From positions 310,001-374,000 of the forward strand of contig NZ_JAQNCZ010000002.1 in the NCBI RefSeq assembly GCF_028369055.1: a stretch of DNA of 64,000 bases, written 5' to 3'. Below are positions 1 to 64,000 of the stretch, piece by piece. This DNA comes from Cognatishimia sp. SS12 (GTDB taxonomy: Bacteria; Pseudomonadota; Alphaproteobacteria; Rhodobacterales; Rhodobacteraceae). The notes under the pieces were generated by a model. That model worked only from the letters and a program-made list of their open reading frames with translations, had not been told where the DNA came from and did not search any database. The first letter of the stretch is position 1. Each line of letters begins with the position of its first letter. A program made the translations under genes and the position numbers.

Positions 1-2
1 AC

Positions 3-1202
3 CTATTGGCGGAGATCGAGGGCTACGGTCAGATCGGCGTGACCGTCTCCGAAGGGGTGGTGCGCCTGCAAGGGGACGTGATTGACAATACCGCGCAAGA
101 CCGCCTGACCCAGATCGTCAACCGCGTGTCCGGGGTGGTGGCCATTGAAAACGAAACCCGTATTGCTGGCACGCTTGAGGAACGGTTGGCCCCGGCCATG
201 GAGCGCATATCTGACCGCGTGCAGAATATTCTGGCCAATGGGCCTATTTTCCTGGTGGCGCTGGTGGCGTTTCTGGTGACCGCGCTTGGCGGCTGGCTTT
301 TGACCACGCGCATCGGGATCTGGACGTGGATCGCGCCCAACGCCTTCATCGCCGATGTGTACCGCGCGGTTGCGCGTATCTTGTTCATCTTGGTCGGCGT
401 GGTCTTGGCGCTTGATATCCTGAATGCCACGGCGCTGATCGGCGCGGTACTGGGCGCAGCTGGCGTGGTTGGCCTGGCGCTTGGCTTTGCCGTGCGCGAC
501 ACGGTTGAAAATTTCATCGCTTCGATTTTGCTGAGTCTGCGCCAGCCCTTTCGCCCCAATGACTATGTGAATATTCAGGGCGAGGAAGGCACCGTGGCGC
601 GCCTGACATCGCGGGCGACGATTCTGATTTCGCCAGAGGGCAATCATATACGCATTCCCAATGCCACGGTCTTCAAAGGGCGGATCGTGAATTTCACCCG
701 CGATCCGCGGCGGCGGTTTGATTTTGACCTTGGTGTGGACGCGGATGCGGATCTGGCCGGTGCGCTGGCGACAGCGGTGACGGCACTTCAAGCGCAGGAG
801 TTTGTTCTGGATGATCCCGAAGTGGGGGCATGGATCACTGAGGTGGGCGATTCAAATGTGGTGCTGACCTTCACAGGTTGGGTGGATCAAAGCGTTGTGC
901 ATTTCGCCAAGGCACGCGGCGAGGCGATCCGGGCTGCCAAAACGGCACTGGAATCAGCGGGCTTTGGTCTGCCCGAACCAATCTATCGCGTGCGTCTGGA
1001 CGGCGGGCCTGCGCTTGCAAATGCGGGTGAGCATACAGCGCCAGCGACTGGGCCTGCACCCGCCGCAAAGCCGCAAGCGGCCTTGCCCGAGGCTGCAGAC
1101 CCGCAGTCGACCGATGACGAAACCACCCGCGCCGCAGAGCGTGAGCGCCGCGATGCGGATGGCGGTGAAAACCTTCTTGATGAAAGCCAAAAGGCCGAGT
1201 GA
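3..1202 (+). CDS. BON-domain mechanosensitive channel, MscS family (5' partial)
   Basis: Small-conductance mechanosensitive channel of the inner membrane, opening under membrane tension to release solutes. The reading frame is open at the window edge, so the true N-terminus is missing. The visible part begins with a BON-like domain (about residues 5-50), followed by three hydrophobic segments and the MscS core with the glycine/alanine-rich pore helix near LGAAGVVGLALGFAVRD. The C-terminus is a low-complexity Ala/Pro then charged tail. It abuts, stop to stop with no gap, the permease gene on the other strand. Family assignment is solid; the role of the BON domain (membrane association) is inferred from the family. 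Confidence 0.9.
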   Translation, partial: LLAEIEGYGQIGVTVSEGVVRLQGDVIDNTAQDRLTQIVNRVSGVVAIENETRIAGTLEERLAPAMERISDRVQNILANGPIFLVALVAFLVTALGGWLLTTRIGIWTWIAPNAFIADVYRAVARILFILVGVVLALDILNATALIGAVLGAAGVVGLALGFAVRDTVENFIASILLSLRQPFRPNDYVNIQGEEGTVARLTSRATILISPEGNHIRIPNATVFKGRIVNFTRDPRRRFDFDLGVDADADLAGALATAVTALQAQEFVLDDPEVGAWITEVGDSNVVLTFTGWVDQSVVHFAKARGEAIRAAKTALESAGFGLPEPIYRVRLDGGPALANAGEHTAPATGPAPAAKPQAALPEAADPQSTDDETTRAAERERRDADGGENLLDESQKAE

Positions 1203-2246
1203 TCACATCACGCGCCGCGCGGCCTCTCGTGGATCTGTGACCGCGGCGTCTGGCATGGGCTCCATCAATACCCCAAGCCACAGCAGCAAAGGCAGCGCGA
1301 CAAACGCCCCGAGCGGACCCCAAAGCCACAGGCCAAACACGATTGCCAGAAAGATCAGCAGCGGGTTCATCGCCATATGCCGGCCGACAAACAGCGGTGT
1401 GACCACATTGGCCTCTGTGAGGTTGATCAGCAAAAATGTGATCGGCGGCAGCACGGCGTAAACCCCGCTGAATTGCAGCATGCCTGCCAGGGCAAGCCCG
1501 ACCGCGATCAACAGCGGGCCGAGGTAGAGCACATAGTTCATCAGCCCGGCTGCCAATCCCCAGAGGATGGCATATTCAACTCCCAGTGCCATCATGGCCA
1601 GGGCCGTTACGGTGCCCAGACAGGCGTTTACCAATGTGATCGCCGCGAAATAACGCGATACAATTTTGTCAGCACGTTTCAGGCGGTGCTCATATGCGCC
1701 AGCTTGCTGATAAAGTTGATTGCGGGTCAGCGTAAAGAAAAACAATGTCCCGATGAAGGTAAACACCTGCGATACAAAACTGGGTGCAAGCCACAGCGCA
1801 TCGCTGACCGTGGGCAAAGCTGTTTCTTTGCCAGCGTCCTCGCCAGCGCCGTTGCCGCCGACGGTTTCTTCCAGTTCCTGACTGATCGCCTCGATGCCGC
1901 GCAACAGCGATGCCGCGCGATCAATAAGGGACTGCATCACCGCTTTAATGCGTGGCAGCTCCGAAATCAGCACGTTCACCAGCGGCTCTATCAACAGCAT
2001 GATGGTCGCAATGATGAGGGTCGAGAATATCAACAGAAATAGGGCCACCGCCAAGCGCGGTATGCCCAGTCGCTCAAGCCGGTCAGCGAGCGGCGATACA
2101 ACCACGCCAAGCACCAGTCCGAAGCACATAGGCGCAAGGATTTGCTGAGCGAGGTTCAATGCGGTTGTGATGGCGATGATCGTTAAGATCAGCACCATCA
2201 CACGAACGCCGCTGGTGCGCAGCGCCGTTGCGAAAAAGCCGGGCAT
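1203..2246 (-). CDS. AI-2E family transporter (PerM/YdiK-like permease)
   Basis: Polytopic inner-membrane protein of the AI-2E/PerM family, 347 residues, the usual size. Hydrophobic segments are seen near residues 15-70 as a pair, then a soluble stretch (about 75-145), then a cluster of membrane helices in the C-terminal half with the family's typical LLINLTEANVVTPLFVGR region. Transported substrates in this family vary (signals, ions, small solutes) and cannot be told from sequence. It is the last gene of a four-gene minus-strand run, starting 4 bases after the DUF3618 gene, and so probably shares the EcfG-type promoter near 3.87 kb. Confidence 0.88.
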   Translation of the reverse strand: MPGFFATALRTSGVRVMVLILTIIAITTALNLAQQILAPMCFGLVLGVVVSPLADRLERLGIPRLAVALFLLIFSTLIIATIMLLIEPLVNVLISELPRIKAVMQSLIDRAASLLRGIEAISQELEETVGGNGAGEDAGKETALPTVSDALWLAPSFVSQVFTFIGTLFFFTLTRNQLYQQAGAYEHRLKRADKIVSRYFAAITLVNACLGTVTALAMMALGVEYAILWGLAAGLMNYVLYLGPLLIAVGLALAGMLQFSGVYAVLPPITFLLINLTEANVVTPLFVGRHMAMNPLLIFLAIVFGLWLWGPLGAFVALPLLLWLGVLMEPMPDAAVTDPREAARRVM

Positions 2247-2250
2247 TACC

Positions 2251-3015
2251 TTAGTTCAGTGCCGTGCGATTTGGATCACGCGCAGTGGACTTTTTTAGGC
2301 TGGCGCTTGCCGCTTCGTGCAAGCGGTCCATCTCTTCGTGCAATGCGGCCTCGGCTTTAGCGGCGAGCGCATCGCGGTGCGTGCCCAAAAGTTCGTCTTC
2401 GCGACGGGTCGATGGGATCATCGCGCCTATCAGCGCGCCGAGACCCAGTGCGATGGCACCGGCGGACAGCGGGTTCTGATTGTAGTAGGTCCGGGACTGT
2501 GCCGCGGCGTGGGCAGCGTGGGCTTCCACTTGCTCCTGCGCTTTGATTGCAGCTTTGCGCGCTTTCAGCACACGCTTGCGCGCTGACTCTGGCAGGCTCT
2601 CAAGCCCGGCATTCAGCGTCTCTCGCATTTTGCTCGTACGGTAGGATTCGGTGCTCATACCGGTCATCTCCTTCTTCATGGCGGCGTCGGCGGCTTCAAC
2701 ACGCTCGTAAAAGCCAATAAAGGCTTGTTCGGGTGGAACCGCCGTTGGCGGCGCGGGTTGGCGTGGCTGGGTCCGGGCGGTGTTATTCGCGAACATCAGC
2801 GCCAGCCCGGCCCCCGCCATCACCAGTGCAACGGGGTTGCGTTTGGCGGCCGTCAGCGCCTGTCGGCTGAATTCTCCACTCAGGCCATGGGCCGCAGCGG
2901 AGAGTTGTTCACCGAGCGTCTGCGGCGCGACCGTGTCGGAAAGACCCGACAAGGATGCGGTGAGGCGACGACGGTCTTCTTCGACTTGCTTTTGCAGTTT
3001 ATCAGTATCAGACAT
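2251..3015 (-). CDS. DUF3618 domain protein
   Basis: Membrane-associated protein of unknown function with an N-terminal DUF3618 segment (about residues 1-60, beginning MSDTDKLQKQVEEDRRRL), a short hydrophobic stretch near residue 70, an Ala/Lys-rich coiled middle and a second glycine/alanine-rich hydrophobic stretch near residue 200. The ATG at 3015 was chosen because it overlaps the stop of the upstream holin-like gene by 8 bases, a typical translational coupling. DUF3618 and holin superfamily III proteins commonly travel together in alphaproteobacterial stress loci; a role in envelope stress is inferred, not shown. Confidence 0.75.
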   Translation of the reverse strand: MSDTDKLQKQVEEDRRRLTASLSGLSDTVAPQTLGEQLSAAAHGLSGEFSRQALTAAKRNPVALVMAGAGLALMFANNTARTQPRQPAPPTAVPPEQAFIGFYERVEAADAAMKKEMTGMSTESYRTSKMRETLNAGLESLPESARKRVLKARKAAIKAQEQVEAHAAHAAAQSRTYYNQNPLSAGAIALGLGALIGAMIPSTRREDELLGTHRDALAAKAEAALHEEMDRLHEAASASLKKSTARDPNRTALN

Positions 3016-3403
3016 CGGCTGCCTCCTTGATGCTATGCGCGTCCTTCTGGACGTTGCGAATGGTGCGTTTGGGCATGAGCGCATCCGCGTCTAGGCGCGA
3101 TTTACCGATCACAACCAGCACAGCGGCAACGGCCAGCAGAATGCCGCCCACAATCAGCGCGGATAGGCCGGCGCTGATACCAGCAGCAGCGATCCAGGCC
3201 ACCAAAGCAGCTGCGAGTACGTTGAGCGCCACAAGGGCCAGCAGGCCAGCCACGGCAAACATGGCAATGCCGATGCCCGCGCGGGTGGCGTTTTCTTTCA
3301 GCTCGGCTTTGGCCAAGGCAGCTTCGCTGCGCAGCAGCGAGGAGAAGTGGCGCAGGGTGTCCTTAAACAGTTCCGGCACCTGTCGCAGATCAGGATGAGC
3401 CAT
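3008..3403 (-). CDS. Phage holin family protein (holin superfamily III, DUF1469)
   Basis: Small membrane protein of 131 residues. An amphipathic N-terminus (LRQVPELFKDTLRHFSSLL) is followed by two strong transmembrane helices (about residues 42-67 and 75-97) and a short charged tail. Despite the family name it is a chromosomal housekeeping/stress protein in Proteobacteria and there is no phage gene nearby. Start ATG at 3403 is preceded by GGAGGTACCT, a very good ribosome-binding site. It overlaps the upstream gene by 14 bases and the downstream DUF3618 gene by 8, so the three are co-translated. Confidence 0.8.
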   Translation of the reverse strand: MAHPDLRQVPELFKDTLRHFSSLLRSEAALAKAELKENATRAGIGIAMFAVAGLLALVALNVLAAALVAWIAAAGISAGLSALIVGGILLAVAAVLVVIGKSRLDADALMPKRTIRNVQKDAHSIKEAADV

Positions 3404-3824
3404 AGGTACCTCCATTATGGTGATGGGTTGCGTAGGGCTGGGTTTCCGGCTCGCTGGCCTTCAGAAACCGTGTGGCGGCAAAACCAGCCAGCGCGGCCGC
3501 ACCAAGAAACAGGAGCGGATTGCGCCGTGCGAAGCCGCTGACATCCGTGACGGTTTGTTCGATATCCAGGGTGCGCACACGGCGCGCTGCGTCCTCGAGG
3601 TGGCCGGCGACCATATGCGCGGCCTGCGCTTGGATCGAGCCTGGATCAAAGGTGTCCGCCGCCGCATGGGCAGCATCTGCCGTGGTCTGGACCTCGGCAG
3701 CGGCCTGATGCTGCGCAGCATCGGTTTTTTCACGGACGGTGTCGGAAATGGCGCTCTTGGCTTTGTCGCCAAGATCTTTGGCGTAATTGCGCGCTTGTGA
3801 TTCCAGATCAGGAGTGTCGGTCAT
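3390..3824 (-). CDS. Small membrane-anchored helical protein, DUF883/YqjD-like architecture
   Basis: 144-residue protein, first gene of the minus-strand run. The first 110 residues are alanine-rich, charged and predicted helical (coiled-coil like). They are followed by ARRNPLLFLGAAALAGFAA, a single C-terminal membrane anchor preceded by the RRNP motif typical of YqjD/ElaB-type ribosome- or membrane-associated proteins. The tail is His/Gly-rich. ATG at 3824 has AAAGGC upstream; a longer reading frame exists but would run through the EcfG-type promoter at 3861-3886, so it is not used. Precise function unknown. Confidence 0.65.
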   Translation of the reverse strand: MTDTPDLESQARNYAKDLGDKAKSAISDTVREKTDAAQHQAAAEVQTTADAAHAAADTFDPGSIQAQAAHMVAGHLEDAARRVRTLDIEQTVTDVSGFARRNPLLFLGAAALAGFAATRFLKASEPETQPYATHHHNGGTYGSS

Positions 3825-3860
3825 TTCATTTGCCTTTCTGCTATCCGGGTTCAGAAAAGA

Positions 3861-3886
3861 AACGCACGGCTGGCCAGTACGGTTCC
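3861..3886 (-). promoter_or_regulatory. EcfG-type promoter (perfect, N17 spacer)
   Basis: On the minus strand GGAAC, 17 bases, CGTT. This matches the general-stress sigma factor consensus and sits so that the transcript would start about 30 bases before the ATG at 3824. Confidence 0.75.
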
Positions 3887-3903
3887 CGATTTCAAAAGAA
3901 AAC

Positions 3904-3924
3904 GACCCGGCGCTGGGCCGGGTC
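3904..3924 (-). terminator. Intrinsic terminator of the PLDc_N gene
   Basis: Hairpin GACCCGG/CCGGGTC followed, on the minus strand, by a T-rich run (GTTTTCTTTTG). It separates the PLDc_N gene from the downstream operon promoter. Confidence 0.65.
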
Positions 3925-3947
3925 ATTTGCGTCGTCTCGTCGCCGAT

Positions 3948-4133
3948 TTAGATATTAGCGGCGGAGGATTTCGGCCCTGCGATCAACCAGGCGATGAACC
4001 CAATAACTGGCAGGATCAGAATCCCCAGAACCCAGAGGATTTTCGCACCTGTCGAAGAGCCTGAGCCGAGCACCTGAATAATTGCGTAGATATCTGCGAC
4101 CAAGATCAACAGGCCAATAATTCCAAATTCCAT
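3948..4133 (-). CDS. PLDc_N domain small membrane protein
   Basis: 61-residue protein made of two transmembrane helices separated by a short polar hairpin, ending LPVIGFIAWLIAGPKSS. This is the phospholipase D-nuclease N-terminal (PLDc_N) module, which occurs alone as a tiny membrane protein and has no catalytic residues. A paralogue with the same ending (LPVIGFVIWLVIGPRP) lies at 10053-10241. It is transcribed alone between its own EcfG-like promoter and a terminator. The function is unknown; the stress link is inferred from the promoter. Confidence 0.8.
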   Translation of the reverse strand: MEFGIIGLLILVADIYAIIQVLGSGSSTGAKILWVLGILILPVIGFIAWLIAGPKSSAANI

Positions 4134-4167
4134 GACATTCTCCCTTCGGTGTGTCGTCTATTAAAGG

Positions 4168-4193
4168 AACTCTGCGCACAGTCATTCGGTTCC
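4168..4193 (-). promoter_or_regulatory. EcfG-type promoter candidate (AGTT, N17)
   Basis: Minus strand GGAAC, 17 bases, AGTT; one mismatch in the -10 part. It would give a leader of about 27 bases for the PLDc_N gene. Confidence 0.55.
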
Positions 4194-4240
4194 GGTTTTG
4201 GTATAAGTTTTTGAAAAATATATATTTTTGAAAAACAAAA

Positions 4241-4262
4241 AAGCCACGCGCGAGCGTGGCTT
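4241..4262. terminator. Bidirectional intrinsic terminator
   Basis: AAGCCACGC/GCGTGGCTT hairpin with a 4-base loop, A-rich on the left and T-rich on the right. It ends the DUF883-like transcript on the minus strand. Confidence 0.75.
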
Positions 4263-4284
4263 TTTTGTTCTCATGGCCGCAGAC

Positions 4285-4563
4285 TTAGAAGCGGCGGCGC
4301 ATGGCCAGCCCCATCAGCAGACCCACACCCACTGCGCCCGCGATGGCCACACCGGGATTCTTGCGGACAAATTCCTGCCCGTCTTTGCTGAGGCGTTCAA
4401 GTTCGCTTGCACCGTATTTCAGACCCGCGTCCAGTTGCTCTTGCGCCTGCTTGACGGTTTCGCTGGCGTGATCTTTTGCGCGTTCGGCCATCTGTACCGC
4501 CTGTTCCTTGGTCGCTTCGGCCTTGGTCTTTTTCGGTTGTGATACGTCTGCTGTGCTGGTCAT
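4285..4563 (-). CDS. DUF883/YqjD-ElaB-like membrane-anchored protein
   Basis: 92-residue protein. An N-terminal Lys/Ala/Glu-rich amphipathic helix (residues 10-70) is followed by EFVRKNPGVAIAGAVGVGLL, a glycine-rich C-terminal membrane anchor, and MRRRF. This matches the architecture of YqjD/ElaB proteins, which tether to the inner membrane through the C-terminal helix and are induced in stationary phase in E. coli. It lies 48 bases downstream of the DUF1328 gene with no terminator between, so the two are probably one transcript from the promoter at 4826-4850. Confidence 0.75.
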   Translation of the reverse strand: MTSTADVSQPKKTKAEATKEQAVQMAERAKDHASETVKQAQEQLDAGLKYGASELERLSKDGQEFVRKNPGVAIAGAVGVGLLMGLAMRRRF

Positions 4564-4611
4564 GGTTAAATTCCTTCAGTGTGATTGGGTCGTTGCGTGG
4601 CAGCCGCGCAA

Positions 4612-4773
4612 TCAGCGCCGGATCACGCGGAGAACGATCGAAACGACAAACAGCGCGAGAAAGATAACAAAGAGTATTTGTGCGATCCCGGCACTGGCAC
4701 CTGCAATTCCGCCGAACCCAAAGAGCGCGGCAACAAGCGCGACGATCAGAAATGTAATTGCCCATCCAAGCAT
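4612..4773 (-). CDS. DUF1328 (YtjA-like) small membrane protein
   Basis: 53-residue, two-helix membrane protein starting [20 protein letters not shown], characteristic of the DUF1328/YtjA family. ATG at 4773 was chosen over an ATG seven codons upstream because GGAAGGAG precedes it at good spacing and family members begin at MLxWA. Function unknown; often found beside other stress-induced envelope proteins, as here. First gene of a two-gene unit with the DUF883-like gene. Confidence 0.85.
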
Positions 4774-4825
4774 GTGATTTCTCCTTCCAGTCATTCGCTA
4801 TGCGTTGAACATCATCTGCTGAGTC

Positions 4826-4850
4826 AACGGTTGGCGCCCCGATTGGTTCC
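4826..4850 (-). promoter_or_regulatory. EcfG-type promoter (perfect, N16 spacer)
   Basis: Minus strand GGAAC, 16 bases, CGTT, reading toward the DUF1328 gene with a leader of about 46 bases. Confidence 0.75.
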
Positions 4851-4897
4851 TCGATTACAGCGCCTTTTCAGTCAGCTTTAGGGCCAATAAGGCAAAA

Positions 4898-4930
4898 GAA
4901 AACGCGCGGCGGCCGGCGCTGCGCGTTTTC
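4898..4930 (-). terminator. Intrinsic terminator of the 4954-5202 gene
   Basis: Ten-base stem GAAAACGCGC/GCGCGTTTTC around a GC-rich loop, followed on the minus strand by TTTTGCC. It lies 24 bases past the gene's stop. Confidence 0.65.
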
Positions 4931-4953
4931 AAAAATTTCGGTATGCCTTGACG

Positions 4954-5202
4954 TTAGCTGTCGTCGCGGGCGTCTTCTTCCGGGCTCTGAACGTCCACGG
5001 TTGGGACCGTCACAGTCACCTCTTTGGTGCCAGTTTCAATGTCGCCGACCTCAGCGTCAAATTTGGGAAGCTGGCCGCCATCAACCGAGACATCAACGTC
5101 AGGAAGGCGTGTTTCCTGAGTTTGGTCGACGTCGATCATGTAGATACCGAAAACCAGCACTGCAACGCCGACGATCGCGGCGATAATGATGGATGGTTTC
5201 AT
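4954..5202 (-). CDS. Small single-pass membrane protein with acidic exported tail
   Basis: 82-residue protein of unknown family. An N-terminal helix (residues 3-22, MKPSIIIAAIVGVAVLVFGI) acts as a signal anchor. The rest is polar, Asp/Val-rich and periplasmic by prediction, with alternating VDV/VTVTVPTVDV segments that suggest beta strands. It is monocistronic, with a perfect EcfG-type promoter upstream and a terminator downstream. The plus-strand protein at 10407-10640 has the same plan (anchor plus acidic tail containing VTVTVEG), so the two may be functionally related. Confidence 0.6.
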   Translation of the reverse strand: MKPSIIIAAIVGVAVLVFGIYMIDVDQTQETRLPDVDVSVDGGQLPKFDAEVGDIETGTKEVTVTVPTVDVQSPEEDARDDS

Positions 5203-5234
5203 TGTCTTATCCTTTCAGGTTGCTTCACATACTC

Positions 5235-5259
5235 AACGTATGCCGATGCCAATTGTTCC
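5235..5259 (-). promoter_or_regulatory. EcfG-type promoter (perfect, N16 spacer)
   Basis: Minus strand GGAAC, 16 bases, CGTT, giving a leader of about 26 bases before the ATG at 5202. Confidence 0.75.
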
Positions 5260-5330
5260 GCGTCAGAGGTATGTTTTTTGACATAGATGTGGGGAAAAAA
5301 AATTTATAAATACCTGTAAAAAAAGAAAAA

Positions 5331-5355
5331 ACCCCCGCAGATCAATTGCGGGGGT
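5331..5355 (-). terminator. Intrinsic terminator of the Crp/Fnr gene
   Basis: Nine-base stem ACCCCCGCA/TGCGGGGGT followed on the minus strand by a long T-rich run. It lies about 115 bases past the stop of the regulator; nothing else was recognised in the 5203-5470 gap apart from this and the promoter above. Confidence 0.75.
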
Positions 5356-5470
5356 TCAGGCGGTGGGCCAGATCGGGGACGGCCCGGTGACGCAGGACAT
5401 CTGCAGTCTGATGTAAGACGCGCGCCGCGGCATAAGGTTCCCGAAAAATTGCAGTCGGTCGCAAAAAAAA

Positions 5471-6196
5471 TCAAACGAGGGGGCGTGTCTGAACCTCGCC
5501 ATCATCGCCAAGCATATGAGTGAGCGCGTCCATATCGTCGACGCTTAGCTCGCCTTTTTGCCAGGTTAAGATCCCATCGCGCCGCAGCTGCGCCAATTGC
5601 TTATTGGTGTGCACAAGCGAAAGCCCCAAGGCATCTGCCAAATCTTGCTGCGTGAAGGGCAGCGAAGTCTTATTGTCGACAACTTGACCAATCGCCAGCG
5701 CGCGGTTGAAAAATCGCGCCATCGCCCATGCGATTTTTTCATAGGCTGGGCGCTGCCCCACCGTGGCCAAAGCATCGCCCAGAAAATGTTCTTCGACTGC
5801 TGCCAAATGCGCGATGTCAAAGCCGCGCGTAGGATGTTTTGAAAAAAGGTCCCAGACATTTGCGCGGTTGAACACGCAAAGGGTCATGGTTGTCACCGCT
5901 TCGACGGAATGGCCCATTTCACCCATAACGCCAGCTTGCAGGCCCAGAAAATCCCCGGGCATCACAAACCCAACCACCTGCCGGCTGCCATCCCGGAGCA
6001 TTTTGTACTTCAGCCCCATACCGGTCAAAACTGTGAATAGCTGTGGTGATTGTTCGCCCTGCGATAAAAGATGGGTGCCGGGCTCCGCCTCCATCTCGCC
6101 GGTTTTGAACCGTTGCATGAACGACAGCTCGTCTTGAGAAAATTCAAGAAATAGTGGCAATCCCCTGAGCGGACAGTTCGTACATTTCGTAACCAT
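5471..6196 (-). CDS. Crp/Fnr family transcriptional regulator
   Basis: 241-residue cytoplasmic regulator. An N-terminal CTNCPLRGLPLF motif is followed by a cyclic-nucleotide-binding-like beta roll (about residues 25-140, with FVMPGDFLGLQAG), a dimerisation helix and a C-terminal winged helix (LPFTQQDLADALGLSLVHTNKQL). Only two N-terminal cysteines are seen, so an FNR-type 4Fe-4S cluster would need other ligands; oxygen sensing cannot be claimed. ATG at 6196 was preferred over the in-frame GTG at 6208 because GAGGTGAGG precedes it at proper spacing. No EcfG motif was seen upstream, unlike its neighbours. Confidence 0.88.
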   Translation of the reverse strand: MVTKCTNCPLRGLPLFLEFSQDELSFMQRFKTGEMEAEPGTHLLSQGEQSPQLFTVLTGMGLKYKMLRDGSRQVVGFVMPGDFLGLQAGVMGEMGHSVEAVTTMTLCVFNRANVWDLFSKHPTRGFDIAHLAAVEEHFLGDALATVGQRPAYEKIAWAMARFFNRALAIGQVVDNKTSLPFTQQDLADALGLSLVHTNKQLAQLRRDGILTWQKGELSVDDMDALTHMLGDDGEVQTRPLV

Positions 6197-6297
6197 AAAT
6201 AGCCTCACCTCTTGAGCGCTTGTCCCGGCTCTGTGTAGCAGACCCTTTGAACGCGATTTTTTTGCCGGCAGCGGTACGACCGCTTAAACGTGGATGC

Positions 6298-6317
6298 GGG
6301 CCGCATTGCTGCGGCCC
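6298..6317. terminator. Hairpin between the Crp/Fnr and PRC-barrel genes
   Basis: Eight-base perfect stem GGGCCGCA/TGCGGCCC with a 4-base loop, 25 bases past the PRC-barrel stop. The T-run on the minus strand is poor, so it may be a weak terminator or an RNA-stabilising hairpin. Confidence 0.45.
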
Positions 6318-6341
6318 GGTCCGAATTTTCAAAGGGGGGTG

Positions 6342-6917
6342 TTAGTCCCAAAAGCCCTCATCAACGCCTTCCATGCTTTCCAGCTGTTCTTCGTTCAGGC
6401 GCGTGACATAGGCATAGGTCTGATCGTCCACAGCCATCAGTTTGACGTCAGCAACAGGGATCATCACGTGTTTGTCGCCGATATCAAGGAAGCCACCGAT
6501 CTCAGCCACAATGCCTTTGAAATCGCCATTTGGGCTCAGAACAATGTCTTCGATCTCGCCGATTTCATTCAGGTTCTCACGCATTTCGGAAAACGCAAAA
6601 TCCATCTCCCAGCCTTCGTCATTGGCTTCGTTCAGCGTGTAGATTGCACCGCCGGTGATGTCGCGGGTGCGGATCAGCTTTGGATTTTCATCCAGGTTGG
6701 TTTCCGCCTCGGCCACAGTGGTGGTTTCTGCGTCAGCTGCAGCATCGGTCTTCAGCTTCAGCTTTTTGTCGGCATCTGCCATCATATTGGTGTCAGCTTC
6801 TACGCCAACGTTGGCTTCGACTTTACCTTCAGTGGTCATGCCAGTCTCGGTGCCCGCCAGCGCGGTGGTCGCGGTCAGAACAGCAGCGAGAGTTGCAGTT
6901 TTCGTAAAGAGTTTCAT
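6342..6917 (-). CDS. Secreted PRC-barrel domain protein
   Basis: 191-residue exported protein. A Sec signal peptide (MKLFTKTATLAAVLTATTALAG) is followed by a low-complexity Ala/Asp/Thr region (residues 25-75). A PRC-barrel-like domain (about 80-165) contains LIRTRDITGGAIY and GEIEDIVLSPNGDFKGIVAE. PRC-barrel proteins of this exported type are common in alphaproteobacterial stress regulons; the ligand is unknown. AGGAGGCAAG lies just before the ATG. A GGAAC-N17-GGTT motif is upstream and a hairpin downstream, so it is monocistronic. Confidence 0.82.
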   Translation of the reverse strand: MKLFTKTATLAAVLTATTALAGTETGMTTEGKVEANVGVEADTNMMADADKKLKLKTDAAADAETTTVAEAETNLDENPKLIRTRDITGGAIYTLNEANDEGWEMDFAFSEMRENLNEIGEIEDIVLSPNGDFKGIVAEIGGFLDIGDKHVMIPVADVKLMAVDDQTYAYVTRLNEEQLESMEGVDEGFWD

Positions 6918-6950
6918 GTCTTGCCTCCTTGCATAAGTTTGTACTTATCC

Positions 6951-6976
6951 AACCCCAAGGGGGCAAAATTGGTTCC
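6951..6976 (-). promoter_or_regulatory. EcfG-type promoter candidate (GGTT, N17)
   Basis: Minus strand GGAAC, 17 bases, GGTT; one mismatch. Leader of about 27 bases for the PRC-barrel gene. Confidence 0.55.
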
Positions 6977-7022
6977 AAGAAACCTACATTTTTTTATCGT
7001 AACATTCTGTATTTAAATAAAT

Positions 7023-7047
7023 AACGCCCCCAATGATTGAGGGCGTT
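7023..7047 (-). terminator. Intrinsic terminator of the nepR-ecfG transcript
   Basis: AACGCCC/GGGCGTT stem with extra CAAT/ATTG pairing inside, then ATTTATTTAAAT on the minus strand, 27 bases past the ecfG stop. Confidence 0.65.
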
Positions 7048-7073
7048 AAATAGTTTTCATCATGATGGATCGA

Positions 7074-7622
7074 TCAGGCTGCAGGTTGTTTTCCGACAAT
7101 CCCCGCGGTCACGCTGTCTGTCAGTTCCATCGCCTCATCGTCATTCAATTGCAGCATTTCAGCCAAGGTGGCCCGGGCCCGGCCAACGCGGCTTTTGATG
7201 GTGCCGACGGCGACATCACAGGTTGCGGCAGCCTCTTCATATGAAAACCCACCAGCCCCGACCAGAACCAGCGCTTCGCGTTGGGTGTCCGGCAATTGAT
7301 TAAAGGCCTGCATGAAATCGCGCATGTTCAACCGCCCGTCGTGGTCCGGTTTTGAGGCCAGCGCAAGCGAGAGCGACCCATCGGCGTCTTCGACCTCGCG
7401 CTTGCGTTTGCGGCGTAGGGAATAAAATGTGTTGCGCAGGATCGTGAACAGCCAGGCCCGCATGTTCGATCCGGGCTTGAAACTTTCGATGTTGGTCCAG
7501 GCTTTCACAAGGGTGTCTTGCACCAAATCATCTGCCGTGGCGGCATTACGGGTAAGGCTCAAGGCAAAGGCACGCAACGCGCCCAAATGCTCTGTCAGTT
7601 CATCGCGCGGATCAACTGTCAT
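7074..7622 (-). CDS. ecfG: General stress response sigma factor EcfG
   Basis: 182-residue ECF sigma factor that directs RNA polymerase to GGAAC-type promoters. Region 2 (about residues 15-80) has DDLVQDTLVKAW and PGSNMRAWLFTILRNTFYS. Region 4 (about 105-165) has QLPDTQREALVLVGAGGFSYEEAA and the recognition helix VGTIKSRVGRAR. The gene is translationally coupled to nepR (11-base overlap) and faces phyR, the diagnostic arrangement of the alphaproteobacterial PhyR-NepR-EcfG partner switch. NepR is known to hold EcfG inactive until phosphorylated PhyR removes it. No PhyR-activating histidine kinase is visible in the window. Confidence 0.93.
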   Translation of the reverse strand: MTVDPRDELTEHLGALRAFALSLTRNAATADDLVQDTLVKAWTNIESFKPGSNMRAWLFTILRNTFYSLRRKRKREVEDADGSLSLALASKPDHDGRLNMRDFMQAFNQLPDTQREALVLVGAGGFSYEEAAATCDVAVGTIKSRVGRARATLAEMLQLNDDEAMELTDSVTAGIVGKQPAA

Positions 7623-7791
7623 TGGAAGATACCTTTTTTCGGTTTTCTTCGGCGGCGCGCAGATCGGCCAACAGGTCGGTAAACCGGTCTGGCAGCGGTT
7701 CCTCTGCCATACCTTCGAACGCTTTCTTCAGATTGCGGTCGATTTCATCAGCGACGCGGTCTTTCGCTGGGGTGCGCTTTTCACTCGACAT
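7612..7791 (-). CDS. nepR: Anti-sigma factor NepR
   Basis: 59-residue cytoplasmic anti-sigma factor. The core AKDRVADEIDRNLKKAFEGM and LPDRFTDLLADLR matches NepR's two helices that bind either EcfG or the sigma-like domain of PhyR. ATG at 7791 was chosen. An ATG 11 codons upstream in frame would leave almost no leader downstream of the perfect promoter at 7825-7849, whereas the chosen start gives one of about 27 bases. It overlaps the ecfG start by 11 bases, consistent with stoichiometric expression of sigma factor and its antagonist. Confidence 0.9.
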   Translation of the reverse strand: MSSEKRTPAKDRVADEIDRNLKKAFEGMAEEPLPDRFTDLLADLRAAEENRKKVSSNDS

Positions 7792-7816
7792 TTTTTCACT
7801 TTGCCCAATTAATCTC

Positions 7817-7842
7817 GGAACCATAACGCATCAGTCGGCGTA
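7817..7842 (+). promoter_or_regulatory. EcfG-like promoter candidate of phyR (CGTA, N17)
   Basis: Plus strand GGAAC, 17 bases, CGTA. It overlaps the opposing nepR promoter almost completely; the -10 part lacks the final T, so it is weaker than the others. Confidence 0.45.
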
Positions 7843-7849
7843 TAGTTCC
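7825..7849 (-). promoter_or_regulatory. EcfG promoter of nepR-ecfG (perfect, N16)
   Basis: Minus strand GGAAC, 16 bases, CGTT. Autoregulation of nepR-ecfG by EcfG is known in the system and fits this site. Confidence 0.8.
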
Positions 7850-7880
7850 TACGAACTGAAAAATTTTTTGGAGTTAGCGC

Positions 7881-8693
7881 ATGAGCAACCCTTCCTCTGC
7901 TGACATGAGCACGCTGATCGGAGCGAGCTTACCTTATCTGCGTCGATATGCGCGGGCACTGACCGGGCAGCAGGATACCGGCGACAAATACGCCGCTGCG
8001 ACACTTGAGGCCATTATCAGCGACCCGTCGCTATTCGCCTCGGACATGACACCCAAAGTGTCCTTGTTCCGCGCCTTCCACGCGATCTGGAGCACGTCCG
8101 GCATGCCGGTCAACGCTGCAGGCGAAACCGGGCTCGCTGCGCGCGCGCAAGCGCACATGGCCCGTTTGACGGAAAACACACGCGAAGCCTTGTTGCTGAA
8201 CACGATCGAGGGATTTTCCTTTGATGAGGTGGCACGGGTCATGCAAATCAACGCGACGGAGGCGGAACAGTTGGTCGAGACAGCTTTGAAAGAAATGAAC
8301 GAGGCCGTCGCCGGCAAAGTCATGATCATCGAAGATGAAGCGGTGATTGCGATGGACCTTGAAAGTATTGTGGCCGATATGGGCCATCAGGTCACGGGTG
8401 TTGCCCGCACTGAAACCGGCGCGATGGACTTGGCGCGCAAGGAACTGCCGGATCTCATTCTTTCGGACATTCAGCTTGCGGATAATTCAAGCGGCACGGA
8501 TGCCGTTGGGCGCATTTTGAAAGAACATGGCAATATCCCAACGATCTTCATCACGGCCTTCCCAGAACGTCTGCTGACCGGCGATGGGCTGGAGCCAACG
8601 TTTCTAATTTCCAAGCCTTACACCGAAGATCAGGTGCGCTCTGCCGTCAGCCAGGCGATGTTCTTTGCGTCGGCCGAAGCGGTCAGTCTCTGA
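7881..8693 (+). CDS. phyR: Anti-anti-sigma response regulator PhyR
   Basis: 270-residue regulator with an N-terminal sigma-factor-like domain (about residues 10-140; region 4-like part with LLLNTIEGFSFDEVARVMQI) and a C-terminal receiver domain (145-265). The receiver has acidic pair E151/D152, phospho-acceptor D196 (LILSDIQL) and the conserved lysine in ISKPYT. When phosphorylated, the sigma-like domain is known to bind NepR and free EcfG. TTGGAG precedes the ATG. Divergent from nepR-ecfG, and followed by a strong terminator. Confidence 0.95.
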   Translation: MSNPSSADMSTLIGASLPYLRRYARALTGQQDTGDKYAAATLEAIISDPSLFASDMTPKVSLFRAFHAIWSTSGMPVNAAGETGLAARAQAHMARLTENTREALLLNTIEGFSFDEVARVMQINATEAEQLVETALKEMNEAVAGKVMIIEDEAVIAMDLESIVADMGHQVTGVARTETGAMDLARKELPDLILSDIQLADNSSGTDAVGRILKEHGNIPTIFITAFPERLLTGDGLEPTFLISKPYTEDQVRSAVSQAMFFASAEAVSL

Positions 8694-8729
8694 CAAAATC
8701 GCAGTCTTTATCTGGCTCAGAAGACCACA

Positions 8730-8758
8730 GCAAACCGGCCTATTGCAGGCCGGTTTGC
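8730..8758 (+). terminator. Intrinsic terminator of phyR
   Basis: Twelve-base perfect stem GCAAACCGGCCT/AGGCCGGTTTGC with a 5-base loop, 37 bases past the phyR stop. Confidence 0.65.
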
Positions 8759-8807
8759 GCATTTCTGCGGGCTGATTTCAAACTTTGAAAAAAATGTGCG
8801 CTTTGTG

Positions 8808-8832
8808 GGAACCAAAACCACAAGTGCGCGTT
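8808..8832 (+). promoter_or_regulatory. EcfG-type promoter (perfect, N16)
   Basis: Plus strand GGAAC, 16 bases, CGTT, pointing into the 8.84-9.19 kb interval, which holds only a short unknown reading frame. Confidence 0.75.
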
Positions 8833-8888
8833 TTCCAATGGATGAAAGACAGAATTTGACAGCGCCCAGCGGCGCAAAGGGGGGGAAT

Positions 8889-9113
8889 ATGAAAGGGTAT
8901 CAAAACGCAACACGCGCGATCTCAAAGCGGTTCCTTCCTGAGTTGAAACAGTTTCACGGTCGTATCATGGAAGCAATTTTGTCGGCGGTTTCGGGTAATT
9001 ACCTCGTGCCGAAAACGCCAGCAAAACTGCCTGTCATGGTGCCGATAGGGCAGGCCCCGACAGGGGTCTGCCCGAAAGGTCGATCCTCGCAACAATGCGT
9101 GAGTCACCGATAG
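8889..9113 (+). CDS. Small protein of unknown function (or non-coding stress transcript)
   Basis: 74-residue reading frame preceded by a purine-rich GGGGGGAAT site and driven by a perfect EcfG-type promoter about 50 bases upstream. The N-terminus (MKGYQNATRAISKRFLPELK) is basic and amphipathic; the C-terminal half is Pro/Gly/Ser-rich with two cysteines and no recognisable domain. A hairpin terminator follows at 9154-9178. Because the protein has no family and its C-terminus looks unstructured, the roughly 350-base transcript may instead be a small RNA, with or without a short peptide. Confidence 0.4.
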   Translation: MKGYQNATRAISKRFLPELKQFHGRIMEAILSAVSGNYLVPKTPAKLPVMVPIGQAPTGVCPKGRSSQQCVSHR

Positions 9114-9153
9114 TGCGATAAAGAGTATCTCTAGACCTAGGGAATGTGTGCTT

Positions 9154-9178
9154 GGCCCGGTGGGACTTCCGCCGGGCC
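9154..9178 (+). terminator. Intrinsic terminator
   Basis: GGCCCGG/CCGGGCC stem followed by ACTTTCTTTGTTTT. It ends the transcript from the 8808-8832 promoter. Confidence 0.7.
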
Positions 9179-9267
9179 ACTTTCTTTGTTTTCTGGATGG
9201 CGACCAGGCGCCCGTGCTCGAACGTCCGGCGCGCGGCAAAGTTCCCAGAATTAATCCCCAAATTTTC

Positions 9268-9293
9268 GGAACGCTGCCGCTGTTGTTGGTGTT
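9268..9293 (+). promoter_or_regulatory. EcfG-type promoter candidate of dps (TGTT, N17)
   Basis: Plus strand GGAAC, 17 bases, TGTT; one mismatch. Leader of about 88 bases before the dps ATG. Confidence 0.5.
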
Positions 9294-9387
9294 GTGCCTG
9301 TGAAGCCACGTGGGCAGCCGCGCTGGGATCATGCAGGACCCGTATCTGCAATACGCCGCCGCTGCCCCTTAGTTGAAAGGACGAGTT

Positions 9388-9885
9388 ATGACACAGCCAT
9401 TAAACGTTGTTCCCTCCACCAAAGAAATTTCTTCAGGTGTACGCCAACCGGAAACGATTGCGAGCGGTCTGGGGCAGGTTCTGGCAGATACCTATCGCCT
9501 GACTTTCAAAACCCATGCCTTCCATTGGAATGTTGAAGGGCCGCTGTTTTATGCCATCCACAATCTGACCGAAGGGCAATACGAAGATATGTTCGCGGCC
9601 GCCGACGTCTTGGCCGAGCGGATGCGCGCCATTGGCCAGATTGCGCCGATGACCATGGCTGAGATCGTGAGCAATTCCGTGATCGAGGACGACAACACCG
9701 CCCCCTCTGCAGGTGAAATGTGTGAAATCCTGGCCGCCGATCACGAACGTGTCGCTCATCGTCTGCACGCGCTGATCAAGATCGCCGGGGATCAAAACGA
9801 CCCAGTGACCGAGGATCTGGCCACTGCGCGCTCTGCTTTCCATGAACAGGCCGCTTGGATGCTGCGCTCTATGGCCGCGAAGTAA
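9388..9885 (+). CDS. dps: DNA-binding ferritin-like protein Dps
   Basis: 165-residue Dps-family protein that forms a dodecameric shell, oxidises Fe(II) with peroxide and protects DNA. The conserved ferroxidase signature is present: KTHAFHWNVEGPLF (H43-N48 region) and D73/E77 in AAADVLAERM. The N-terminal extension (about 25 residues) has one Lys and one Arg, so DNA binding through it is possible but not evident. ATG at 9388 with AAGGACG upstream is used; a TTG five codons earlier is less likely. An EcfG-like motif upstream and the neighbouring regulators point to general-stress control. Confidence 0.93.
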   Translation: MTQPLNVVPSTKEISSGVRQPETIASGLGQVLADTYRLTFKTHAFHWNVEGPLFYAIHNLTEGQYEDMFAAADVLAERMRAIGQIAPMTMAEIVSNSVIEDDNTAPSAGEMCEILAADHERVAHRLHALIKIAGDQNDPVTEDLATARSAFHEQAAWMLRSMAAK

Positions 9886-9941
9886 TTCCGGCGACGGATC
9901 AGTTTTTGTTTTTTTGTGTAACGAGTGAACAGAGTCCCAAG

Positions 9942-9962
9942 CCCCGGTCCATTGGACCGGGG
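9942..9962 (+). terminator. Intrinsic terminator of dps
   Basis: Nine-base stem CCCCGGTCC/GGACCGGGG, 3-base loop, then TTTTTT. Confidence 0.85.
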
Positions 9963-10005
9963 TTTTTTGTTTGGCATCAGACTGCCCCAGAAGGGCGAAA
10001 AGCAA

Positions 10006-10027
10006 AAAGGGGCCGTGTGGCCCCTTT
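10006..10027 (-). terminator. Intrinsic terminator of the second PLDc_N gene
   Basis: AAAGGGGCC/GGCCCCTTT stem followed on the minus strand by TTGCTTTT. Confidence 0.75.
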
Positions 10028-10052
10028 GGTTGTCTGCGGATGTTGAAAGTGA

Positions 10053-10241
10053 TCAGGCTTTGCTTTTTGCCGGGCGTGGACCGATCACCAGCCAGATGAC
10101 AAAGCCAATCACCGGCAACAGAAGGACGAGGATTGTCCAAATGACTTTACGGGTGGTCGATGCGGTTGAGCCAACAATCGAAACGATGGCCCAGACATTC
10201 AGCACCAGTACAAAAAAACCGCCAATTCCTGCGACGTCCAT
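10053..10241 (-). CDS. PLDc_N domain small membrane protein (second copy)
   Basis: 62-residue two-helix membrane protein, MDVAGIGGFFVLVLNVWAI at the N-terminus and LPVIGFVIWLVIGPRP at the end, a paralogue of the 3948-4133 protein. ATG at 10241 has GGAG at good spacing and gives a 27-base leader from the EcfG-like motif, like its neighbours. An ATG at 10253 with AAGGA upstream is a real alternative (66 residues). Transcribed alone toward its own terminator. Confidence 0.75.
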   Translation of the reverse strand: MDVAGIGGFFVLVLNVWAIVSIVGSTASTTRKVIWTILVLLLPVIGFVIWLVIGPRPAKSKA

Positions 10242-10274
10242 GGTCGTCTCCATTCGTTTGTTCCTTAAGAGATC

Positions 10275-10300
10275 AACACGGATGCGGGGGGTTTTGTTCC
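10275..10300 (-). promoter_or_regulatory. EcfG-type promoter candidate (TGTT, N17)
   Basis: Minus strand GGAAC, 17 bases, TGTT; one mismatch, same variant as at dps. Confidence 0.5.
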
Positions 10301-10343
10301 CTTGCGCGCGTGGCCCTGCGATGCCCAACGGAGTCGTTTTGAT

Positions 10344-10369
10344 GGAACATATCCCTGCTCTAGCGGGTT
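10344..10369 (+). promoter_or_regulatory. EcfG-type promoter candidate (GGTT, N17)
   Basis: Plus strand GGAAC, 17 bases, GGTT, about 31 bases of leader before the ATG at 10407. It lies back to back with the minus-strand motif at 10275-10300. Confidence 0.5.
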
Positions 10370-10406
10370 TACCCCACATCACATGACCTACAGAAGGATC
10401 GAAAAG

Positions 10407-10640
10407 ATGGCACAACCAGACCGAAGCGAACACGTGACGACCACCACCACCACCACAGGTGGCGCGGGCATGGGCGTAATCATCGGTGCCTTGGTCGTTG
10501 TCGTGGCTATCCTGGCATACTTCGTATTCGCCGGGGGGACCGATACAGCGTCAGACAGCGTAACAGTCACCGTCGAAGGTGCAGGCGAAGCCGTAGAAGG
10601 CGCAGCTGAGGCTGTCGAAGGCGCTGCAGAGGGCAACTAA
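10407..10640 (+). CDS. Small single-pass membrane protein with acidic repeat tail
   Basis: 77-residue protein of unknown family: a polar Thr-rich N-terminus, one hydrophobic helix (about residues 27-47, GVIIGALVVVVAILAYFVF), then an acidic exported tail with three EAVEGAAE-type repeats. AAGGATCGAAAAG precedes ATG 10407; an upstream in-frame start would run through the promoter motif. The plan resembles the 4954-5202 protein. Monocistronic, with a terminator at 10683-10706. Confidence 0.6.
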   Translation: MAQPDRSEHVTTTTTTTGGAGMGVIIGALVVVVAILAYFVFAGGTDTASDSVTVTVEGAGEAVEGAAEAVEGAAEGN

Positions 10641-10682
10641 TTCACCTGTCTTCGCCCAGCGAACAATGTGGCGAAATTCTCT

Positions 10683-10706
10683 GGCCCCGTTTGAAAAAGC
10701 GGGGCC
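10683..10706 (+). terminator. Intrinsic terminator
   Basis: GGCCCCG/CGGGGCC stem followed by TTTT, 43 bases past the previous stop. Confidence 0.75.
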
Positions 10707-10743
10707 TTTTCGTGCCGGCAGGCTGCGCGCAGAAAGCCTGGTG

Positions 10744-10768
10744 GGAACTTTATGCACCCACGGGGGTT
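10744..10768 (+). promoter_or_regulatory. EcfG-type promoter candidate (GGTT, N16)
   Basis: Plus strand GGAAC, 16 bases, GGTT, about 39 bases of leader before the entericidin gene. Confidence 0.55.
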
Positions 10769-10813
10769 GTCTCTTTACAGTGAAATGATCAACGCATCAT
10801 GAAAGGAAAAACC

Positions 10814-10933
10814 ATGCTACGTGCATTTGTGATTATGTTTGCTCTGATGGGCGTCACCGCTTGTGAAACCATCGAAGGGTTTGGCCAAGACGTCGAGAAT
10901 ACAGGTGAAGCCATTCAAGCTGGCGCAAACTGA
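10814..10933 (+). CDS. Entericidin-family small lipoprotein
   Basis: 39-residue lipoprotein. A short signal ends in the lipobox GVTAC (lipidated C17), and the mature peptide ETIEGFGQDVENTGEAIQ is the hallmark of the entericidin A/B (EcnAB) family. AAAGGAAAAACC precedes the ATG. In E. coli entericidins are stationary-phase, sigma-S-dependent; here an EcfG-like motif takes that place. Only one member is present, with no paired partner, so a toxin-antidote role is not supported by this locus. Confidence 0.88.
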   Translation: MLRAFVIMFALMGVTACETIEGFGQDVENTGEAIQAGAN

Positions 10934-10963
10934 TCCTCTGCGTGGTATGACCAATGACCTTTG

Positions 10964-10991
10964 ACGGCGCACCTTATGGGGGCGCCGTTTT
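10964..10991 (+). terminator. Intrinsic terminator of the entericidin gene
   Basis: ACGGCGC/GCGCCGT stem followed by TTTTTC. Confidence 0.7.
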
Positions 10992-11104
10992 TCATTGCGC
11001 ATTTGACGCGGCCCGAAAGGAAATGCGCCACAAGCCTGCGTGTTGCTTGATCATTGCAAAGACCTCGCGATATCATTGCGATAACTTGCAAAGGAATTCA
11101 TTTC

Positions 11105-12124
11105 GTGACCACAGACGCACACCGCTCGCTCACCCTGCGCGATGTCTCCGAAGCCTCCGGCGTATCTGAAATGACTGTCAGTCGCGTATTGCGCAACCGG
11201 GGCGATGTCTCTGAAGCGACGCGGCAAAAGGTTCTGCAGGCCGCGAAAGAACTGGGCTATGTCCCCAACAAGATCGCGGGGGCCTTGGCCAGCCAGCGGG
11301 TCAACCTGGTGGCGGTGATCATTCCGTCTTTGTCCAACATGGTCTTTCCCGAGGTTCTCAGCGGCATCAGCGAAGTGCTGGAAAGCACGGATCTGCAACC
11401 GGTGGTCGGTGTCACCGACTATATGCCGGAAAAAGAAGAAAAGGTGCTTTATGAAATGCTCTCATGGCGCCCGTCCGGGGTGATCATTGCGGGGCTGGAG
11501 CATACGGATGCCGCCCGCGCCATGCTGCGCGCTGCGGGTATTCCGGTGGTTGAGATCATGGATGTCGACGGACGCCCGGTGGATGCGGCTGTTGGTATTT
11601 CCCATCGCCGCGCCGGGCGCGAGATGGCGAACGCTATTCTGAAGGCAGGATATCGCAGAATTGGCTTCCTTGGCACCAAGATGCCGCTAGATCACCGTGC
11701 GCGCAAACGCTTTGAAGGGTTCACCGAGGCTCTTGCCAAGGGCGGGGTTCAGGTCGAAGACCAAGAATTCTATTCCGGCGGCTCCGCGCTCGCCAAGGGG
11801 CGCGAGATGACAGAAGCGATGCTGGCACGCTCGCCGGATCTGGATTTCCTTTATTATTCAAACGATATGATAGGCGCGGGCGGTCTGCTGTATCTGCTGG
11901 ATCAGGGCATTGATGTGCCCGGCCAGATCGGATTGGCGGGCTTTAACGGGGTTGAGTTGTTGCAAGGGTTGCCGCGCAAACTGGCCAGCATGGATGCCTG
12001 CCGCCGTGAATCCGGCCGCCGCGCCGCCGAAATTATCACCGCGCGGGTGAACAACGAAGACGTCGAGAGTTTCGTTGAGCTTTCCCCAACCATCGCCTTT
12101 GGGGATACGCTTAAGCGCCGCTAG
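11105..12124 (+). CDS. LacI family transcriptional regulator (GntR/GluR-like)
   Basis: 339-residue repressor. An N-terminal LacI helix-turn-helix (residues 10-60: TLRDVSEASGVSEMTVSRVL) and hinge helix (PNKIAGALAS) are followed by a periplasmic-binding-protein-like sugar domain. GTG at 11105 is used because AAAGGA lies upstream and the protein then starts just before the HTH. It resembles regulators of gluconate/sugar-acid operons, but no sugar catabolic gene is adjacent, so its target is unknown. TTGCAAAG occurs twice upstream, at 11054 and 11086. It ends in a 4-base overlap with the convergent methyltransferase gene. Confidence 0.85.
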   Translation: MTTDAHRSLTLRDVSEASGVSEMTVSRVLRNRGDVSEATRQKVLQAAKELGYVPNKIAGALASQRVNLVAVIIPSLSNMVFPEVLSGISEVLESTDLQPVVGVTDYMPEKEEKVLYEMLSWRPSGVIIAGLEHTDAARAMLRAAGIPVVEIMDVDGRPVDAAVGISHRRAGREMANAILKAGYRRIGFLGTKMPLDHRARKRFEGFTEALAKGGVQVEDQEFYSGGSALAKGREMTEAMLARSPDLDFLYYSNDMIGAGGLLYLLDQGIDVPGQIGLAGFNGVELLQGLPRKLASMDACRRESGRRAAEIITARVNNEDVESFVELSPTIAFGDTLKRR

Positions 12125-12840
12125 GAAGGCTTTGTAATCATAATACGAGACCGATTCTTCCAAGCGTCACTAATAACTTCTATATGGCCCAGATGTGCTA
12201 AAGTATTAACTTGTGACTCAAATTTCTTCTGCCGAATATCTAATATGATTCTGCCGCCTGGAACGACATTTTCTTCGAAGAATTCCAGGTAACTGTCGAC
12301 CGGAAAGTGAAACCCGCAAGCCAAAAGGCTTACAGCCAAATCAATATCTCCGGCTGAACAGACATCAGTTTCCAAAGGATTGAGTGAGGTTACCTTTACA
12401 TTTCCTGCACCATTTTTGGCCAGAAATTGTTCTGCACGTTGCAGGCTGGAGTATGCTGCGCCTTCCTTGGAGAACCCAAAATGCCGATGATCGTTCTCTT
12501 CAACGTCAATTAGGAATAAATTCGAATTGAAGGCACGGGCACAAAGCAATGAGAAAAACCCGTATCCACATCCAACATCCGCTACCGACTTGGGAACCCA
12601 ACCGTTAAGGGAGCTTAGTATTACTTCAAATTCTTCGGAAATATCTGCAAATGCGCGTTCGGCGAGTAAGGAGCCTTTTTCAGAGACAACCTTGAGCAGC
12701 CCCGTTTCATCACCCTCTGACCATGCTTTGACGAGCTTACCGGCTTTTGACACATCATGCATAACCTCGCTGCGTTGTAATATGATGTTTAAGTAGTCCC
12801 GGTCGTCAAAAACTGAGCTGTCAATTTCTGGTTTTTTCAT
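12121..12840 (-). CDS. Class I SAM-dependent methyltransferase
   Basis: 239-residue methyltransferase with a Rossmann core starting near residue 77: motif I VADVGCGYGFFSLL, acidic motif II LFLIDVEEND, motif at DIDLAVSLLACGFHF, then VVPGGRIILDIRQ. The substrate is unknown; position beside glycosyltransferases suggests modification of a surface glycan or sugar. ATG 12840 is preceded by AGAGGAACAGGA. Base composition is visibly more AT-rich than the flanks, suggesting acquisition. The 136-base gap upstream holds G-rich repeats and the end of a decayed glycosyltransferase. Confidence 0.75.
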   Translation of the reverse strand: MKKPEIDSSVFDDRDYLNIILQRSEVMHDVSKAGKLVKAWSEGDETGLLKVVSEKGSLLAERAFADISEEFEVILSSLNGWVPKSVADVGCGYGFFSLLCARAFNSNLFLIDVEENDHRHFGFSKEGAAYSSLQRAEQFLAKNGAGNVKVTSLNPLETDVCSAGDIDLAVSLLACGFHFPVDSYLEFFEENVVPGGRIILDIRQKKFESQVNTLAHLGHIEVISDAWKNRSRIMITKPS

Positions 12841-12976
12841 TCCTGTTCCTCTTGTGGTTTTCACGACGGGATTTGCCCCGGCTCTTTCTATCGGGAATGC
12901 GTCGTTTTTGATTATTTGGCAATCTGTTTCCTTGATGAACGTTTCATCCTCTGCAAACAATATTTTTTTCCTGTCG

Positions 12977-13337
12977 TCAAACTCTCAACTTTTGAAGGCA
13001 AGGGGGCAAGGGGGCAAGGGATTGTTCTCGGCGAGCGCTTTCCTTCGGAAAAATGGGAGCCTGCTTGCCTTCGATCTCATGTTTCAATAGCGGTTGATCC
13101 ATAGACGATCCGCGACGAGGGATGTTATTATGCTTCTCTTCAAGGCCTAGTTTCATTCTACGCGCCCAAAAAGTATACACCGCGTGTGTGAAATTTGAAT
13201 TTTTCAGCGGGATCAAATCTACTAATAATTAGGTGGTTTCGATGCTTTAAGGAGACAGGATAACATGAAAAAACTGGTTCCGCGCTTTTGATTTCTCCAG
13301 TTTTCTGCAGAGCCCACGTCATAGCAGAGTGCCACAT
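12977..13337 (-). pseudogene. Decayed glycosyltransferase fragment (frameshifted)
   Basis: Remnant of the C-terminal half of a glycosyltransferase closely related to the intact gene at 13446-14444. In one minus-strand frame 13337-13160 reads SAMTWALQKTGEIK, YPVSLKHRNHLIISRF and HTRGVY before a stop. In the next frame HAVYTFWARRMK through PRRGSSMDQPLLKHE continues to 12977. The intact gene has AAVTWFLQQSGEIK, YPVSFKHRNHMILSRF, TRAIHLWARRLK and PRRGSFLDRLLTQHE in the same order. One frameshift lies near 13165-13190 and the N-terminal half with the catalytic DxD is absent. Confidence 0.8.
12996..13020. repeat. Short G-rich tandem repeat
   Basis: Two full and one partial copy of AAGGGGGC on the plus strand, inside the tail of the glycosyltransferase remnant. 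It could be a slippage scar. Confidence 0.6.
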
Positions 13338-13445
13338 GGACGCATTATAAAAAACGACCTTTTTGAACCAGTTAAAAACCCATCTGGGCCCACAAGATCA
13401 CGGAGTGAGCGTTGAATGTCTTGCGCCTCGTCGCTCGTGTCAGCC

Positions 13446-14444
13446 CTATTTGAACAACTTGGCGGCATCGGACACCAGTTGTGTGCGCCAACGGCGGATT
13501 TGCTTAGGTTCAACATTATTGTTTTTCGCCAATTCGCGGATCGTGCTGTCCCCCTTCAGGGCTTCTATGGCGATCATCGCCCGAAAGCGTGGATCTTCGG
13601 AACTGCCAGAAAGCTTCAATTGCCGTGGCGCAATTGGCGCAGCATCAGCGTTTACCTCATGTTGAGTTAACAGCCGATCAAGGAAGGAGCCGCGCCGCGG
13701 TCTACCGCCCGCAAATTCGCTCACTCGTGGCTTAAGGCGTCGCGCCCAAAGGTGAATGGCGCGTGTGTCCGGCGTTAGATTTTCTTCGGGGTTAAACCGG
13801 CTCAGAATCATGTGATTGCGATGTTTGAAGCTGACGGGATAAAACACCTCTTTGGGTTCGGTATATTTGATTTCCCCAGATTGCTGCAGGAACCAGGTGA
13901 CAGCGGCAGGGCCGGTGAAGCCCCAGTTTTGCTCTGTCATATGCACTGGGGTGCCGGCATCGCGCTGTTCTTCCAGCTCCGCGATCTGATGGGGTTTCAG
14001 CCAAGGGCCAATGGCATAGGGGTCTTTGAAAAATTCCATCAACCCCTTCAGCGTGCGGCTGGTTTTCGGAAGGCCAAGCACGGCGTTGCACACCAGCCCC
14101 TCCTTCTCCCAGCCGAAAACCGACTGTCGCGTAAAGGTAAAGGGCTGGTAGCAAAGGACATCCGCATCCACCCAGATTTTCTGGGTCTGCTTCAGCAAAT
14201 TAAGCCGCCAAAGATCGGCATGGATCGCCGGGCTGCCTGTGATGGCATGGCGAAACATCGGCTCTGCCGGGAAGATTTCGGCCGCATCGCCGACATCAAC
14301 GCCGGGCGGCACATTGGCGATGGGTTCATAGCTATAGAGCGTGATGTGATGCCCGTGGTCGGCAAAAGATTTCAGGCAAAGCTGCTCAAGCCACGACAAT
14401 TCCTTGCCAATCCAGAGGCTTGCGATTTCAGGTAGCTTTGCCAT
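13446..14444 (-). CDS. DxD glycosyltransferase with C-terminal transposase-like helix-turn-helix
   Basis: 332-residue protein. Residues 1-270 form a glycosyltransferase with a sugar-binding DxD motif (IWVDADVLCYQPF, D93/D95), of the Gly_transf_sug/OCH1-like type, probably transferring a hexose to a surface glycan. Residues 286-332 (AIEALKGDSTIRELAKNNNV, then EPKQIRRWRTQLVSDAAKLF) closely resemble the N-terminal helix-turn-helix of IS3-type OrfA transposase proteins. There is no remaining transposase sequence after the stop. The fusion could be a domain-capture event or a frozen IS insertion. The fragment downstream lacks this tail. Confidence 0.8.
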   Translation of the reverse strand: MAKLPEIASLWIGKELSWLEQLCLKSFADHGHHITLYSYEPIANVPPGVDVGDAAEIFPAEPMFRHAITGSPAIHADLWRLNLLKQTQKIWVDADVLCYQPFTFTRQSVFGWEKEGLVCNAVLGLPKTSRTLKGLMEFFKDPYAIGPWLKPHQIAELEEQRDAGTPVHMTEQNWGFTGPAAVTWFLQQSGEIKYTEPKEVFYPVSFKHRNHMILSRFNPEENLTPDTRAIHLWARRLKPRVSEFAGGRPRRGSFLDRLLTQHEVNADAAPIAPRQLKLSGSSEDPRFRAMIAIEALKGDSTIRELAKNNNVEPKQIRRWRTQLVSDAAKLFK

Positions 14445-14503
14445 GCTCTGCTCTTTTTCTTAATTGGAAACAGTTTACGCGCACTGTTTCCACTTGTCTT
14501 GCG

Positions 14504-16738
14504 TTAATGTGCGGTGGTGTCCTGACGCGCCACCGTAAAGAAGAAGTCCGGATCCTGATCGCCAAATGCGACCTCGTCCGGGATGACGCTGGGACCGGCG
14601 AGGAACACATTGGCCCCGAAATTGGGCAACATCCGTGACAGGCGTTGCATGCGCGGGCCTGTCAGCTCGTCAAAAAAGGCGGCGTAGTTGTCTGTGGCTT
14701 TCAGCGCATCAATCTTGGCGCGGTGCGCCGTGACGCAGCGCGCGTGCATTGCAGCGATATCCGGATCGGCCAAGAGCGTGTCCATCTCGCGCTGCAGCGC
14801 CGGCAGCATGCGCTGAATGGACCTGTCTTCCTCAACGTTGAAATTCATGCGGAACCAATAGGCCAGCCCCTGATCGCGATCGACGTGGTTGACGCGGCCG
14901 CGGTCGCGTTTGACCAGAAAGCTTTCAGCGGAGCGCACCGCATAGTGATTAAGGCACACCAGATCGTAACCCACGGTGCTTTGCGTGCTGCGCCAGGCAT
15001 TGCGATAAAATTCTTTGGGCATCGCCGCGCCTGATCCATTGACCCAATGAATTTGCTCCCACAGTTGCGGGTTCAGGCCCTTGGGCCGATGCACGCCAAG
15101 TTTTTTGAACAGGCCGATATTGCGAAACAGGGTCTTGAACCCCCAGGCCTGATGCGGCTTGCGGGCCATCTCTGGCGCGCAGCGCGTGTAGTCTGCGATG
15201 ATTGGCCGGTCCGCAAAATCATGGATGTCGGAATTGCCAAACAGTCGCCAGGTCAGCGAAATCATGTTGGCATTGGGGACCGCGTCAAACAGAGCTTTCA
15301 GCGTGCCGTCGCCGGTTTTTATATTGATGAATTCATCGACATCCATGCAGATCACCCAATCTGCAGATTTGATGATCTCTTCGTTTTCTCCGGCCTGCAA
15401 AGCCGCGTGTTGCGGCTTTAGACCTGTGGATTTGAACGGGTTATCGCGGTGTTGCACAATACCCTTGTCCTGCAAAAGCGCGTGAAACGCATCTGTGCCG
15501 TCGGTGCAATCATTGGTGTAGACCAGAAAATTATCGACCCCGATGGCCCGGTGATAGGCGATCCATTCCAAAATAAACGGACCTTCGTTTTTCATCGTGG
15601 TGATGATCGTGACCGAGTTGCGGGCCCGGTTCACTTTCGGTGCCTTCATTTCGGGCATACGCACAGGTTTATGCCCAAATGTGTCCTGTGCCAGCGCCAG
15701 CAAGGCGTCATGTTCAATCAGCGCTGTTTTGGGCACGATTTTTGACACCGAATCCACCGGATGGCGCAGCCCCATAAAGCGCCAGAAGGGGATAGGCGAT
15801 TGGCGGCTGGAGGGGGTTCCGGTGATGCGGACATAGCGCCAGGTGGCACCGGGCCCGGCCACTGCGGGGGCGACACACCAGCGTTTGCGTTGGTTGGTGC
15901 TGTCAAAGGGCTGGCAGATATGATCAGCAAAATGCGCGTCCTCCCCTTTGCGCACGCGCCAGGGGTAAACGTGTTGTCCGATCAGAGGGACAAAGCCGCC
16001 AGGGTCATTCTGCGCGGTGTCAAACACAGTGTCGCCCCTCTGCGGTTGCAAGAGGTCCGATATTTCAAGAAAGGCGACGGCCCGCGCGCGATCTAGAAAC
16101 CTGTGGCGCAATATTTCAAACAGGCTGAGCTGGCCCAGCGGGGCCTGCCACGGGGCAGGGGCGGGCACTTTCATCCGATCTTTGCCGGGCGCGTCGGGCG
16201 CACAGAACGGGTGGTGTTCTGCTGGCAGGTCGGCGCGTCCGAGCGGCGCGTCAAATTGCACAACTGTGACGGTTTTCAGCCCCTTTATCTGAGCGACCGT
16301 TTTGCGCAGAGTGTTCAGGTAGGCGCTGTTGCCCTCGGGTTTGGCGCGATCCACGATCAGCGCGGCGGTTGCGCCGTGATTTTCGACATGCCATCGCAGC
16401 CAGTCGCCGGTGATGCCCGCGCTTTCGCCGTTGCGGATGCCCAAAAGCGTATTTTGATCTTCAAACAGCCCAAGCTCCGGCGCGCTGAGCGCGATTTTGG
16501 CGCGGCCTGCATCTGTCTTGAGGATCATGGGATCACCCGCACGCACCGTCAGCACCAAAGCGCCCCCGATGGTTTGGCGCGCGACAACTTTGCTGCCCAC
16601 GCCCGCTTTTGCGCCGCTGACGGGAGGGCCACTGGCAAAGAAAACCCGCGCGTGTTCAGCCCCTGACACGGCATCCAAAAGGAGGCTGTCGCCAACCATC
16701 TGATGACAGATGGTGCGGGTCTGAAAGGCGGCTGTCAT
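14504..16738 (-). CDS. Tandem glycosyltransferase (GT2-type, two related domains)
   Basis: 744-residue protein. The C-terminal half (from about residue 373) is a complete Glyco_tranf_2_4 domain: VTIITTMKNEGPFILEWIAY, VYTNDCTDGT and the metal-binding CMDVDEFINIKTGDG. The N-terminal half appears to be a diverged copy of the same fold: GITGDWLRWHVENHGATAAL lines up with the EWIAYHRAIG region and FLEISDLLQPQRGDTVFD with MDVDEFINIKTGDGTLK. It has lost the acidic DxD, so it is probably non-catalytic. It lies directly downstream of the single-domain relative at 16773, with a 34-base gap. Confidence 0.85.
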   Translation of the reverse strand: MTAAFQTRTICHQMVGDSLLLDAVSGAEHARVFFASGPPVSGAKAGVGSKVVARQTIGGALVLTVRAGDPMILKTDAGRAKIALSAPELGLFEDQNTLLGIRNGESAGITGDWLRWHVENHGATAALIVDRAKPEGNSAYLNTLRKTVAQIKGLKTVTVVQFDAPLGRADLPAEHHPFCAPDAPGKDRMKVPAPAPWQAPLGQLSLFEILRHRFLDRARAVAFLEISDLLQPQRGDTVFDTAQNDPGGFVPLIGQHVYPWRVRKGEDAHFADHICQPFDSTNQRKRWCVAPAVAGPGATWRYVRITGTPSSRQSPIPFWRFMGLRHPVDSVSKIVPKTALIEHDALLALAQDTFGHKPVRMPEMKAPKVNRARNSVTIITTMKNEGPFILEWIAYHRAIGVDNFLVYTNDCTDGTDAFHALLQDKGIVQHRDNPFKSTGLKPQHAALQAGENEEIIKSADWVICMDVDEFINIKTGDGTLKALFDAVPNANMISLTWRLFGNSDIHDFADRPIIADYTRCAPEMARKPHQAWGFKTLFRNIGLFKKLGVHRPKGLNPQLWEQIHWVNGSGAAMPKEFYRNAWRSTQSTVGYDLVCLNHYAVRSAESFLVKRDRGRVNHVDRDQGLAYWFRMNFNVEEDRSIQRMLPALQREMDTLLADPDIAAMHARCVTAHRAKIDALKATDNYAAFFDELTGPRMQRLSRMLPNFGANVFLAGPSVIPDEVAFGDQDPDFFFTVARQDTTAH

Positions 16739-16772
16739 ATGCCTGTGTACCTGCGGCCTGCTTTACGTGGGC

Positions 16773-17825
16773 TTAATCACCACTGTTTGATTGGGCCTGA
16801 TGGTACCATGAAATCAGACGCTTCTGCAAATCCGCAGGCAGGGTGACACTGCTGCCGGCGGTCAAGATCTGTGTCATCAGCTTTTGATTGTCTGGCTCTG
16901 CAATCAGGGTTTCAAATTTCGCCCGATGATGTGCCACTGCAGCCTCGTGCAGGGATTGGAGGCCGGGAATTTTCAGAAGGTCCTGCAGCACCGCTTCTGT
17001 TGCGGGGCGCATGGCGTCAATGGACCGGTCTTCTGTCTGATTGAAGTTGCGATCAACCCAATAGGCAAGATCAATGCTCTTTTTGCGATTGGGCAGACCG
17101 CGCGCGCGCTTAAGCAGGAACGCCATGGCCGAGCGGATAGCATAGTGATTGAGCTCGGCAAGGCCGCGTCCGGCGGGCATCCCATATAGCGAAATGCGCG
17201 CCGGGTTTTTCGCAAAGCTTTCGGGCAGGAATGCCCCGCCTCCGTCCACAAAGATCGGCCGCCGGGCCTTGGACAGGTCTTTCTGTTTGGGCCGGTGGAC
17301 GCCCAGCATGTTGAAGGGCCCTGCCGGGCGAAACAGCGTTTTGCAAAGGCTTGCGGCAATCGGGTATTGCGCGTCGGGGGCAATGGCGCGGGTGAATTGC
17401 TGCGTAACAGGGGCATCGGCCAGATCAACGATATCGTTGTGACCAAAGAGGCGCCATTGCAGCGCAATTGCGTCTGCCTCGGGGGAGACAGCGGCGATCA
17501 GATCCTGGAATCGATGTGACCCGGTTTTGACATTGATGAATTCATCGCAATCCGCGACCCAGATCCAATCTGCCTTTTTGCACAAAGGGTGTTTCCAGGC
17601 CGCTTTCAGCGCTTGCCACTGCACAGATTGGCCACTGGTCTTTTCTTGCGGGACATGGCGCACCACATCGGCGCGTTGCAATATTTTCAGAATGTCATCT
17701 GTGCCGTCGCTGCAGTCGTTGGAATAGACCAGAAAGTCTGTCACCCCGGCCGCTTTGTGGTGGGCAATCCACTCCAGCAGATAGGGGCCTTCGTCCCGAA
17801 CGGATGTCACGCATGTCAGTTTCAA
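16773..17825 (-). CDS. Glycosyltransferase family 2-like protein (Glyco_tranf_2_4)
   Basis: 350-residue cytoplasmic glycosyltransferase starting directly with the catalytic fold: CVTSVRDEGPYLLEWIAHHK, VYSNDCSDGTDDIL and the metal/nucleotide-sugar motif ADCDEFINVKTG. Later regions LQWRLFGHND, GVHRPK and LNHYAIRSAMAFLLK are shared with the neighbouring 744-residue protein, so the two are paralogues. Probable first gene of a glycosyltransferase run on the minus strand. Acceptor and donor cannot be told from sequence; surface polysaccharide is inferred. Confidence 0.85.
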   Translation of the reverse strand: MKLTCVTSVRDEGPYLLEWIAHHKAAGVTDFLVYSNDCSDGTDDILKILQRADVVRHVPQEKTSGQSVQWQALKAAWKHPLCKKADWIWVADCDEFINVKTGSHRFQDLIAAVSPEADAIALQWRLFGHNDIVDLADAPVTQQFTRAIAPDAQYPIAASLCKTLFRPAGPFNMLGVHRPKQKDLSKARRPIFVDGGGAFLPESFAKNPARISLYGMPAGRGLAELNHYAIRSAMAFLLKRARGLPNRKKSIDLAYWVDRNFNQTEDRSIDAMRPATEAVLQDLLKIPGLQSLHEAAVAHHRAKFETLIAEPDNQKLMTQILTAGSSVTLPADLQKRLISWYHQAQSNSGD

Positions 17826-17914
17826 GACTGGGGTGCCTCTTTTTGCGCCACCCTAACATGTCATGGCGGCTTGGCCATGGGCAATGTTGTGAGCGGCGCA
17901 AGAGGTCGCGGGTC

Positions 17915-18958
17915 TTAGTTTGCGGTCAGGCAGCTTTCGGTTGCTTCTGCGAGATCGTGCAGCAGACCCAGATAAAGTGTCGCGCCGATGGCATGGCGGC
18001 TCCCAAGCGGGTCAAGCGTGGCGCTTACTGTGCCTTTGGGCGCGACAGAGCGTAGCACCGCGTCGCTCAGCTGCGGTTCGGAAAAGATACAGGTGATCTG
18101 ATGCTCTTCAATCTCGTGCTGGATGGCGGCCAGACGCGCGGCGCTGGGCGGTACCGCGTCTGAGACCTGCAGCGCCCCCGCAGAGGTCAGCCCAAAGCTG
18201 TGTTCGAAATATTGGAAAGCGTCGTGCGTGACGATGAACTCTGTGCCGCTCAGCGGGGCAAGGCGGGTCTGCAATTCTTCGGTCAGGGCTGCGATTTCGC
18301 TGGCCCCAACTTTGGCATTGGTCATGTAAAGTTCGGCGTTCTGGGGATCAATTTCGGCCAATTGCGCGGCGATTTCGATCATCCAAGCTTGCGCGTTTTC
18401 AGGCGACAGCCATGCATGTGGGTCTTCGGCGCCGTGGTTGTGGCCGTCATCCTGGCCATGGGCATCTTCGTGACTCTCATGCGCCTCTTCGTGGTCATGG
18501 TCGTGATGCGCATCTGTGTCGTGATCATCCTCATGGTGATCGCCGTGCTCTTGATCGTGGTGCGTATCGTGATCGTCATGATCGCCGTGATCGTCATCGC
18601 CCGAAGCGAACACGGCATCTGTGCGCGTTGGCAGCACTTCGGTCACATCCAGATGCAGCAATTCGATCTGGCGCGCATTCTGGGCCAAGGTCTCCAGCGG
18701 ATGTTCCAGCCAAGGGGTGAGCGCCTCGCCCATCCAGATCACCAGATCCGCCGACTGCAGATTTCGCGCATCGGACGGGCGCATTGCATAATCATGCGGC
18801 GACAAACCGGGCGGCAGCAACAGATCGGGTGTACCCACGCCTTGCATGACCCGCGCTGTCAGCGCATGCACCGGGGCAATGTCGGTGGTGACTTTGGGGG
18901 CATCCGCAAGGGCGGGGGCTGACAGCAGGCAACTCAGGGCGAGGGCGTGTTTGAACAT
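17915..18958 (-). CDS. znuA: Zinc ABC transporter substrate-binding protein ZnuA
   Basis: 347-residue periplasmic zinc-binding protein of the cluster A-I family. A signal peptide (MFKHALALSCLLSAPALADA) is followed by DIAPVHALTARVMQG and PHDYAMRPSDARNLQSADLV, which carries the first metal-ligand histidine. A very His/Asp-rich flexible loop follows (about residues 120-165, roughly a third histidine) and then DPHAWLSPENAQ and TEFIVTHDAFQYFEHSFG. The loop is typical of ZnuA and is thought to capture zinc. ATG 18958 is used because upstream starts would run through the Zur box. Divergent from zur-znuCB. Confidence 0.94.
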   Translation of the reverse strand: MFKHALALSCLLSAPALADAPKVTTDIAPVHALTARVMQGVGTPDLLLPPGLSPHDYAMRPSDARNLQSADLVIWMGEALTPWLEHPLETLAQNARQIELLHLDVTEVLPTRTDAVFASGDDDHGDHDDHDTHHDQEHGDHHEDDHDTDAHHDHDHEEAHESHEDAHGQDDGHNHGAEDPHAWLSPENAQAWMIEIAAQLAEIDPQNAELYMTNAKVGASEIAALTEELQTRLAPLSGTEFIVTHDAFQYFEHSFGLTSAGALQVSDAVPPSAARLAAIQHEIEEHQITCIFSEPQLSDAVLRSVAPKGTVSATLDPLGSRHAIGATLYLGLLHDLAEATESCLTAN

Positions 18959-18973
18959 CGGGCATCCATGATA

Positions 18974-19011
18974 TGTTATAACAGTTTGAAGTCCTCTAAC
19001 TGAAATGTTAT
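18974..19011. promoter_or_regulatory. Zur operator candidate between znuA and zur
   Basis: Perfect palindrome TGTTATAACA at 18974-18983, 16 bases before the znuA start, plus a half-site GAAATGTTAT at 19002-19011. Both resemble the Zur-box consensus. The arrangement would let Zur repress znuA and zur-znuCB together. Confidence 0.65.
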
Positions 19012-19044
19012 TCTGTATCAAGTCTTGATTTGGGGAGCAGTAAA

Positions 19045-19530
19045 TTGGGTGTACACGGATTTGAGCGCCATGATCATGCGCGCTGCGTGGGGTCGGCGCT
19101 GGATACGGCAGAGCGGTTTTGCGCCGAAAACAAACTCAAGCTCACACCAGCCCGGCGCCGGGTGCTCGAAATTTTGCTGAGCGAACACAAGGCTATGGGG
19201 GCCTACGACATTTTGGCCATTCTGGCCGCTGAAGGCGTCGGCAGCCAGCCGCCTGTGGTCTACCGCGCCTTGGATTTTCTGGTTGGCCATGGGTTTGTGC
19301 ACAAGATTGAGCGGCTCAACTCCTATATTGCCTGCGCCCACCCGGGGGCGACGCATTCACCGGCATTCATGATTTGCCGGGCGTGCCACCATGTGGTCGA
19401 AACGCCTGCGCAGGTGTCCAGTGGCCTAGATGGCGCGGCCGCGGATATCGGTTTTGCCATTGAGGCGAGGGTGGTTGAGGCAGAGGGGCTATGCCCCAAT
19501 TGCCAGTCGCCCGACGCTGTGGCGCGCTGA
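19045..19530 (+). CDS. zur: Zinc uptake regulator Zur (Fur family)
   Basis: 161-residue Fur-family repressor that binds DNA when zinc-loaded. A winged helix (LTPARRRVLEILLSEHKAMG and SQPPVVYRALDFLVGHGFVH) is followed by a dimerisation/metal domain. The structural zinc site has CxxC pairs MICRACHH and CPNCQS. TTG at 19045 was chosen because GGGGAG lies seven bases upstream; GTG at 19051 is possible. First gene of zur-znuC-znuB; the stop is only 2 bases before znuC. Confidence 0.9.
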   Translation: MGVHGFERHDHARCVGSALDTAERFCAENKLKLTPARRRVLEILLSEHKAMGAYDILAILAAEGVGSQPPVVYRALDFLVGHGFVHKIERLNSYIACAHPGATHSPAFMICRACHHVVETPAQVSSGLDGAAADIGFAIEARVVEAEGLCPNCQSPDAVAR

Positions 19531-19532
19531 TC

Positions 19533-20273
19533 ATGAGCCTAGTTGAAACGCAGGATATGTCGATCCGCATCGGCGGCCACGTGGCGCTGCGCAATGTGGA
19601 TTTTGCGATTGATGCGGGCGAAATCGTCACCGTTGTCGGCCCCAACGGGTCCGGTAAATCCAGCTTGCTGCGCGCCATTGTCGGCGCGCTGAAACCCCAT
19701 TCAGGAACGGTCAAACGGCAAGCGGGTCTTCGGATCGGCTATGTGCCGCAAAAACTTCAGATAGATGAAACGCTTCCGATTACCGTGCAGCGTTTCCTTG
19801 ACCTCCCCGGGCGACGCGGCCGCGCGGCAAAGCACCAGGCGCTGCGGCGTGTCGGCGCAGAGGAGTTGTTCGAACGCCAGATGTTTGCTCTGTCCGGCGG
19901 GCAGTTTCAGCGTGTGCTGTTGGCGCGCGCGCTGCTCGACAACCCGCAGCTCTTAATCTTGGACGAACCGACAACCGGCCTGGATCAGCCCGGATCTGCG
20001 GCGCTTTATCGCTTGATCGAAGAGATCCGCCGCGAGCTCAACGCCGCGGTCCTGATGGTGTCCCATGAACTCCATGTGGTCATGAGCTCCAGCGACCGGG
20101 TGATCTGCCTGAATGGACATGTCTGCTGCCATGGCACGCCAGATATCGTCGCCTCTGCCCCGGAATATCGCGCGCTCTTTGGCACCGGCACACATGGCGC
20201 GCTGGCGCTATACCGCCATGACCATGACCACACCCATGAGCACGAAAACCACGAAGGGTGCACCCATGCTTGA
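19533..20273 (+). CDS. znuC: Zinc ABC transporter ATP-binding protein ZnuC
   Basis: 246-residue ATPase energising zinc import. Walker A GPNGSGKSS (about residues 37-45), Q-loop region GYVPQKL, signature LSGGQFQRVLLAR and Walker B LLILDEPTTGLDQ with the switch histidine in MVSHELH. The C-terminus is His-rich (YRHDHDHTHEHENHEG), as is usual for ZnuC and likely metal-binding. ATG 19533 follows the zur stop by 2 bases, and the end overlaps znuB by 8 bases. Confidence 0.94.
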   Translation: MSLVETQDMSIRIGGHVALRNVDFAIDAGEIVTVVGPNGSGKSSLLRAIVGALKPHSGTVKRQAGLRIGYVPQKLQIDETLPITVQRFLDLPGRRGRAAKHQALRRVGAEELFERQMFALSGGQFQRVLLARALLDNPQLLILDEPTTGLDQPGSAALYRLIEEIRRELNAAVLMVSHELHVVMSSSDRVICLNGHVCCHGTPDIVASAPEYRALFGTGTHGALALYRHDHDHTHEHENHEGCTHA

Positions 20274-21063
20274 CGATTTTTTGGTGCGCGCGGTGCTGGC
20301 CGGCATTGGCGTTGCGATTGCTGCTGCGCCCTTGGGATGTTTCGTTGTCTGGCGCAAGATGGCCTATTTCGGCGACGCCACCAGCCACGCAGCCATTTTG
20401 GGAGTGGCGCTGTCGCTTGCGTTTTCACTGCCGCTGGTCTCGGGCACCTTGGCGGTGGCCTTGATCATGGCTTTGGTGGTCACTTCGCTGTCGGGCAAGG
20501 GATTTGCCATGGATACGTTACTGGGCGTCATGGCCCACTCGGCTTTGGCCGCCGGGCTGGTGGCCACCAGTTTTATCTCTGACGTACGCATAGATCTGAT
20601 GGCCTATCTGTTTGGTGACATTCTGGCAGTGGCCCATGCGGATCTTGCGGTGATCTGGATTGGCGCGGCGCTGGTGACAGCCGTGATGGCCTTTCGCTGG
20701 TCGCCGCTGCTGACGGCAACCTTGAATGCGGATCTGGCCCATGCCAGCGGCATTGACCCGAAACGCGAGCAATTGGTTCTGACGCTTTGCCTGGCCGTGG
20801 TTGTGGCCGTGGCGATCAAAGTTGTCGGCGTTTTGCTGATTGTGGCGATGTTGATCATCCCGGCCGCCGCGGCCCGGCCCTTAGCGCGTAATCCGGAATC
20901 TATGGCAGTGGGCGCGGCGCTGATCGGCGCGCTTTCCGCCTTTTTGGGGCTGCGGATGAGCTATGTCTATGACACGCCGACCGGCCCCAGTATTGTCTGC
21001 GCTGCAGCGGGGTTTTTTATTCTGGGTCTGATGCTGGGGCGGTTTCGCGTGCGAGCGCATTAG
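20266..21063 (+). CDS. znuB: Zinc ABC transporter permease ZnuB
   Basis: 265-residue integral inner-membrane permease of the ABC-3 family with about eight hydrophobic segments, forming the zinc channel with ZnuC. LGCFVVWRKMAYFGDATSHA is the typical coupling region. ATG 20266 overlaps the znuC end by 8 bases. Its last 47 bases overlap the 3' end of the convergent DUF2478 gene, so the two coding ends share DNA. Confidence 0.93.
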   Translation: MLDDFLVRAVLAGIGVAIAAAPLGCFVVWRKMAYFGDATSHAAILGVALSLAFSLPLVSGTLAVALIMALVVTSLSGKGFAMDTLLGVMAHSALAAGLVATSFISDVRIDLMAYLFGDILAVAHADLAVIWIGAALVTAVMAFRWSPLLTATLNADLAHASGIDPKREQLVLTLCLAVVVAVAIKVVGVLLIVAMLIIPAAAARPLARNPESMAVGAALIGALSAFLGLRMSYVYDTPTGPSIVCAAAGFFILGLMLGRFRVRAH

Positions 21064-21550
21064 CGGTCCAGGCCGATAGCGCCTCAGCCGTTGGCGGCAC
21101 GAGTTCGGCCGTGCCGCCGCAAAATTCCTGAAAAGCCTCCAGATTCAGTGCGTTCACACCACAGACAACCGGAATGTCCAGCGTCATGGCCTGGGCAATC
21201 ATGGGGCGAAAGCCGCGGCCTCCAGCTTCGTGTTTGCCAAATTTGTTGAGCACCAAAAGCGCGGTGTCGCCGGACAGGCGCGTTTCCACCTCGCGCACCG
21301 CCTGCTCCAGCGCGGCTGGATCAAGCCGGCAGCCCTTTGCGTCCCGTCCGAGAAATTGCGATATGCGGATGGTCGGCCCATCGGGCAGCACCTGCACATC
21401 CATATCACAAAGCGCGCAATCCTCGCGATCGCTGTTAACCTGCACCACCCCCGCCAGCTTTGCACCTTTGGCAATCTCAGCCATGGCGAATGTGTAAAGG
21501 ATCTGATCCAGATCCCCTTTGCCTTCGGTCATTGTGTAGGCGATTTTCAT
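21017..21550 (-). CDS. DUF2478 family protein
   Basis: 177-residue soluble protein of the DUF2478 family, starting MKIAYTMTEGKGDLDQILYT, with a conserved cysteine pair (DCALCDMDVQVLPDG) and LLVLNKFGKHEAGGRGFRP. Family members resemble P-loop NTPases and often sit near molybdate transport genes in other bacteria. None are seen here, so a metal-related role next to the zinc genes is only a suggestion. Its 3' end overlaps znuB by 47 bases tail to tail. Confidence 0.75.
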   Translation of the reverse strand: MKIAYTMTEGKGDLDQILYTFAMAEIAKGAKLAGVVQVNSDREDCALCDMDVQVLPDGPTIRISQFLGRDAKGCRLDPAALEQAVREVETRLSGDTALLVLNKFGKHEAGGRGFRPMIAQAMTLDIPVVCGVNALNLEAFQEFCGGTAELVPPTAEALSAWTANALARETAPASDPE

Positions 21551-21606
21551 ATTTGCGTCCTTTGTCCTGACGCAGATATAGGCAGGCGCGCGCGGAATGT
21601 CAGCGG

Positions 21607-22371
21607 TTATGTCATGCCTGCAAGATAGCTGAGGGCCAGATCGTGCATCGCCTGACGATAGGGGCCGGGGCCATGGCTGATGCGGGCAACGCCAAGCTCA
21701 GTCAACTCTGCCAAAGGCAAAGCATCGGGCACACGCATCACATTCAGCGGCAAATCATAGGCGTCGCAAAGTCGGCCAATCAGCGCTCCGTCGACCAGTC
21801 CGGGCACAAACAGCCCGCTGGCCCCGGCGTCGGCATAGGCGCTGAGGCGCTCCATGGCGTGCGGCATCAAGCCTGCGTGCCACTCACGATTTGGCTCGTT
21901 CAGGAACACGTCCGTACGCGCGTTGATGAAAAGCTCAATGCCAAATTCTTGCGCGGCAGCCCGGGCCGCGGCAATGCGTTTGACCTGGTCGGCCAGTTTA
22001 TAAAGCCCTTTGCCGCCCACCACCTGATCTTCCAGATTGATCCCGACAACGCCGAGTTTCATCGCGCGGGTGACATTGGTGGCCACCGCCGTCGGCCCTG
22101 TGGCATAGGCGCCTTCGAAATCCAGGCTGACCGGAACATCCACGGATTTGCAGATGCGATGAATTGTCATCAAGGCCATTTCAAGCGGCAGCTGTTCGCC
22201 GTCGTCAAACCCCTGCGATGCGGCGACCGACCAACTGCCGGTGGCCACGGCCTTTGCGCCCGCCCCGACGATCACCCGGGCCGATCCGGCGTCCCAGATG
22301 TTGTAAAGGTTCAGAGGGTTGCCCTTTTGGTGCAACGCGGCGAAAGCGACGGCCTGTTCTGCCTGTGTCAT
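21607..22371 (-). CDS. Isocitrate lyase/PEP mutase family protein
   Basis: 254-residue TIM-barrel enzyme of the ICL/PEPM superfamily. The start region NLYNIWDAGSARVIVGAGAK, then VSLDFEGAY (metal-binding position), GVVGINLEDQVVG and FINARTDVFL match the oxaloacetate decarboxylase/PEP mutase-like branch. The reaction (C-C or P-C bond lyase) cannot be fixed from sequence. The start overlaps the ada stop by 4 bases, so the two are probably co-transcribed. This pairing suggests no obvious pathway. Confidence 0.82.
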   Translation of the reverse strand: MTQAEQAVAFAALHQKGNPLNLYNIWDAGSARVIVGAGAKAVATGSWSVAASQGFDDGEQLPLEMALMTIHRICKSVDVPVSLDFEGAYATGPTAVATNVTRAMKLGVVGINLEDQVVGGKGLYKLADQVKRIAAARAAAQEFGIELFINARTDVFLNEPNREWHAGLMPHAMERLSAYADAGASGLFVPGLVDGALIGRLCDAYDLPLNVMRVPDALPLAELTELGVARISHGPGPYRQAMHDLALSYLAGMT

Positions 22372-23432
22372 CGTGGCGATGTGGTCCTATAGTTCTGTTC
22401 CAGTTCAATCAGCCGTTGCTTGCGCCATAACCCGCCGCCATAGCCGGTCAGCGACCCATCCGCGCCAATCACGCGATGGCAGGGAATGATCAGGGCAATT
22501 TGATTGGCACCATTGGCCCGCGCCACCGCGCGCATTGCTGTCGGTCGATTGATCGCCTGAGCCATATCCGAATAAGAGCGGGTTTCGCCAGCAGGAATTT
22601 CGCGCAATGCGCGCCAGACCTGCTGGGTGAACGCGCTGCCGTGATAAGCAAGCGGTACTGAAAAGGCAGCGTTTTGTCCGGCAAAGAAAGCCGCGAGCTC
22701 TGCTTTCAGCTGCGCGGTCACGTCAAAACTGCCAAAGCCAAGCGACCCTTTGGCGTAGCTTTGTAGTTTCTTGAGCGATCTGGGCAGCGCCTTGCGGTCA
22801 ATGAATTCGAGCAGATGCACGGTGCGCGCATCGCAGACCGTGACCATCGCGCCCAGTGGCGTGTCGATCCAATCTGCGCGCAACAGTGCGTCTTTGGCAA
22901 AACTGCCCGGGCTTTGCCCCATAAGCTTGCCAAACGCGGTGCGAAAGGCGCTGGCGCTTTCAAATCCAGCGTCGAGCTGTGCGTCAATTACCGGCCCGCC
23001 ATTGGCCAGGGTGGTAAACCCGTCGCGCAACCGGCGTTGGCGCGCCATTTCCAGAAAGGTCATGCCATAGTGGCGTTTGAAGGCGCGCCGCACGGTTGAG
23101 GGATCCAGCCCCATGGCGGCGATATCCTCTTCGCGAAAGCGATAGGACGGGTCTGCCTCGAGCGCGTTGAGCAACATTTGGATCACCGGTTCTGCGGCTG
23201 CGGCAGGCGCAAGCGGGCGACAGCGTTTGCAGGGGCGAAACCCGGCCTCGATACAGGCGCTGATGCTGGGAAAGAATTGGCAGTTTTCCGGCTTGGGGTT
23301 GCGCGCCGGACAGGTCAGGCGGCAGAAAATCCCGGTCGAGCTGACGCCGACCCAGGCGCGGCCATCATAACGGTCATCCCGGGCGCAGAGCGCATCATAA
23401 AGTGTGTGGTGATCAGGCAGGTCAAACATCAT
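22368..23432 (-). CDS. ada: Bifunctional DNA alkylation repair protein/activator Ada
   Basis: 354-residue protein with all Ada parts in order: N-terminal zinc domain with C37, C41, C68 and C71 (GIFCRLTCPAR, CKRCRP), where C37 accepts methyl groups from phosphotriesters. An AraC-type helix-turn-helix (about 80-165, DPSTVRRAFKRHYGMTFLEM) follows, then a C-terminal O6-methylguanine methyltransferase with active C318 in IIPCHRVIG. Self-methylation is known to turn Ada into an activator of its regulon. Overlaps the downstream gene by 4 bases. Confidence 0.93.
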   Translation of the reverse strand: MMFDLPDHHTLYDALCARDDRYDGRAWVGVSSTGIFCRLTCPARNPKPENCQFFPSISACIEAGFRPCKRCRPLAPAAAAEPVIQMLLNALEADPSYRFREEDIAAMGLDPSTVRRAFKRHYGMTFLEMARQRRLRDGFTTLANGGPVIDAQLDAGFESASAFRTAFGKLMGQSPGSFAKDALLRADWIDTPLGAMVTVCDARTVHLLEFIDRKALPRSLKKLQSYAKGSLGFGSFDVTAQLKAELAAFFAGQNAAFSVPLAYHGSAFTQQVWRALREIPAGETRSYSDMAQAINRPTAMRAVARANGANQIALIIPCHRVIGADGSLTGYGGGLWRKQRLIELEQNYRTTSPR

Positions 23433-23516
23433 GCGCCAAGATTAACGCGAGTCGCTGTGCCGTGCCGCCTAAAATCGGGCGTTGAAGTCATTTTGCAGGC
23501 GCGTGTTTGAGTGTTT

Positions 23517-24299
23517 TTAAAAAGGTGAAGCGGCCGAGGTTTGAAACATGTCCCAGAAGAGCTTTGTTGCCAGCACCAAAGAGGTGACAACCAGCAACGG
23601 CTTGATCAATTTTGCCCCGATGCGCTGCGCCAGCCGGGCCCCCAAACGCGCGCCGAAAATCTGCGCCACGCCCATCGCCAGCCCAGTCAGCCACCAGGGG
23701 GTGGCCACCACCGCAAAGGCCAGCAGTGCCCCGGCGTTTGAGGCGAAATTGAGCAGTTTTGTGTGCGCCGTCGCTTTCAGGATGCCGTAACCGCCAAGCG
23801 ACACGAAGGCGAGCATGAAAAAGCTGCCGGTGCCGGGCCCAAGCAGCCCGTCATAGCCGGCAATCAGCGGCACCAGTGTCAGCATGAAGATGCCCGGTGC
23901 CATGCGTCGTGCCCGGTCACTGTCATCCAACCCGCGTTTGGTCGCAAAGAAAACGGCAATACCCACAAGAACAGCGGGCAAGATCACCCGAATGAGTGTG
24001 GTCGGCAGAACCGTCACCAAAAGCGCCCCGCCGATGGAGGCGGCAAACGATATCAGCGCGGGGATGATCTGGCTGCGCAGGTCGACATGACCGCCGCGGG
24101 CGTAGCTCAGCGCAGCGGTGGCCGCGCCAAAAACGCCCTGTACCTTGTTGGTTGCCAGCGCCGTCACAGGGTTGGCCCCGGTCAGCAAGAGCACCGGCAC
24201 TGTGATCAACCCGCCGCCCCCGGCAATGGCATCCACAAAGCCCGCCGCGAAACCGGCCAGCAACAACAGCGCCAGGACCTCAAGCGTGACCTCAAACAT
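23517..24299 (-). CDS. TSUP family sulfite exporter TauE/SafE-like protein
   Basis: 260-residue polytopic membrane protein with about eight hydrophobic segments and the TauE/SafE signatures GFVDAIAGGGGLITVPVLLL near the start and GYDGLLGPGTGSFFMLAFV in the middle. The family exports sulfite and other sulfur-containing organic anions; the substrate here is not known. It begins 2 bases after the serB stop, so it is likely co-transcribed with serB. Confidence 0.9.
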   Translation of the reverse strand: MFEVTLEVLALLLLAGFAAGFVDAIAGGGGLITVPVLLLTGANPVTALATNKVQGVFGAATAALSYARGGHVDLRSQIIPALISFAASIGGALLVTVLPTTLIRVILPAVLVGIAVFFATKRGLDDSDRARRMAPGIFMLTLVPLIAGYDGLLGPGTGSFFMLAFVSLGGYGILKATAHTKLLNFASNAGALLAFAVVATPWWLTGLAMGVAQIFGARLGARLAQRIGAKLIKPLLVVTSLVLATKLFWDMFQTSAASPF

Positions 24300-24301
24300 A
24301 G

Positions 24302-25177
24302 CTATGCGACAAAGTCAGATTTGGCGTAGCCTTGGATATAAAGCAGCGCGGTCAGGTCGCCGTGATTGATGCGGATATCGCATTCAGCGGCCACCGAAGG
24401 TTTGGCGTGCAGGGCCACGCCCGCGCCCGCCAGACCCAGCATGCCCAGATCGTTGGCCCCATCGCCAACGGCCATCACCTCATCATGAGAGAGGCCCAGA
24501 CGCTCTGTGATCTCTTTGAGGGCGGACACTTTTGCTTCGCGCCCCAAAATCGGCCGCCCGACATCGCCGGTCAGCTTGCCATTTTCCACCAGCAATGTGT
24601 TGGCGCGGTTTTCGTCAAAGCCCAGCGTCGCCGCGACATGCCCCGTAAACGCGGTGAACCCGCCCGAAACCAGCGCGGCATAGGCCCCATTGGCTTTCAT
24701 GGTGGCCAGCAGTGCCTTGCCGCCGGGCATAAAGCTGATGCGGGTGTCGATCACCTCTGAGATGACGCTTTCATCCAGATCTTTCAGCAGGCCGACGCGC
24801 TCGGTCAGCGCGCCTTCGAAATCCAGCTCGCCGTTCATCGCGCGGGCGGTGATGTCTTTGACGCGCGCGCCAACCCCGGCGACATCGGCAAGCTCATCGA
24901 TGCATTCTTGCTCAATCATAGTGCTGTCCATATCCGCCAGCAGCATTTTCTTTTGGCGCTCCTCAGCGGGCAGAATGATCAGATCAATGCCAAGCGTCTG
25001 AAGATCCGCCCATACGTCCCATTGATTGTCGGGCTTTTGGGCCAAGGAAAATTCGGCCGCTTCGCCCGTTGCAAGCCACTGCGCCGTGCCCCCGCCCCAG
25101 GCATTGCGCAGGTTTTCGACGGTTGCAGCGTCCAAAGCGGGATTGGCAGGAGAGGTCAGAAGCGTGGCGATAAACAT
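24302..25177 (-). CDS. serB: Phosphoserine phosphatase SerB
   Basis: 291-residue HAD-superfamily enzyme catalysing the last step of serine synthesis. HAD motif I LLADMDSTMIEQECIDELA gives the nucleophile and acid/base aspartates; motif II lies in YAALVSGGFTAFTG, and motifs III/IV include AVGDGANDLGMLGLAG. A short N-terminal domain of about 80 residues precedes the catalytic part, as in longer SerB proteins. ATG 25177 lacks a strong ribosome site; an ATG 13 codons upstream is possible. Divergent from serC. Confidence 0.93.
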   Translation of the reverse strand: MFIATLLTSPANPALDAATVENLRNAWGGGTAQWLATGEAAEFSLAQKPDNQWDVWADLQTLGIDLIILPAEERQKKMLLADMDSTMIEQECIDELADVAGVGARVKDITARAMNGELDFEGALTERVGLLKDLDESVISEVIDTRISFMPGGKALLATMKANGAYAALVSGGFTAFTGHVAATLGFDENRANTLLVENGKLTGDVGRPILGREAKVSALKEITERLGLSHDEVMAVGDGANDLGMLGLAGAGVALHAKPSVAAECDIRINHGDLTALLYIQGYAKSDFVA

Positions 25178-25340
25178 GGGGCGTGTGTCCGAAAGATGCG
25201 TGGTTTTGCAGGCCAACTATCCTATGACGTTGCTGAATTCTAGTCTGGCGCGTTGTTTCCGATCGTAAACCTGCGGCGCATGATTTTAGCGATAATAGGT
25301 GTCGGGGCGTTATTTTCCCTGTTGCGACAGGCGCGCGCGC

Positions 25341-25385
25341 CCTCTAAGAGCGGCGGTGGGACACCTCTCCCCAACGAGAGGCATT
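25341..25385 (+). ncRNA. serC-type leader RNA motif candidate
   Basis: Just upstream of serC: a purine-rich strand AAGAGCGGCGGTGGGACA followed by a small hairpin CCTCTC/GAGAGG with loop CCCAAC, then the ribosome site AAGGA. A conserved structured serC leader is known in alphaproteobacteria, and this has the right place and general shape. The match is from memory of the motif, not from a covariance search. Confidence 0.5.
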
Positions 25386-25405
25386 TATCTGTAAGGATAC
25401 CAGCA

Positions 25406-26545
25406 ATGGCTACTCAGCAACCGGCAGCGCGCCCGGCAAACCCGCGCTTTTCCTCTGGCCCATGTGCCAAACCCCCTACATTCGAATTGTCCAAACTCGC
25501 TGACGCCCCATTGGGTCGCAGCCACCGCGCAGCTGTTGGTAAAGCCAAGCTGAAGGATGCCATCGAAGGCACCCGCGAAGTTCTGGGTATCCCCGCAGAT
25601 TACAAAATCGGCATCGTTCCTGCGTCAGACACTGGCGCGGTTGAAATGGCTCTGTGGTCGCTGTTGGGCGAACGCAAAGTTGAGATGCTGGCATGGGAAT
25701 CCTTTGGCGCGGGCTGGGTGACAGATGTCGTCAAACAGCTGAAGATCGACGCCGAAGCCAAGATTGCAGACTATGGTCAGATCGTTGATCTTGCCTCTGT
25801 TGATTTCAACAATGACGTGGTTTTCACTTGGAACGGCACCACTTCTGGCGTGCGCGTGCCAAACGGCGATTGGATCGCCGCAGACCGCGCGGGCCTGACT
25901 ATCTGTGATGCAACCTCGGCGGCCTTTGCGATGGATTTGCCCTGGGACAAGCTGGATGTCACCACCTTCTCTTGGCAGAAAGTTCTTGGCGGCGAAGCAG
26001 CCCACGGCGTGATCGTGCTGAGCCCACGCGCTGTTGAACGACTGGAAAGCTACACACCGGCCTGGCCTCTGCCAAAGATCTTCCGCATGACCAAAGGCGG
26101 CAAGTTGATCGAGGGTATCTTTACCGGCGCAACCATCAACACGCCATCGATGCTGGCGGTGGAAGATTACCTGTTTGCACTGGACTGGGCGCGCTCTGTC
26201 GGCGGCCTAGAGGGGCTAATCGCGCGGGCTGATGCGAACGCGCAAGCGGTGTTTGATTTCTGCGACGCCAATGATTGGATCGCCAATCTGGCCGAAGACG
26301 ACGCGACGCGCTCCAACACTTCGGTGTGCCTGAAGTTCACAGATGATCGCATCAAAGATGGCGCGGCCTTTGCCAAAGCCGTGGCCAAACGTCTGGAAGC
26401 GGAAAACATCGCGCTGGATATCGGGGCCTATCGTGACGCGCCAGCCGGTCTGCGGATCTGGTGCGGCGGCACGGTCGAAACCGCCGATATCGAAGCGATG
26501 CTGCCATGGCTTGCATGGGCCTTTGACGCAGAAATCAACGCATAA
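25406..26545 (+). CDS. serC: Phosphoserine aminotransferase SerC
   Basis: 379-residue PLP enzyme converting 3-phosphohydroxypyruvate and glutamate to phosphoserine. [13 protein letters not shown] at the N-terminus is characteristic of the alphaproteobacterial/archaeal-type SerC. The PLP lysine is in [15 protein letters not shown], and [11 protein letters not shown] and [13 protein letters not shown] surround the cofactor. ATG 25406 has AAGGATACCAGCA upstream; an upstream in-frame start would run through the leader hairpin. Followed by serA after a pair of palindromes. Confidence 0.95.
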
Positions 26546-26548
26546 GGT

Positions 26549-26616
26549 GTGCCGGGCTGAAGCCCGGCCTACCCAAACATCACCGAATTTGTAGGCCGGG
26601 CTTTAGCCCGGCGCAC
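26549..26616. repeat. REP-like inverted palindrome pair
   Basis: Two GC-rich palindromes in opposite orientation: GTGCCGGGCTGAAGCCCGGC at 26549-26568 and GCCGGGCTTTAGCCCGGCGC at 26595-26614, with GCCTAC and GTAGGC extending the outer symmetry. Each can fold alone or pair with the other. This is the form of bacterial REP/BIME elements. It sits in the serC-serA gap. Confidence 0.75.
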
Positions 26617-26635
26617 CAGAAAAAGGACCAAACCC

Positions 26636-28228
26636 ATGGCCCCTAAAGTACTTGTATCTGACAAACTGTCTGAAACCGCTGTCCAGATCTTCCGCGATCG
26701 CGGCATTGATGTCGACTTCATGCCTGAACTGGGCAAAGACAAAGAAAAACTGGCCGAAGTGATTGGCCAATATGATGGCCTTGCGATCCGCTCGGCCACC
26801 AAAGTGACCCCAACCATTCTGGAAGCCGCCACAAATCTGAAAGTTGTTGGTCGCGCGGGCATCGGCACCGACAACGTGGATAAAGAAGCGGCCTCCAAAA
26901 AAGGTGTGATCGTCATGAACACGCCTTACGGCAACATGATCACCACCGCAGAGCACGCGATTGCGATGATGTTTGCCGTGGCGCGCCAGATCCCCGAAGC
27001 CTCGGTGTCTACCCACGCGGGCAAATGGGAAAAATCCAAGTTCATGGGTGTTGAGCTGACCAACAAAACGCTGGGCGTGATTGGTGCGGGCAACATCGGG
27101 GGCATCGTTTGCGACCGCGCCCGTGGCCTGAAGATGAAAGTCGTCGCGTTTGACCCGTTCCTGTCGCAGGAAAAAGCTGACAAGATGGGCGTTGAAAAGG
27201 TTGAGCTGGACGATCTGCTGTCGCGCGCTGATTTCATCACGCTGCACGTGCCGCTGACCGATGGCACCAAGAATATCCTGTCTGCGGAAAACCTCGCCAA
27301 AACCAAAAAAGGCGTGCGCATCATCAACTGTGCCCGTGGTGGGTTGGTTGACGAAGCGGCCCTGGCCGAGCTGTTGAAATCCGGCCATGTTGCTGGCGCG
27401 GCCTTTGACGTGTTTGCCGAAGAGCCGGCCAAAGAAAACCCGCTGTTCAACCTGCCAAATGTGGTTTGCACCCCGCACCTGGGCGCGGCAACAACCGAAG
27501 CGCAGGAAAACGTCGCCCTGCAGGTGGCTGAACAGATGTCGAATTATCTGCTGACCGGCGCGGTTGAAAACGCGCTGAACATGCCATCTGTGACCGCCGA
27601 AGAAGCCAAGATCATGGGCCCATGGATCAAGCTGGCCGATCACCTGGGTGCCTTTGCGGGCCAAATGACGGATGAGCCGATCACTGCAATCAACATTCTT
27701 TATGACGGTGTTGTTGCCGACATGAACCTGGCTGCGCTGAACTGCTCGGTGATTGCGGGCATTCTGAAAAAAGCCAACCCAGATGTGAACATGGTTTCTG
27801 CGCCTGTGGTTGCCAAAGAACGCGGCATGAAGATCAGCACCACCAATCAGGACAAATCCGGCAGCTTTGATGGCTACATCAAAGTCACCGTTGTCACAGC
27901 AGAGCGCGAGCGCTCGATCGCGGGGACTGTCTTCTCGGATGGCAAACCACGTTTCATCCAGATCAAAGGCATCAATATTGACGCCGAAATTGGCGAGCAC
28001 ATGCTCTACACCACCAACGAAGACGTGCCGGGCATCATCGGGACGCTTGGTCAAACCATGGGCGAAAACGGCGTGAACATTGCCAACTTTACCCTTGGTC
28101 GCTCCGATGTTGGCAGCGGCGCGATTGCTCTCTTGTACGTCGATGAAGAAGTGCCGGCCGACGTGCAGAAAAAACTCGCGGACACCGGCAAGTTCCGCCA
28201 GATCAAAACACTGCGGTTTGACGTTTGA
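26636..28228 (+). CDS. serA: D-3-phosphoglycerate dehydrogenase SerA
   Basis: 530-residue enzyme committing 3-phosphoglycerate to serine synthesis. A substrate/NAD module has KTLGVIGAGNIGGIVCDRA for the dinucleotide and catalytic residues in NCARGGLVDEAAL (Arg region) and TPHLGAATTEAQ (His). It is followed by the intervening domain and a C-terminal ACT domain (about 455-530, DVPGIIGTLGQTMGENGVNI) that senses serine in the long-form enzymes. Length fits the long type. Transcribed after serC. Confidence 0.96.
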   Translation: MAPKVLVSDKLSETAVQIFRDRGIDVDFMPELGKDKEKLAEVIGQYDGLAIRSATKVTPTILEAATNLKVVGRAGIGTDNVDKEAASKKGVIVMNTPYGNMITTAEHAIAMMFAVARQIPEASVSTHAGKWEKSKFMGVELTNKTLGVIGAGNIGGIVCDRARGLKMKVVAFDPFLSQEKADKMGVEKVELDDLLSRADFITLHVPLTDGTKNILSAENLAKTKKGVRIINCARGGLVDEAALAELLKSGHVAGAAFDVFAEEPAKENPLFNLPNVVCTPHLGAATTEAQENVALQVAEQMSNYLLTGAVENALNMPSVTAEEAKIMGPWIKLADHLGAFAGQMTDEPITAINILYDGVVADMNLAALNCSVIAGILKKANPDVNMVSAPVVAKERGMKISTTNQDKSGSFDGYIKVTVVTAERERSIAGTVFSDGKPRFIQIKGINIDAEIGEHMLYTTNEDVPGIIGTLGQTMGENGVNIANFTLGRSDVGSGAIALLYVDEEVPADVQKKLADTGKFRQIKTLRFDV

Positions 28229-28255
28229 TCATCCCGCATTTCTGATTAGACATAA

Positions 28256-28283
28256 GGCGTCGCCCGCGGGCGGCGTCTTTTTT
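28256..28283 (+). terminator. Intrinsic terminator of serA
   Basis: GGCGTCGCCC/GGGCGGCGTC stem (two wobble pairs) followed by TTTTTTATTT. Confidence 0.75.
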
Positions 28284-28296
28284 ATTTGAGGATCAC

Positions 28297-29040
28297 ATGA
28301 CCCAGCCCATTTATGCCGTTGGCGACATTCACGGTCAGATCGACCAGCTTTTGATTGCGCTGGACCGCATTGAGCGCGATGGCGGGCCGGATGCGCCGAT
28401 TGTGTTTCTGGGGGATTATGTTGATCGTGGACCTCATTCAGCCGCGGTGATCGAATTGCTGCGCAAGGGGCTGGCCGATGGCAAACCCTGGACCGCGCTA
28501 AAGGGCAACCATGACCGGCTGTTTGAATGGTTCCTGGAAGAGACGCCCCGCCATGACCCACATCTGAAAGTTGGCCATTACTGGTTGCATCCGGATCTCG
28601 GCGGTCAGACGACTTTGGCCTCTTACGGGGTGGCTGTGCCTGAGGGTATTCGGCTTGAGGCGGTGCACGCTGAGGCGCTGAAAGCGGTGCCGCAGGCGCA
28701 TCGCGAGTTTCTGCGCGCGCTCACGCGGTGGCACCAAACCGATGACCATATCTTTGTGCACGCGGGCCTTCGCCCGGATGTGCCGCTGACCGCCCAGAAC
28801 GAGCAGGATCTGGTCTGGATACGCGAGCCGTTTCTAAGTGACACAAGAGATTTCGGAAAGCTGATCGTGCATGGGCACACCGCGCGCGATTATCCAGAGC
28901 ACTGCGGCAACCGCGTAAATTTGGATGGCGGGGCGGCCTATGGGCGGCCGCTCTATCCGGCGGTACTGCAGGGGCGCGATGTCTGGCTGCTGACCGAAGA
29001 TGGGCGGGTCCCGCTCAGCCCGCAGGGCGAAAACGTTTAA
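28297..29040 (+). CDS. PPP-family metallophosphatase
   Basis: 247-residue calcineurin-like phosphatase of the bacterial PPP type (related to lambda phosphatase/PrpA). The metal motifs are all present: YAVGDIHGQ, VFLGDYVDRGPHS, LKGNHDRL and VHGHTARDY. Such enzymes act on phosphoproteins or on small phosphate esters such as dinucleoside tetraphosphates; the substrate is open. TTGAGGATCAC precedes the ATG. Monocistronic, after the serA terminator. Confidence 0.9.
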   Translation: MTQPIYAVGDIHGQIDQLLIALDRIERDGGPDAPIVFLGDYVDRGPHSAAVIELLRKGLADGKPWTALKGNHDRLFEWFLEETPRHDPHLKVGHYWLHPDLGGQTTLASYGVAVPEGIRLEAVHAEALKAVPQAHREFLRALTRWHQTDDHIFVHAGLRPDVPLTAQNEQDLVWIREPFLSDTRDFGKLIVHGHTARDYPEHCGNRVNLDGGAAYGRPLYPAVLQGRDVWLLTEDGRVPLSPQGENV

Positions 29041-29147
29041 CCTGCTTTAACCAAAGATCCCGGTTTGCGCCGCAATTCGCGCATGGTTTTGCCCTGTCTG
29101 ATCTTGCAAGCTCAGGTTGTGGGGGCGTGTGAGGTATAGGTGAACTT

Positions 29148-29297
29148 ATGCAAAAGGCACGTCAGATGCAGACAGCAGAGCAGACTTCGGGTGCATTCCA
29201 GAAGTTTGTGGCCGCTCAGAAAGAGCAGACCCCAAGCATGATCCGCTTGTTGGACAGTTTCGGGGAGTCGACGTTGTTTAAGACGTTCAAATACTAA
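29148..29297 (+). CDS. Small basic protein of unknown function
   Basis: 49-residue reading frame with AGGTGA before the ATG and a strong bidirectional terminator directly after it. The peptide (ends DSFGESTLFKTFKY) is Gln/Lys-rich and soluble with no signal or membrane helix. Codon use looks like real coding and its position between a promoter-sized gap and a terminator supports a gene. Family not recognised. Confidence 0.5.
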   Translation: MQKARQMQTAEQTSGAFQKFVAAQKEQTPSMIRLLDSFGESTLFKTFKY

Positions 29298-29302
29298 GAC
29301 TG

Positions 29303-29331
29303 AAAGCGGCGGGTACAACACCCGCCGCTTT
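29303..29331. terminator. Bidirectional intrinsic terminator
   Basis: Twelve-base perfect stem AAAGCGGCGGGT/ACCCGCCGCTTT with a 5-base loop, serving the 49-residue gene on the plus strand and tdh on the minus strand. Confidence 0.8.
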
Positions 29332-29334
29332 GGT

Positions 29335-30381
29335 TTAGGTCCAATCCAGTACCACTTTGCCGGATTGCCCGGATTTCATCGCAACAAAGCCGTCTTTGAA
29401 ATCATCCACCCCAAAGCGATGCGTGATGACCCGGCTGACATCGAGCCCGTTTTGCAGCATGGCGATCATCTTGTACCAGGTTTCAAACATCTCGCGCCCA
29501 TAGACGCCTTTGATGGTGATGGCCTTAAAGACAATGCGCGACCAATCCACCGGGGATTTGCCGGGCGGAATGCCCAAGAGCGCGATTTTGCCGCCCATTA
29601 CCAGCGCCTCGACCATCTGGTCCAAAGCTTGCTGGTTGCCCGACATCTCCAGCCCGACATCAAAGCCCTGCCGCAGCTTGAGCTCGTGCTTGATGTCGTT
29701 CAGATCCTCTTTGGTCACATCAACGGGGCGCACCGAGGGCACGACGTGTTGCGCAAGCGCCAATCGATCTTGGTTGATGTCGGTGATCACCACATTGCGC
29801 GCACCGGCGTGGCGGGCCACAGCCGCGGCCATGATGCCAATGGGACCCGCGCCGGTGATCAGCACGTCTTCGCCCAGCAAATCAAAGCTGAGCGCGGTGT
29901 GCACCGCATTGCCGAGCGGGTCCAGAATGGCGCCAATCTCATCGGGGATGTCCTCTGGTAGGGGCACAACGTTGAACGCCGGCAACCTCAGGTACTGCGC
30001 AAACGCCCCCTGCACATTGACCCCAACACCGCGCGTACCCGGATCAAGATGGAATTTACCGGCGCGGGACTGGCGGCTGTCGGTCTCGATTAGATGCCCC
30101 TCGCCCGAGCAGCGCTGCCCGATGCTCAGTCCGGTGACATTGCGGCCAATCTCGACGATCTCGCCCGCAAATTCATGGCCCGTGATCATCGGTGTGGGCA
30201 CGGTGTGGCTGGCCCAATCATCCCAATTCCAGATGTGAATATCCGTACCGCAGATGCCTGTTTTGTTGACCTTGATCAGAACGTCATCCGGGCCAATTTC
30301 GGGCACAGGCGCTTGCACCATCCACAGCCCTTCTTCGGGTTTGGATTTCTCAAGCGCTTTCATTGTGTTGGGTTTGGTCAT
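29335..30381 (-). CDS. tdh: L-threonine 3-dehydrogenase Tdh
   Basis: 348-residue zinc-dependent medium-chain dehydrogenase oxidising threonine to 2-amino-3-ketobutyrate with NAD. Catalytic zinc region [17 protein letters not shown] and [12 protein letters not shown]; cofactor motif [16 protein letters not shown]. The region around CSGEGHL lacks the usual four-cysteine structural zinc lobe (SRAGKFH follows), so the second zinc may be absent. The ATG overlaps the kbl stop by 4 bases: kbl-tdh is the standard threonine degradation operon. Confidence 0.94.
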
Positions 30382-31565
30382 GACAGGATCCCCAAATCTT
30401 TGCCCACCTTGCCAAAGGCGGCCAGCGCGCGGTCCAGTTCGTCACGGGTCAGTGCGGCATTCATCTGCGTGCGGATGCGGGCCTGACCGCGCGGGACCAC
30501 CGGAAAGAAGAAACCCGAAACATAGACACCTTCGTCAAACAGACGCGCGGCCATGTCTTGCGCCAATTGAGCCTCGCCCAGCATGACAGGAATAATCGCA
30601 TGCTCGCCGTCAAGCAGCTCAAAACCCAGCTTGGTCAGCCCGGCGCGCCAATAACGCGCGTTCTCAAAGAGCTGCGCGCGCGCCTCTGCACCTTCTTCGA
30701 CCAATCGGATGGCTTCGATGCCCGCTGCGACAATCGCCGGGGGCAGCGAGTTTGAAAACAGATAGGGGCGTGCGCGTTGGCGCAGCAGGTCGATCACCGG
30801 CTGCGGCCCGGCGATATAGCCGCCGATGGCCCCACCCAGCGCCTTGCCCAGCGTGCCTGTCAGGATGTCAACATCGACGCCAAAGTGATCGGGTGTACCC
30901 GCGCCGCGCGGCCCCATAAACCCCGTGGCATGGCAATCATCCACCATGACGATGGCGTCATATTCTTTGGCGATGCGGGTGATTTCAGGCAGGTTCGCCA
31001 GATAGCCATCCATAGAGAACACCCCATCGGTGGCGATCATCACATGGCGCGCGCCGGCATTGCGGGCGTCTTTGAGTTTGGCTTCCAGATCTGCCATGTC
31101 GTTGTTGGCGTAGCGGAAGCGTTTGGCTTTGCAGAGTCGAATACCATCAATGATCGACGCATGGTTCAGGCTGTCAGAAACAATCGCGTCTTCTGGCCCG
31201 AGCAGGGGTTCGAACAGGCCGCCATTGGCGTCAAAGCAGGCGGCAAATAGAATGCTGTCATCTTTGTTGAGAAATTTTGCGATGCGCTGCTCGAGCGTGC
31301 GGTGGATGTCCTGCGTGCCGCAGATGAACCGCACCGACGCCATGCCAAACCCTTTAGGGTCCATCACGTCTTTGGCGGCTTTGATCAGGTCGGGGTGATC
31401 GGCCAGTCCCAGATAGTTGTTGGCGCAGAGGTTGATCACCTGACGATCGCCCACCGCAATCTCGCCCCCCTGAGGGGAGGTGATCATTCGCTCGCGCTTC
31501 ATCAGACCCTCGGCTTCGATTTGCTCAAGCGTTGAATTGATATGCGCGATGAATTGATCAGACAT
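30378..31565 (-). CDS. kbl: 2-amino-3-ketobutyrate CoA ligase (glycine C-acetyltransferase) Kbl
   Basis: 395-residue PLP enzyme of the alpha-oxoamine synthase family, splitting 2-amino-3-ketobutyrate with CoA into glycine and acetyl-CoA. Motifs: [47 protein letters not shown] (PLP aspartate/histidine) and the PLP lysine in [29 protein letters not shown] precedes the ATG. First gene of kbl-tdh; an inverted-repeat operator candidate lies upstream. Confidence 0.95.
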
Positions 31566-31647
31566 GGGTCGACTCCTTAATTACGGAGGCATTTCTATCA
31601 TAGCGGAGTTATTTCCGAAATAGGGGAAATTTGATATGTTGGAAAAT

Positions 31648-31663
31648 ATCCGTAATCACGGAT
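31648..31663. promoter_or_regulatory. Operator candidate upstream of kbl-tdh
   Basis: Perfect inverted repeat ATCCGT-AATC-ACGGAT. Related half-sites TTACGGAG (near 31580), GCGGAGTT and TTTCCGAAAT occur between it and the kbl start, suggesting several binding sites for one regulator, possibly the adjacent XRE-cupin protein. Confidence 0.45.
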
Positions 31664-31692
31664 TTTTTTGACGCAAATCCCACAAAAAGTAA

Positions 31693-31712
31693 AAGCGCCC
31701 AGAAGGGCGCTT
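31693..31712 (-). terminator. Intrinsic terminator of the XRE-cupin gene
   Basis: AAGCGCCC/GGGCGCTT with loop AGAA; on the minus strand followed by TTACTTTTTG. Confidence 0.75.
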
Positions 31713-31739
31713 CCAAAAAATCGTCAGTTTTGAAGGCAA

Positions 31740-32303
31740 TCAAGCGTTTTGCACGACCAATAACGCATGAGCGGGTCCGCCCAGCGCCTCGATCCGGTGC
31801 GGTACATCTGCCTGATAGCGCGCGGTGTCGCCAGAATAGACGTCTTCTTCGGCCGATCCAGAAATCACCCGAACATGTCCCTCGATCACTGTCAGATGCT
31901 CGCGCGTCCCGCGGCTATGGGCGTCGCTGACAAGCTTGCCGCCTGCGCGAAAGCGCAGGTCATATAGTTCATGATGCCCGGCATCCTCTGGGGGCGAAAG
32001 AATACGGATGTTGCACCCCTCGCCGCGGTTTTCGATGCTGGGCGTGTTGGCAGAGCGCAGCACCTCGACACGATCGGCGGTTTCGCCGTCCTCGAGCAGC
32101 CCGGCAAAATCCACTTGCAGCGCGCGCGTGAGGTTCCAGAGCGTGGCAATGGTTGGGCTGCTTTCGCCGCGTTCGATCTGACTGACCATGGAGCGCGACA
32201 CGCCCGAAAGCTTTGCGACCGCATCCAGCGACAGACCTTGTGCGCGGCGCGCCTCTTTCAGGCGGGCAGGCAAAAGGTTGAGAATTTCACTATCTGTGTT
32301 CAT
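31740..32303 (-). CDS. XRE-cupin transcriptional regulator
   Basis: 187-residue regulator: N-terminal XRE helix-turn-helix (residues 13-68, LSLDAVAKLSGVSRSMVSQI) and a C-terminal cupin (about 105-185, with HSRGTREHLTVIEGHVRVISG and YQADVPHRIEALG) that probably binds a small effector. It lies upstream of kbl-tdh on the same strand but is separated by a terminator. Control of threonine degradation is inferred from position only. The cupin's metal-type histidines are partly present. Confidence 0.85.
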   Translation of the reverse strand: MNTDSEILNLLPARLKEARRAQGLSLDAVAKLSGVSRSMVSQIERGESSPTIATLWNLTRALQVDFAGLLEDGETADRVEVLRSANTPSIENRGEGCNIRILSPPEDAGHHELYDLRFRAGGKLVSDAHSRGTREHLTVIEGHVRVISGSAEEDVYSGDTARYQADVPHRIEALGGPAHALLVVQNA

Positions 32304-32346
32304 GGGGTATCACCTGCCGTGCCCGGGGCGCAAAGTCAATAATCGC

Positions 32347-33123
32347 TCACGGCGCGACAGGATAGTCGCGCATGAATACCCAGCGGTCCCCGTCACTCAT
32401 CTCAGGCTGGTATTGATAGCCACCCAGATCAAAATCCTTCAGCGCTTCTGGGTCCGTCAACCGCCGCTCGATCACATAACGTGCCATGCTGCCCCGGGCC
32501 TTTTTGGCAAAGAAGCTGACAATTTTTGGCGTGCCCGCCTTCATTTCCATGAAGACTGGGGTGATAACCCGCAGCTTGAGGGCCTTAAGGTCAACAGCCC
32601 CAAAATATTCTTGCGAGGCGCAATTCACCAGCACATCGGTATTCAATTCTTCGGCCTGCGCATTCAGAGATTTTGAAAGCGCATCGCGCCAGAACTCATA
32701 AAGGTTCTTACCGCGGCGCGTCTTAAGGCGACTGCCCATTTCCAAGCGGTAGGGCTGAATCGCATCCAGCGGGCGCAGCACACCATAGAGTCCCGAGAGA
32801 ATCCGCAGATGCTCTTGCGCCCAGGCGATTTCTTCGGCGTCCAGACTCTTGGCCTCAAGTCCGACATAGGTGTCACCAGCAAAAGCATAGACAGCCGGGC
32901 GCGTCACGGCAGCGCTCGGTGCAGCCTCAAAGGCCTGAAACCGATCGCGGTTCAGCCGCGCCAGATCCGGGCTGAGCGCCATCAGTTTTTGCAAATCGCC
33001 AAGCGTGAGATTGCGCGCGGTTTTCACCAGTTTTTCGGCCTCTGAATGCAGGGCCGGGGTGGTCATCTCGCTGGGGGTTTCGGCCCAATCCAAACGTTTT
33101 GCAGGGGATATCACGACAAGCAT
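32347..33123 (-). CDS. yaaA: Peroxide stress protein YaaA (DUF328)
   Basis: 258-residue soluble protein of the YaaA/DUF328 family beginning MLVVISPAKRLDWAE and containing GLYGVLRPLDAIQPYRLEMG and NCASQEYFGAVD, both family signatures. In E. coli YaaA lowers free iron during peroxide stress and binds DNA in vitro. Length is as usual. Lies between the XRE regulator and recQ on the same strand, with 43- and 29-base gaps. Confidence 0.93.
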   Translation of the reverse strand: MLVVISPAKRLDWAETPSEMTTPALHSEAEKLVKTARNLTLGDLQKLMALSPDLARLNRDRFQAFEAAPSAAVTRPAVYAFAGDTYVGLEAKSLDAEEIAWAQEHLRILSGLYGVLRPLDAIQPYRLEMGSRLKTRRGKNLYEFWRDALSKSLNAQAEELNTDVLVNCASQEYFGAVDLKALKLRVITPVFMEMKAGTPKIVSFFAKKARGSMARYVIERRLTDPEALKDFDLGGYQYQPEMSDGDRWVFMRDYPVAP

Positions 33124-33152
33124 GTGGTGTCCTATCTGGGCGGCGCGGCGGG

Positions 33153-35189
33153 TCAGTCCGCTTCGCGCAAAATGGTGAGGAAGGCGTCAGAAAACCGTTC
33201 GGCCCGCTTGTCGCCGAGCAGCCGCCCAATGGCATCTGAGGTGGTGGGCCGCGCGGAGGCAACCTTGGCCAAGAGGCCGGCGGAACAGGACAGCGGTTTG
33301 TCGATCCCCTCCGGGCCGCGCGCCAATGTGGCCTGTGCTTCGAGCAGCCGATCATAGAGCGATCCGGCTTCGCGTCCCGCCAGTTTGCGGCGGCTGGGGT
33401 GCAGCTCTTCGGTCGCGCCGGTAATTACCGCGAGAAAGTCATTGCCATAGCGCTCTAGTTTTTTGGCACCAACGCCGCCGATCCGCGCCATAGCGTCCAG
33501 CGTGTCCGGGCGACGTTCGGCCATTTCGACCAGGGTGCGATCGTTGAAAATGATATAGGCGGGCACTCGGGCGGCTTCGGCCAAGGCGCGGCGCTTGGCC
33601 TTGAGCGCCGAGAGCAGCGGCGCATCTTCTTCGCTGACCATGGTTTTGACCGCAGGTTGCCGCGATGCCTTGCGCAGGCTGTCGCGGCGCAGCTCAATGC
33701 TGGCTTCGCCCTTGAGAATGGGCAGCGCATCGTCGGTCATGCGCAGCGCGCCATGGCGTTCTGCGTCCGGGCGGATCAGATCATGCCCCATCATCTGCCG
33801 GAAGACCGCCTGCCATTGGCGTTTGTCAAATTCGCGCCCCACGCCGAAGGTAGGCAAAGCATCATGGCCCTTTTCGCGCATCCGGTCGGTTTCATTGCCC
33901 AAGAGTATGTCAATCAGATGGCCGGTGCCAAACCACTCGCCAGTGCGCAGGATCGCCGAAAGCGCCTTGCGCACCGCTTCGGTGCCATCAAACACCTCGG
34001 CCGGGGCATCGCAAAGATCGCAATTGCCGCAACGCACATCGCTTTCGCCAAAATACGTCAGCAGCGTTGCGCGCCGACAGCGGAGCGCCTCGGCCAGACC
34101 AAGCAGGGAATTGAGCCGCGCGTGATCTGCTGCGCGCATCTCGGGCGGGGCAAGCCCCTCGTCAATTTGCGACCGGCGCAGGCGGATGTCATCGGCCCCA
34201 AACAGCGTCAAGGTTTCGGCGGCATCGCCATCACGGCCCGCGCGGCCAATTTCCTGATAATAGGCCTCGATGGATTTGGGCAGATCCGCATGGGCGACCC
34301 AGCGGATGTCGGGTTTGTCGATGCCCATGCCAAAGGCCACGGTGGCCACGACAATCAGCCCATCTTCGCGCTGAAACCGCGTTTCGGTGATCCGGCGGTC
34401 TTCGGCCTCCATGCCGCCGTGATAATGCAGCGCCAGATGCCCTTCATCCTTCAGCGCCTTGGCCAAGGTTTCGGTTTTGGCGCGTGTACCGCAATAGACG
34501 ATGCCTGACTGCCCCTTGCGCGCGGCGGCAAATTCCAAGATCTGGCGGCGCGGGTTGTCTTTGGCCGCAAAGGCCAAATGAATATTGGGCCGATCAAACC
34601 CATGCAGAAAGGTTGCGGGCGCTTCGCCGTCAAACAGGCGGCGGATGATCTCTTCGCGGGTCTCGGCATCGGCAGTTGCGGTAAAGGCCGCCAGCGGCAC
34701 ATCAAGTGCGCGGCGCAATTCGCCGATACGCAGGTAATCGGGGCGGAAATCATGGCCCCATTGGCTGACGCAATGCGCTTCGTCCACCGCAATCAGCGAC
34801 ACGCCAATGCGCCGCAACATGCCAAGCGCAGCGCCCGCGGCCAGACGTTCCGGCGCGATGTAGAGTAGTTTGAGCCGCCCAGCATCCAGCGCGTCCCAGA
34901 CCGCGGCAGTTTCTTCTTCGGTGTTGCCCGAGGTGAGCGCCCCGGCCTCAACCCCGGCTTCGCGCAGGGCGCGCACCTGATCGCGCATCAATGCAATCAG
35001 CGGAGAGATGACAACGGTCACGCCATCGCGGATCAGAGCGGGAAGTTGAAAACACAGCGATTTGCCGCCGCCGGTGGGCATGATTGCCAGAACATTCTGG
35101 CCCTGACTGACGGCGGTCACAATCTCTTCCTGGCCGGGACGGAACGCATCAAACCCAAAGATATCGCGCAACAGCGTGGCGGCCGCCAT
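33153..35189 (-). CDS. recQ: ATP-dependent DNA helicase RecQ
   Basis: 678-residue 3'-5' helicase in recombination and fork repair. Walker A LAIMPTGGGKSLCFQLPAL, DEAH box AVDEAHCVSQWGHDFRPDY, helicase C domain with VATVAFGMGIDKPDIRWVAH and QEIGRAGRDG. The RQC zinc site (CRRATLLTYFG, CGNCDLC) and winged helix follow, then an HRDC domain (about residues 520-600). All domains of the E. coli-type protein are present and in order. Confidence 0.96.
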   Translation of the reverse strand: MAAATLLRDIFGFDAFRPGQEEIVTAVSQGQNVLAIMPTGGGKSLCFQLPALIRDGVTVVISPLIALMRDQVRALREAGVEAGALTSGNTEEETAAVWDALDAGRLKLLYIAPERLAAGAALGMLRRIGVSLIAVDEAHCVSQWGHDFRPDYLRIGELRRALDVPLAAFTATADAETREEIIRRLFDGEAPATFLHGFDRPNIHLAFAAKDNPRRQILEFAAARKGQSGIVYCGTRAKTETLAKALKDEGHLALHYHGGMEAEDRRITETRFQREDGLIVVATVAFGMGIDKPDIRWVAHADLPKSIEAYYQEIGRAGRDGDAAETLTLFGADDIRLRRSQIDEGLAPPEMRAADHARLNSLLGLAEALRCRRATLLTYFGESDVRCGNCDLCDAPAEVFDGTEAVRKALSAILRTGEWFGTGHLIDILLGNETDRMREKGHDALPTFGVGREFDKRQWQAVFRQMMGHDLIRPDAERHGALRMTDDALPILKGEASIELRRDSLRKASRQPAVKTMVSEEDAPLLSALKAKRRALAEAARVPAYIIFNDRTLVEMAERRPDTLDAMARIGGVGAKKLERYGNDFLAVITGATEELHPSRRKLAGREAGSLYDRLLEAQATLARGPEGIDKPLSCSAGLLAKVASARPTTSDAIGRLLGDKRAERFSDAFLTILREAD

Positions 35190-35292
35190 GAAAAGTCCTG
35201 CAAATGTTTCTTGATACTGCTTCTTGCAGAGACTGAATCACATCAGAGTCAGCGACACAAGTGGTGGTGCCAACTGTTGTCAGCCAGACCCC

Positions 35293-35574
35293 TTAAAGAA
35301 GAATGGCGGGCAAAATGTAATCACGCAGCGAAATCACGATGATAAAGGCCACCAGCGGCGCAAGATCAAGCGGGTGCGTGTTGGGCAGAATATTGCGCAG
35401 CGGCCGGTAAATCGGCTCAAGCAGGCGGTTCAAACCATACCAAACCTGCGCCACGAACTGCTGACCCAGATTGAGGACGTTAAAGTTGATCAGCCAGCTC
35501 ATGATGATGTGGACGATCATGATAAAAAACACGGCATCCAAAATCAGCCGCAGCGGCCCGTAAATCGCCATCAT
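35293..35574 (-). CDS. YggT family membrane protein
   Basis: 93-residue protein with two hydrophobic regions (about residues 8-30 and 68-92) separated by the family signature LNRLLEPIYRPLRNILPN. YggT proteins are conserved integral membrane proteins linked to osmotic tolerance or cell division in other organisms; the role here is open. It lies 103 bases past the recQ start, on the same strand. Confidence 0.9.
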   Translation of the reverse strand: MMAIYGPLRLILDAVFFIMIVHIIMSWLINFNVLNLGQQFVAQVWYGLNRLLEPIYRPLRNILPNTHPLDLAPLVAFIIVISLRDYILPAILL

Positions 35575-35700
35575 AGGTCGATGTCCTCTTTGTTGTTGCT
35601 GACAGAATTAAGCCGCCGCGCGCAAAAGGGCAAGAGTGCCGCGAGGTCGTTGTTGACCTTTGCTGCGGGGGGCGGAATGCATCGGGCAAGGAGAGTTTCG

Positions 35701-36273
35701 ATGTACCCATTAATCCGTTTGATCACCACCGCTCTTCAGGCAAAACGCCAACCAGCCTTGGCGATGTTTGACACGCTGACCACCAGCCATCGCTGCATGC
35801 CCTGGGATATTGATCCTTGGGGGGAGCTGAACAATGGCCGCACGCTGACATTCTATGACCTTGGGCGCGTCAGTCTTGGGTTTCGCAGCGGCCTGACGAA
35901 GATCATGCGCGCGAACCGCTGGGGGCTAACGATTGCGGGCAGCGTCGTGCGCTATCGGCGGCGTTTACTAATCATGGAGAAATTCACCATGCAAACGCGC
36001 GCGATCGGTTGGGATGACAAGTTTCTGTACATGGAACAATCGCTTTGGAAAAAATCGGGCGAGTGCGCCAATCATGCGGTGTTCCGCGTGGCCATCGTCA
36101 GCGAAGCTGGCATGGTCGCCCCGGCAAAAGTTGCCGCCGAGATGGGGCATGTCGGTCCGTCGCCGGTGCTTGACGAGTGGGTGACAAAATGGATTGACGC
36201 CGAAAGCGCGCGTCCCTGGCCGCCTATGCAGGATTGCCATGCCGCGGCACAACCACAGGCAGCAGCCGAGTAA
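35701..36273 (+). CDS. Acyl-CoA thioesterase-like protein (4HBT fold)
   Basis: 190-residue protein with a hot-dog fold signature: SHRCMPWDIDPWGELNNGRT resembles the catalytic helix of 4HBT-like thioesterases, followed by beta strands GSVVRYRRRLLIMEKFTM and AIGWDDKFLYMEQSLWKK. Probably hydrolyses an acyl thioester; substrate unknown. ATG 35701 follows AAGGAGAGTTTCG, a strong ribosome site. The longer in-frame reading upstream would overlap the yggT gene and is not used. Confidence 0.8.
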   Translation: MYPLIRLITTALQAKRQPALAMFDTLTTSHRCMPWDIDPWGELNNGRTLTFYDLGRVSLGFRSGLTKIMRANRWGLTIAGSVVRYRRRLLIMEKFTMQTRAIGWDDKFLYMEQSLWKKSGECANHAVFRVAIVSEAGMVAPAKVAAEMGHVGPSPVLDEWVTKWIDAESARPWPPMQDCHAAAQPQAAAE

Positions 36274-36326
36274 ACAGTTGCCATTGACGATGTTTGATGC
36301 GAACCCCTTTTTCAAAGGGGAACGTC

Positions 36327-37664
36327 ATGACACAGCATTCTGCACGCCGCCGCATCTGGGGCTGGTTCTTTTTTGATTGGGCCAGCCAACCCTATACCAC
36401 TCTGCTGCTGACATTTATCTTTGCACCCTATTTCAAAGAACTCATGGGCAGCGGTGCTGAGGCGCAGGCCTTGTGGGGCATGGGCATAGGCGCTGCGGGC
36501 ATCGTCATCGCCATTTGCGCGCCAGTTCTGGGGGCGGCAGCGGACAGCTCGGGCAACCGCCTGCGCTGGATCTGGCTGTTTTCAGTGCTGTATGTGATTG
36601 GGTCCTTTGGCCTCTGGTGGGCCGCGCCGGGCAATTTTGATCCGGTTCTGACGCTTGTTGTCTTTGCGATTGGCCTATTCGGCATGGAGTTCGCCACCAT
36701 CTTCACCAATTCAATGCTGCCAGACCTGGGCACCAAGGACGAGATCGGGCGTATTTCCGGCAACGGCTGGGCCTTTGGGTACCTCGGCGGGCTGATTGCT
36801 CTGGTCATTGTTCTCACGCTGTTTGCGGAAAATGCCGAGACCGGCAAAACACTGTTGGGACGTGACCCGGCCCTGGGCCTGGAGGCCGCAGCGCGCGAAG
36901 GCACCCGCGCGGTGGGTCCTTTGGTGGCGATCTGGTACGTGATATTCATGGTGCCGTTTTTTCTGTGGGTCAAAGACCCCAAAACCGCGCCGGCCCCGAA
37001 AGGCGCGGTCAGATCCGCCTTGCGCCAGGTCGTGCATACGGTGCGCAACCTGCCGCAAGCCCCGTCACGTTTTGCCTATCTTGGCAGCTCGATGCTTTAT
37101 CGCGATGGGCTGAACGGGATTTATGCCTTTGGCGGTATCTACGCCGCTGGTGTCTTGGACTGGAGCGTCCCGGATATCGGTGCCTTTGCCATTTTGGCCA
37201 TCGTGTCGGGCGCGATTTTTGCGGTTGTCGGCGGTCGGCTGGATGCGCGTTTTGGTCCGCGCCCGGTGATCGTGACCTGCATTTGCCTGCTGACGCTTGT
37301 GGCTGTGGCCATTATGTTCATCAGTCGCGAGACGGTGTTCGGTATGCCGCAGGCGCCCGAGTCCAAACTGCCGGATCTGATATTCTACGGTCTGGGCGCG
37401 GTCATTGGTGCCGCCGGCGGCGCGCTGCAATCGGCGAGCCGCACGATGATGGTGCGCCAAGCCGATCCCGCCCATATGACCGAAGCCTTTGGGCTCTATG
37501 CACTCGCGGGTAAAGCCACCGGCTTTGTTGCGCCCTTGACGATCGGCCTTGCGACCCAGATCAGCGGAAGTCAGCAGATCGGCATCACGCCTTTGATTGC
37601 GCTCTTTCTTTGCGGTCTGGTTCTGCTACGCTGGGTGAAAGCAGAAGGGGATAGAGCAGCATGA
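36327..37664 (+). CDS. UMF1 (Atg22-like) family MFS transporter
   Basis: 445-residue inner-membrane transporter with about twelve hydrophobic segments. The N-terminal IWGWFFFDWASQPYTTLLLT is diagnostic of the UMF1 family, related to the vacuolar amino-acid effluxer Atg22. Also seen: NSMLPDLGTKDEIGRISGNG between helices and a long polar loop after helix 6. Substrate unknown. ATG 36327 has AAAGGGGAACGTC upstream. Ends in a 4-base overlap with mepA. Confidence 0.88.
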   Translation: MTQHSARRRIWGWFFFDWASQPYTTLLLTFIFAPYFKELMGSGAEAQALWGMGIGAAGIVIAICAPVLGAAADSSGNRLRWIWLFSVLYVIGSFGLWWAAPGNFDPVLTLVVFAIGLFGMEFATIFTNSMLPDLGTKDEIGRISGNGWAFGYLGGLIALVIVLTLFAENAETGKTLLGRDPALGLEAAAREGTRAVGPLVAIWYVIFMVPFFLWVKDPKTAPAPKGAVRSALRQVVHTVRNLPQAPSRFAYLGSSMLYRDGLNGIYAFGGIYAAGVLDWSVPDIGAFAILAIVSGAIFAVVGGRLDARFGPRPVIVTCICLLTLVAVAIMFISRETVFGMPQAPESKLPDLIFYGLGAVIGAAGGALQSASRTMMVRQADPAHMTEAFGLYALAGKATGFVAPLTIGLATQISGSQQIGITPLIALFLCGLVLLRWVKAEGDRAA

Positions 37665-38572
37665 GGCGACTTCTTCTCATGATCACCGCGGCCTGCGGGC
37701 TGGCGGCCTGTCAAACCGAACCGGAAAATGCGCGCGTTTCCTCGCGGCAGGAAATTCCGCCTGAAATGCAGGGCGTCGAGGCCCGGCAACTGTTTGGCGC
37801 AAAAACCAGCGCGTCTGTGCAATCGGCGGCCCCCTATGGCAGCTATGCCAAAGGCTGCATCGCCGGCGGCGCGATGTTGCCTGAAACCGGCCCGACCTGG
37901 CAAGCGATGCGCCTGTCGCGCAATCGCAACTGGGGGCATCCAGAAACCATAGATTTTATTCGCAGCCTGTCCGCCAAGGCCGCAGCGCAGCCCGGCTGGG
38001 CGGGGCTTTATATCGGCGACATCAGTCAGCCTCGCGGCGGCCCAATGCTCAGCGGTCACCGCAGCCACCAGATCGGCATGGATATTGATGTCTGGATGCT
38101 ACCGCCCAAGCGGCTTGATCTAACGGTGGCGGAACGCGAAAGCCTCAGCTCGATTTCTACACGCCGCGCCAATGGGGCCTATGTGAATGGCAATTGGACA
38201 CGCCAGCACCATGAGATCCTCAAGGCTGCGGCGCAGGATCCGCGCACTGCGCGCATTTTTGTGTTCCCCGGTGCCAAGGTGCAGATGTGCAAGGACGAAA
38301 CCGGCGATCGCAGCTGGCTGCGCAAGGTGCGCCCGTGGTGGGGACACCATTACCATTTTCATGTGCGCCTGAACTGTCCTGATGGCGCGGCGGGCTGCGT
38401 GAACCAAGCGCCGCCCCCGGCCGGGGATGGCTGCAAGGATGCGGATGTCTGGGTGAACAATATCCTCAATCCGCCCCCGCCCGATCCAAATGCACCGCCC
38501 CCAAAACCACGAAAAGAACTGACAGTTGCGGATCTTCCCAATCAATGCGTAAACGTCTTGCAATCGCGCTGA
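37661..38572 (+). CDS. mepA: Penicillin-insensitive murein endopeptidase MepA
   Basis: 303-residue peptidoglycan DD-endopeptidase of the LAS metallopeptidase family. A lipoprotein-like signal ([14 protein letters not shown], lipobox LAAC) targets it to the envelope; zinc motifs [17 protein letters not shown] (His and Asp ligands) and [11 protein letters not shown] (His ligand) are intact. The C-terminus is Pro-rich with several cysteines. Cuts D-Ala-meso-DAP cross-links. Overlaps the transporter by 4 bases and the next gene by 28. Confidence 0.93.
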
Positions 38573-39447
38573 GCGCAGCCCTTCTCTTGGGCTGGCAAGT
38601 GCGCGCAACACCTGACGGTGCGGCGCAATTTGTGTCGTCCACCAAATGGCATCACAACGCCGACTGGTTCGGCGGCTTTTCGGGCATCGAATTGTCCGAT
38701 GATGGTACGGGATTTGTTGCCATTTCTGATCGTGGCCGCATTGTCGAAGGCACGCTGACGCGGGATGCCGGGCGTATTGCGCGCGTCGCGCTGACCAAAG
38801 ACAGCCCGATCTATGGGCTGCAAGGCGAAGTGCAGTCGCGGCATCAGCGCGACACCGAAGGGCTGGCCATTCGCAAGGACGGGCGGCTTTATGTGTCCTT
38901 TGAGGGCGCGCATCGGGTCTGGGCCTATATGCAGTTCGGCGCCCAGGCCGCTGGCATAGAGCGGCACGAAGATTTCAAGCGGATGCGCAACAACGGCTCG
39001 CTTGAGGCCTTGGCGGTCGATGACCGCAATCGGCTTTATACCATGCCCGAGGATCCCAAGGACAAGGATGTAATTCCGGTCTATCGCTATGATCGCGGGA
39101 CCTGGAGCGTCCCCTTCCACCTGCCACGCCGCGAAGGGTATCTGCCGGTCGGCGCGGATTTTGGCCCGGATGGTAAACTGTACCTGTTGGAACGCGATTT
39201 TCGCGGCTTTGGCTTTCGCACACAGGTGCGCCGTTTTGACATTTCCGGCGACACGGTGACGGGCGAAGTGATGCTCTTGCGGACTGCGACGGGGCGGCAT
39301 GACAACCTCGAAGGGCTCGCCGTTTGGCAGGATGCAGCGGGGCAGCTGCGGTTGACCATGATCTCGGATGACAATTTCCTGTTCTACCAACGGACAGAGA
39401 TCGTCGAATACGTTTTGCCCGCAAAACTTGATCAGGTGGGATCCTAG
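38545..39447 (+). CDS. Esterase-like activity of phytase family protein
   Basis: 300-residue exported protein with a signal peptide ([21 protein letters not shown]) and a beta-propeller of the phytase-like esterase type: [40 protein letters not shown] and [14 protein letters not shown] with NLEGLAVWQ. Such proteins are periplasmic and act on phosphoesters or are structural; the activity here is unproven. Translation start lies inside mepA (28-base overlap), implying coupling. Confidence 0.85.
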
Positions 39448-39516
39448 CAGTATAGGGGGCCGTCCTGCCGCGCGGGTAGGGCCGAGTCGCCGCCACCTTG
39501 TAAAACGGTTCCAACA

Positions 39517-40140
39517 ATGAAAACGATCTATCTTCCGGGCATTCTTGCCATGGCCGCTATTGTGGTGGCCTCAAATATCCTCGTGCAATTTCTCTATGGG
39601 GACTGGCTCACCTACGGGGCCTTCACCTATCCATTTGCATTTCTTGTCACTGACCTGATGAACCGCATCTATGGCGTCGCCGCTGCGCGCCGCGTCGTGT
39701 TTGCCGGTTTCGTCGTCGGCGTGATCTGCTCGCTGATTGGGACGCAGATTCAGGGCGATTTTGGCCCGCTGGTCACACTGCGCATTGCGCTTGGGTCCGG
39801 CATTGCCTTCCTCACGGCGCAGTTGCTCGACGTTGCCATTTTTGATCGGCTGCGCGCCGGTGCATGGTGGCGCGCGCCCTTGGCCTCCACTCTGGTGGGG
39901 TCCAGCATCGACACTGCCTTATTTTTCAGCATCGCCTTTTCCGGCACGCTGCGCTTTCTTGAGCCGGGCAATGATGTCAGCTGGGCCGGGGACGCCGTAC
40001 CCCTTATTGGTATGGGCCCGGAGGCCCCTCTATGGGTGTCATTGGCCTTCGCTGACTGGCTGGTCAAACTGTCGCTTGCGGTACTGGCACTTGTGCCTTT
40101 CCGCATCATCATGGGGTCGGTTATCAAGACCACCACATGA
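39517..40140 (+). CDS. VUT/YhhQ family queuosine-precursor transporter
   Basis: 207-residue integral membrane protein with about six hydrophobic segments and the family signature YPFAFLVTDLMNRIYG. YhhQ in E. coli imports preQ0/preQ1 for queuosine synthesis. GTTCC and a small hairpin lie in the 69-base gap upstream, but no preQ1 riboswitch consensus was seen. The arfB-side ncRNA candidate begins 60 bases downstream. Confidence 0.88.
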   Translation: MKTIYLPGILAMAAIVVASNILVQFLYGDWLTYGAFTYPFAFLVTDLMNRIYGVAAARRVVFAGFVVGVICSLIGTQIQGDFGPLVTLRIALGSGIAFLTAQLLDVAIFDRLRAGAWWRAPLASTLVGSSIDTALFFSIAFSGTLRFLEPGNDVSWAGDAVPLIGMGPEAPLWVSLAFADWLVKLSLAVLALVPFRIIMGSVIKTTT

Positions 40141-40199
40141 TTTTGTTTTGACATCTAGAAAATCTGTGGCAACCTACTCATACGCAAATTAGCTTGAAA

Positions 40200-40366
40200 G
40201 GAGGTGCCCATTGTCTAGAGAAGTAATGGAGAACGGTGTCGGAACAGTTCTGAGGGACGGTACCTAGGGCAGCCCCTGGTGTGCAAGAACTTTGAATTGG
40301 TTGCTGCCTAACCGGCGCACCTCCCAACATCTCGAAGGGCTGTTCCCGCGTAGGAACAGCCCTTTT
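40200..40366 (+). ncRNA. Structured RNA candidate with SD/anti-SD closing stem
   Basis: An untranslated-looking interval with a TTGACA -35 candidate at 40148 and a strong intrinsic terminator at its end. The outer stem pairs GGAGGTGC (40200-40207), part of a perfect Shine-Dalgarno AAAGGAGGTG, with GCACCTCC (40317-40324), a copy of the 16S anti-Shine-Dalgarno core. Inner hairpins: CATT/AATG, AGAAC/GTTCT and GGCAGC/GCTGCC. A possible 18-codon leader peptide starts at the TTG at 40211. No match to 6S, SRP, tmRNA or a known riboswitch was recognised. Confidence 0.55.
40337..40366 (+). terminator. Intrinsic terminator before arfB
   Basis: Ten-base perfect stem GGGCTGTTCC/GGAACAGCCC, 6-base loop, then TTTTCGTTT. 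It ends the 40200 RNA, 32 bases before the arfB start. Confidence 0.85.
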
Positions 40367-40397
40367 CGTTTCAACTAATGTCACTACATTTGCTGTC

Positions 40398-40817
40398 ATG
40401 CTTGTCATCAACGAACAGATCACCATTGAGGATTGGGAACTGACCGAACAGTTCATGCGCGCCTCGGGGCCGGGCGGGCAGAATGTGAACAAGGTTGCAA
40501 CGGCGGTTGAGTTGCGATTTGAAGCCGACCGCTCGCCCAATCTGCCGGGACCCGTCAAAGCGCGCCTGCGCCGCTTGGCCGGGCGCCGCTGGACCAAAGA
40601 TGGCGCGATTGTTATTCAATGCGATGAAACCCGCAGTCAGGCGCGCAACCGCGACATTGCGCGGGATCGCCTGGCGGAGCTGATCCAGAAAGCCCTGGTC
40701 AAACCCAAACGCCGGATCGCCACCAAACCAACCTATGGCAGCCAGCAGCGGCGGCTCAAGGCGAAAAAGGTGCGGGGGCAGGTCAAAACCCTGCGCGGCC
40801 GAGTTGAGGACGACTGA
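40398..40817 (+). CDS. arfB: Alternative ribosome-rescue aminoacyl-tRNA hydrolase ArfB
   Basis: 139-residue release-factor-like protein that hydrolyses peptidyl-tRNA on stalled ribosomes. The catalytic GGQ (residues 26-28) lies in MRASGPGGQNVNKVATAVEL, and the basic C-terminal tail (KPTYGSQQRRLKAKKVRGQV) is the part known to enter the empty mRNA channel. Length matches ArfB/YaeJ rather than full release factors. Preceded by a terminator-ended RNA candidate. Confidence 0.94.
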   Translation: MLVINEQITIEDWELTEQFMRASGPGGQNVNKVATAVELRFEADRSPNLPGPVKARLRRLAGRRWTKDGAIVIQCDETRSQARNRDIARDRLAELIQKALVKPKRRIATKPTYGSQQRRLKAKKVRGQVKTLRGRVEDD

Positions 40818-40822
40818 GCGCG

Positions 40823-41527
40823 TTAGCGCATGCGAATGACATCCTTGTCGATGCCCAAAACATAGCCGCGCCGGGCGATGTTTTTGACCAGCAGCTCACT
40901 GACCAGTTGATTGCCCAGACTGTCGCGCAGCCGTTTGATACGGGTTGCGCCGGCGGCTTCTTCGCAATCGGCGGCCGGTTTGCCGGAAATCATCGCCTCA
41001 ATCTCGATCCCGGACAGCACGTCATCATCCATCCGCGCCTCAGCCAGGACCGACAAGGTTTCCAGCGCGGCATCGGTCAGCTTAAAGCCCATATCATTCA
41101 GGTAGACTTTCTTTTCCTCACGGCTGATCAGAAGCGAGTTGACCTGTATGCCCGCGCGCTCGATCTGCGCCATGCGCCGGTTCATCGCGACAAGCATCAC
41201 CAAAAAGACCAGTGCCGCCACCATCATGCCGGTGGCAAAGATCAGCAGCACGAAGATCACCATGCGATAGCTGGCAAGGATCTCGGCAAAGGCGGTGCCG
41301 GACTGGGCAAGAATTTCTAGCAGCTTGAGGTCGGCCTGCCGGGTCAGATCATCGTTTTCGACAAACAATCGCTCCACCCGCGCATTAAAGGCGTTGGCGT
41401 CAGGCAGCGCGAAGAGCAGCAGAATGCCGGCCCCAATCAGCACAGCCACAATTGCGATGACGCCTAGCGTCACCACGCGGCTGCCGATCTGACGCGCTTC
41501 AATAGCGGAGGTAGAATTGTCCTGCAT
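40823..41527 (-). CDS. Membrane-tethered winged-helix protein
   Basis: 234-residue protein with two membrane helices (about residues 18-41 and 88-115) enclosing a short periplasmic, coil-forming loop. The cytoplasmic C-terminus (about 146-225) ends in SLGNQLVSELLVKNIARRGY, much like the recognition end of OmpR/ToxR-type winged helices. This suggests DNA binding at the membrane with the loop as a sensor; it lacks the ToxR order (HTH first), so it is an inverted layout. AAGGAAAGCCG precedes ATG 41527. Start overlaps the upstream secreted-protein gene by 29 bases. Target unknown. Confidence 0.75.
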   Translation of the reverse strand: MQDNSTSAIEARQIGSRVVTLGVIAIVAVLIGAGILLLFALPDANAFNARVERLFVENDDLTRQADLKLLEILAQSGTAFAEILASYRMVIFVLLIFATGMMVAALVFLVMLVAMNRRMAQIERAGIQVNSLLISREEKKVYLNDMGFKLTDAALETLSVLAEARMDDDVLSGIEIEAMISGKPAADCEEAAGATRIKRLRDSLGNQLVSELLVKNIARRGYVLGIDKDVIRMR

Positions 41528-41801
41528 CGGCTTTCCTTGAGTCCAAACCGGATGCGTCAAACACTGACAGAACATTCAACAAAACCCAACCGTCTGGTGC
41601 AAGGCGGGGGGACAACTCTTGTTGCGCCTGACTTGCCGTGCAACTGCCACTGATTTCAGCGACACCATAATGCAGCCGCAGCGGGTCATTCTGCTTGGCT
41701 TTGTAATCAGCAAAACAATCCTCTGCCAAAGCACCGCTGGCGAAGGTGACGGCTGCGATGCAGGCGAGGGCTGGAAGGATTCGGATCAATGCATGTGTCA
41801 T
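41499..41801 (-). CDS. Small secreted protein of unknown function
   Basis: 100-residue exported protein with a clear Sec signal peptide (LPALACIAAVTFASGALA) and a short mature part with two cysteines (EDCFADYKAKQNDPLRLHYG and ISGSCTAS) that could form a disulfide. Conserved-looking but family not recognised. It overlaps the membrane winged-helix gene by 29 bases, so the two are likely co-expressed; the secreted protein could be a signal partner of that sensor, which is speculation. Confidence 0.65.
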   Translation of the reverse strand: MTHALIRILPALACIAAVTFASGALAEDCFADYKAKQNDPLRLHYGVAEISGSCTASQAQQELSPRLAPDGWVLLNVLSVFDASGLDSRKADAGQFYLRY

Positions 41802-41970
41802 ACGCTCACTTTGCGGTGAGGGGCCGCGTTATTCAATAACTTCAGCGTTTTGCAGCTCTGTTATCCGATAGCAGCGCACCGATATTGCCTGTCTTGCGTC
41901 GTGCCAGCCAGGCTTGGGCATCCCCTTTGTGCCACCCGGTGGCGCTGTACCCAAGTTGAAAGGTTTTATG

Positions 41971-42453
41971 ATGTCGCGCAAGTTTATCACATCCATTCTG
42001 ATCGCCGCTGTCACCGTGACAGGGATTTCATTGTCCGCCGCTCCGGCACGGGCCGGAAACGACGATCTGGCAAAACTTCTGTTTGGCGCGACCGCGCTGA
42101 TCATTATTGGCAAAGCCGTCAGCAACAACCGTGCCGAAGCCTCAACCCGCAACGCGCCGATCTATGTGAACCCGCGCGATGAGCGTTGGCGCCGCGATGG
42201 GCAGCACCGCGCGGATCAAAACCGTGATCAACGTCACCGCAATCGCGCCCTGCCAGCATCCTGCCTGCGCACCTATCACACCCGCGATGGCCGTGTGCGC
42301 ATGATGAGCAAATACTGTCTGGACCGCAGCTATCGCCATGCTGACCGCCTGCCGCAGGCCTGTAAAACGCGGGTGCGCACCGAAAATGGTCCGCGCCGGG
42401 GCTATCAGCTGCGCTGCCTGCGCCACAACGGATATCGCCTCGCATCCAATTGA
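41971..42453 (+). CDS. Secreted basic protein of unknown function
   Basis: 160-residue exported protein. Signal peptide MSRKFITSILIAAVTVTGIS followed by an AxA site, then a short hydrophobic stretch, an Arg/Asn/Asp-rich middle, and a C-terminal part with four cysteines (LPASCLRTY, KYCLDRSY, QACKTRV, LRCLRHNGY), evenly spaced and likely paired. ATG 41971 has AAAGG at 7 bases; ATG 41968 is an alternative. Family not recognised; similar small Cys/Arg proteins are frequent in Rhodobacterales. Confidence 0.7.
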   Translation: MSRKFITSILIAAVTVTGISLSAAPARAGNDDLAKLLFGATALIIIGKAVSNNRAEASTRNAPIYVNPRDERWRRDGQHRADQNRDQRHRNRALPASCLRTYHTRDGRVRMMSKYCLDRSYRHADRLPQACKTRVRTENGPRRGYQLRCLRHNGYRLASN

Positions 42454-42496
42454 GGTCGAGCAGGGGGCAACGGCATGTCCCCCGCCGCCCCCGGGA

Positions 42497-42528
42497 AACC
42501 GGTGCCAGACCCCTGGCGCCGGTTTTTT
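42497..42528 (+). terminator. Intrinsic terminator
   Basis: AACCGGTGCCAG/CTGGCGCCGGTT stem (one wobble) followed by TTTTC, 43 bases past the previous stop. Confidence 0.8.
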
Positions 42529-42565
42529 CTTGCGCTTTGCGCTGCCGTAGGCTTTGCCATGCGGT

Positions 42566-43198
42566 ATGACTTTACCAGATTTCGATCTTGAGACAGCGGC
42601 CATGGCTGGCGGGGCAAGCCGCGTATGCGGCGTGGACGAGGTGGGGCGCGGCCCCTTGTGCGGGCCGGTGGTTGCCGCCGCCGTGATCCTGGATCCGGCG
42701 CGCATTCCCGAGGGGCTGAATGATTCCAAAAAGCTGACGGCAAAACGGCGCGAGGCGCTGTATGCGCAAATTCTGGATATGGCCATTGTCGGTGTCGGCG
42801 AGGCGACGGTTGCCGAGATTGACGAGATCAACATCCTGCAGGCCAGCCATCTGGCCATGATCCGCGCGATTGAGAATCTGGCGGTGGTGCCGGATTTTGC
42901 GCTGGTGGATGGCAAACATCTGCCCAAGGCGCTGACGCTTCCGGCTGATCCGGTGATCAAAGGCGATGCGACCTCTGTCTCCATCGCGGCGGCGTCGATT
43001 GTTGCCAAAACCTGGCGTGATCGGATGATGGCGACATTGGCGCAACAGTTTCCGGGATATGGCTGGGAAAGAAATCAGGGATACCCCACCAAAGAGCACC
43101 TGCAATCTATCCACAGGCTGGGGATAACACCACATCATAGGCGTTCCTTTAAGCCGATACACAACATCTTGTATCAAGCTAAAAACCTAACTTCTTGA
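42566..43198 (+). CDS. rnhB: Ribonuclease HII
   Basis: 210-residue enzyme removing ribonucleotides from DNA-RNA hybrids. The catalytic GVDEVGRGPLCGPVVAAAVI (D24, E25) and the later LVDGKHLPKALTL (Asp) and SIAAASIVAKTWRDRMM are typical RNase HII. ATG 42566 was chosen; the ribosome site is weak. rnhB directly upstream of ccrM is a conserved alphaproteobacterial order. Confidence 0.94.
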   Translation: MTLPDFDLETAAMAGGASRVCGVDEVGRGPLCGPVVAAAVILDPARIPEGLNDSKKLTAKRREALYAQILDMAIVGVGEATVAEIDEINILQASHLAMIRAIENLAVVPDFALVDGKHLPKALTLPADPVIKGDATSVSIAAASIVAKTWRDRMMATLAQQFPGYGWERNQGYPTKEHLQSIHRLGITPHHRRSFKPIHNILYQAKNLTS

Positions 43199-43223
43199 TT
43201 CAAAAAGAAATTGACGCGGAATC
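43197..43223. promoter_or_regulatory. Two GANTC methylation sites upstream of ccrM
   Basis: GATTC at 43197-43201 and GAATC at 43219-43223, both CcrM targets, in the 114-base gap before ccrM. In Caulobacter, methylation of sites in the ccrM leader is known to feed back on ccrM transcription. Confidence 0.7.
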
Positions 43224-43303
43224 CGCTTTAGTTGATCCTGTGGATAACCATAGAGCACAAAAGTGCCGGTTATCTAAGAGCGCACAAGCGCCGGACATAC
43301 TGA

Positions 43304-44428
<1,125 letters not shown>

Positions 44429-44530
44429 CACTCAGTTTCACAAGGACACCCTAGGGGCGGCGCGCCGCGCCCCCCCCCGAACAGAGGTACCGCCGGTGCC
44501 TGTGGACTGACGACACATGCACCATGACTT

Positions 44531-44557
44531 GCCCCGCCTTTGGCGGGGCTTTTTTTC
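44531..44557 (+). terminator. Intrinsic terminator of ccrM
   Basis: GCCCCGCC/GGCGGGGC stem with loop TTT followed by TTTTTTT. Confidence 0.88.
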
Positions 44558-44618
44558 GACGGAAGACGGTGCTAGCCCCGTATCAGTTTCTAACACTACC
44601 CAAATTTTGAGGACGAAA

Positions 44619-45281
44619 ATGACACGCAAATCCTTTTCAAAACCACTTGGCTTTGTTCTTGCCGGCGGGCTGGCCTGCGCAGCGCTGAGTGCTGCGGCCG
44701 AAGACATCACCGCCGAGATCTGGGTCGACAATTGGTTTGCCCTGCATGTGAATGGCGAAAAGGTCGGGGAAGATTCCGTGGCCTATAAAACCGAGCGGTC
44801 GTTTAACGCGGAAACTCTGCGGTTTCAGGCTGCCTTGCCGATGACCGTGGCCGTAGAGCTGCGCGATTTCATGGAGAATGATACTGGTCTGGAATATATT
44901 GGCAGCCGCAAGCAACAGATGGGCGATGGCGGTGCGATCCTGCAGTTTTCGGCCAATGGCAAGGTGATCGGGGCGTCGTCTGCCGATTGGAAATGCGAGG
45001 TGATCCACCACGCACCGGTGCAGTCCGCCTGCGCGAAATCCAGCAATCCGCAGATCGGCGTCGGGGCCTGCGCGGGCACCATCAGCGCGGCGCCCGCTGG
45101 CTGGACGGAACCCGGCTTTGACGATAGCGGCTGGGCCAATGCGATCGAGCAAAGCGAACAGGCGGTGCGCCCCAAAGATGGCTATGACCGTATTTCATGG
45201 GATGACGCAGCGCATCTGATCTGGAGCGCGGATCTGGAGCGCGACAATATCGTGCTTTGCCGTGCGACAATTGGCAATTGA
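44619..45281 (+). CDS. Secreted protein of unknown function
   Basis: 220-residue exported protein with signal peptide (PLGFVLAGGLACAALSAAAE). The mature part resembles a beta-sandwich: VDNWFALHVNGEKVGEDSV is like the start of galactose-binding/PA14-type lectin folds, and FDDSGWANA is a typical jelly-roll signature. Five cysteines (WKCEV, SACAKS, GACAG, LCRA). It is a possible carbohydrate- or surface-binding protein. ATG 44619 has GAGGACGAAA. Monocistronic. Confidence 0.65.
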   Translation: MTRKSFSKPLGFVLAGGLACAALSAAAEDITAEIWVDNWFALHVNGEKVGEDSVAYKTERSFNAETLRFQAALPMTVAVELRDFMENDTGLEYIGSRKQQMGDGGAILQFSANGKVIGASSADWKCEVIHHAPVQSACAKSSNPQIGVGACAGTISAAPAGWTEPGFDDSGWANAIEQSEQAVRPKDGYDRISWDDAAHLIWSADLERDNIVLCRATIGN

Positions 45282-45296
45282 TCTGCTCAGCCCGCG

Positions 45297-46430
45297 TTAA
45301 CGCGGCATCGGAGTGCGCGCTTTGTTGTAGGGTTTCCAATCCGTGATTTGCGGATAATTGGCCTTGCGCCAGGCGCGCACTTTCGGGTTCATGATCCGCC
45401 GCCAGAGCGGGGGCACCATCGCCGCCATAGTCATGATCGGATAGCCATAGGGCATCTGCGGGGCTTCTTCCGCGCGATAGGTTTGCAAGAGCGGGAAGCG
45501 CCGATCTGGTTTGTAATGATGATCAGAATGGCGTTGCAGGTTGATCAGCAACCAATTGGTGGCGCGATGGGCGGCGTTCCAGCTGTGGCGCGGTTTGACA
45601 TGTTCATAGCGCCCGTCCCCCAGATGTTCGCGGGTCAGGCCATAGTGCTCCACATAATTGACGAGTTCCAACTGCCAGATGGCAATCCATGCCTGCCAGA
45701 AGAACAGCGCAAGCCCGAGCCAGCCACCAAGCAGCAGCGCCAGCAGCAACATGGCCAGCTGCAGCGCCCAATAGCGGAAAAACGGATTTTTCAGGTCGTG
45801 CCAAGGGCGGTCCTTTCGGGCGAGCATGGCTTTCTCGGCGCGAAACGCGCTCAGCAGCGATTGACGCAGTACACGCGGAAAGAACCTGTGAAACCCTTCG
45901 TTATAGCGTGCTGTCACCGGATCGCGCGGCGTGCCGACATAGCGATGATGCACCAACAGATGCTCGCTGCGGAAATGGGAATAAAGCACCATTGCCAGCA
46001 GACCATCGCCTAGCCAGCGTTCCAGCCGGTTGCGCTGATGCATCAGCTCATGGCTGAAATTGATGCCGATCGTGCCCGTGACCACCCCCAGCCCAAAAAA
46101 GAGCCCGATGCGCTCTGCCGCACCAAGGTGCGGCGCATCCACGGTATAGGCGATCAATCCGAACACCGTCAGGAATTGCAAAGGCACCCAGACCAAAGTG
46201 ACGCCGCGATACCAGAAAAGCGCGGTGTCAGGCGTCTCAGGGTCGAGGTTTTCCTGGTTTAACCCGGTCAGAGAATCCAGCAGAGAAAAGAGATACCAAG
46301 TCGCAAGTGGGACGCTGATGACCCACCAACCGCCCTGCACCGCGCTGACCCAGATCAGCGGGATCAGCAGCAGCGGCAGCCAGAATGGCAGCGCTTTCCA
46401 TGTGCTGGGCTGTGCTTTCACCTGCTGCAT
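45297..46430 (-). CDS. alkB: Alkane 1-monooxygenase AlkB-like
   Basis: 377-residue integral-membrane di-iron monooxygenase oxidising medium-chain n-alkanes to 1-alkanols. All histidine boxes are present: HELMH, EHLLVHH, LQRHSDHH, and the NYVEHYGL motif. About six hydrophobic segments. ATG 46430 follows GGAGCAGGC; longer starts would add a basic leader. No rubredoxin, rubredoxin reductase or alkane regulator is adjacent, so electron donors must be elsewhere. Convergent with the preceding secreted gene. Confidence 0.9.
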   Translation of the reverse strand: MQQVKAQPSTWKALPFWLPLLLIPLIWVSAVQGGWWVISVPLATWYLFSLLDSLTGLNQENLDPETPDTALFWYRGVTLVWVPLQFLTVFGLIAYTVDAPHLGAAERIGLFFGLGVVTGTIGINFSHELMHQRNRLERWLGDGLLAMVLYSHFRSEHLLVHHRYVGTPRDPVTARYNEGFHRFFPRVLRQSLLSAFRAEKAMLARKDRPWHDLKNPFFRYWALQLAMLLLALLLGGWLGLALFFWQAWIAIWQLELVNYVEHYGLTREHLGDGRYEHVKPRHSWNAAHRATNWLLINLQRHSDHHYKPDRRFPLLQTYRAEEAPQMPYGYPIMTMAAMVPPLWRRIMNPKVRAWRKANYPQITDWKPYNKARTPMPR

Positions 46431-46501
46431 GCCTGCTCCGGTCTGTTTGTGACGCTTTGGGTGCATCATGCGCCCAGCAAGAAGAAGGATCAATGCAGCG
46501 A

Positions 46502-47551
46502 TTAGGCTTTCGTGAGGTCAAAGGCCTTGCGCATCACGGTCGGCAGATCGGACGGGTCGAACTCTGCGGCAGGCACAAAGCTTCCTTGCGCCGGCGTGCG
46601 GTCCATCGGCACCAGTGCGGTCAGCACCTTCAGGCGCAGATGGAAATGCGTGAAGGTATGCCGGGCCTCGGCATTCAAGGTTTTCCATTCTGCCTTGATC
46701 GGGGCCTCTGAGGCGGGGGTTTCCCCCTCGGCCCAATCGGTACCGGGCCAGCCCAGCATGCCGCCCAAAAGCCCGCTGTCCGGGCGCCGCTCCAGCAGAT
46801 AGGCCCCATCGACACGCTGGGCGAGATAGACAGAGCCAAAGCGAATGGGCTTGGGTTTTTTGGGGGTCTTTTTCGGCAGCTCGGCGGCGGTGCCTGTTTG
46901 TCGCGCCAGGCAGGGTGCGCGCCAGGGACACAGCCCGCAAGCCGGGTTCTTGGGGGTGCAGATCGTCGCGCCAAGATCCATGACAGCCTGCGCATAATCT
47001 CCGGGTCTGTCGTGTGGTGTGAGCGTTGCTGCAAGGGCGGTCAGTTCAGGCTTGGCGGCAGGGAGTGGCGTATGGATGTCAAAGAGCCGTGACATCACCC
47101 GTTCTACATTGCCGTCCACCACGGTTTCCGGGTGATCAAAGGCGATGGAACTGAGGGCAGCGGCGGTATAGGGGCCAACACCCGGCAGGCGAAGCAACGC
47201 CGCGTGATCATTGGGGAATTTCCCCTCATAGTCCTGCACAATCATGCGGGCGCATTTCAAAAGGTTGCGCGCACGGGCGTAATACCCCAGCCCCGCCCAG
47301 GCGGCCATGACATCGGCATCTTTGGCAGCCGCCAGGTCCGCGACCGTGGGCCAACGCTGCGTGAAATCAAGAAAATAGGCGCGCACCGCCGCGACCGTGG
47401 TTTGCTGCAACATGATTTCCGAAAGCCAGACACGATAGGGATCTGGCACCACCCCTATGGCGCGGTCCGTCGGGCTGACGCGCCACGGCATTTTGCGGGC
47501 GTTGTGGTCGTACCATTCAAGCAGATCGGCGGCTTTTGGCTGGTCACACAA
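46502..47551 (-). CDS. mutY: A/G-specific adenine glycosylase MutY
   Basis: 349-residue base-excision enzyme removing adenine opposite 8-oxoG. Catalytic motifs LSEIMLQQTTV and the Asp in VVDGNVERVMSR, helix-hairpin-helix LLRLPGVGPYTAAALSS, and a 4Fe-4S site with four cysteines spaced C-x6-C-x2-C-x5-C (CTPKNPACGLCPW). The C-terminal NUDIX-like domain (about 230-349) is present. Start is TTG 47551, with no better alternative seen. Divergent from the DUF721 gene. Confidence 0.95.
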   Translation of the reverse strand: MCDQPKAADLLEWYDHNARKMPWRVSPTDRAIGVVPDPYRVWLSEIMLQQTTVAAVRAYFLDFTQRWPTVADLAAAKDADVMAAWAGLGYYARARNLLKCARMIVQDYEGKFPNDHAALLRLPGVGPYTAAALSSIAFDHPETVVDGNVERVMSRLFDIHTPLPAAKPELTALAATLTPHDRPGDYAQAVMDLGATICTPKNPACGLCPWRAPCLARQTGTAAELPKKTPKKPKPIRFGSVYLAQRVDGAYLLERRPDSGLLGGMLGWPGTDWAEGETPASEAPIKAEWKTLNAEARHTFTHFHLRLKVLTALVPMDRTPAQGSFVPAAEFDPSDLPTVMRKAFDLTKA

Positions 47552-47635
47552 CTGTTATATCCCCATCGGTGGACGGCATTGGCCTATGCCTTAACTCTGT
47601 TTATGATAGGCTGGAATTTATGGAAACAAGCCCTG

Positions 47636-48136
47636 ATGCGCAGACCCTCCTACAAAGGCTTTCAACGCACGTCCACCCTGCTGCGTGATCGCATTCGCAA
47701 AGCGGGTGAAACCCGTGGGTTTGCCGTCACCCGGGTGCTGACCCATTGGGCTGAAATCGTCGGCCCGGATGTGGCCGCCATCTGTCTCCCGGTCGATGTG
47801 AAATACGGTCGCCAGGGCTTTGGCGCCACGCTGACGGTGCTGACCACCGGCGCGCAGGCCCCGATGCTGGAAATGCAGAAAGAGAAACTGCGTGAAAAGG
47901 TGAATGCCGCTTACGGGTATAACGCGATTGCGCGGATCCGTCTGACACAGACCGCGCCTGTCGGATTTTCCGAGGGGCAAGCCCGGTTTGCCGCAGCGCC
48001 CAAACCCGCGGCATCCCCGCCCGATCCGCAGGCAGTGAAAGAGGCGCAGCACATGGCGGCCCCGGTTCAGGACGAAGGGCTGCGACAAGCCCTTGAACTT
48101 CTGGCCACAAACGTTCTATCGAAGTCAAAAAACTGA
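47636..48136 (+). CDS. DUF721 (DciA-like) domain protein
   Basis: 166-residue basic protein with an N-terminal DUF721 domain (about residues 10-105, LLRDRIRKAGETRGF, VLTHWAEIVGPDVAA, KYGRQGFGATLTVLT). The domain is related to DciA, which loads the replicative helicase in many bacteria. The C-terminal part is Ala/Pro-rich. ATG 47636 with GGAAACAAGCCC upstream; ATG 47603 is possible. Divergent from mutY, and 14 bases before the DsbA-like gene. Confidence 0.85.
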   Translation: MRRPSYKGFQRTSTLLRDRIRKAGETRGFAVTRVLTHWAEIVGPDVAAICLPVDVKYGRQGFGATLTVLTTGAQAPMLEMQKEKLREKVNAAYGYNAIARIRLTQTAPVGFSEGQARFAAAPKPAASPPDPQAVKEAQHMAAPVQDEGLRQALELLATNVLSKSKN

Positions 48137-48150
48137 GGAAGGTTTCAGGA

Positions 48151-48810
48151 ATGAACCGCATTATCCCTATCGTCGTCGCCCTGGCGCTGGCCGTTGCCGG
48201 TGCCGTCTATTTCGTGACGCGCGATTCCGGCAACAGCGCCAATGCGCAGACCACGGTGGAAACACCGCAAGCCAATGATCTGGACACATCCGGCATCCCC
48301 GAGATGTTTTTGGGTGATGAAAACGCACCGATCACCATGATCGAATATGCGTCTTACACCTGCCCGCATTGCGCGAATTTCCACCAGACGGTCTATCCGC
48401 AGCTCAAGGCGGATTACATCGACACCGGCAAAGTGAAATTCGTCTATCGCGAGGTATACTTTGATCGCTATGGTCTTTGGGCGTCTCTGATTGCACGCTG
48501 CGGCGGTCAGGAACGTTTCTTTGGGATCTCTGATCTGCTGTACAAGAGCCAATCTGACTGGGCCCGTGCGGGTGATCCGGTCGCGATTGCTGATGCGATT
48601 CGCAAAGTTGGCCGTCTGGCTGGGTTGGGCGAAGAGCAACTGCAAAGCTGCATCCAAGACGAAGAACACGCCAAAGAACTGGTGGCATGGTATCAGAACA
48701 ATGCCGCAGCCGATGATATCACCGGCACACCGTCTTTCGTGATCAATGGCACAAAATACAGCAACATGCCGTATGCCGACATGAAAGAAATTCTGGACGG
48801 CCAGCTGTAA
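48151..48810 (+). CDS. DsbA family thiol-disulfide oxidoreductase
   Basis: 219-residue periplasmic thioredoxin-fold protein. N-terminal signal/anchor (IPIVVALALAVAGAVYFV) then a thioredoxin domain with active-site CPHC (C71, C74; EYASYTCPHCANFH) and cis-proline region TGTPSFVING. It probably forms disulfides in exported proteins. AGGAAGGTTTCAGGA precedes the ATG. Co-transcribed with the DUF721 gene. Confidence 0.92.
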   Translation: MNRIIPIVVALALAVAGAVYFVTRDSGNSANAQTTVETPQANDLDTSGIPEMFLGDENAPITMIEYASYTCPHCANFHQTVYPQLKADYIDTGKVKFVYREVYFDRYGLWASLIARCGGQERFFGISDLLYKSQSDWARAGDPVAIADAIRKVGRLAGLGEEQLQSCIQDEEHAKELVAWYQNNAAADDITGTPSFVINGTKYSNMPYADMKEILDGQL

Positions 48811-48839
48811 GGCCTGGGTTTCAAAACGTGATTGAAAAG

Positions 48840-48866
48840 CGCCCGCCATCGGTGGGCGTTTTTATT
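48840..48866 (+). terminator. Intrinsic terminator
   Basis: CGCCCGCC/GGTGGGCG stem followed by TTTTTATTT, 30 bases past the DsbA-like stop; it overlaps the last bases of lpxK. Confidence 0.75.
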
Positions 48867-49866
48867 TGCTCTTCCGGTCCAGCAGGCGCTTTAGCAGCGC
48901 ATCCACGGGTGCCCAATCGTCGATGTGCAGGCGCACAGGCACGGTCAAAACCTTGGGGCGATAGGATGCTGGCAGCCGCACCGCATCTTTTTCCGTGGTC
49001 ACAAGCTGCGCCCCCAATTTGCGTGCATCCGCCTCAAGGCGCGCCAATAGACTGCTGGACAGAGGCTGGTGATCATCCAGCGCATGGGTCTGCACCAGCG
49101 TTGCGCCCAATTGGCGCAACGTGGCAAAGAATTTTTCGGGATATCCGATGCCCGCAAAGGCCAAAAAAGGTGTGCCCTGCCAATCCATCCCGGTTTGTAG
49201 CGGCATCAGCGCCCCGGCGACCTGTGGCACCGTCAGCTGTGGCCCCCAGGTCTGTCTAAATGTCTGTTGCGCCTCTGCGTCCCCGATCGACAGAACAATA
49301 TCTGCGCGCGCCAATCCGGTTTGGACAGGCTCGCGCAAAGGGCCGGCCGGGATGCATCTGCCGTTACCAAAGCCGCGTGCCGCATCCACGACGATGATCG
49401 ACAGGTCCTTGTGAACGGATGGGTTCTGGAACCCATCATCCAGCAATATGATCTCTGCGCCCGCCGCCTGAGCGGCCTTAACCCCTGCGGCCCGGTCCTT
49501 GGCAACCCAAGTTGGTGCAAACGCGGCCAGCAGCAGCGGTTCATCTCCGACCTGATCCGCACGGTGCTGACGCTCGTTGACTTGCACAGGGCCTTCCAAT
49601 TGGCCGCCATAGCCACGCGACACCACGGCGGGCTGATACCCGCGCGCCTGCAGATGCTGCAGCATTGCAATGGCCGTGGGCGTTTTGCCCGTCCCGCCGG
49701 CATTTAGGTTGCCGATACAGATCACTGGCACGTCAGCTTTCACCGTAGGATTTTGCGCGACACGACGGGCAGTCGCTGCTGCGTAAATCTGCCCGATGGG
49801 GGCCAGCAAACGGGCCTGCCAGCCGGGCGTTGTTGGCGGGTTCTGCCAATATCCGGGTGCGCGCAT
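48862..49866 (-). CDS. lpxK: Tetraacyldisaccharide 4'-kinase LpxK
   Basis: 334-residue inner-membrane-associated kinase adding the 4'-phosphate to the lipid A disaccharide. N-terminal [11 protein letters not shown] (a membrane-proximal start typical of the family), P-loop [20 protein letters not shown] and [24 protein letters not shown] 49866 shares one base with the stop of waaA, so translation is coupled: waaA-lpxK form a lipid A/inner-core operon. Confidence 0.95.
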
Positions 49867-51083
49867 CAGCGGCCTCCTGTTTTGTCCAAATGATCGCTGA
49901 TGACATCCACGATGTGATCGACCACCACGGCCCCTTCCGAGACCGACTCCCATCCGGCATGCACCATTTGCGCGACTTGATCCGGGGCCATGAGGTTGGC
50001 CAACGCCGCAGAAAGACTATCGGCATCTTTGACGATCCGCGCCGCGCCTGCGCGCGCCAGCCGAGAGTAGGCGTCAAGGTGATTGCGAATACCCGGTCCA
50101 TACAGAATGGCCGAGCCAAGCGCTGCGGGCTCCAGCGGATTGCGCCCCCCTTTGCCCGGCACCAGCGAGCTGCCCATCAGGCTGATCGGGGCAACACGAT
50201 AAAACAGGCCAAGTTCCTCGCGGTTTTCGGCCAGCAGGATCTGGGTTCGTTCTTCGGGCATTTCTGCGTCATCCCAGTTGCGCACGCGCCAACTCGCGTC
50301 TTTGCACTCATCGCGCATGGCTGCGGCATCTGCGGCAGAATCAGGCACCAGGATCAGCAACAGTCGTGGCGACAGCCGCATGGTCGCGCGGTGGGCCATC
50401 AGAATGATGGGCAATTCCTGCGGCTGGACATGGGCCGCCAACCAAAGCGGCCGGGCCCGCAGGCTGCTGTTTAGTTCTTCTAGATCGGTTTCATTGCAGC
50501 CAAGTGCGGGGCTTTCGTCCAAAACCGGGCCGCTGTCGCTTACGGGGGCAAGCGTGCCCAGCATGCGCCTGAGGCGAAAGCCGCAGGCCGCATCACGGGC
50601 AAAGATATGGGTAAAAAGGCTGAGCGTGGCGCGCAGCGTATCGGGCAGCCACCGCGCGCTGCGCAGTTCAAGGCGCAGCTCGTCCGCGTCAATCAGAAAC
50701 AGGGGGATGCCGCGTTGATGGGCTTTCAACGTGAGCGCCGGGCGCACATCGGGCCCCAGGTAAATCAGAACCTCGGGGTGCCAATAGTCAAGAAATTTTC
50801 CGATGTCGTTGGGGTTTTCGCCAGGTGCGCTGGTCAGCGTCACACCGTCGGGCAGCCCGGGGAGGTTACGTGTGCGTGCAGGCACCGTCAAAAGGACCTG
50901 CGCGTCGCCGCGCTGCGCGGCAAGGCGCAGCCCAAGATGGGCCATGGCCCGCGCCCGCCTGGTGTCAGCGCAATGTATCCAGATCATCGGCACGGCGGAT
51001 CGCGCCCGCTCGGGGGGGTGCCAGCCTTGGGCTTCGCGTCGCGCGATTGCCAGATACGCCGTTAGTGAAAGGGTTGGGGCCAT
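49866..51083 (-). CDS. waaA: 3-deoxy-D-manno-octulosonic acid transferase WaaA
   Basis: 405-residue GT-B glycosyltransferase that adds Kdo to lipid IVA. A typical N-terminal half with [17 protein letters not shown] is followed by the C-terminal acceptor/donor region [20 protein letters not shown] and [20 protein letters not shown], which match Kdo transferase. No strong transmembrane anchor is seen. Upstream 145-base gap to the divergent amidotransferase holds its promoter. First gene of waaA-lpxK. Confidence 0.93.
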
Positions 51084-51227
51084 GGATGCCTGTGGCTGCT
51101 TGGGGCCAAATTGGCCCTGGGTCTTTCTGGCAAATTAAGGCCTTGGGCTGCTGGCCACAAGAGCAAGGGCAGTTGACGCGATCCGCGGGATCGGGCAACC
51201 CACGTATAAAGAGCCAAGGGGACCACC

Positions 51228-51971
51228 ATGAAACCTTTTCTGATCCTGCAATTGCGCCCCGAAGCCGAGGTGAGCGACAATGAATTTGCGGCCATCTTGG
51301 AAAAATCAGGCCTGACAGCATCCGAAGTGGTGCGCTTCGAACTTAACAAGGATGTGCTGCCAAATGATTTGAATTTGCGGGACTATTCCGGCGTTATCGT
51401 CGGAGGTGGGCCGGGCTGCGTTAGCGACGCGCCCGCGCAGAAATCAGACATCGAGGCGCATATTGAGGCTGAGATTCTGGCGCTGATGCCCGAGATAACC
51501 AAAGAGGACATCCCATTCATGGGTTGTTGTTATGGCATCGGCGTTTTGGGGCATCACCTGGGGCGGGTGATCAGCAAAGAGAACTATTCTGAAAGCCCCG
51601 GAACCAGCGACTGTCGCCTCACCAAAGACGGCGCAGCAGATCCGGTTCTGGCCGGTCTGCCGCAGAAATTTCAGGCCTTCGTCGGGCACAAAGAAGCCAT
51701 GCAGCGCCTACCCGAGGGCTGCGTGCATTTGGTGGAATCGCCAACCTGCCCGTTTCAGATGGTGCGCTATGGTCAGAATGTTTACGCCACGCAGTTCCAC
51801 CCCGAGGCGGACGCAGATGGTTTTGAAGTGCGCATCAATTTTTACAAACACAGCGGCTATTTCCCGCCCGAAGACGCCGCAGCATTGATCAAGATGTGCC
51901 GCGCCGCAGACGTGCACGCGCCGGCGCAAATTCTCAGAAATTTTGTGGAGCGTTATCGGCAAGCTGACTAG
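51228..51971 (+). CDS. Class I glutamine amidotransferase
   Basis: 247-residue triad-type GATase similar to the GMP synthase amidotransferase domain. The nucleophile Cys101 lies in PFMGCCYGIGVLG, and the His/Glu pair in ATQFHPEAD. Alone, with no synthetase domain or adjacent partner, so the amidated substrate is unknown; family members include enzymes acting on glutamyl-polyamines. AAGGGGACCACC precedes the ATG. Convergent with cysQ. Confidence 0.85.
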   Translation: MKPFLILQLRPEAEVSDNEFAAILEKSGLTASEVVRFELNKDVLPNDLNLRDYSGVIVGGGPGCVSDAPAQKSDIEAHIEAEILALMPEITKEDIPFMGCCYGIGVLGHHLGRVISKENYSESPGTSDCRLTKDGAADPVLAGLPQKFQAFVGHKEAMQRLPEGCVHLVESPTCPFQMVRYGQNVYATQFHPEADADGFEVRINFYKHSGYFPPEDAAALIKMCRAADVHAPAQILRNFVERYRQAD

Positions 51972-51981
51972 CTTTGCCGGA

Positions 51982-52752
51982 TCATGCCAGTGCGCTGATG
52001 ATCTGCTGATGCAGGGTCTTGTTGCTGGTGATGATACCGGGCAGGCGCGGATCTGGATTGTTGTAGCTTAACGCCGTGCCGGTCTTGTCGGTGCTGACCG
52101 CGCCGGCCTCGCGCGCGATCAAATCGCCAGCCGCGATGTCCCATTCCCACGTCGGGCGCAGCGTCATCATGCCGTCAAACCGGCCCTGCGCGACCAAGGA
52201 CAGCCGATAGGCCAGCGATGGGCGATGACTGCGTTTAAAGCCCGGCACGTCCTTCCAGAGTGCAGGGTCAAGGGTCGGGCGGGTGGCTAGGATGTCAGCC
52301 TCGTTGAGCGCTTGGGAGGTGCCAACGGTGATGCCAGCACCATTCAGTGTTGCGCCGCCCCCAAGATTGGCGCTGTAAAGCCGGTCGAGCATCGGCAGAT
52401 AGACCACTGCGGCCCGCACAACACCGTGTTTGACAATGGCAAGCGAATGCGACCAGATCGGTTTGCCTTCGATAAAGCTTCGCGTGCCGTCAATCGGGTC
52501 GATAATGAACACCGACTCTGTGGATTGGCGCCGGTCATTGTGCGGCGATTCTTCGGATAGCCAGCCATAATCGGGCCGCGCCGCCATCAGCTTGGCTTCC
52601 AGCAGGTCATTGACCGCCAGGTCCGCCTCGGTCACGGGACCGGCCCCATCGGGTTTGTCCCAAACTTTGGCAGAGGCATTGGCAAATGATTTGGCAATCT
52701 CACCGGCCTCTTGCGCCGCTGAAATCAGCAGCGCGAGGTCACTTTCCGGCAA
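51982..52752 (-). CDS. cysQ: 3'(2'),5'-bisphosphate nucleotidase CysQ-like
   Basis: 256-residue inositol-monophosphatase-family enzyme hydrolysing PAP from sulfate assimilation, or inositol phosphates. The metal signature IDPIDGTRSFIEG and SEESPHND with WEWDIAAGDLIAREAG are present. Start TTG 52752 lies inside the 3' end of pmbA (14-base overlap). Assignment to CysQ versus inositol monophosphatase rests on length and neighbours, so substrate is uncertain. Confidence 0.8.
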   Translation of the reverse strand: MPESDLALLISAAQEAGEIAKSFANASAKVWDKPDGAGPVTEADLAVNDLLEAKLMAARPDYGWLSEESPHNDRRQSTESVFIIDPIDGTRSFIEGKPIWSHSLAIVKHGVVRAAVVYLPMLDRLYSANLGGGATLNGAGITVGTSQALNEADILATRPTLDPALWKDVPGFKRSHRPSLAYRLSLVAQGRFDGMMTLRPTWEWDIAAGDLIAREAGAVSTDKTGTALSYNNPDPRLPGIITSNKTLHQQIISALA

Positions 52753-54085
52753 GGGTCATTCCTTCGACAAGTAGCGAGGGGACAACGCGGCTCAGATGCG
52801 TGCGTGCGTCATTGGCCGGGCGCAGGCTGCGCAGCATGTTACGCAGATTGCCCGCGATCGTGCATTCATTCACCGCATGGGTCACTTCGCCGTTCTCCAC
52901 CCACAGACCGGCGGCACCGCGTGAATAATCCCCCGTATTGGGGTTGATGGTCGAGCCGATGAGCGACGTAACCAGTAGCCCGGTGCCCATATCTCGGATC
53001 AAGTCATCGCGGCTTTGCGTGCCTTGTGTCAGTGCGATGTTCCATGTGCTGGGCGAGGGCGGGCCACCCACGCCGCGCGCCGCATTGGCGGTGCTGCTGA
53101 GGCCCAGTTTGCGGGCGTTCACCAGATCAAGCGTCCACCCCGTGAGCGTGCCATTCTCGACGATGGCGCGGGGTTTGGTGGCCAGCCCTTCGGCGTCAAA
53201 TGGGCGTGAGCCAGATACTCGGGCGCGATGCGGATCTTCGAAAATCGACAGGTCTTTGGGCAGCACATCGCTGCCAAGCGCATCAAGTAACCAGGACGAG
53301 CCGCGTGCAATCGCCGCGCCGTTGATCGCGCCCAAAAGATGCCCGATGAGAGAGCTTGAAATGCGTTCGTCAAACAGCACCGGGTAACTGCCGGTGGGCG
53401 GCTGCTGGGCGTTCTGGCGCGCCAGCGCGCGTTCGGCTGCGGTGCGCCCAATCTCAGCGGGGTCGCGCAAATCCGCCTGGAAAATGCGGCTGTCGCCATC
53501 ATAATCCCGTTCCATTGCGGCCCCGGACCCAGCAATGGCAACGCAGGATGTGCCGCGATCGGTGCGTGCATAGCCGCCGGAAAACCCGTTGCTGGCCGCC
53601 AGATGAACCTGTGTTGCGCCATAGCCCGCGGTGGCGGCCTGCACCTGCGTGATGCCGTCAATATTGAGCGCCGCGGCCTCCGCGCGCAGCGCGTCGGCTT
53701 GCAGATCTGCAGGGGCGGGCTCTGGAGTCGGATCGCAAAGCTCAAGCGCGTCGATGTCCCAGTGCGCAGCCAACTGGCCCGGATCCGCGAGGCCGATATG
53801 GGGATCTTCCGGGGCCTCTTTCGCCATCGCAACCGCGCGTTCGGCCATCATCGCAATGGTCGCCTCGCTGGTATCAGACGCGGACACATTGGCTTGGCGC
53901 TGGCCAATGAACACCCGCAGGCCAATATCGGTGCCTTCGGACCGTTCTGCATGTTCCAGCGCCCCGGCGTGCACGTCAATTGAAACAGAGGTGCCATTGA
54001 CGGCCATGGCGTCGGCGCTGTCGGCCCCGGCTTTCTTGGCGGCGTCTAGGAGCTTTTGCGTCAAATCTGCGAGCGGCTGGGTCAT
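52739..54085 (-). CDS. pmbA: TldE/PmbA metalloprotease subunit
   Basis: 448-residue protein of the TldD/PmbA family, which partner in maturing some secreted peptides (microcins) and in removing CcdA. Motifs: VSIDVHAGALEHAERSEGTD at the N-terminus and TGDYSRGAAGLWVENGEVTH at the C-terminal end, matching TldE/PmbA rather than TldD, which bears the zinc. TldD is not in the window. ATG 54085 follows CGGAGAACGC. Co-transcribed with cysQ. Confidence 0.93.
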   Translation of the reverse strand: MTQPLADLTQKLLDAAKKAGADSADAMAVNGTSVSIDVHAGALEHAERSEGTDIGLRVFIGQRQANVSASDTSEATIAMMAERAVAMAKEAPEDPHIGLADPGQLAAHWDIDALELCDPTPEPAPADLQADALRAEAAALNIDGITQVQAATAGYGATQVHLAASNGFSGGYARTDRGTSCVAIAGSGAAMERDYDGDSRIFQADLRDPAEIGRTAAERALARQNAQQPPTGSYPVLFDERISSSLIGHLLGAINGAAIARGSSWLLDALGSDVLPKDLSIFEDPHRARVSGSRPFDAEGLATKPRAIVENGTLTGWTLDLVNARKLGLSSTANAARGVGGPPSPSTWNIALTQGTQSRDDLIRDMGTGLLVTSLIGSTINPNTGDYSRGAAGLWVENGEVTHAVNECTIAGNLRNMLRSLRPANDARTHLSRVVPSLLVEGMTLAGK

Positions 54086-54154
54086 GCGTTCTCCGGGTAT
54101 CTGCTCCTTCTGAGGTAGACGTGACGCCCGCCCAACGCAAGAGCGCAAAGAAAA

Positions 54155-54184
54155 AGGGCCGCTGGCATCTGCGCCAACGGCCCT
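54155..54184 (-). terminator. Intrinsic terminator of the DUF2125 gene
   Basis: AGGGCCG/CGGCCCT with inner TGGC/GCCA pairing; on the minus strand followed by TTTTTCTTTG. Confidence 0.75.
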
Positions 54185-54203
54185 CAGCATTTTGTGACGG
54201 CGC

Positions 54204-55715
54204 TTATTTGATGCGCTGCCCATTGGCCAGGACATGGCCGTCCTCATTGACCTCGATGCGAGATTTCAGTTCATCTTCTGCCGGGCCAAGAACGGCGAAG
54301 AGACCCATCATCATGCGTGCCCCCATGGCGTCCTGTTCGCTGACGATGCCCATTTTGATCAGGCCATCCAGCAGCGCGTTGCCACCCAGCAGGCGAAACT
54401 CTGCCGCGCCCAAGGGCTTGGGCATCCCGTCAAAGCTTTGTGTGTCGCTGTTGTCGAAGGTAAAATCGCCCTGACCTGTCAGCTCTGCACCGGCCAGTTC
54501 AATCACCAGGTTTTCCAAGGTCAGCGCCTTCAATTCACCAGGGAATTCGTCGCTGCTTTCGATGCTCGGGTCCATCAGATCGGTAAAGAGCCGGGTTTTG
54601 CCCAGCAAATCAAAACCGATTGTTGCCGGTGTGCGCGGCAGCACTTCGGCTGGGTCAAAGATGTTCCACAGAACATCCGGCACCGCCAGATCGCCGATGG
54701 TCATCCCAAAGGCGAAATCCTGGTCTTCCTCAGCGGCCATCAGCGGCATCAGCAGATCATAGCTGGCCTCGGCCATCGTCAGGGAAACAGGGAAGGGAAT
54801 TTCTGCGCCGCTCAGGTTCAGCGTCAGATCGTTGCCTTGCCCGGCGTAGGACAGGCCCTCTTGGCTGAAGCTCACTTCCAGATCGCCCTGACCCGAGGTG
54901 CTTTCGACCGCAAAGGGCTGCCCTTCGGATGTGACATTCATCGCCACAGCGGCACCATCTTGGTTAAAGCTGCCTTCAAACCCAAAGCCGGCTTTGAACA
55001 GCGCATTCGGGTCCTCGGCATCAAATGTCAGCGGCACCGCACCTGTGCCTTCAAACGACAGGGCATCAATGGTGCCGGACATATTGATGTTCGCGTCTTC
55101 GTCCGTATCCACCACAGACATGTCATAGGTCACGCTGGCCACATCAAACACCTGGGCCATGGTGCGCATATCGCCAACTTCCATGGTCGAGCTACCGGAC
55201 ATGTCATTCATGACGATGGTGAAATCCATCTCATCTGGCGCATCGTCCCCGGAAAAAGTCGCGTCGGCAAGCGTGATGGTCATGCTGCGCGCTTCGTAGT
55301 CATAGGTCATGGCGTCCGGCTCACCGGATACGACCGTGGACAGGCCATCGCTGACCATCTCAATCGTCATGTCCAGGCTCTCGCCGTCCATAGGTTCTGC
55401 GATCACGCGCATCGTAGTGACGTCAGGCATGCCCACTAGCACGCTGCCGTCGGACTGACCGTCAAACCGCAGCTCCGGCATCGACATGGCAAAGCTGCCT
55501 TCATTGTCGGGCATGTCAAAGGTCATGATGATGTTGCTGACAACCAGAGAGTCGCCTGAGGTCGCTTCATCCGCGCTGACCTGATAGCCAAAGCCTTCCA
55601 TATAGGCGCGCCAGTCGCTCCAGACCTCGGCCGCAGTGACATCGGCGGTCGCCGCTGATGCAGTAAAAATGCAGGCCAGTGCAGTGGCCCCAGTCAATTG
55701 AGTCCAACGTGACAT
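54204..55715 (-). CDS. DUF2125 family exported protein
   Basis: 503-residue exported protein with signal peptide (WTQLTGATALACIFTASAATA) and a long beta-rich mature part. It matches DUF2125, a family of large alphaproteobacterial exported proteins. Low-cysteine, Asp-rich, with repeated hydrophobic beta segments (for example GMPDVTTMRVIAEPM). GAAGGGTTCGTT lies before ATG 55715. Function unknown; a periplasmic or outer-membrane-associated role is inferred. Confidence 0.8.
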   Translation of the reverse strand: MSRWTQLTGATALACIFTASAATADVTAAEVWSDWRAYMEGFGYQVSADEATSGDSLVVSNIIMTFDMPDNEGSFAMSMPELRFDGQSDGSVLVGMPDVTTMRVIAEPMDGESLDMTIEMVSDGLSTVVSGEPDAMTYDYEARSMTITLADATFSGDDAPDEMDFTIVMNDMSGSSTMEVGDMRTMAQVFDVASVTYDMSVVDTDEDANINMSGTIDALSFEGTGAVPLTFDAEDPNALFKAGFGFEGSFNQDGAAVAMNVTSEGQPFAVESTSGQGDLEVSFSQEGLSYAGQGNDLTLNLSGAEIPFPVSLTMAEASYDLLMPLMAAEEDQDFAFGMTIGDLAVPDVLWNIFDPAEVLPRTPATIGFDLLGKTRLFTDLMDPSIESSDEFPGELKALTLENLVIELAGAELTGQGDFTFDNSDTQSFDGMPKPLGAAEFRLLGGNALLDGLIKMGIVSEQDAMGARMMMGLFAVLGPAEDELKSRIEVNEDGHVLANGQRIK

Positions 55716-55848
55716 AACGAACCCTTCCCAAATAAAAATCTCCAATAACTTCGGTGCTCTGGCACCCAGCGTCAAGGGGGGAAGGGCTGGACCACCGGCC
55801 CGCGGCTCGCTACCAATTCAGCAAAATTGCAAATCGGAGATGCCTGAT

Positions 55849-56598
55849 ATGGAAATGACAGGGAAAACGGTGCTGATCACCGGGGCCAGCCGCGGCATCG
55901 GTGCCGCCGCCGCGCGGGTTTTCGCCGATGCGGGGGCGAATGTGGCGCTTATGGCGCGCAGCGCAGGTGCAATTACAGAGCTTGCCGCAGACATCGGCCC
56001 CACGGCCCGTGCGATTTCTGGCGATGTCAGCAGCTTTGCCGATATGTCAGCGGCGGTTGACATTTGCATTGATCAATTCGGGGGTTTGGATGTTTTGATC
56101 AATAATGCCGGCGTGTTGGAACCGATATGCCACCTATTGGATGCAGAGCCGGACGCATGGGGCAACGTATTGGATGTAAACACAAAAGGCGTGTTCAACG
56201 GGATGCGCGCTGCCGTGCCGCAGATGCTGCGCGCGGGCGGCGGCACGGTGTTGACCATCGGGTCTGGCGCGGCCAGTACTCCCTATGAGGGCTGGAGTGC
56301 TTACTGCGCCTCAAAGGCGGCCACGCTGATGCTGACCCGCGCGTTGCATGCAGAAGAGGGCGCAAAAGGCATTCGAGCAATCAGCCTGTCGCCGGGCACG
56401 GTTGCAACGCAGATGCAGCGTGACATCAAGGCCAGTGGCATAAATCCGGTCAGCGACCTGGCGTGGGAAGATCACGTGCCGCCCGAATGGCCGGCCAAGG
56501 CGCTGTTGTGGATGTGCAGTCCAGAAGCGGACGGGTTGCTGGGGCAAGAAATTTCTTTGCGCAGCCCAGAGCTGCGCCAGCGATTGGGTCTCATGTGA
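55849..56598 (+). CDS. Short-chain dehydrogenase/reductase
   Basis: 249-residue NAD(P)-dependent SDR. Cofactor motif VLITGASRGIGAAAARVF, NNAGVLEP, and the catalytic Ser-Tyr-Lys in IGSGAASTPYEGWSAYCASKAA (residue order S...Y..K intact). Substrate unknown. ATG 55849 has GGAG at nine bases; ATG 55840 would place the SD on the start codon. Its stop overlaps the enoyl-CoA hydratase start, suggesting the two act in one lipid- or acyl-CoA-related pathway. Confidence 0.88.
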   Translation: MEMTGKTVLITGASRGIGAAAARVFADAGANVALMARSAGAITELAADIGPTARAISGDVSSFADMSAAVDICIDQFGGLDVLINNAGVLEPICHLLDAEPDAWGNVLDVNTKGVFNGMRAAVPQMLRAGGGTVLTIGSGAASTPYEGWSAYCASKAATLMLTRALHAEEGAKGIRAISLSPGTVATQMQRDIKASGINPVSDLAWEDHVPPEWPAKALLWMCSPEADGLLGQEISLRSPELRQRLGLM

Positions 56599-57206
56599 TC
56601 GAAGTAACCAAAGAAGCGTCCGGCCTGTGGCTTGTGACATTGAACCGCCCGGGCAAAGCCAATGCGCTGACCGAAGATATGTTGCAGCATCTTGCCGAGG
56701 TTTTCGAAGGCGCGGGAGAGGCGCGCGCGATCATTCTGACGGGCCAAGGCAAAGTGTTCTCTGCCGGGGCGGATCTTGAGGCGGCGCGCAGGGGTCTTGC
56801 CACCTCTCCGTTGTGGGAGAGGCTGTCAGCGGCGGTTGCGGCGGCACCCGGGCTGACGATCGCGGCGCTGAACGGCACTTTGGCAGGCGGTGCCACTGGC
56901 ATGGCGCTGGCCTGTGATCTGCGACTTGCAGTGCCAGAGGCAAAGTTCTTTTACCCGGTGATGAAGCTTGGCTTTCTGCCGCAACCCTCCGACCCCAAGC
57001 GTATGGCAGCGCTGATCGGCCCGGCGCGCACAAAACTCATTCTGATGGGCGGGCAGAAACTGACGGCGGATGAGGCGCTGCAATTTGGTCTTATCGACCG
57101 GATCGTCGCGCCCGGGGATGTCATCAAGGCCGCCCGAGAGCTTGCGGCAGATGCGCTGGCGGCACAGCCCGACATTGCCGCGGGCATCAAAACCATGTGT
57201 CTTTAG
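56595..57206 (+). CDS. Enoyl-CoA hydratase/isomerase family protein
   Basis: 203-residue crotonase-fold protein: oxyanion-hole motifs KVFSAGADLEAA and NGTLAGGATGMALACDLRLA. It is shorter than the usual 255-265 residues, lacking part of the C-terminal trimerisation region, and the expected catalytic glutamates are not obvious, so isomerase rather than hydratase activity is possible. GTG start 56595 overlaps the SDR stop by 4 bases. Confidence 0.85.
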   Translation: MIEVTKEASGLWLVTLNRPGKANALTEDMLQHLAEVFEGAGEARAIILTGQGKVFSAGADLEAARRGLATSPLWERLSAAVAAAPGLTIAALNGTLAGGATGMALACDLRLAVPEAKFFYPVMKLGFLPQPSDPKRMAALIGPARTKLILMGGQKLTADEALQFGLIDRIVAPGDVIKAARELAADALAAQPDIAAGIKTMCL

Positions 57207-57314
57207 ATGGCATAGCCTTGGCGGCGCAGCGGGTTCAGCCATCGTTTTCCTTGAGGTTTCATACCAAAGCAGGCAAGAGGATGCGGCAGATTTCTCGGAA
57301 TGCAAGGGGCACAG

Positions 57315-58637
57315 ATGGAAACGCAGCCGCAAATTCTGACCGACATCATGTCGTTGGCGCAGCAAAGTTGGGATGTGGCCGAAGGCTGGGCCCGCAGCCC
57401 TGCCGCCTGGTCGCAATTTGCGCTGATCGCGCTTGCCTTTGCGCTGGCTTTCTGGCTGAGCCGCCGGTTGAGGCCTATCCTTGAACGGCTTCTCACGCCG
57501 CCACCGGAGCAAGACACGCTGATCGCCAAGGCCCGGCGTTTTGCCCTGCAATATGTGCCGCTGCTGTTCCCGCTGTTGGCGTTTGTTCTGACCGATGTCG
57601 GTGAAAACATCACGCGCAGCGTATTTGGCACTGGGGCGGTCATCGCCTTTGGCAACCGGCTGATCCTGCTGATTGCTGTGCGCATCTGGGTCAAAAGTGT
57701 GGTGCGGGACCCGTTCCTTAAGGTGCTTGGGCGCTATCTGCTGCTGCCCATTGCTGCGCTGCATACATTTGGTCTTTTGGGGCTGGCGACAGCCAAGCTG
57801 GAGGCCACGGTCATTCCGCTGGGCAACCTGAGTTTCTCGCTCCTGTTCTTGGCGCGTTTTGCGATTGTCGGCGGCGTTGTGTTCTGGCTTGGCCGTTGGT
57901 CAAATGCGCAGTCCACGGCGTTGATCCAGGGGCAAACCGACATGCGCCCCGCCACACGGGAGCTGGCCTCCAAAGCCGCCGAGATCCTGATTTTTGGCGT
58001 CGCCTTCCTGCTGCTGATGAACATCATGGGCATCTCGCTGACATCGCTCGCGGTGCTCGGGGGGGCGATTGGTGTGGGGCTTGGCTTTGGTCTGCAAAAG
58101 ATCGCGAGCAACTTTATTTCAGGGGTGATCCTGCTGATCGAAGGGCAGGCCACCGTCGGCGATTATGTGGAACTGGACGGCGGCGAGGCGGGCACCATCG
58201 TAAAGATGACAGCGCGCGCCGCGATCCTGGAAACATTCGACGGCCGCTGGATTGTGGTGCCAAACGAAGATTTCATCACCACGCGGGTGGTGAATTTTTC
58301 CGACAGTGGCTCTGCCAACCGCTATGAGGCCCCGTTTTCCGTCAGCTACGATACGGATATCACCAAAGTGCCAGCTTTGATTGAGGCCGCTGTGGCCGGG
58401 CTGGATTTTGTACTGGATGCGCCAGATGGGCCCGACTGCGAGCTGCGCGGTTTTGGCGATTCAGGTGTGGATTTCGCGGTGGAGTTCTGGGTCAACGGCA
58501 TTGATGACGGCAAGAATAAATTCACCCCGCAGGTTCTGATGACCATCTGGACCACCTTGAAAGCGCATGGGATCGAGATTCCCTATCCGCACCGCGTGGT
58601 TGAGATCAAAGGCCCAGCAGGCGCACTGCCCGTATGA
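57315..58637 (+). CDS. Mechanosensitive channel, MscS family (second copy)
   Basis: 440-residue inner-membrane channel. Several membrane helices fill the first 215 residues; the MscS core follows, with the pore helix GGAIGVGLGFGLQKIASNFI and the beta domain QATVGDYVELDGGEAGTIVKM. Compared with the BON-containing channel at the window start it has a longer membrane region and no BON domain. ATG 57315 has AAGGGGCACAG. Followed by the flavoprotein with a 4-base overlap. Confidence 0.9.
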   Translation: METQPQILTDIMSLAQQSWDVAEGWARSPAAWSQFALIALAFALAFWLSRRLRPILERLLTPPPEQDTLIAKARRFALQYVPLLFPLLAFVLTDVGENITRSVFGTGAVIAFGNRLILLIAVRIWVKSVVRDPFLKVLGRYLLLPIAALHTFGLLGLATAKLEATVIPLGNLSFSLLFLARFAIVGGVVFWLGRWSNAQSTALIQGQTDMRPATRELASKAAEILIFGVAFLLLMNIMGISLTSLAVLGGAIGVGLGFGLQKIASNFISGVILLIEGQATVGDYVELDGGEAGTIVKMTARAAILETFDGRWIVVPNEDFITTRVVNFSDSGSANRYEAPFSVSYDTDITKVPALIEAAVAGLDFVLDAPDGPDCELRGFGDSGVDFAVEFWVNGIDDGKNKFTPQVLMTIWTTLKAHGIEIPYPHRVVEIKGPAGALPV

Positions 58638-59800
58638 AAACAGCGCTGATCATCGGGGCGGGTCCGGCCGGGCTGATGGCGGCAGAGGCGCTGGCGGATG
58701 CCGGCCATGCAGTGATCATCGCTGAAGCGAAACCCAGCGTAGCGCGCAAATTGCTGATGGCGGGCAAATCGGGGTTAAACCTGACCAAGGACGAAGCGTT
58801 TGAAGATTTCCTCGGTCGCTTTGCCGAGGCGTCAGAGCCGCTGGAACCCATGCTACGGGCCTTCGGGCCCAAAGATGTGCAGGCCTGGGCTGAAGCTCTG
58901 GGGCAAAAGATTTTCACCGGCTCGACCGGGCGGGTGTTTCCCGAGGTGATGAAAGCCTCCCCGCTTGTGCGGCAGTGGCTTGGCCGTCTTAGCGCGAAAC
59001 CTGTCGACATTCGCACGCGCCACCGCTGGGTGGGGCGCGACGCTGACGGCTTTGTCTTTGAGACCGCGACGGGGCGCGTGACGCTCTCTGCAGATTGCTG
59101 CGTGCTGGCCTGTGGTGGCGCAAGCTGGGCGCGGCTGGGATCAGACGGCGCTTGGGCGGATTTGATCGACCAGCCGATCACCCCATTTGCGCCCGCCAAT
59201 GTTGGCTTTGTGGTGGACTGGTCATCGCATATGCAAAGGTTCTTTGGCAGCCCCGTCAAAGGCGTCGCGCTGCATGCCGGGGGGCAGGTCGGGCGCGGCG
59301 AGTTCGTGATAGGCACCGCGGGCGTTGAAGGCGGCGGCATATACGAAGTGTCCCGCGCGCTGCGCGAGGGCGCGGCTTTGCAGATTGACCTGATGCCGGA
59401 TGTTTCCGTTGAAACCATACGGAGGCGTCTGGAAAAGCCGCGCGGCAAGATGAGCGTCAGTAACTTTCTGCGTAAAACCCTAAAGCTTGATCCGGTGAAG
59501 CAGGCCTTGCTCCGCGAGGTTGCGCAGCCCTTGCCCGATGATCTGGCCCCTTTGATCAAAGCCTTGCCGCTTGCGATCACCGGGCCTTACCCGATTGATC
59601 AGGCGATTTCGACGGCGGGAGGCTTGCCCTTTGCTGCATTGGACGAACATCTGATGCTGCGCGCTGATCCCGGCCTATTTGCAGCCGGTGAAATGCTGGA
59701 TTGGGAGGCACCAACCGGAGGTTATCTGCTGACGGCGTGTTTGGCGACCGGGCGCTGGGCGGGGCAGGGGGCGGCGGCTTGGCTGTTGCAGCAGCCCTAG
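58634..59800 (+). CDS. TIGR03862 family flavoprotein (HI0933/BaiN-like)
   Basis: 388-residue FAD-binding oxidoreductase of the HI0933/BaiN superfamily, TIGR03862 branch. N-terminal dinucleotide motif ALIIGAGPAGLMAAEALADA, the signature ARKLLMAGKSGLNLTKDE near residue 45, and C-terminal FAD contact FAAGEMLDWEAPTGGYLLTA. Activity of the family is poorly known. Overlaps the upstream channel by 4 bases and the convergent holA by 4. Confidence 0.9.
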   Translation: MKTALIIGAGPAGLMAAEALADAGHAVIIAEAKPSVARKLLMAGKSGLNLTKDEAFEDFLGRFAEASEPLEPMLRAFGPKDVQAWAEALGQKIFTGSTGRVFPEVMKASPLVRQWLGRLSAKPVDIRTRHRWVGRDADGFVFETATGRVTLSADCCVLACGGASWARLGSDGAWADLIDQPITPFAPANVGFVVDWSSHMQRFFGSPVKGVALHAGGQVGRGEFVIGTAGVEGGGIYEVSRALREGAALQIDLMPDVSVETIRRRLEKPRGKMSVSNFLRKTLKLDPVKQALLREVAQPLPDDLAPLIKALPLAITGPYPIDQAISTAGGLPFAALDEHLMLRADPGLFAAGEMLDWEAPTGGYLLTACLATGRWAGQGAAAWLLQQP

Positions 59801-60822
59801 CGGCGCGCCAGCATCGACAGGCGCAGCAACGCGCGTTCAACCAAAGCCATGGCCGGGGCATTCTGACCGGCGCTGCGCAATTGCAGGTCGGTGTCTGTCA
59901 GCAATGTCAGCGCCTGTTCAAGCTTCGGGGCCCCCCAGGTCTGCGCTTGGCGCAGCATGCGATCCCGGCGCGGGCCAAAAATCGGTGGGCGCATTCGGGA
60001 AATGCCCTGCGCCGCGCCGCCCGGGTCAGAGGCCGCGACGTATAACGCGCGAAAGTGCCGCGTTGCGCCAATGCACAGGCCGACGGGCTGCGTGCCCTGC
60101 GCCTGAAGTTTCACCATGATCGGGCCAATCTCGCTGGCGCGGCCTTCTGCCACGATGTTCAGAACGTCATCCAACGCCGCCTCAGTTGAGGCGGGGGCGC
60201 TGGCTGCCACATCATCTGAGGTCACGCCGCCCGCGTCGCCATATTTATAAAGCGCAAGCTTTTCCACGGTCTGCCGAAAGTCACCGGGATCAAGGGCACG
60301 CGACAGGTTGGTGAGGTCGGTCATCGCATCGCGCGAGACCTCTTTCAGACCTGCCTTGGCCAGCTCAGCCTCGATCTCTTCGCGGCTGGGAGGATCGTTG
60401 TAGATGCCCGCGGCATAAGCATTGCTATGCGCCTCAAACGCCTTGCGGATTTTTGACGTTGCCTTGAGCTGCCCGGCGGTCACAACAATCTGGGCATCCC
60501 CCGGGGCCCAATCCTCGAGCGCAGCCAGAATCGCCGGCGCGGCGGTGTCATTTGCCTCTTCGACAAAAGCGACACGCGGGCCGGGAAAGAACGACACGGC
60601 TTTGATCGCGTCCACCAGCTGCGCGGGATCTTTGCGCAGATTGGCGGCGGGGATGCGGGTCAGGCGCATTTCCTCTTCGCCTGCCGGTCCGATCAAGGCA
60701 GCGATCATCTCTTGGCGCTTGAGGGCCACGCGCATGGTGTCCGCCCCATAGATCAGCAGGCCGGTCCGGCTGGGATCAGGCTTCCCGAAATAGCGGCTGG
60801 CATCGCGCGGCGACAGTTTCAT
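59797..60822 (-). CDS. holA: DNA polymerase III subunit delta HolA
   Basis: 341-residue clamp-loader subunit that opens the beta clamp. [20 protein letters not shown] at the start and the N-terminal module GLLIYGADTMRV...LKRQEMIAALIGPAG are typical of alphaproteobacterial HolA, with the C-terminal collar domain in the last 110 residues. Its start overlaps the lptE stop by 4 bases: leuS-lptE-holA is a conserved order in Proteobacteria. Confidence 0.93.
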   Translation of the reverse strand: MKLSPRDASRYFGKPDPSRTGLLIYGADTMRVALKRQEMIAALIGPAGEEEMRLTRIPAANLRKDPAQLVDAIKAVSFFPGPRVAFVEEANDTAAPAILAALEDWAPGDAQIVVTAGQLKATSKIRKAFEAHSNAYAAGIYNDPPSREEIEAELAKAGLKEVSRDAMTDLTNLSRALDPGDFRQTVEKLALYKYGDAGGVTSDDVAASAPASTEAALDDVLNIVAEGRASEIGPIMVKLQAQGTQPVGLCIGATRHFRALYVAASDPGGAAQGISRMRPPIFGPRRDRMLRQAQTWGAPKLEQALTLLTDTDLQLRSAGQNAPAMALVERALLRLSMLARR

Positions 60823-61316
60823 GCGGGTAATTCGCTGGCCTGCGCCGTCAGGGCGAGTGTGATCTGGTCGGCGAGGATGATCATCAGGCGGCGGCGGGCA
60901 TCGCGTTCTGCAGCCAATTCGGACACGGTGGCCCCGGTGGTGGAATAGCCGGTGAAATTGTCGACCTTGCCGCTTAGCAAGACTTCTTTGCTGTCCAGCG
61001 CGCGCAGGGCCCAGGTGGCCTGCCCCAAAATGTCGATCCGCGTGGTGCGGTTGTCGGCGGTCAGCGCCACGCCTTCTTTCTCGGTGGTGATGGCCACCGA
61101 AAGCCCATAGCGGGGATTTGCCGCCCGGCCCAGCCGATGTTCCAATTGCCGCGTCAGCACAAAGCCATCGCTTGTGGTGGGCTCATCCACCAACACCTGA
61201 CCCAACAGGGTGCGCGCCGCACCATTGGGACCAAAGGCGGGTTCAAATCCGCAGCCCGCCAATAAAAGCGGCGCTGCGGTAAGTCTCAGAAAGCTGCGGC
61301 GATCAAATGACGACAT
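60819..61316 (-). CDS. lptE: LPS-assembly lipoprotein LptE
   Basis: 165-residue outer-membrane lipoprotein that plugs LptD and helps insert LPS. Signal [16 protein letters not shown] with lipobox LLAGC and mature FEPAFGPNG; the family's characteristic short alpha/beta fold follows. Tat-like RR before the hydrophobic stretch is notable but not diagnostic. Overlaps the leuS stop by 14 bases and holA by 4, so all three are coupled. Confidence 0.9.
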
Positions 61317-63924
61317 TCACAATCCGGCCGGGGACAACAATCAATTTCTTGGGCTGGGCCCCATCCAGCGCTCGCTGCACAGCTTCGTGTGCAAGGACAA
61401 GTTTTTCAACCTCTTCCTTGCTCATGTCTTTTGGCACGCTGATTTCGGCGCGGCGTTTGCCGTTGATCTGAATGGGCAGCGTGACATTGGCCTCGACCAG
61501 CATCGCCTCATCGGCAACGGGCCAAGGTGCATCGACAATCAGACCTTCGCCGCCCTGATGAGCCCAGATGTCCTCTGCCAGATGCGGCGTCATGGGTGAC
61601 ATCAGCTGCGCCAACGTCATGATGGCCTGTTTTTGCGCGGCGGCCCCGGCTTTGGATTTCGCGAGTGTGGCCGTAAAGCCGTAAAGCTTTGCAATCGCTG
61701 CATTAAACCCGAAGCTTTCGACGCCCAGCGTCACGTCGCGGATGGTCTTGTGCATCTCGCGCAGCAACGCTTCGTCTTCCTGGCCCTTGGCGCCCGGGTC
61801 CATCGCGCCGATCTTGTCGCAGAGGTTCCAGACCCGGTTCAGGTGTTTATGCGCCGCTTCTGCGCCCGAGGCCGTCCATTCGACATCGCGCTCGGGCGGG
61901 CTATCGGACAGAACAAACCAACGTGCGGTATCGGCACCATAAGCCGAGATGATCGCCAGCGGGTCGACCACATTGTTTTTGGATTTGGACATTTTCGCTG
62001 ACGGGATCACGGTGATCTTCTCGCCAGTTTCTTTCACGACCGTTTGGCCGTCACGCTCTTCGACTTCGTTGGGGTAATGATAGATCGCCCGGCCGTTGTC
62101 ATCCGTACGCTCTGCATTCTTGTAAATCGCGTGAGTCACCATGCCCTGGGTGAAGAGCGCATTGAACGGCTCAATGCTTTTTTCTGGCAGATGGCCGGTG
62201 ATGTTCATCGCGCGCGCAAAGAAGCGCGAATAGAGCAGGTGCAAAATCGCGTGCTCGATGCCGCCGATGTATTGGTCGACGTTCATCCAGTAATCTGCTT
62301 CGGTCAGATCAGTTGGCGTGCTGGCACGCGGCGCAGTGAAGCGTGCGAAATACCAAGAGCTGTCGACAAATGTGTCCATCGTGTCGGTTTCGCGCTGCGC
62401 TGGCTTGCCACACGACGGGCAGGCGCAATCGCGCCAGGTCGGATGGCGATCCAGCGGGTTGCCGGGCACCGAAAAGTCGATCGCTTTGCCCTCTTCGTCA
62501 TAGGGCAGCTCAACCGGCAGGTTTTCTTTCTTCTCCGGCACCACGCCGCAGCTGTTGCAATGCACCACCGGGATCGGGCAGCCCCAATAGCGTTGGCGTG
62601 ACAGCCCCCAGTCGCGCAGGCGGTATTTGGTGACGCCTTCGCCCCAGCCCGCTTTTTCTGCGAAATCCACTGAAGCGTTTATGGCTTCTTCTCCGGTAGC
62701 TTCGGTCAGCCCAGCGAAGTGGTTGATAAAGCGAACCTTTTCATTTTTTGGTGGTACAAATGCAATATCGCTCTGTTCAGCGTTGGGATTTTTGGCTAGA
62801 GTATCTGAAATGCCCCAAACATAGGTCTCACCCGAAGCTTCTTCGAATGCTGCTTTAACCGGTAGGTCATATTTGCGGCAAAAATCCAGATCCCGCTGAT
62901 CATGCGCCGGGCAGGCAAAGATTGCGCCGGTGCCATAATCCATCAGGATAAAGTTCGCGATCCAGACCGGCAATTCCCAATTCGGGTCCAGCGGGTGCTT
63001 CACCTTAAGCCCAGTGTCAAAGCCCAGCTTCTCGCCGGTTTCAATCGCTTCTTCGGTGGTGCCGCCCTTGCGGCATTCGGCGACAAAGGCCGCGACCTCA
63101 GCGTTCTGCGCCTCAAGCTCTCTGGCAATCGGATGGTCAGGCGAGATGCCGACAAAGGATGCGCCCATCAGCGTATCGGGGCGGGTGGTATAGACTTCGA
63201 TTGGGGCGGCACGGTCGGTGCGCTCAAAGCTGAATTGCAGACCACGGGATTTGCCGATCCAGTTTTCCTGCATCAGCCGCACCTTTGCGGGCCAATTGTC
63301 CAGACCATCGAGCGCGCTCAGCAGTTCTTCGGACATATCCGAGATCTTAAAGAACCATTGGGTCAGCTCGCGCCGCTCAACCAATGCGCCCGAGCGCCAG
63401 CCACGGCCGTTTTCAACCTGTTCGTTGGCCAGCACGGTCATATCGACCGGATCCCAGTTCACGACAGCGTTTTTGCGATAGACGAGGCCCTTGTCGAGCA
63501 TGTCCAAAAACAAGGCCTGCTGCTGGCCGTAATATTCCACATCGCAGGTGGCGAACATGCGCGACCAGTCCAGCGACAGGCCCAGCGGTTTCATCTGCTC
63601 GACCATCGTGTCGATATTGCCGTAGGTCCAATCCTTTGGATGGCCGCCGCTGGCCATGGCAGCGTTTTCGGCGGGCATGCCAAAAGCGTCAAAACCCATT
63701 GGGTGCAGCACGTTGTGCCCTGTGCTCATCTTATAACGCGCAATGACGTCACCCATGGTGTAGTTGCGTACATGACCCATGTGCAGCTTGCCCGACGGGT
63801 AGGGGAACATCTCAAGCACGTAATACTTGGGCTTGCTCTCATCGCGAACCGCTTTGAAGGTGTCAGCCTTTTCCCAGGCCGCTTGCCACTTTGCTTCGAT
63901 TTCCGCGGGGCTATAGCGCGTCAT
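61303..63924 (-). CDS. leuS: Leucyl-tRNA synthetase
   Basis: 873-residue class I aminoacyl-tRNA synthetase with HIGH-type motif [19 protein letters not shown] and KMSKS-type motif [16 protein letters not shown], plus a large editing (CP1) domain in between and the zinc-ribbon-like [11 protein letters not shown] and [12 protein letters not shown] 63924 was chosen because [10 protein letters not shown] starts the conserved region; ATG at 63933 or 63942 is possible. First gene of leuS-lptE-holA; the 76 bases beyond it hold no recognisable element. Confidence 0.97.
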
Positions 63925-64000
63925 GCGGGACATCCCTTTCACATTCCTTGGTGGCCCGGCGTGGGCTCAGTCGCCAAGGTGATAGGCTGCGCGCGCGCGG

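Follow-up and report, generated by a model that had tools for sequence, protein, structure and literature searches.

Among the closest described counterparts of the locus analysed here, which lies in a window of 64,000 nucleotides from Cognatishimia sp. SS12, is the alphaproteobacterial EcfG/NepR/PhyR general stress response, for example that of Sphingomonas melonis Fr1. Both have the same three core proteins, EcfG, NepR and PhyR, the same divergent nepR-ecfG/phyR arrangement and the same promoter consensus. In the portion of PMC6599016 drawn on here, the S. melonis targets include types that recur in Cognatishimia sp. SS12 (a PRC-barrel protein, a small secreted protein, general stress protein 26, a host-attachment protein and a cAMP-binding/Crp-like gene), and targets #1442, #1444, #1446 and #1448 likewise surround ecfG (#1447). 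In contrast to S. melonis, the recognisable target promoters of Cognatishimia sp. SS12 lie mostly no more than 16.6 kb from the regulators, and its targets are chiefly envelope proteins. In Rhodobacter sphaeroides, a kinase, EcfG, a NepR-like protein with only 25% identity to others, PhyR and a Crp/Fnr-type gene also lie together (RSP_1271-1274; PMC5830050); the excerpted text of that report makes no mention of a clustered EcfG regulon. According to the same excerpts, the role of PhyR/EcfG in Rhodobacterales has been little studied, and Li et al. 2018 assign R. sphaeroides PhyR to membrane rather than general stress.

We consider it probable that this is a general-stress locus in one self-contained island, where a PhyK-like kinase/PhyR/NepR/EcfG module adjoins its own regulon, which in this genome is biased towards the envelope. 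The assignment of the sigma factor (7074-7622, minus strand) to EcfG (ECF15) is supported by regions 2 and 4 (Sigma70_r2, 1e-18; Sigma70_r4_2, 5.6e-14) together with a PhyR/EcfG-type sigma2 domain (PhyR_sigma2, 8.4e-14), by the position of nepR-ecfG on the minus strand divergent from phyR on the plus strand, and by two overlapping promoter motifs at the locus. It also scores 303 bits, above the cut-off of 270, against NCBIfam PRK12546, whose sole name is 'RNA polymerase sigma factor'. The anti-sigma factor NepR (7612-7791, minus strand), encoded by the first gene of nepR-ecfG, matches PF18557 (3.7e-13; 49.3 bits, cut-off 25.7), while an NCBIfam search gave no match for it. PhyR, the anti-anti-sigma response regulator (7881-8693, plus strand), combines a sigma-like N-terminal with a receiver C-terminal domain and reaches 347 bits against NF006623 (cut-off 240). 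The predicted nepR-ecfG promoter is an exact consensus site (7825-7849, minus strand; 17.7 bits) overlapping that of phyR (7817-7842, plus strand; GGAAC-N17-CGTA, 15.8 bits), whose -10 element lies, by eye, 38 nt from the start codon. Upstream of the window, a kinase gene (C5:307329-309002) stands in line with a phospholipase-D-like gene. Its product aligns with the NCBIfam PhyK model over nearly the full length (residues 18-546; 1.2e-46) but scores only 159 bits against an equivalog cut-off of 750, and is filed as a PhyK-like HisKA2 kinase rather than as PhyK.

An exact-pattern scan of the whole 3.10 Mb genome returned 38 GGAAC-N16/17-CGTT sites. Six of these fall in the window, all within 3861-9245 and none in the remainder. 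The preliminary description had called five of them exact (3861, 4826, 5235, 7825 and 8808), all of which we recovered at those positions, and had omitted the sixth (9221-9245, minus strand). Its limits of 3861-10768 proved too narrow: because three more exact sites sit directly upstream of the window, the island extends about 6 kb beyond it and measures ~16.6 kb (C5:304190-320768). The higher motif density expected of the island was borne out by the genome scan, with six exact sites in 7 kb against 0.07 expected from the genome-wide count (Poisson P ~2e-10) and at most two in any other 7-kb stretch outside the island in the genome-wide position list. The signal is the clustering of exact sites and not their genome-wide total, a reversed control pattern giving 87 matches against 38. 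With the relaxed pattern GGAAC-N16/17-NGTT, the genome holds 113 sites (38 + 75), 18 of them inside the island.

A scoring matrix was derived from 249 training sites at other loci, the window and three syntenic loci being excluded. Bearing in mind that these training sites were pattern-selected, 13 sites in the 7 kb of 3861-10768 reach 13 bits with the matrix, as many as occur in 380 kb of background. The 13 in this stretch are 3861, 4168, 4826, 5235, 5417, 6951, 7825, 9221 and 10275 on the minus strand and 7817, 8808, 10344 and 10744 on the plus strand; twelve motifs had previously been counted by eye in the same 6.9 kb. Chance sites occur at this threshold, as at 2735 (plus strand), within a gene adjoining the island. 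Motif density drops with growing distance from phyR, and nine window sites place the -10 element 21-52 nt from the called start codon.

On the minus strand, the exact site 3861-3886 (22.5 bits; 36 nt to the ATG at 3824) precedes a presumed operon (1203-3824) of p144 (3390-3824; 144 aa, with a hydrophobic segment and no match in a Pfam search), holin-X (3008-3400; PF07332), a 254-aa protein (2251-3015) whose DUF3618/DUF883 matches are all below cut-off, and an AI-2E family transporter (1203-2246). GGAAC-N17-AGTT at 4168-4193 (13.2 bits; 34 nt to the ATG) lies before PLDc_N membrane protein 1 (3948-4133, 61 aa; PF13396, 7e-12), and the exact site 4826-4850 (16.3 bits; 52 nt) before a DUF1328 membrane protein (4612-4773; 1e-15) and a DUF883-like membrane protein (4285-4563) with a weak DUF883 match, below cut-off. 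A further exact site, 5235-5259 (18.1 bits; 32 nt), would serve p82 (4954-5202), an 82-aa protein with one hydrophobic segment and no family in Pfam/NCBIfam searches. The PRC-barrel protein (6342-6917; PF05239, 8.7e-7) follows GGAAC-N17-GGTT at 6951-6976 (20.1 bits; 33 nt), and PLDc_N membrane protein 2 (10053-10241, 62 aa; gene caller's start 10253) follows GGAAC-N17-TGTT at 10275-10300 (13.7 bits). Plus-strand sites precede p77 (10407-10640; 77 aa, one hydrophobic segment; no tblastn match in 80 phyR loci) at 10344-10369 (GGAAC-N17-GGTT, 17.7 bits; 37 nt) and an entericidin EcnA/B family lipoprotein recognised by domain search (10814-10933) at 10744-10768 (GGAAC-N16-GGTT, 19.1 bits; 45 nt). 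With nepR and phyR left out, the island sites that reach 13 bits have 11 first genes, of which nine encode a hydrophobic segment, compared with 121 of 358 background ORFs of at least 100 aa. The tenth gene tested encodes the PRC-barrel protein, which fails the hydrophobicity test but in which a signal peptide was recognised by eye; the eleventh is the CsbD gene, whose family scores 0/7. Outside the island, six of the seven target genes start with a signal or lipoprotein peptide, again by eye.

Some features of the island fit this pattern less well. The gene dps is a classical EcfG target. For the Dps-type ferritin-like protein encoded here (9388-9885, plus strand; PF00210, 2.1e-25), the promoter proposed earlier did not hold up, the candidate at 9268-9293 (plus strand) being weak (8.7 bits) and doubtful. 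The Crp/Fnr-family regulator (5471-6196, minus strand) indeed has no EcfG-type site in this genome, and it is not alone in this, as had been thought, since the operon-internal DUF883-like, ecfG, AI-2E and holin-type genes likewise have none of their own. The best site in the window is exact (8808-8832, plus strand; 23.4 bits) with no called gene behind it; a putative transcript of ~350 nt (8839-9186, plus strand) would end at an intrinsic terminator (9153-9179). No support was found for ORF p74 (8889-9113) inside it. The sixth exact site (15.9 bits) is antisense to this transcript, and no gene lies behind it.

GsrN is a SigT-dependent sRNA of Caulobacter with proposed homologues in Rhizobiaceae and others. 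We propose sRNA-A (5318-5409, minus strand) as a candidate for a new GsrN-like sRNA, judged on its promoter, position and loop. It is predicted to form three hairpins, with a UCCCC loop in the second and an intrinsic terminator in the third. Like GsrN it has an EcfG-type promoter (5417-5441, minus strand; GGAAC-N16-CGTC, 14.4 bits), a position at the EcfG locus, ~1.7 kb from ecfG, and a C-rich loop, as described for GsrN in the part of PMC5869019 used here. Counterparts are present in two other genomes (L072 and L074), where the promoter sequence GGAACCTT is kept. Unlike in GsrN, the UCCCC lies in the second hairpin and not at the 5' end in all three genomes; in the predicted folds it is unpaired for the window and for L072 and partly paired for L074. 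Among the Rfam matches listed, none exceeds its family gathering score. The excerpted PMC5869019 gives no Rhodobacterales example of GsrN ('rhodobacter' has 0 matches in the main text).

The arrangement recurs in relatives. In a survey of 80 phyR loci the motif proved sharply specific in spacing: 166 exact sites have N16 and 119 have N17, whereas every other spacing between 10 and 25 yields 6-20. Exact sites are absent from 16 of these loci (13 Paracoccus, Cognatishimia sp. F0-27 (L077), L116 and L149). ORFs sought within 160 nt downstream of the motif form 27 families of at least three members, and in 25 of these the median distance from -10 element to start is 24-53 nt. Mostly hydrophobic families make up 14 of the 27, or 14 of 24 once PhyR, NepR and one apparently spurious low-complexity ORF set are removed; those of Dps, CsbD and PNPOx-like proteins fall outside this set, and the envelope bias is weaker across the 80 loci than in Cognatishimia sp. 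SS12. Gene order is common to Ruegeria pomeroyi SZCCDBG043, Phaeobacter sp. HF9A and C. maritima. Seven of nine congeners lack all four of the module genes tested, an observation that is new here, as is the sRNA candidate; exact-site totals are 38 and 54 in module-bearing genomes versus 38-59 in congeners without the module. Domain matches, spacing specificity, recurrence and congener absence thus uphold the original view that an EcfG regulon rich in small envelope proteins is grouped around the genes of its regulators.

The best-surviving alternative, which we nevertheless regard as unlikely, is a conventional dispersed general stress regulon that has just its autoregulated core and some neighbours at this locus, the apparent clustering being inflated by counting near-consensus sites only. 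It would be in line with the 166 positively regulated S. melonis genes that have a motif within 100 bp (excerpted PMC6599016), with the 13 background sites, with seven more target genes outside the island and with the many non-envelope families downstream of motifs in relatives. Against it stands a single rule for promoter position (intergenic, at least 13 bits, at most 150 nt from a gene), which, applied to GGAAC-N16/17-NGTT sites, retains 11 of 18 in the 16.6-kb island and 8 of 94 examined outside (7 genes); since the rule starts from GGAAC, it misses any EcfG promoter that has a different -35 box, and the island's share of the regulon may be overstated. It is far less probable that a stress/envelope gene cluster is held by common inheritance or transfer, with some motifs non-functional and other regulators (Crp/Fnr, RpoE or RpoH) driving several units. 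A Crp/Fnr-type match lies near phyR in 37 of the 80 loci, R. sphaeroides is reported to have such a gene downstream of phyR (excerpted PMC5830050), dps and crp lack strong sites in Cognatishimia sp. SS12 and site 9221 has no gene, yet the 80 loci, in which the motif spacing is specific and short leaders recur, speak against this reading. A compositional artefact, in which AT-richer intergenic DNA or chance produced the matches in a small window, can practically be dismissed: the GC content of one part of the island falls short of the window mean (53% at 4001-8000 versus 58.5%), but the spacing control contradicts this reading, and the 380-kb background and the whole-genome counts also speak against it.

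For the clustered, envelope-biased module that we favour, work on EcfG/NepR/PhyR elsewhere suggests how a signal might flow. The PhyK-like HisKA2 kinase would phosphorylate PhyR, whose binding to NepR would in turn release EcfG. The sigma factor would open GGAAC-N16/17-CGTT promoters before nepR-ecfG, phyR and the surrounding units, and also the kinase operon promoter, providing positive feedback. The predicted output consists chiefly of small membrane proteins, lipoproteins or secreted proteins (two PLDc_N proteins, DUF1328/DUF883-like, the holin-X/AI-2E operon, PRC-barrel, entericidin, YihY/BrkB, p77 and p82), together with CsbD-PNPOx. EcfG may also transcribe, from 5409 to 5318 on the minus strand, the GsrN-like sRNA; leaders rich in G could be pairing partners of the UCCCC loop in this RNA. 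The outcome in Cognatishimia sp. SS12 would be an envelope-reinforcing response.

Similar clustering in many related bacteria suggests a compact membrane-protection module. We raise only tentatively the possibility that, in part of the Rhodobacterales at least, the EcfG system is a compact envelope-defence cassette and not a general stress regulon, its island being gained or lost whole; the latter reading is prompted by the missing module genes in most congeners. Such a cassette would unite the kinase, PhyR, NepR and EcfG with a GsrN-type sRNA and the majority of the output genes on one island. An envelope-biased module fits the membrane-stress role of PhyR in R. sphaeroides, and a clustered regulon of this kind would give a concrete reason for the phenotype of Li et al. 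A single segment would also bring together a whole stress pathway, a candidate sRNA and about ten small envelope proteins that have received little study, and this segment could be deleted or moved, and so tested, as a unit.

A motif scan located all five exact EcfG-type sites (GGAAC-N16/17-CGTT) that the preliminary description had placed in the window, and a sixth at 9221-9245 that it had not listed. Six exact sites in 7 kb compare with 0.07 expected (P ~2e-10). Across the whole island of ~16.6 kb (C5:304190-320768), which begins upstream of the window and contains the EcfG, NepR and PhyR genes, nine are found where 0.16 would be expected, and the sampled background contains six per 380 kb. 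The genome (3.10 Mb, 12 contigs) holds 38 exact sites in total, compared to 87 matches for the reversed control pattern, and totals of 38-59 in seven congeners devoid of the module compare with 38 and 54 in two genomes that carry it. The motif string is not enriched genome-wide; what is unusual is its clustering and its placement before genes. The motif density outside the island, which had been proposed for comparison in the preliminary description, is far below that within it.

The training set of a matrix comprised 249 sites of 77 phyR loci, with the window and three syntenic loci excluded. Because these sites were chosen by the GGAAC...[CG]GTT pattern, the test owes nothing to this genome but does depend on that pattern. 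Within 3861-10768, the interval originally claimed to be an EcfG regulon island around its own regulators, the matrix returned 13 sites scoring 13 bits or more, compared to 13 in 380 kb of background. It adds two sites outside the relaxed class GGAAC-N16/17-NGTT, one at 7817-7842 (CGTA), which is the predicted phyR promoter, and one at 5417-5441 (CGTC).

The relaxed class itself has 113 members genome-wide, 18 of them within the island. When promoters were required to be intergenic (as judged by a codon-usage gene caller), to score at least 13 bits and to lie no more than 150 nt from a gene, 11 sites in the island passed, compared to 8 of 94 outside sites (94 of 95 were examined), corresponding to seven genes; the resulting count of regulon members depends on this GGAAC-anchored rule. 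Falling outside the 150-nt limit, the kinase site is not one of these 11; the phyR and 5417 sites, not being of the NGTT class, are uncounted as well. By sequence reading, six of the seven outside genes encode a small lipoprotein, a divergent secreted protein, an OmpA-type lipoprotein, a PRC-barrel-like secreted protein and two further secreted proteins; the seventh is a doubtful ORF of 45 aa. Two EcfG-type sites, at C1:637046 and C1:637160, lie in the shared intergenic region of two divergent genes, one for the small lipoprotein and one for a secreted protein of 172 aa, and this pair may constitute a small regulon satellite outside the island. At C5:231742 and C5:231825, tandem EcfG-type sites precede the gene of a 192-aa secreted protein that resembles, by eye, the PRC-barrel protein of the island.

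Three additional exact sites are located upstream of the window. The site at C5:304190 lies 54 nt before a CsbD gene, which is followed by a PNPOx-like gene, that at C5:305824 lies 34 nt before YihY/BrkB, and that at C5:309115 precedes the gene of a HisKA2 kinase, in line with a phospholipase-D-like gene. As the kinase start is uncertain, its distance from the -10 element ranges from 40 to 163 nt by scripts, with 112 nt to the preferred ATG. Although the kinase matches the NCBIfam PhyK model over almost its entire length, its score of 159 bits is under the cut-off of 750, and we therefore label it PhyK-like only. At the upstream edge (L031:10164-13345, equivalent to C5:300164-303345) lie a heme-oxygenase-like gene, just below the Pfam cut-off, and the gene of a bacteriophytochrome whose domains include an HWE kinase and a receiver; the pair may supply PhyR with a light signal. 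The matrix listing contains no site of at least 9 bits close in front of these genes. Just past the island, at window positions 12001-14000, the GC content drops to 49%, and the ORFs there resemble, by eye, a methyltransferase and a glycosyltransferase-type protein.

For the relatives, PhyR was used to find phyR loci, and the best 80 of 192 (1.60 Mb) were taken. They contain 166 exact sites with a spacing of 16 and 119 with a spacing of 17, compared to 6-20 at every other spacing from 10 to 25. With distance from phyR, the motif density drops to ~0.03-0.06 per kb in the most remote bins (71-74 loci per bin). ORFs downstream of the sites form 27 families of at least three members, one of which seems to be a spurious low-complexity set. 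They include PhyR, a mixed DUF883/DUF3618-like cluster, NepR, DUF1328, PLDc_N, Dps, PRC, CsbD, the 82-residue protein p82, the kinase and entericidin, and the median distance from -10 to start is 24-53 nt in 25 of the 27. No exact site was present in the fetched DNA of 16 of the 80 loci, 13 of them from Paracoccus (L096, L101, L103, L120, L122, L130, L133, L136, L137, L141, L145, L148 and L150); a fourteenth Paracoccus locus, L119, has one. In the site-less Paracoccus loci, either the promoter preference may differ or the regulon may be dispersed. From the kinase to phyR, the genes stand in the same order in this genome, Ruegeria pomeroyi SZCCDBG043 (L072), Phaeobacter sp. HF9A (L073) and Cognatishimia maritima (L074), except that p82 is missing in L073 and the MscS gene in L072 and L073. 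In Ruegeria, the orthologue of crp is accompanied by an EcfG-like site (L072:8471-8496, 10.7 bits), which is absent from crp in the window.

The 5417 site is followed, in the gap between crp and p82, by a ~90-nt segment (sRNA-A, 5318-5409, minus strand) with a predicted fold of three hairpins, the last being an intrinsic terminator. Alignable segments occupy the same place in L072 and L074, each with its own EcfG-type site starting GGAACCTT, and the fold z-scores are -4.3 for the window and -3.8 and -4.4 for the relatives. The alignment with C. maritima is significant, with a z of 8.2 (0 of 500 shuffles as good), and that with Ruegeria is weaker (z 2.8, 7 of 500 shuffles). Stem 2 reads GGGCC/GGCCC in the window compared to GGACC/GGUCC in the relatives, a two-sided change that keeps the pair, and stem 3 contains G-C to A-U changes that are also pair-keeping; these changes are a by-eye reading, and the MAFFT alignment leaves the window stem 2 out of register. 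UCCCC is present in the stem-2 loop region of all three sequences. In L073, neither p82 nor the sRNA-A segment was found, nor any covariance-model match. In the excerpted text of PMC5869019, its authors proposed GsrN homologues outside the Caulobacteraceae, and the features of sRNA-A resemble their criteria. By position, promoter and loop, sRNA-A is a candidate GsrN analogue.

A two-sequence covariance model (R1) was rejected as a detector of sRNA-A. It is not specific, because a plain terminator at 10628-10713 scores 27.5 bits compared to 25.9 for the window copy. High scores in the 80 loci were confined to its two training loci, and among five Ruegeria-group genomes only the training genome matched; a run on 248 family genomes returned no match, even in the genome of the window, and is uninformative. 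Of 394 family genomes, 74 contained matches to a hairpin pattern, and its reversed control also matched many. Neither a plasmid search with the sRNA-A region nor Rfam scans gave anything useful.

The strongest promoter in the window is that at 8808. The putative transcript behind it (sRNA-B) and a non-coding transcript of C. maritima (L074:12535, motif 23.2 bits) have an exact 12-nt stretch in common. We do not claim homology of the two, because their local alignment lacks significance (z 0.6; 129 of 500 shuffles did equally well) and the C. maritima segment has a better fold than the hairpin common to both. An ORF at 8889-9113 (p74) is unsupported as a gene, having no Pfam family, no tblastn match in the 80 loci and no call by codon usage; blastn of the uncharacterised transcripts against the loci gave nothing useful. 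No gene lies behind the sixth exact site, which is on the minus strand and faces the terminator region of the putative 8839-9186 transcript; this site perhaps drives an antisense RNA or has arisen by chance.

Profile searches of nine species of the genus (completeness 91-99%) matched NepR, Dps and DUF1328 only in the window species and C. maritima. The PhyR sigma2 family matched in all nine, outside these two only as ECF-like frames of 101-187 aa, with 31-40% identity to the window EcfG where compared. PhyR was not found in the stretches around those frames, and these stretches, picked around ECF genes and not around the orthologous island site, contain 0-4 NGTT sites per 11-20 kb compared to 15 in the C. 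maritima stretch. LeuS identity (88 to C. maritima compared to 80 to Ruegeria) places the window species among its congeners. For the module proteins, identity to C. maritima mostly does not exceed that to Ruegeria: the corresponding values are 74 and 78 for PhyR, 85 and 88 for EcfG, and 79 and 79 for Crp, with p82 as an exception (82 and 76). Because the EcfG and PhyR trees conflict and the LeuS tree is mostly unresolved, we do not decide between loss and transfer. The EcfG distance between R. pomeroyi SZCCDBG043 and Phaeobacter sp. HF9A is ~0.05 changes per site, and the LeuS branches sum to >0.5, which hints at a transfer of the island between the two lineages.

In the family model, as set out in the excerpted text of PMC5830050, stress leads to phosphorylation of PhyR, which binds NepR and thereby frees EcfG to join RNA polymerase. 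In this genome, the predicted promoters of nepR-ecfG and phyR face each other and overlap, and a separate site serves the presumed kinase operon; since all three carry EcfG-type sites, the module would amplify itself once triggered. Provided that these EcfG-type promoters are used, as their sequences suggest, the outputs would comprise the p144/holin-X/AI-2E operon, two PLDc_N genes, DUF1328-DUF883, p82, PRC-barrel, p77, entericidin, YihY/BrkB, CsbD-PNPOx, sRNA-A and the 8808 transcript, each with a site. Leaving nepR and phyR aside, 9 of the 11 first genes encode a hydrophobic segment, compared to 121 of 358 ORFs in the background. The envelope bias is weaker in the 80 loci (14 of 24 families, excluding PhyR, NepR and the spurious set). 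We found no account in the open-licence PMC literature of an EcfG regulon clustered at its own regulators in Rhodobacterales. Quite probably, the kinase, PhyR, NepR and EcfG form a module that lies beside its own regulon and is biased, in this genome, to the cell envelope. We infer a response that protects the envelope, and this agrees with the situation in R. sphaeroides, where PhyR is described, in the same excerpted text (PMC5830050), as important under membrane stress but not for resistance to heat, osmotic or oxidative stress. Tentatively, the island might represent, in at least part of the Rhodobacterales, a compact envelope-defence cassette that is gained or lost as a whole.
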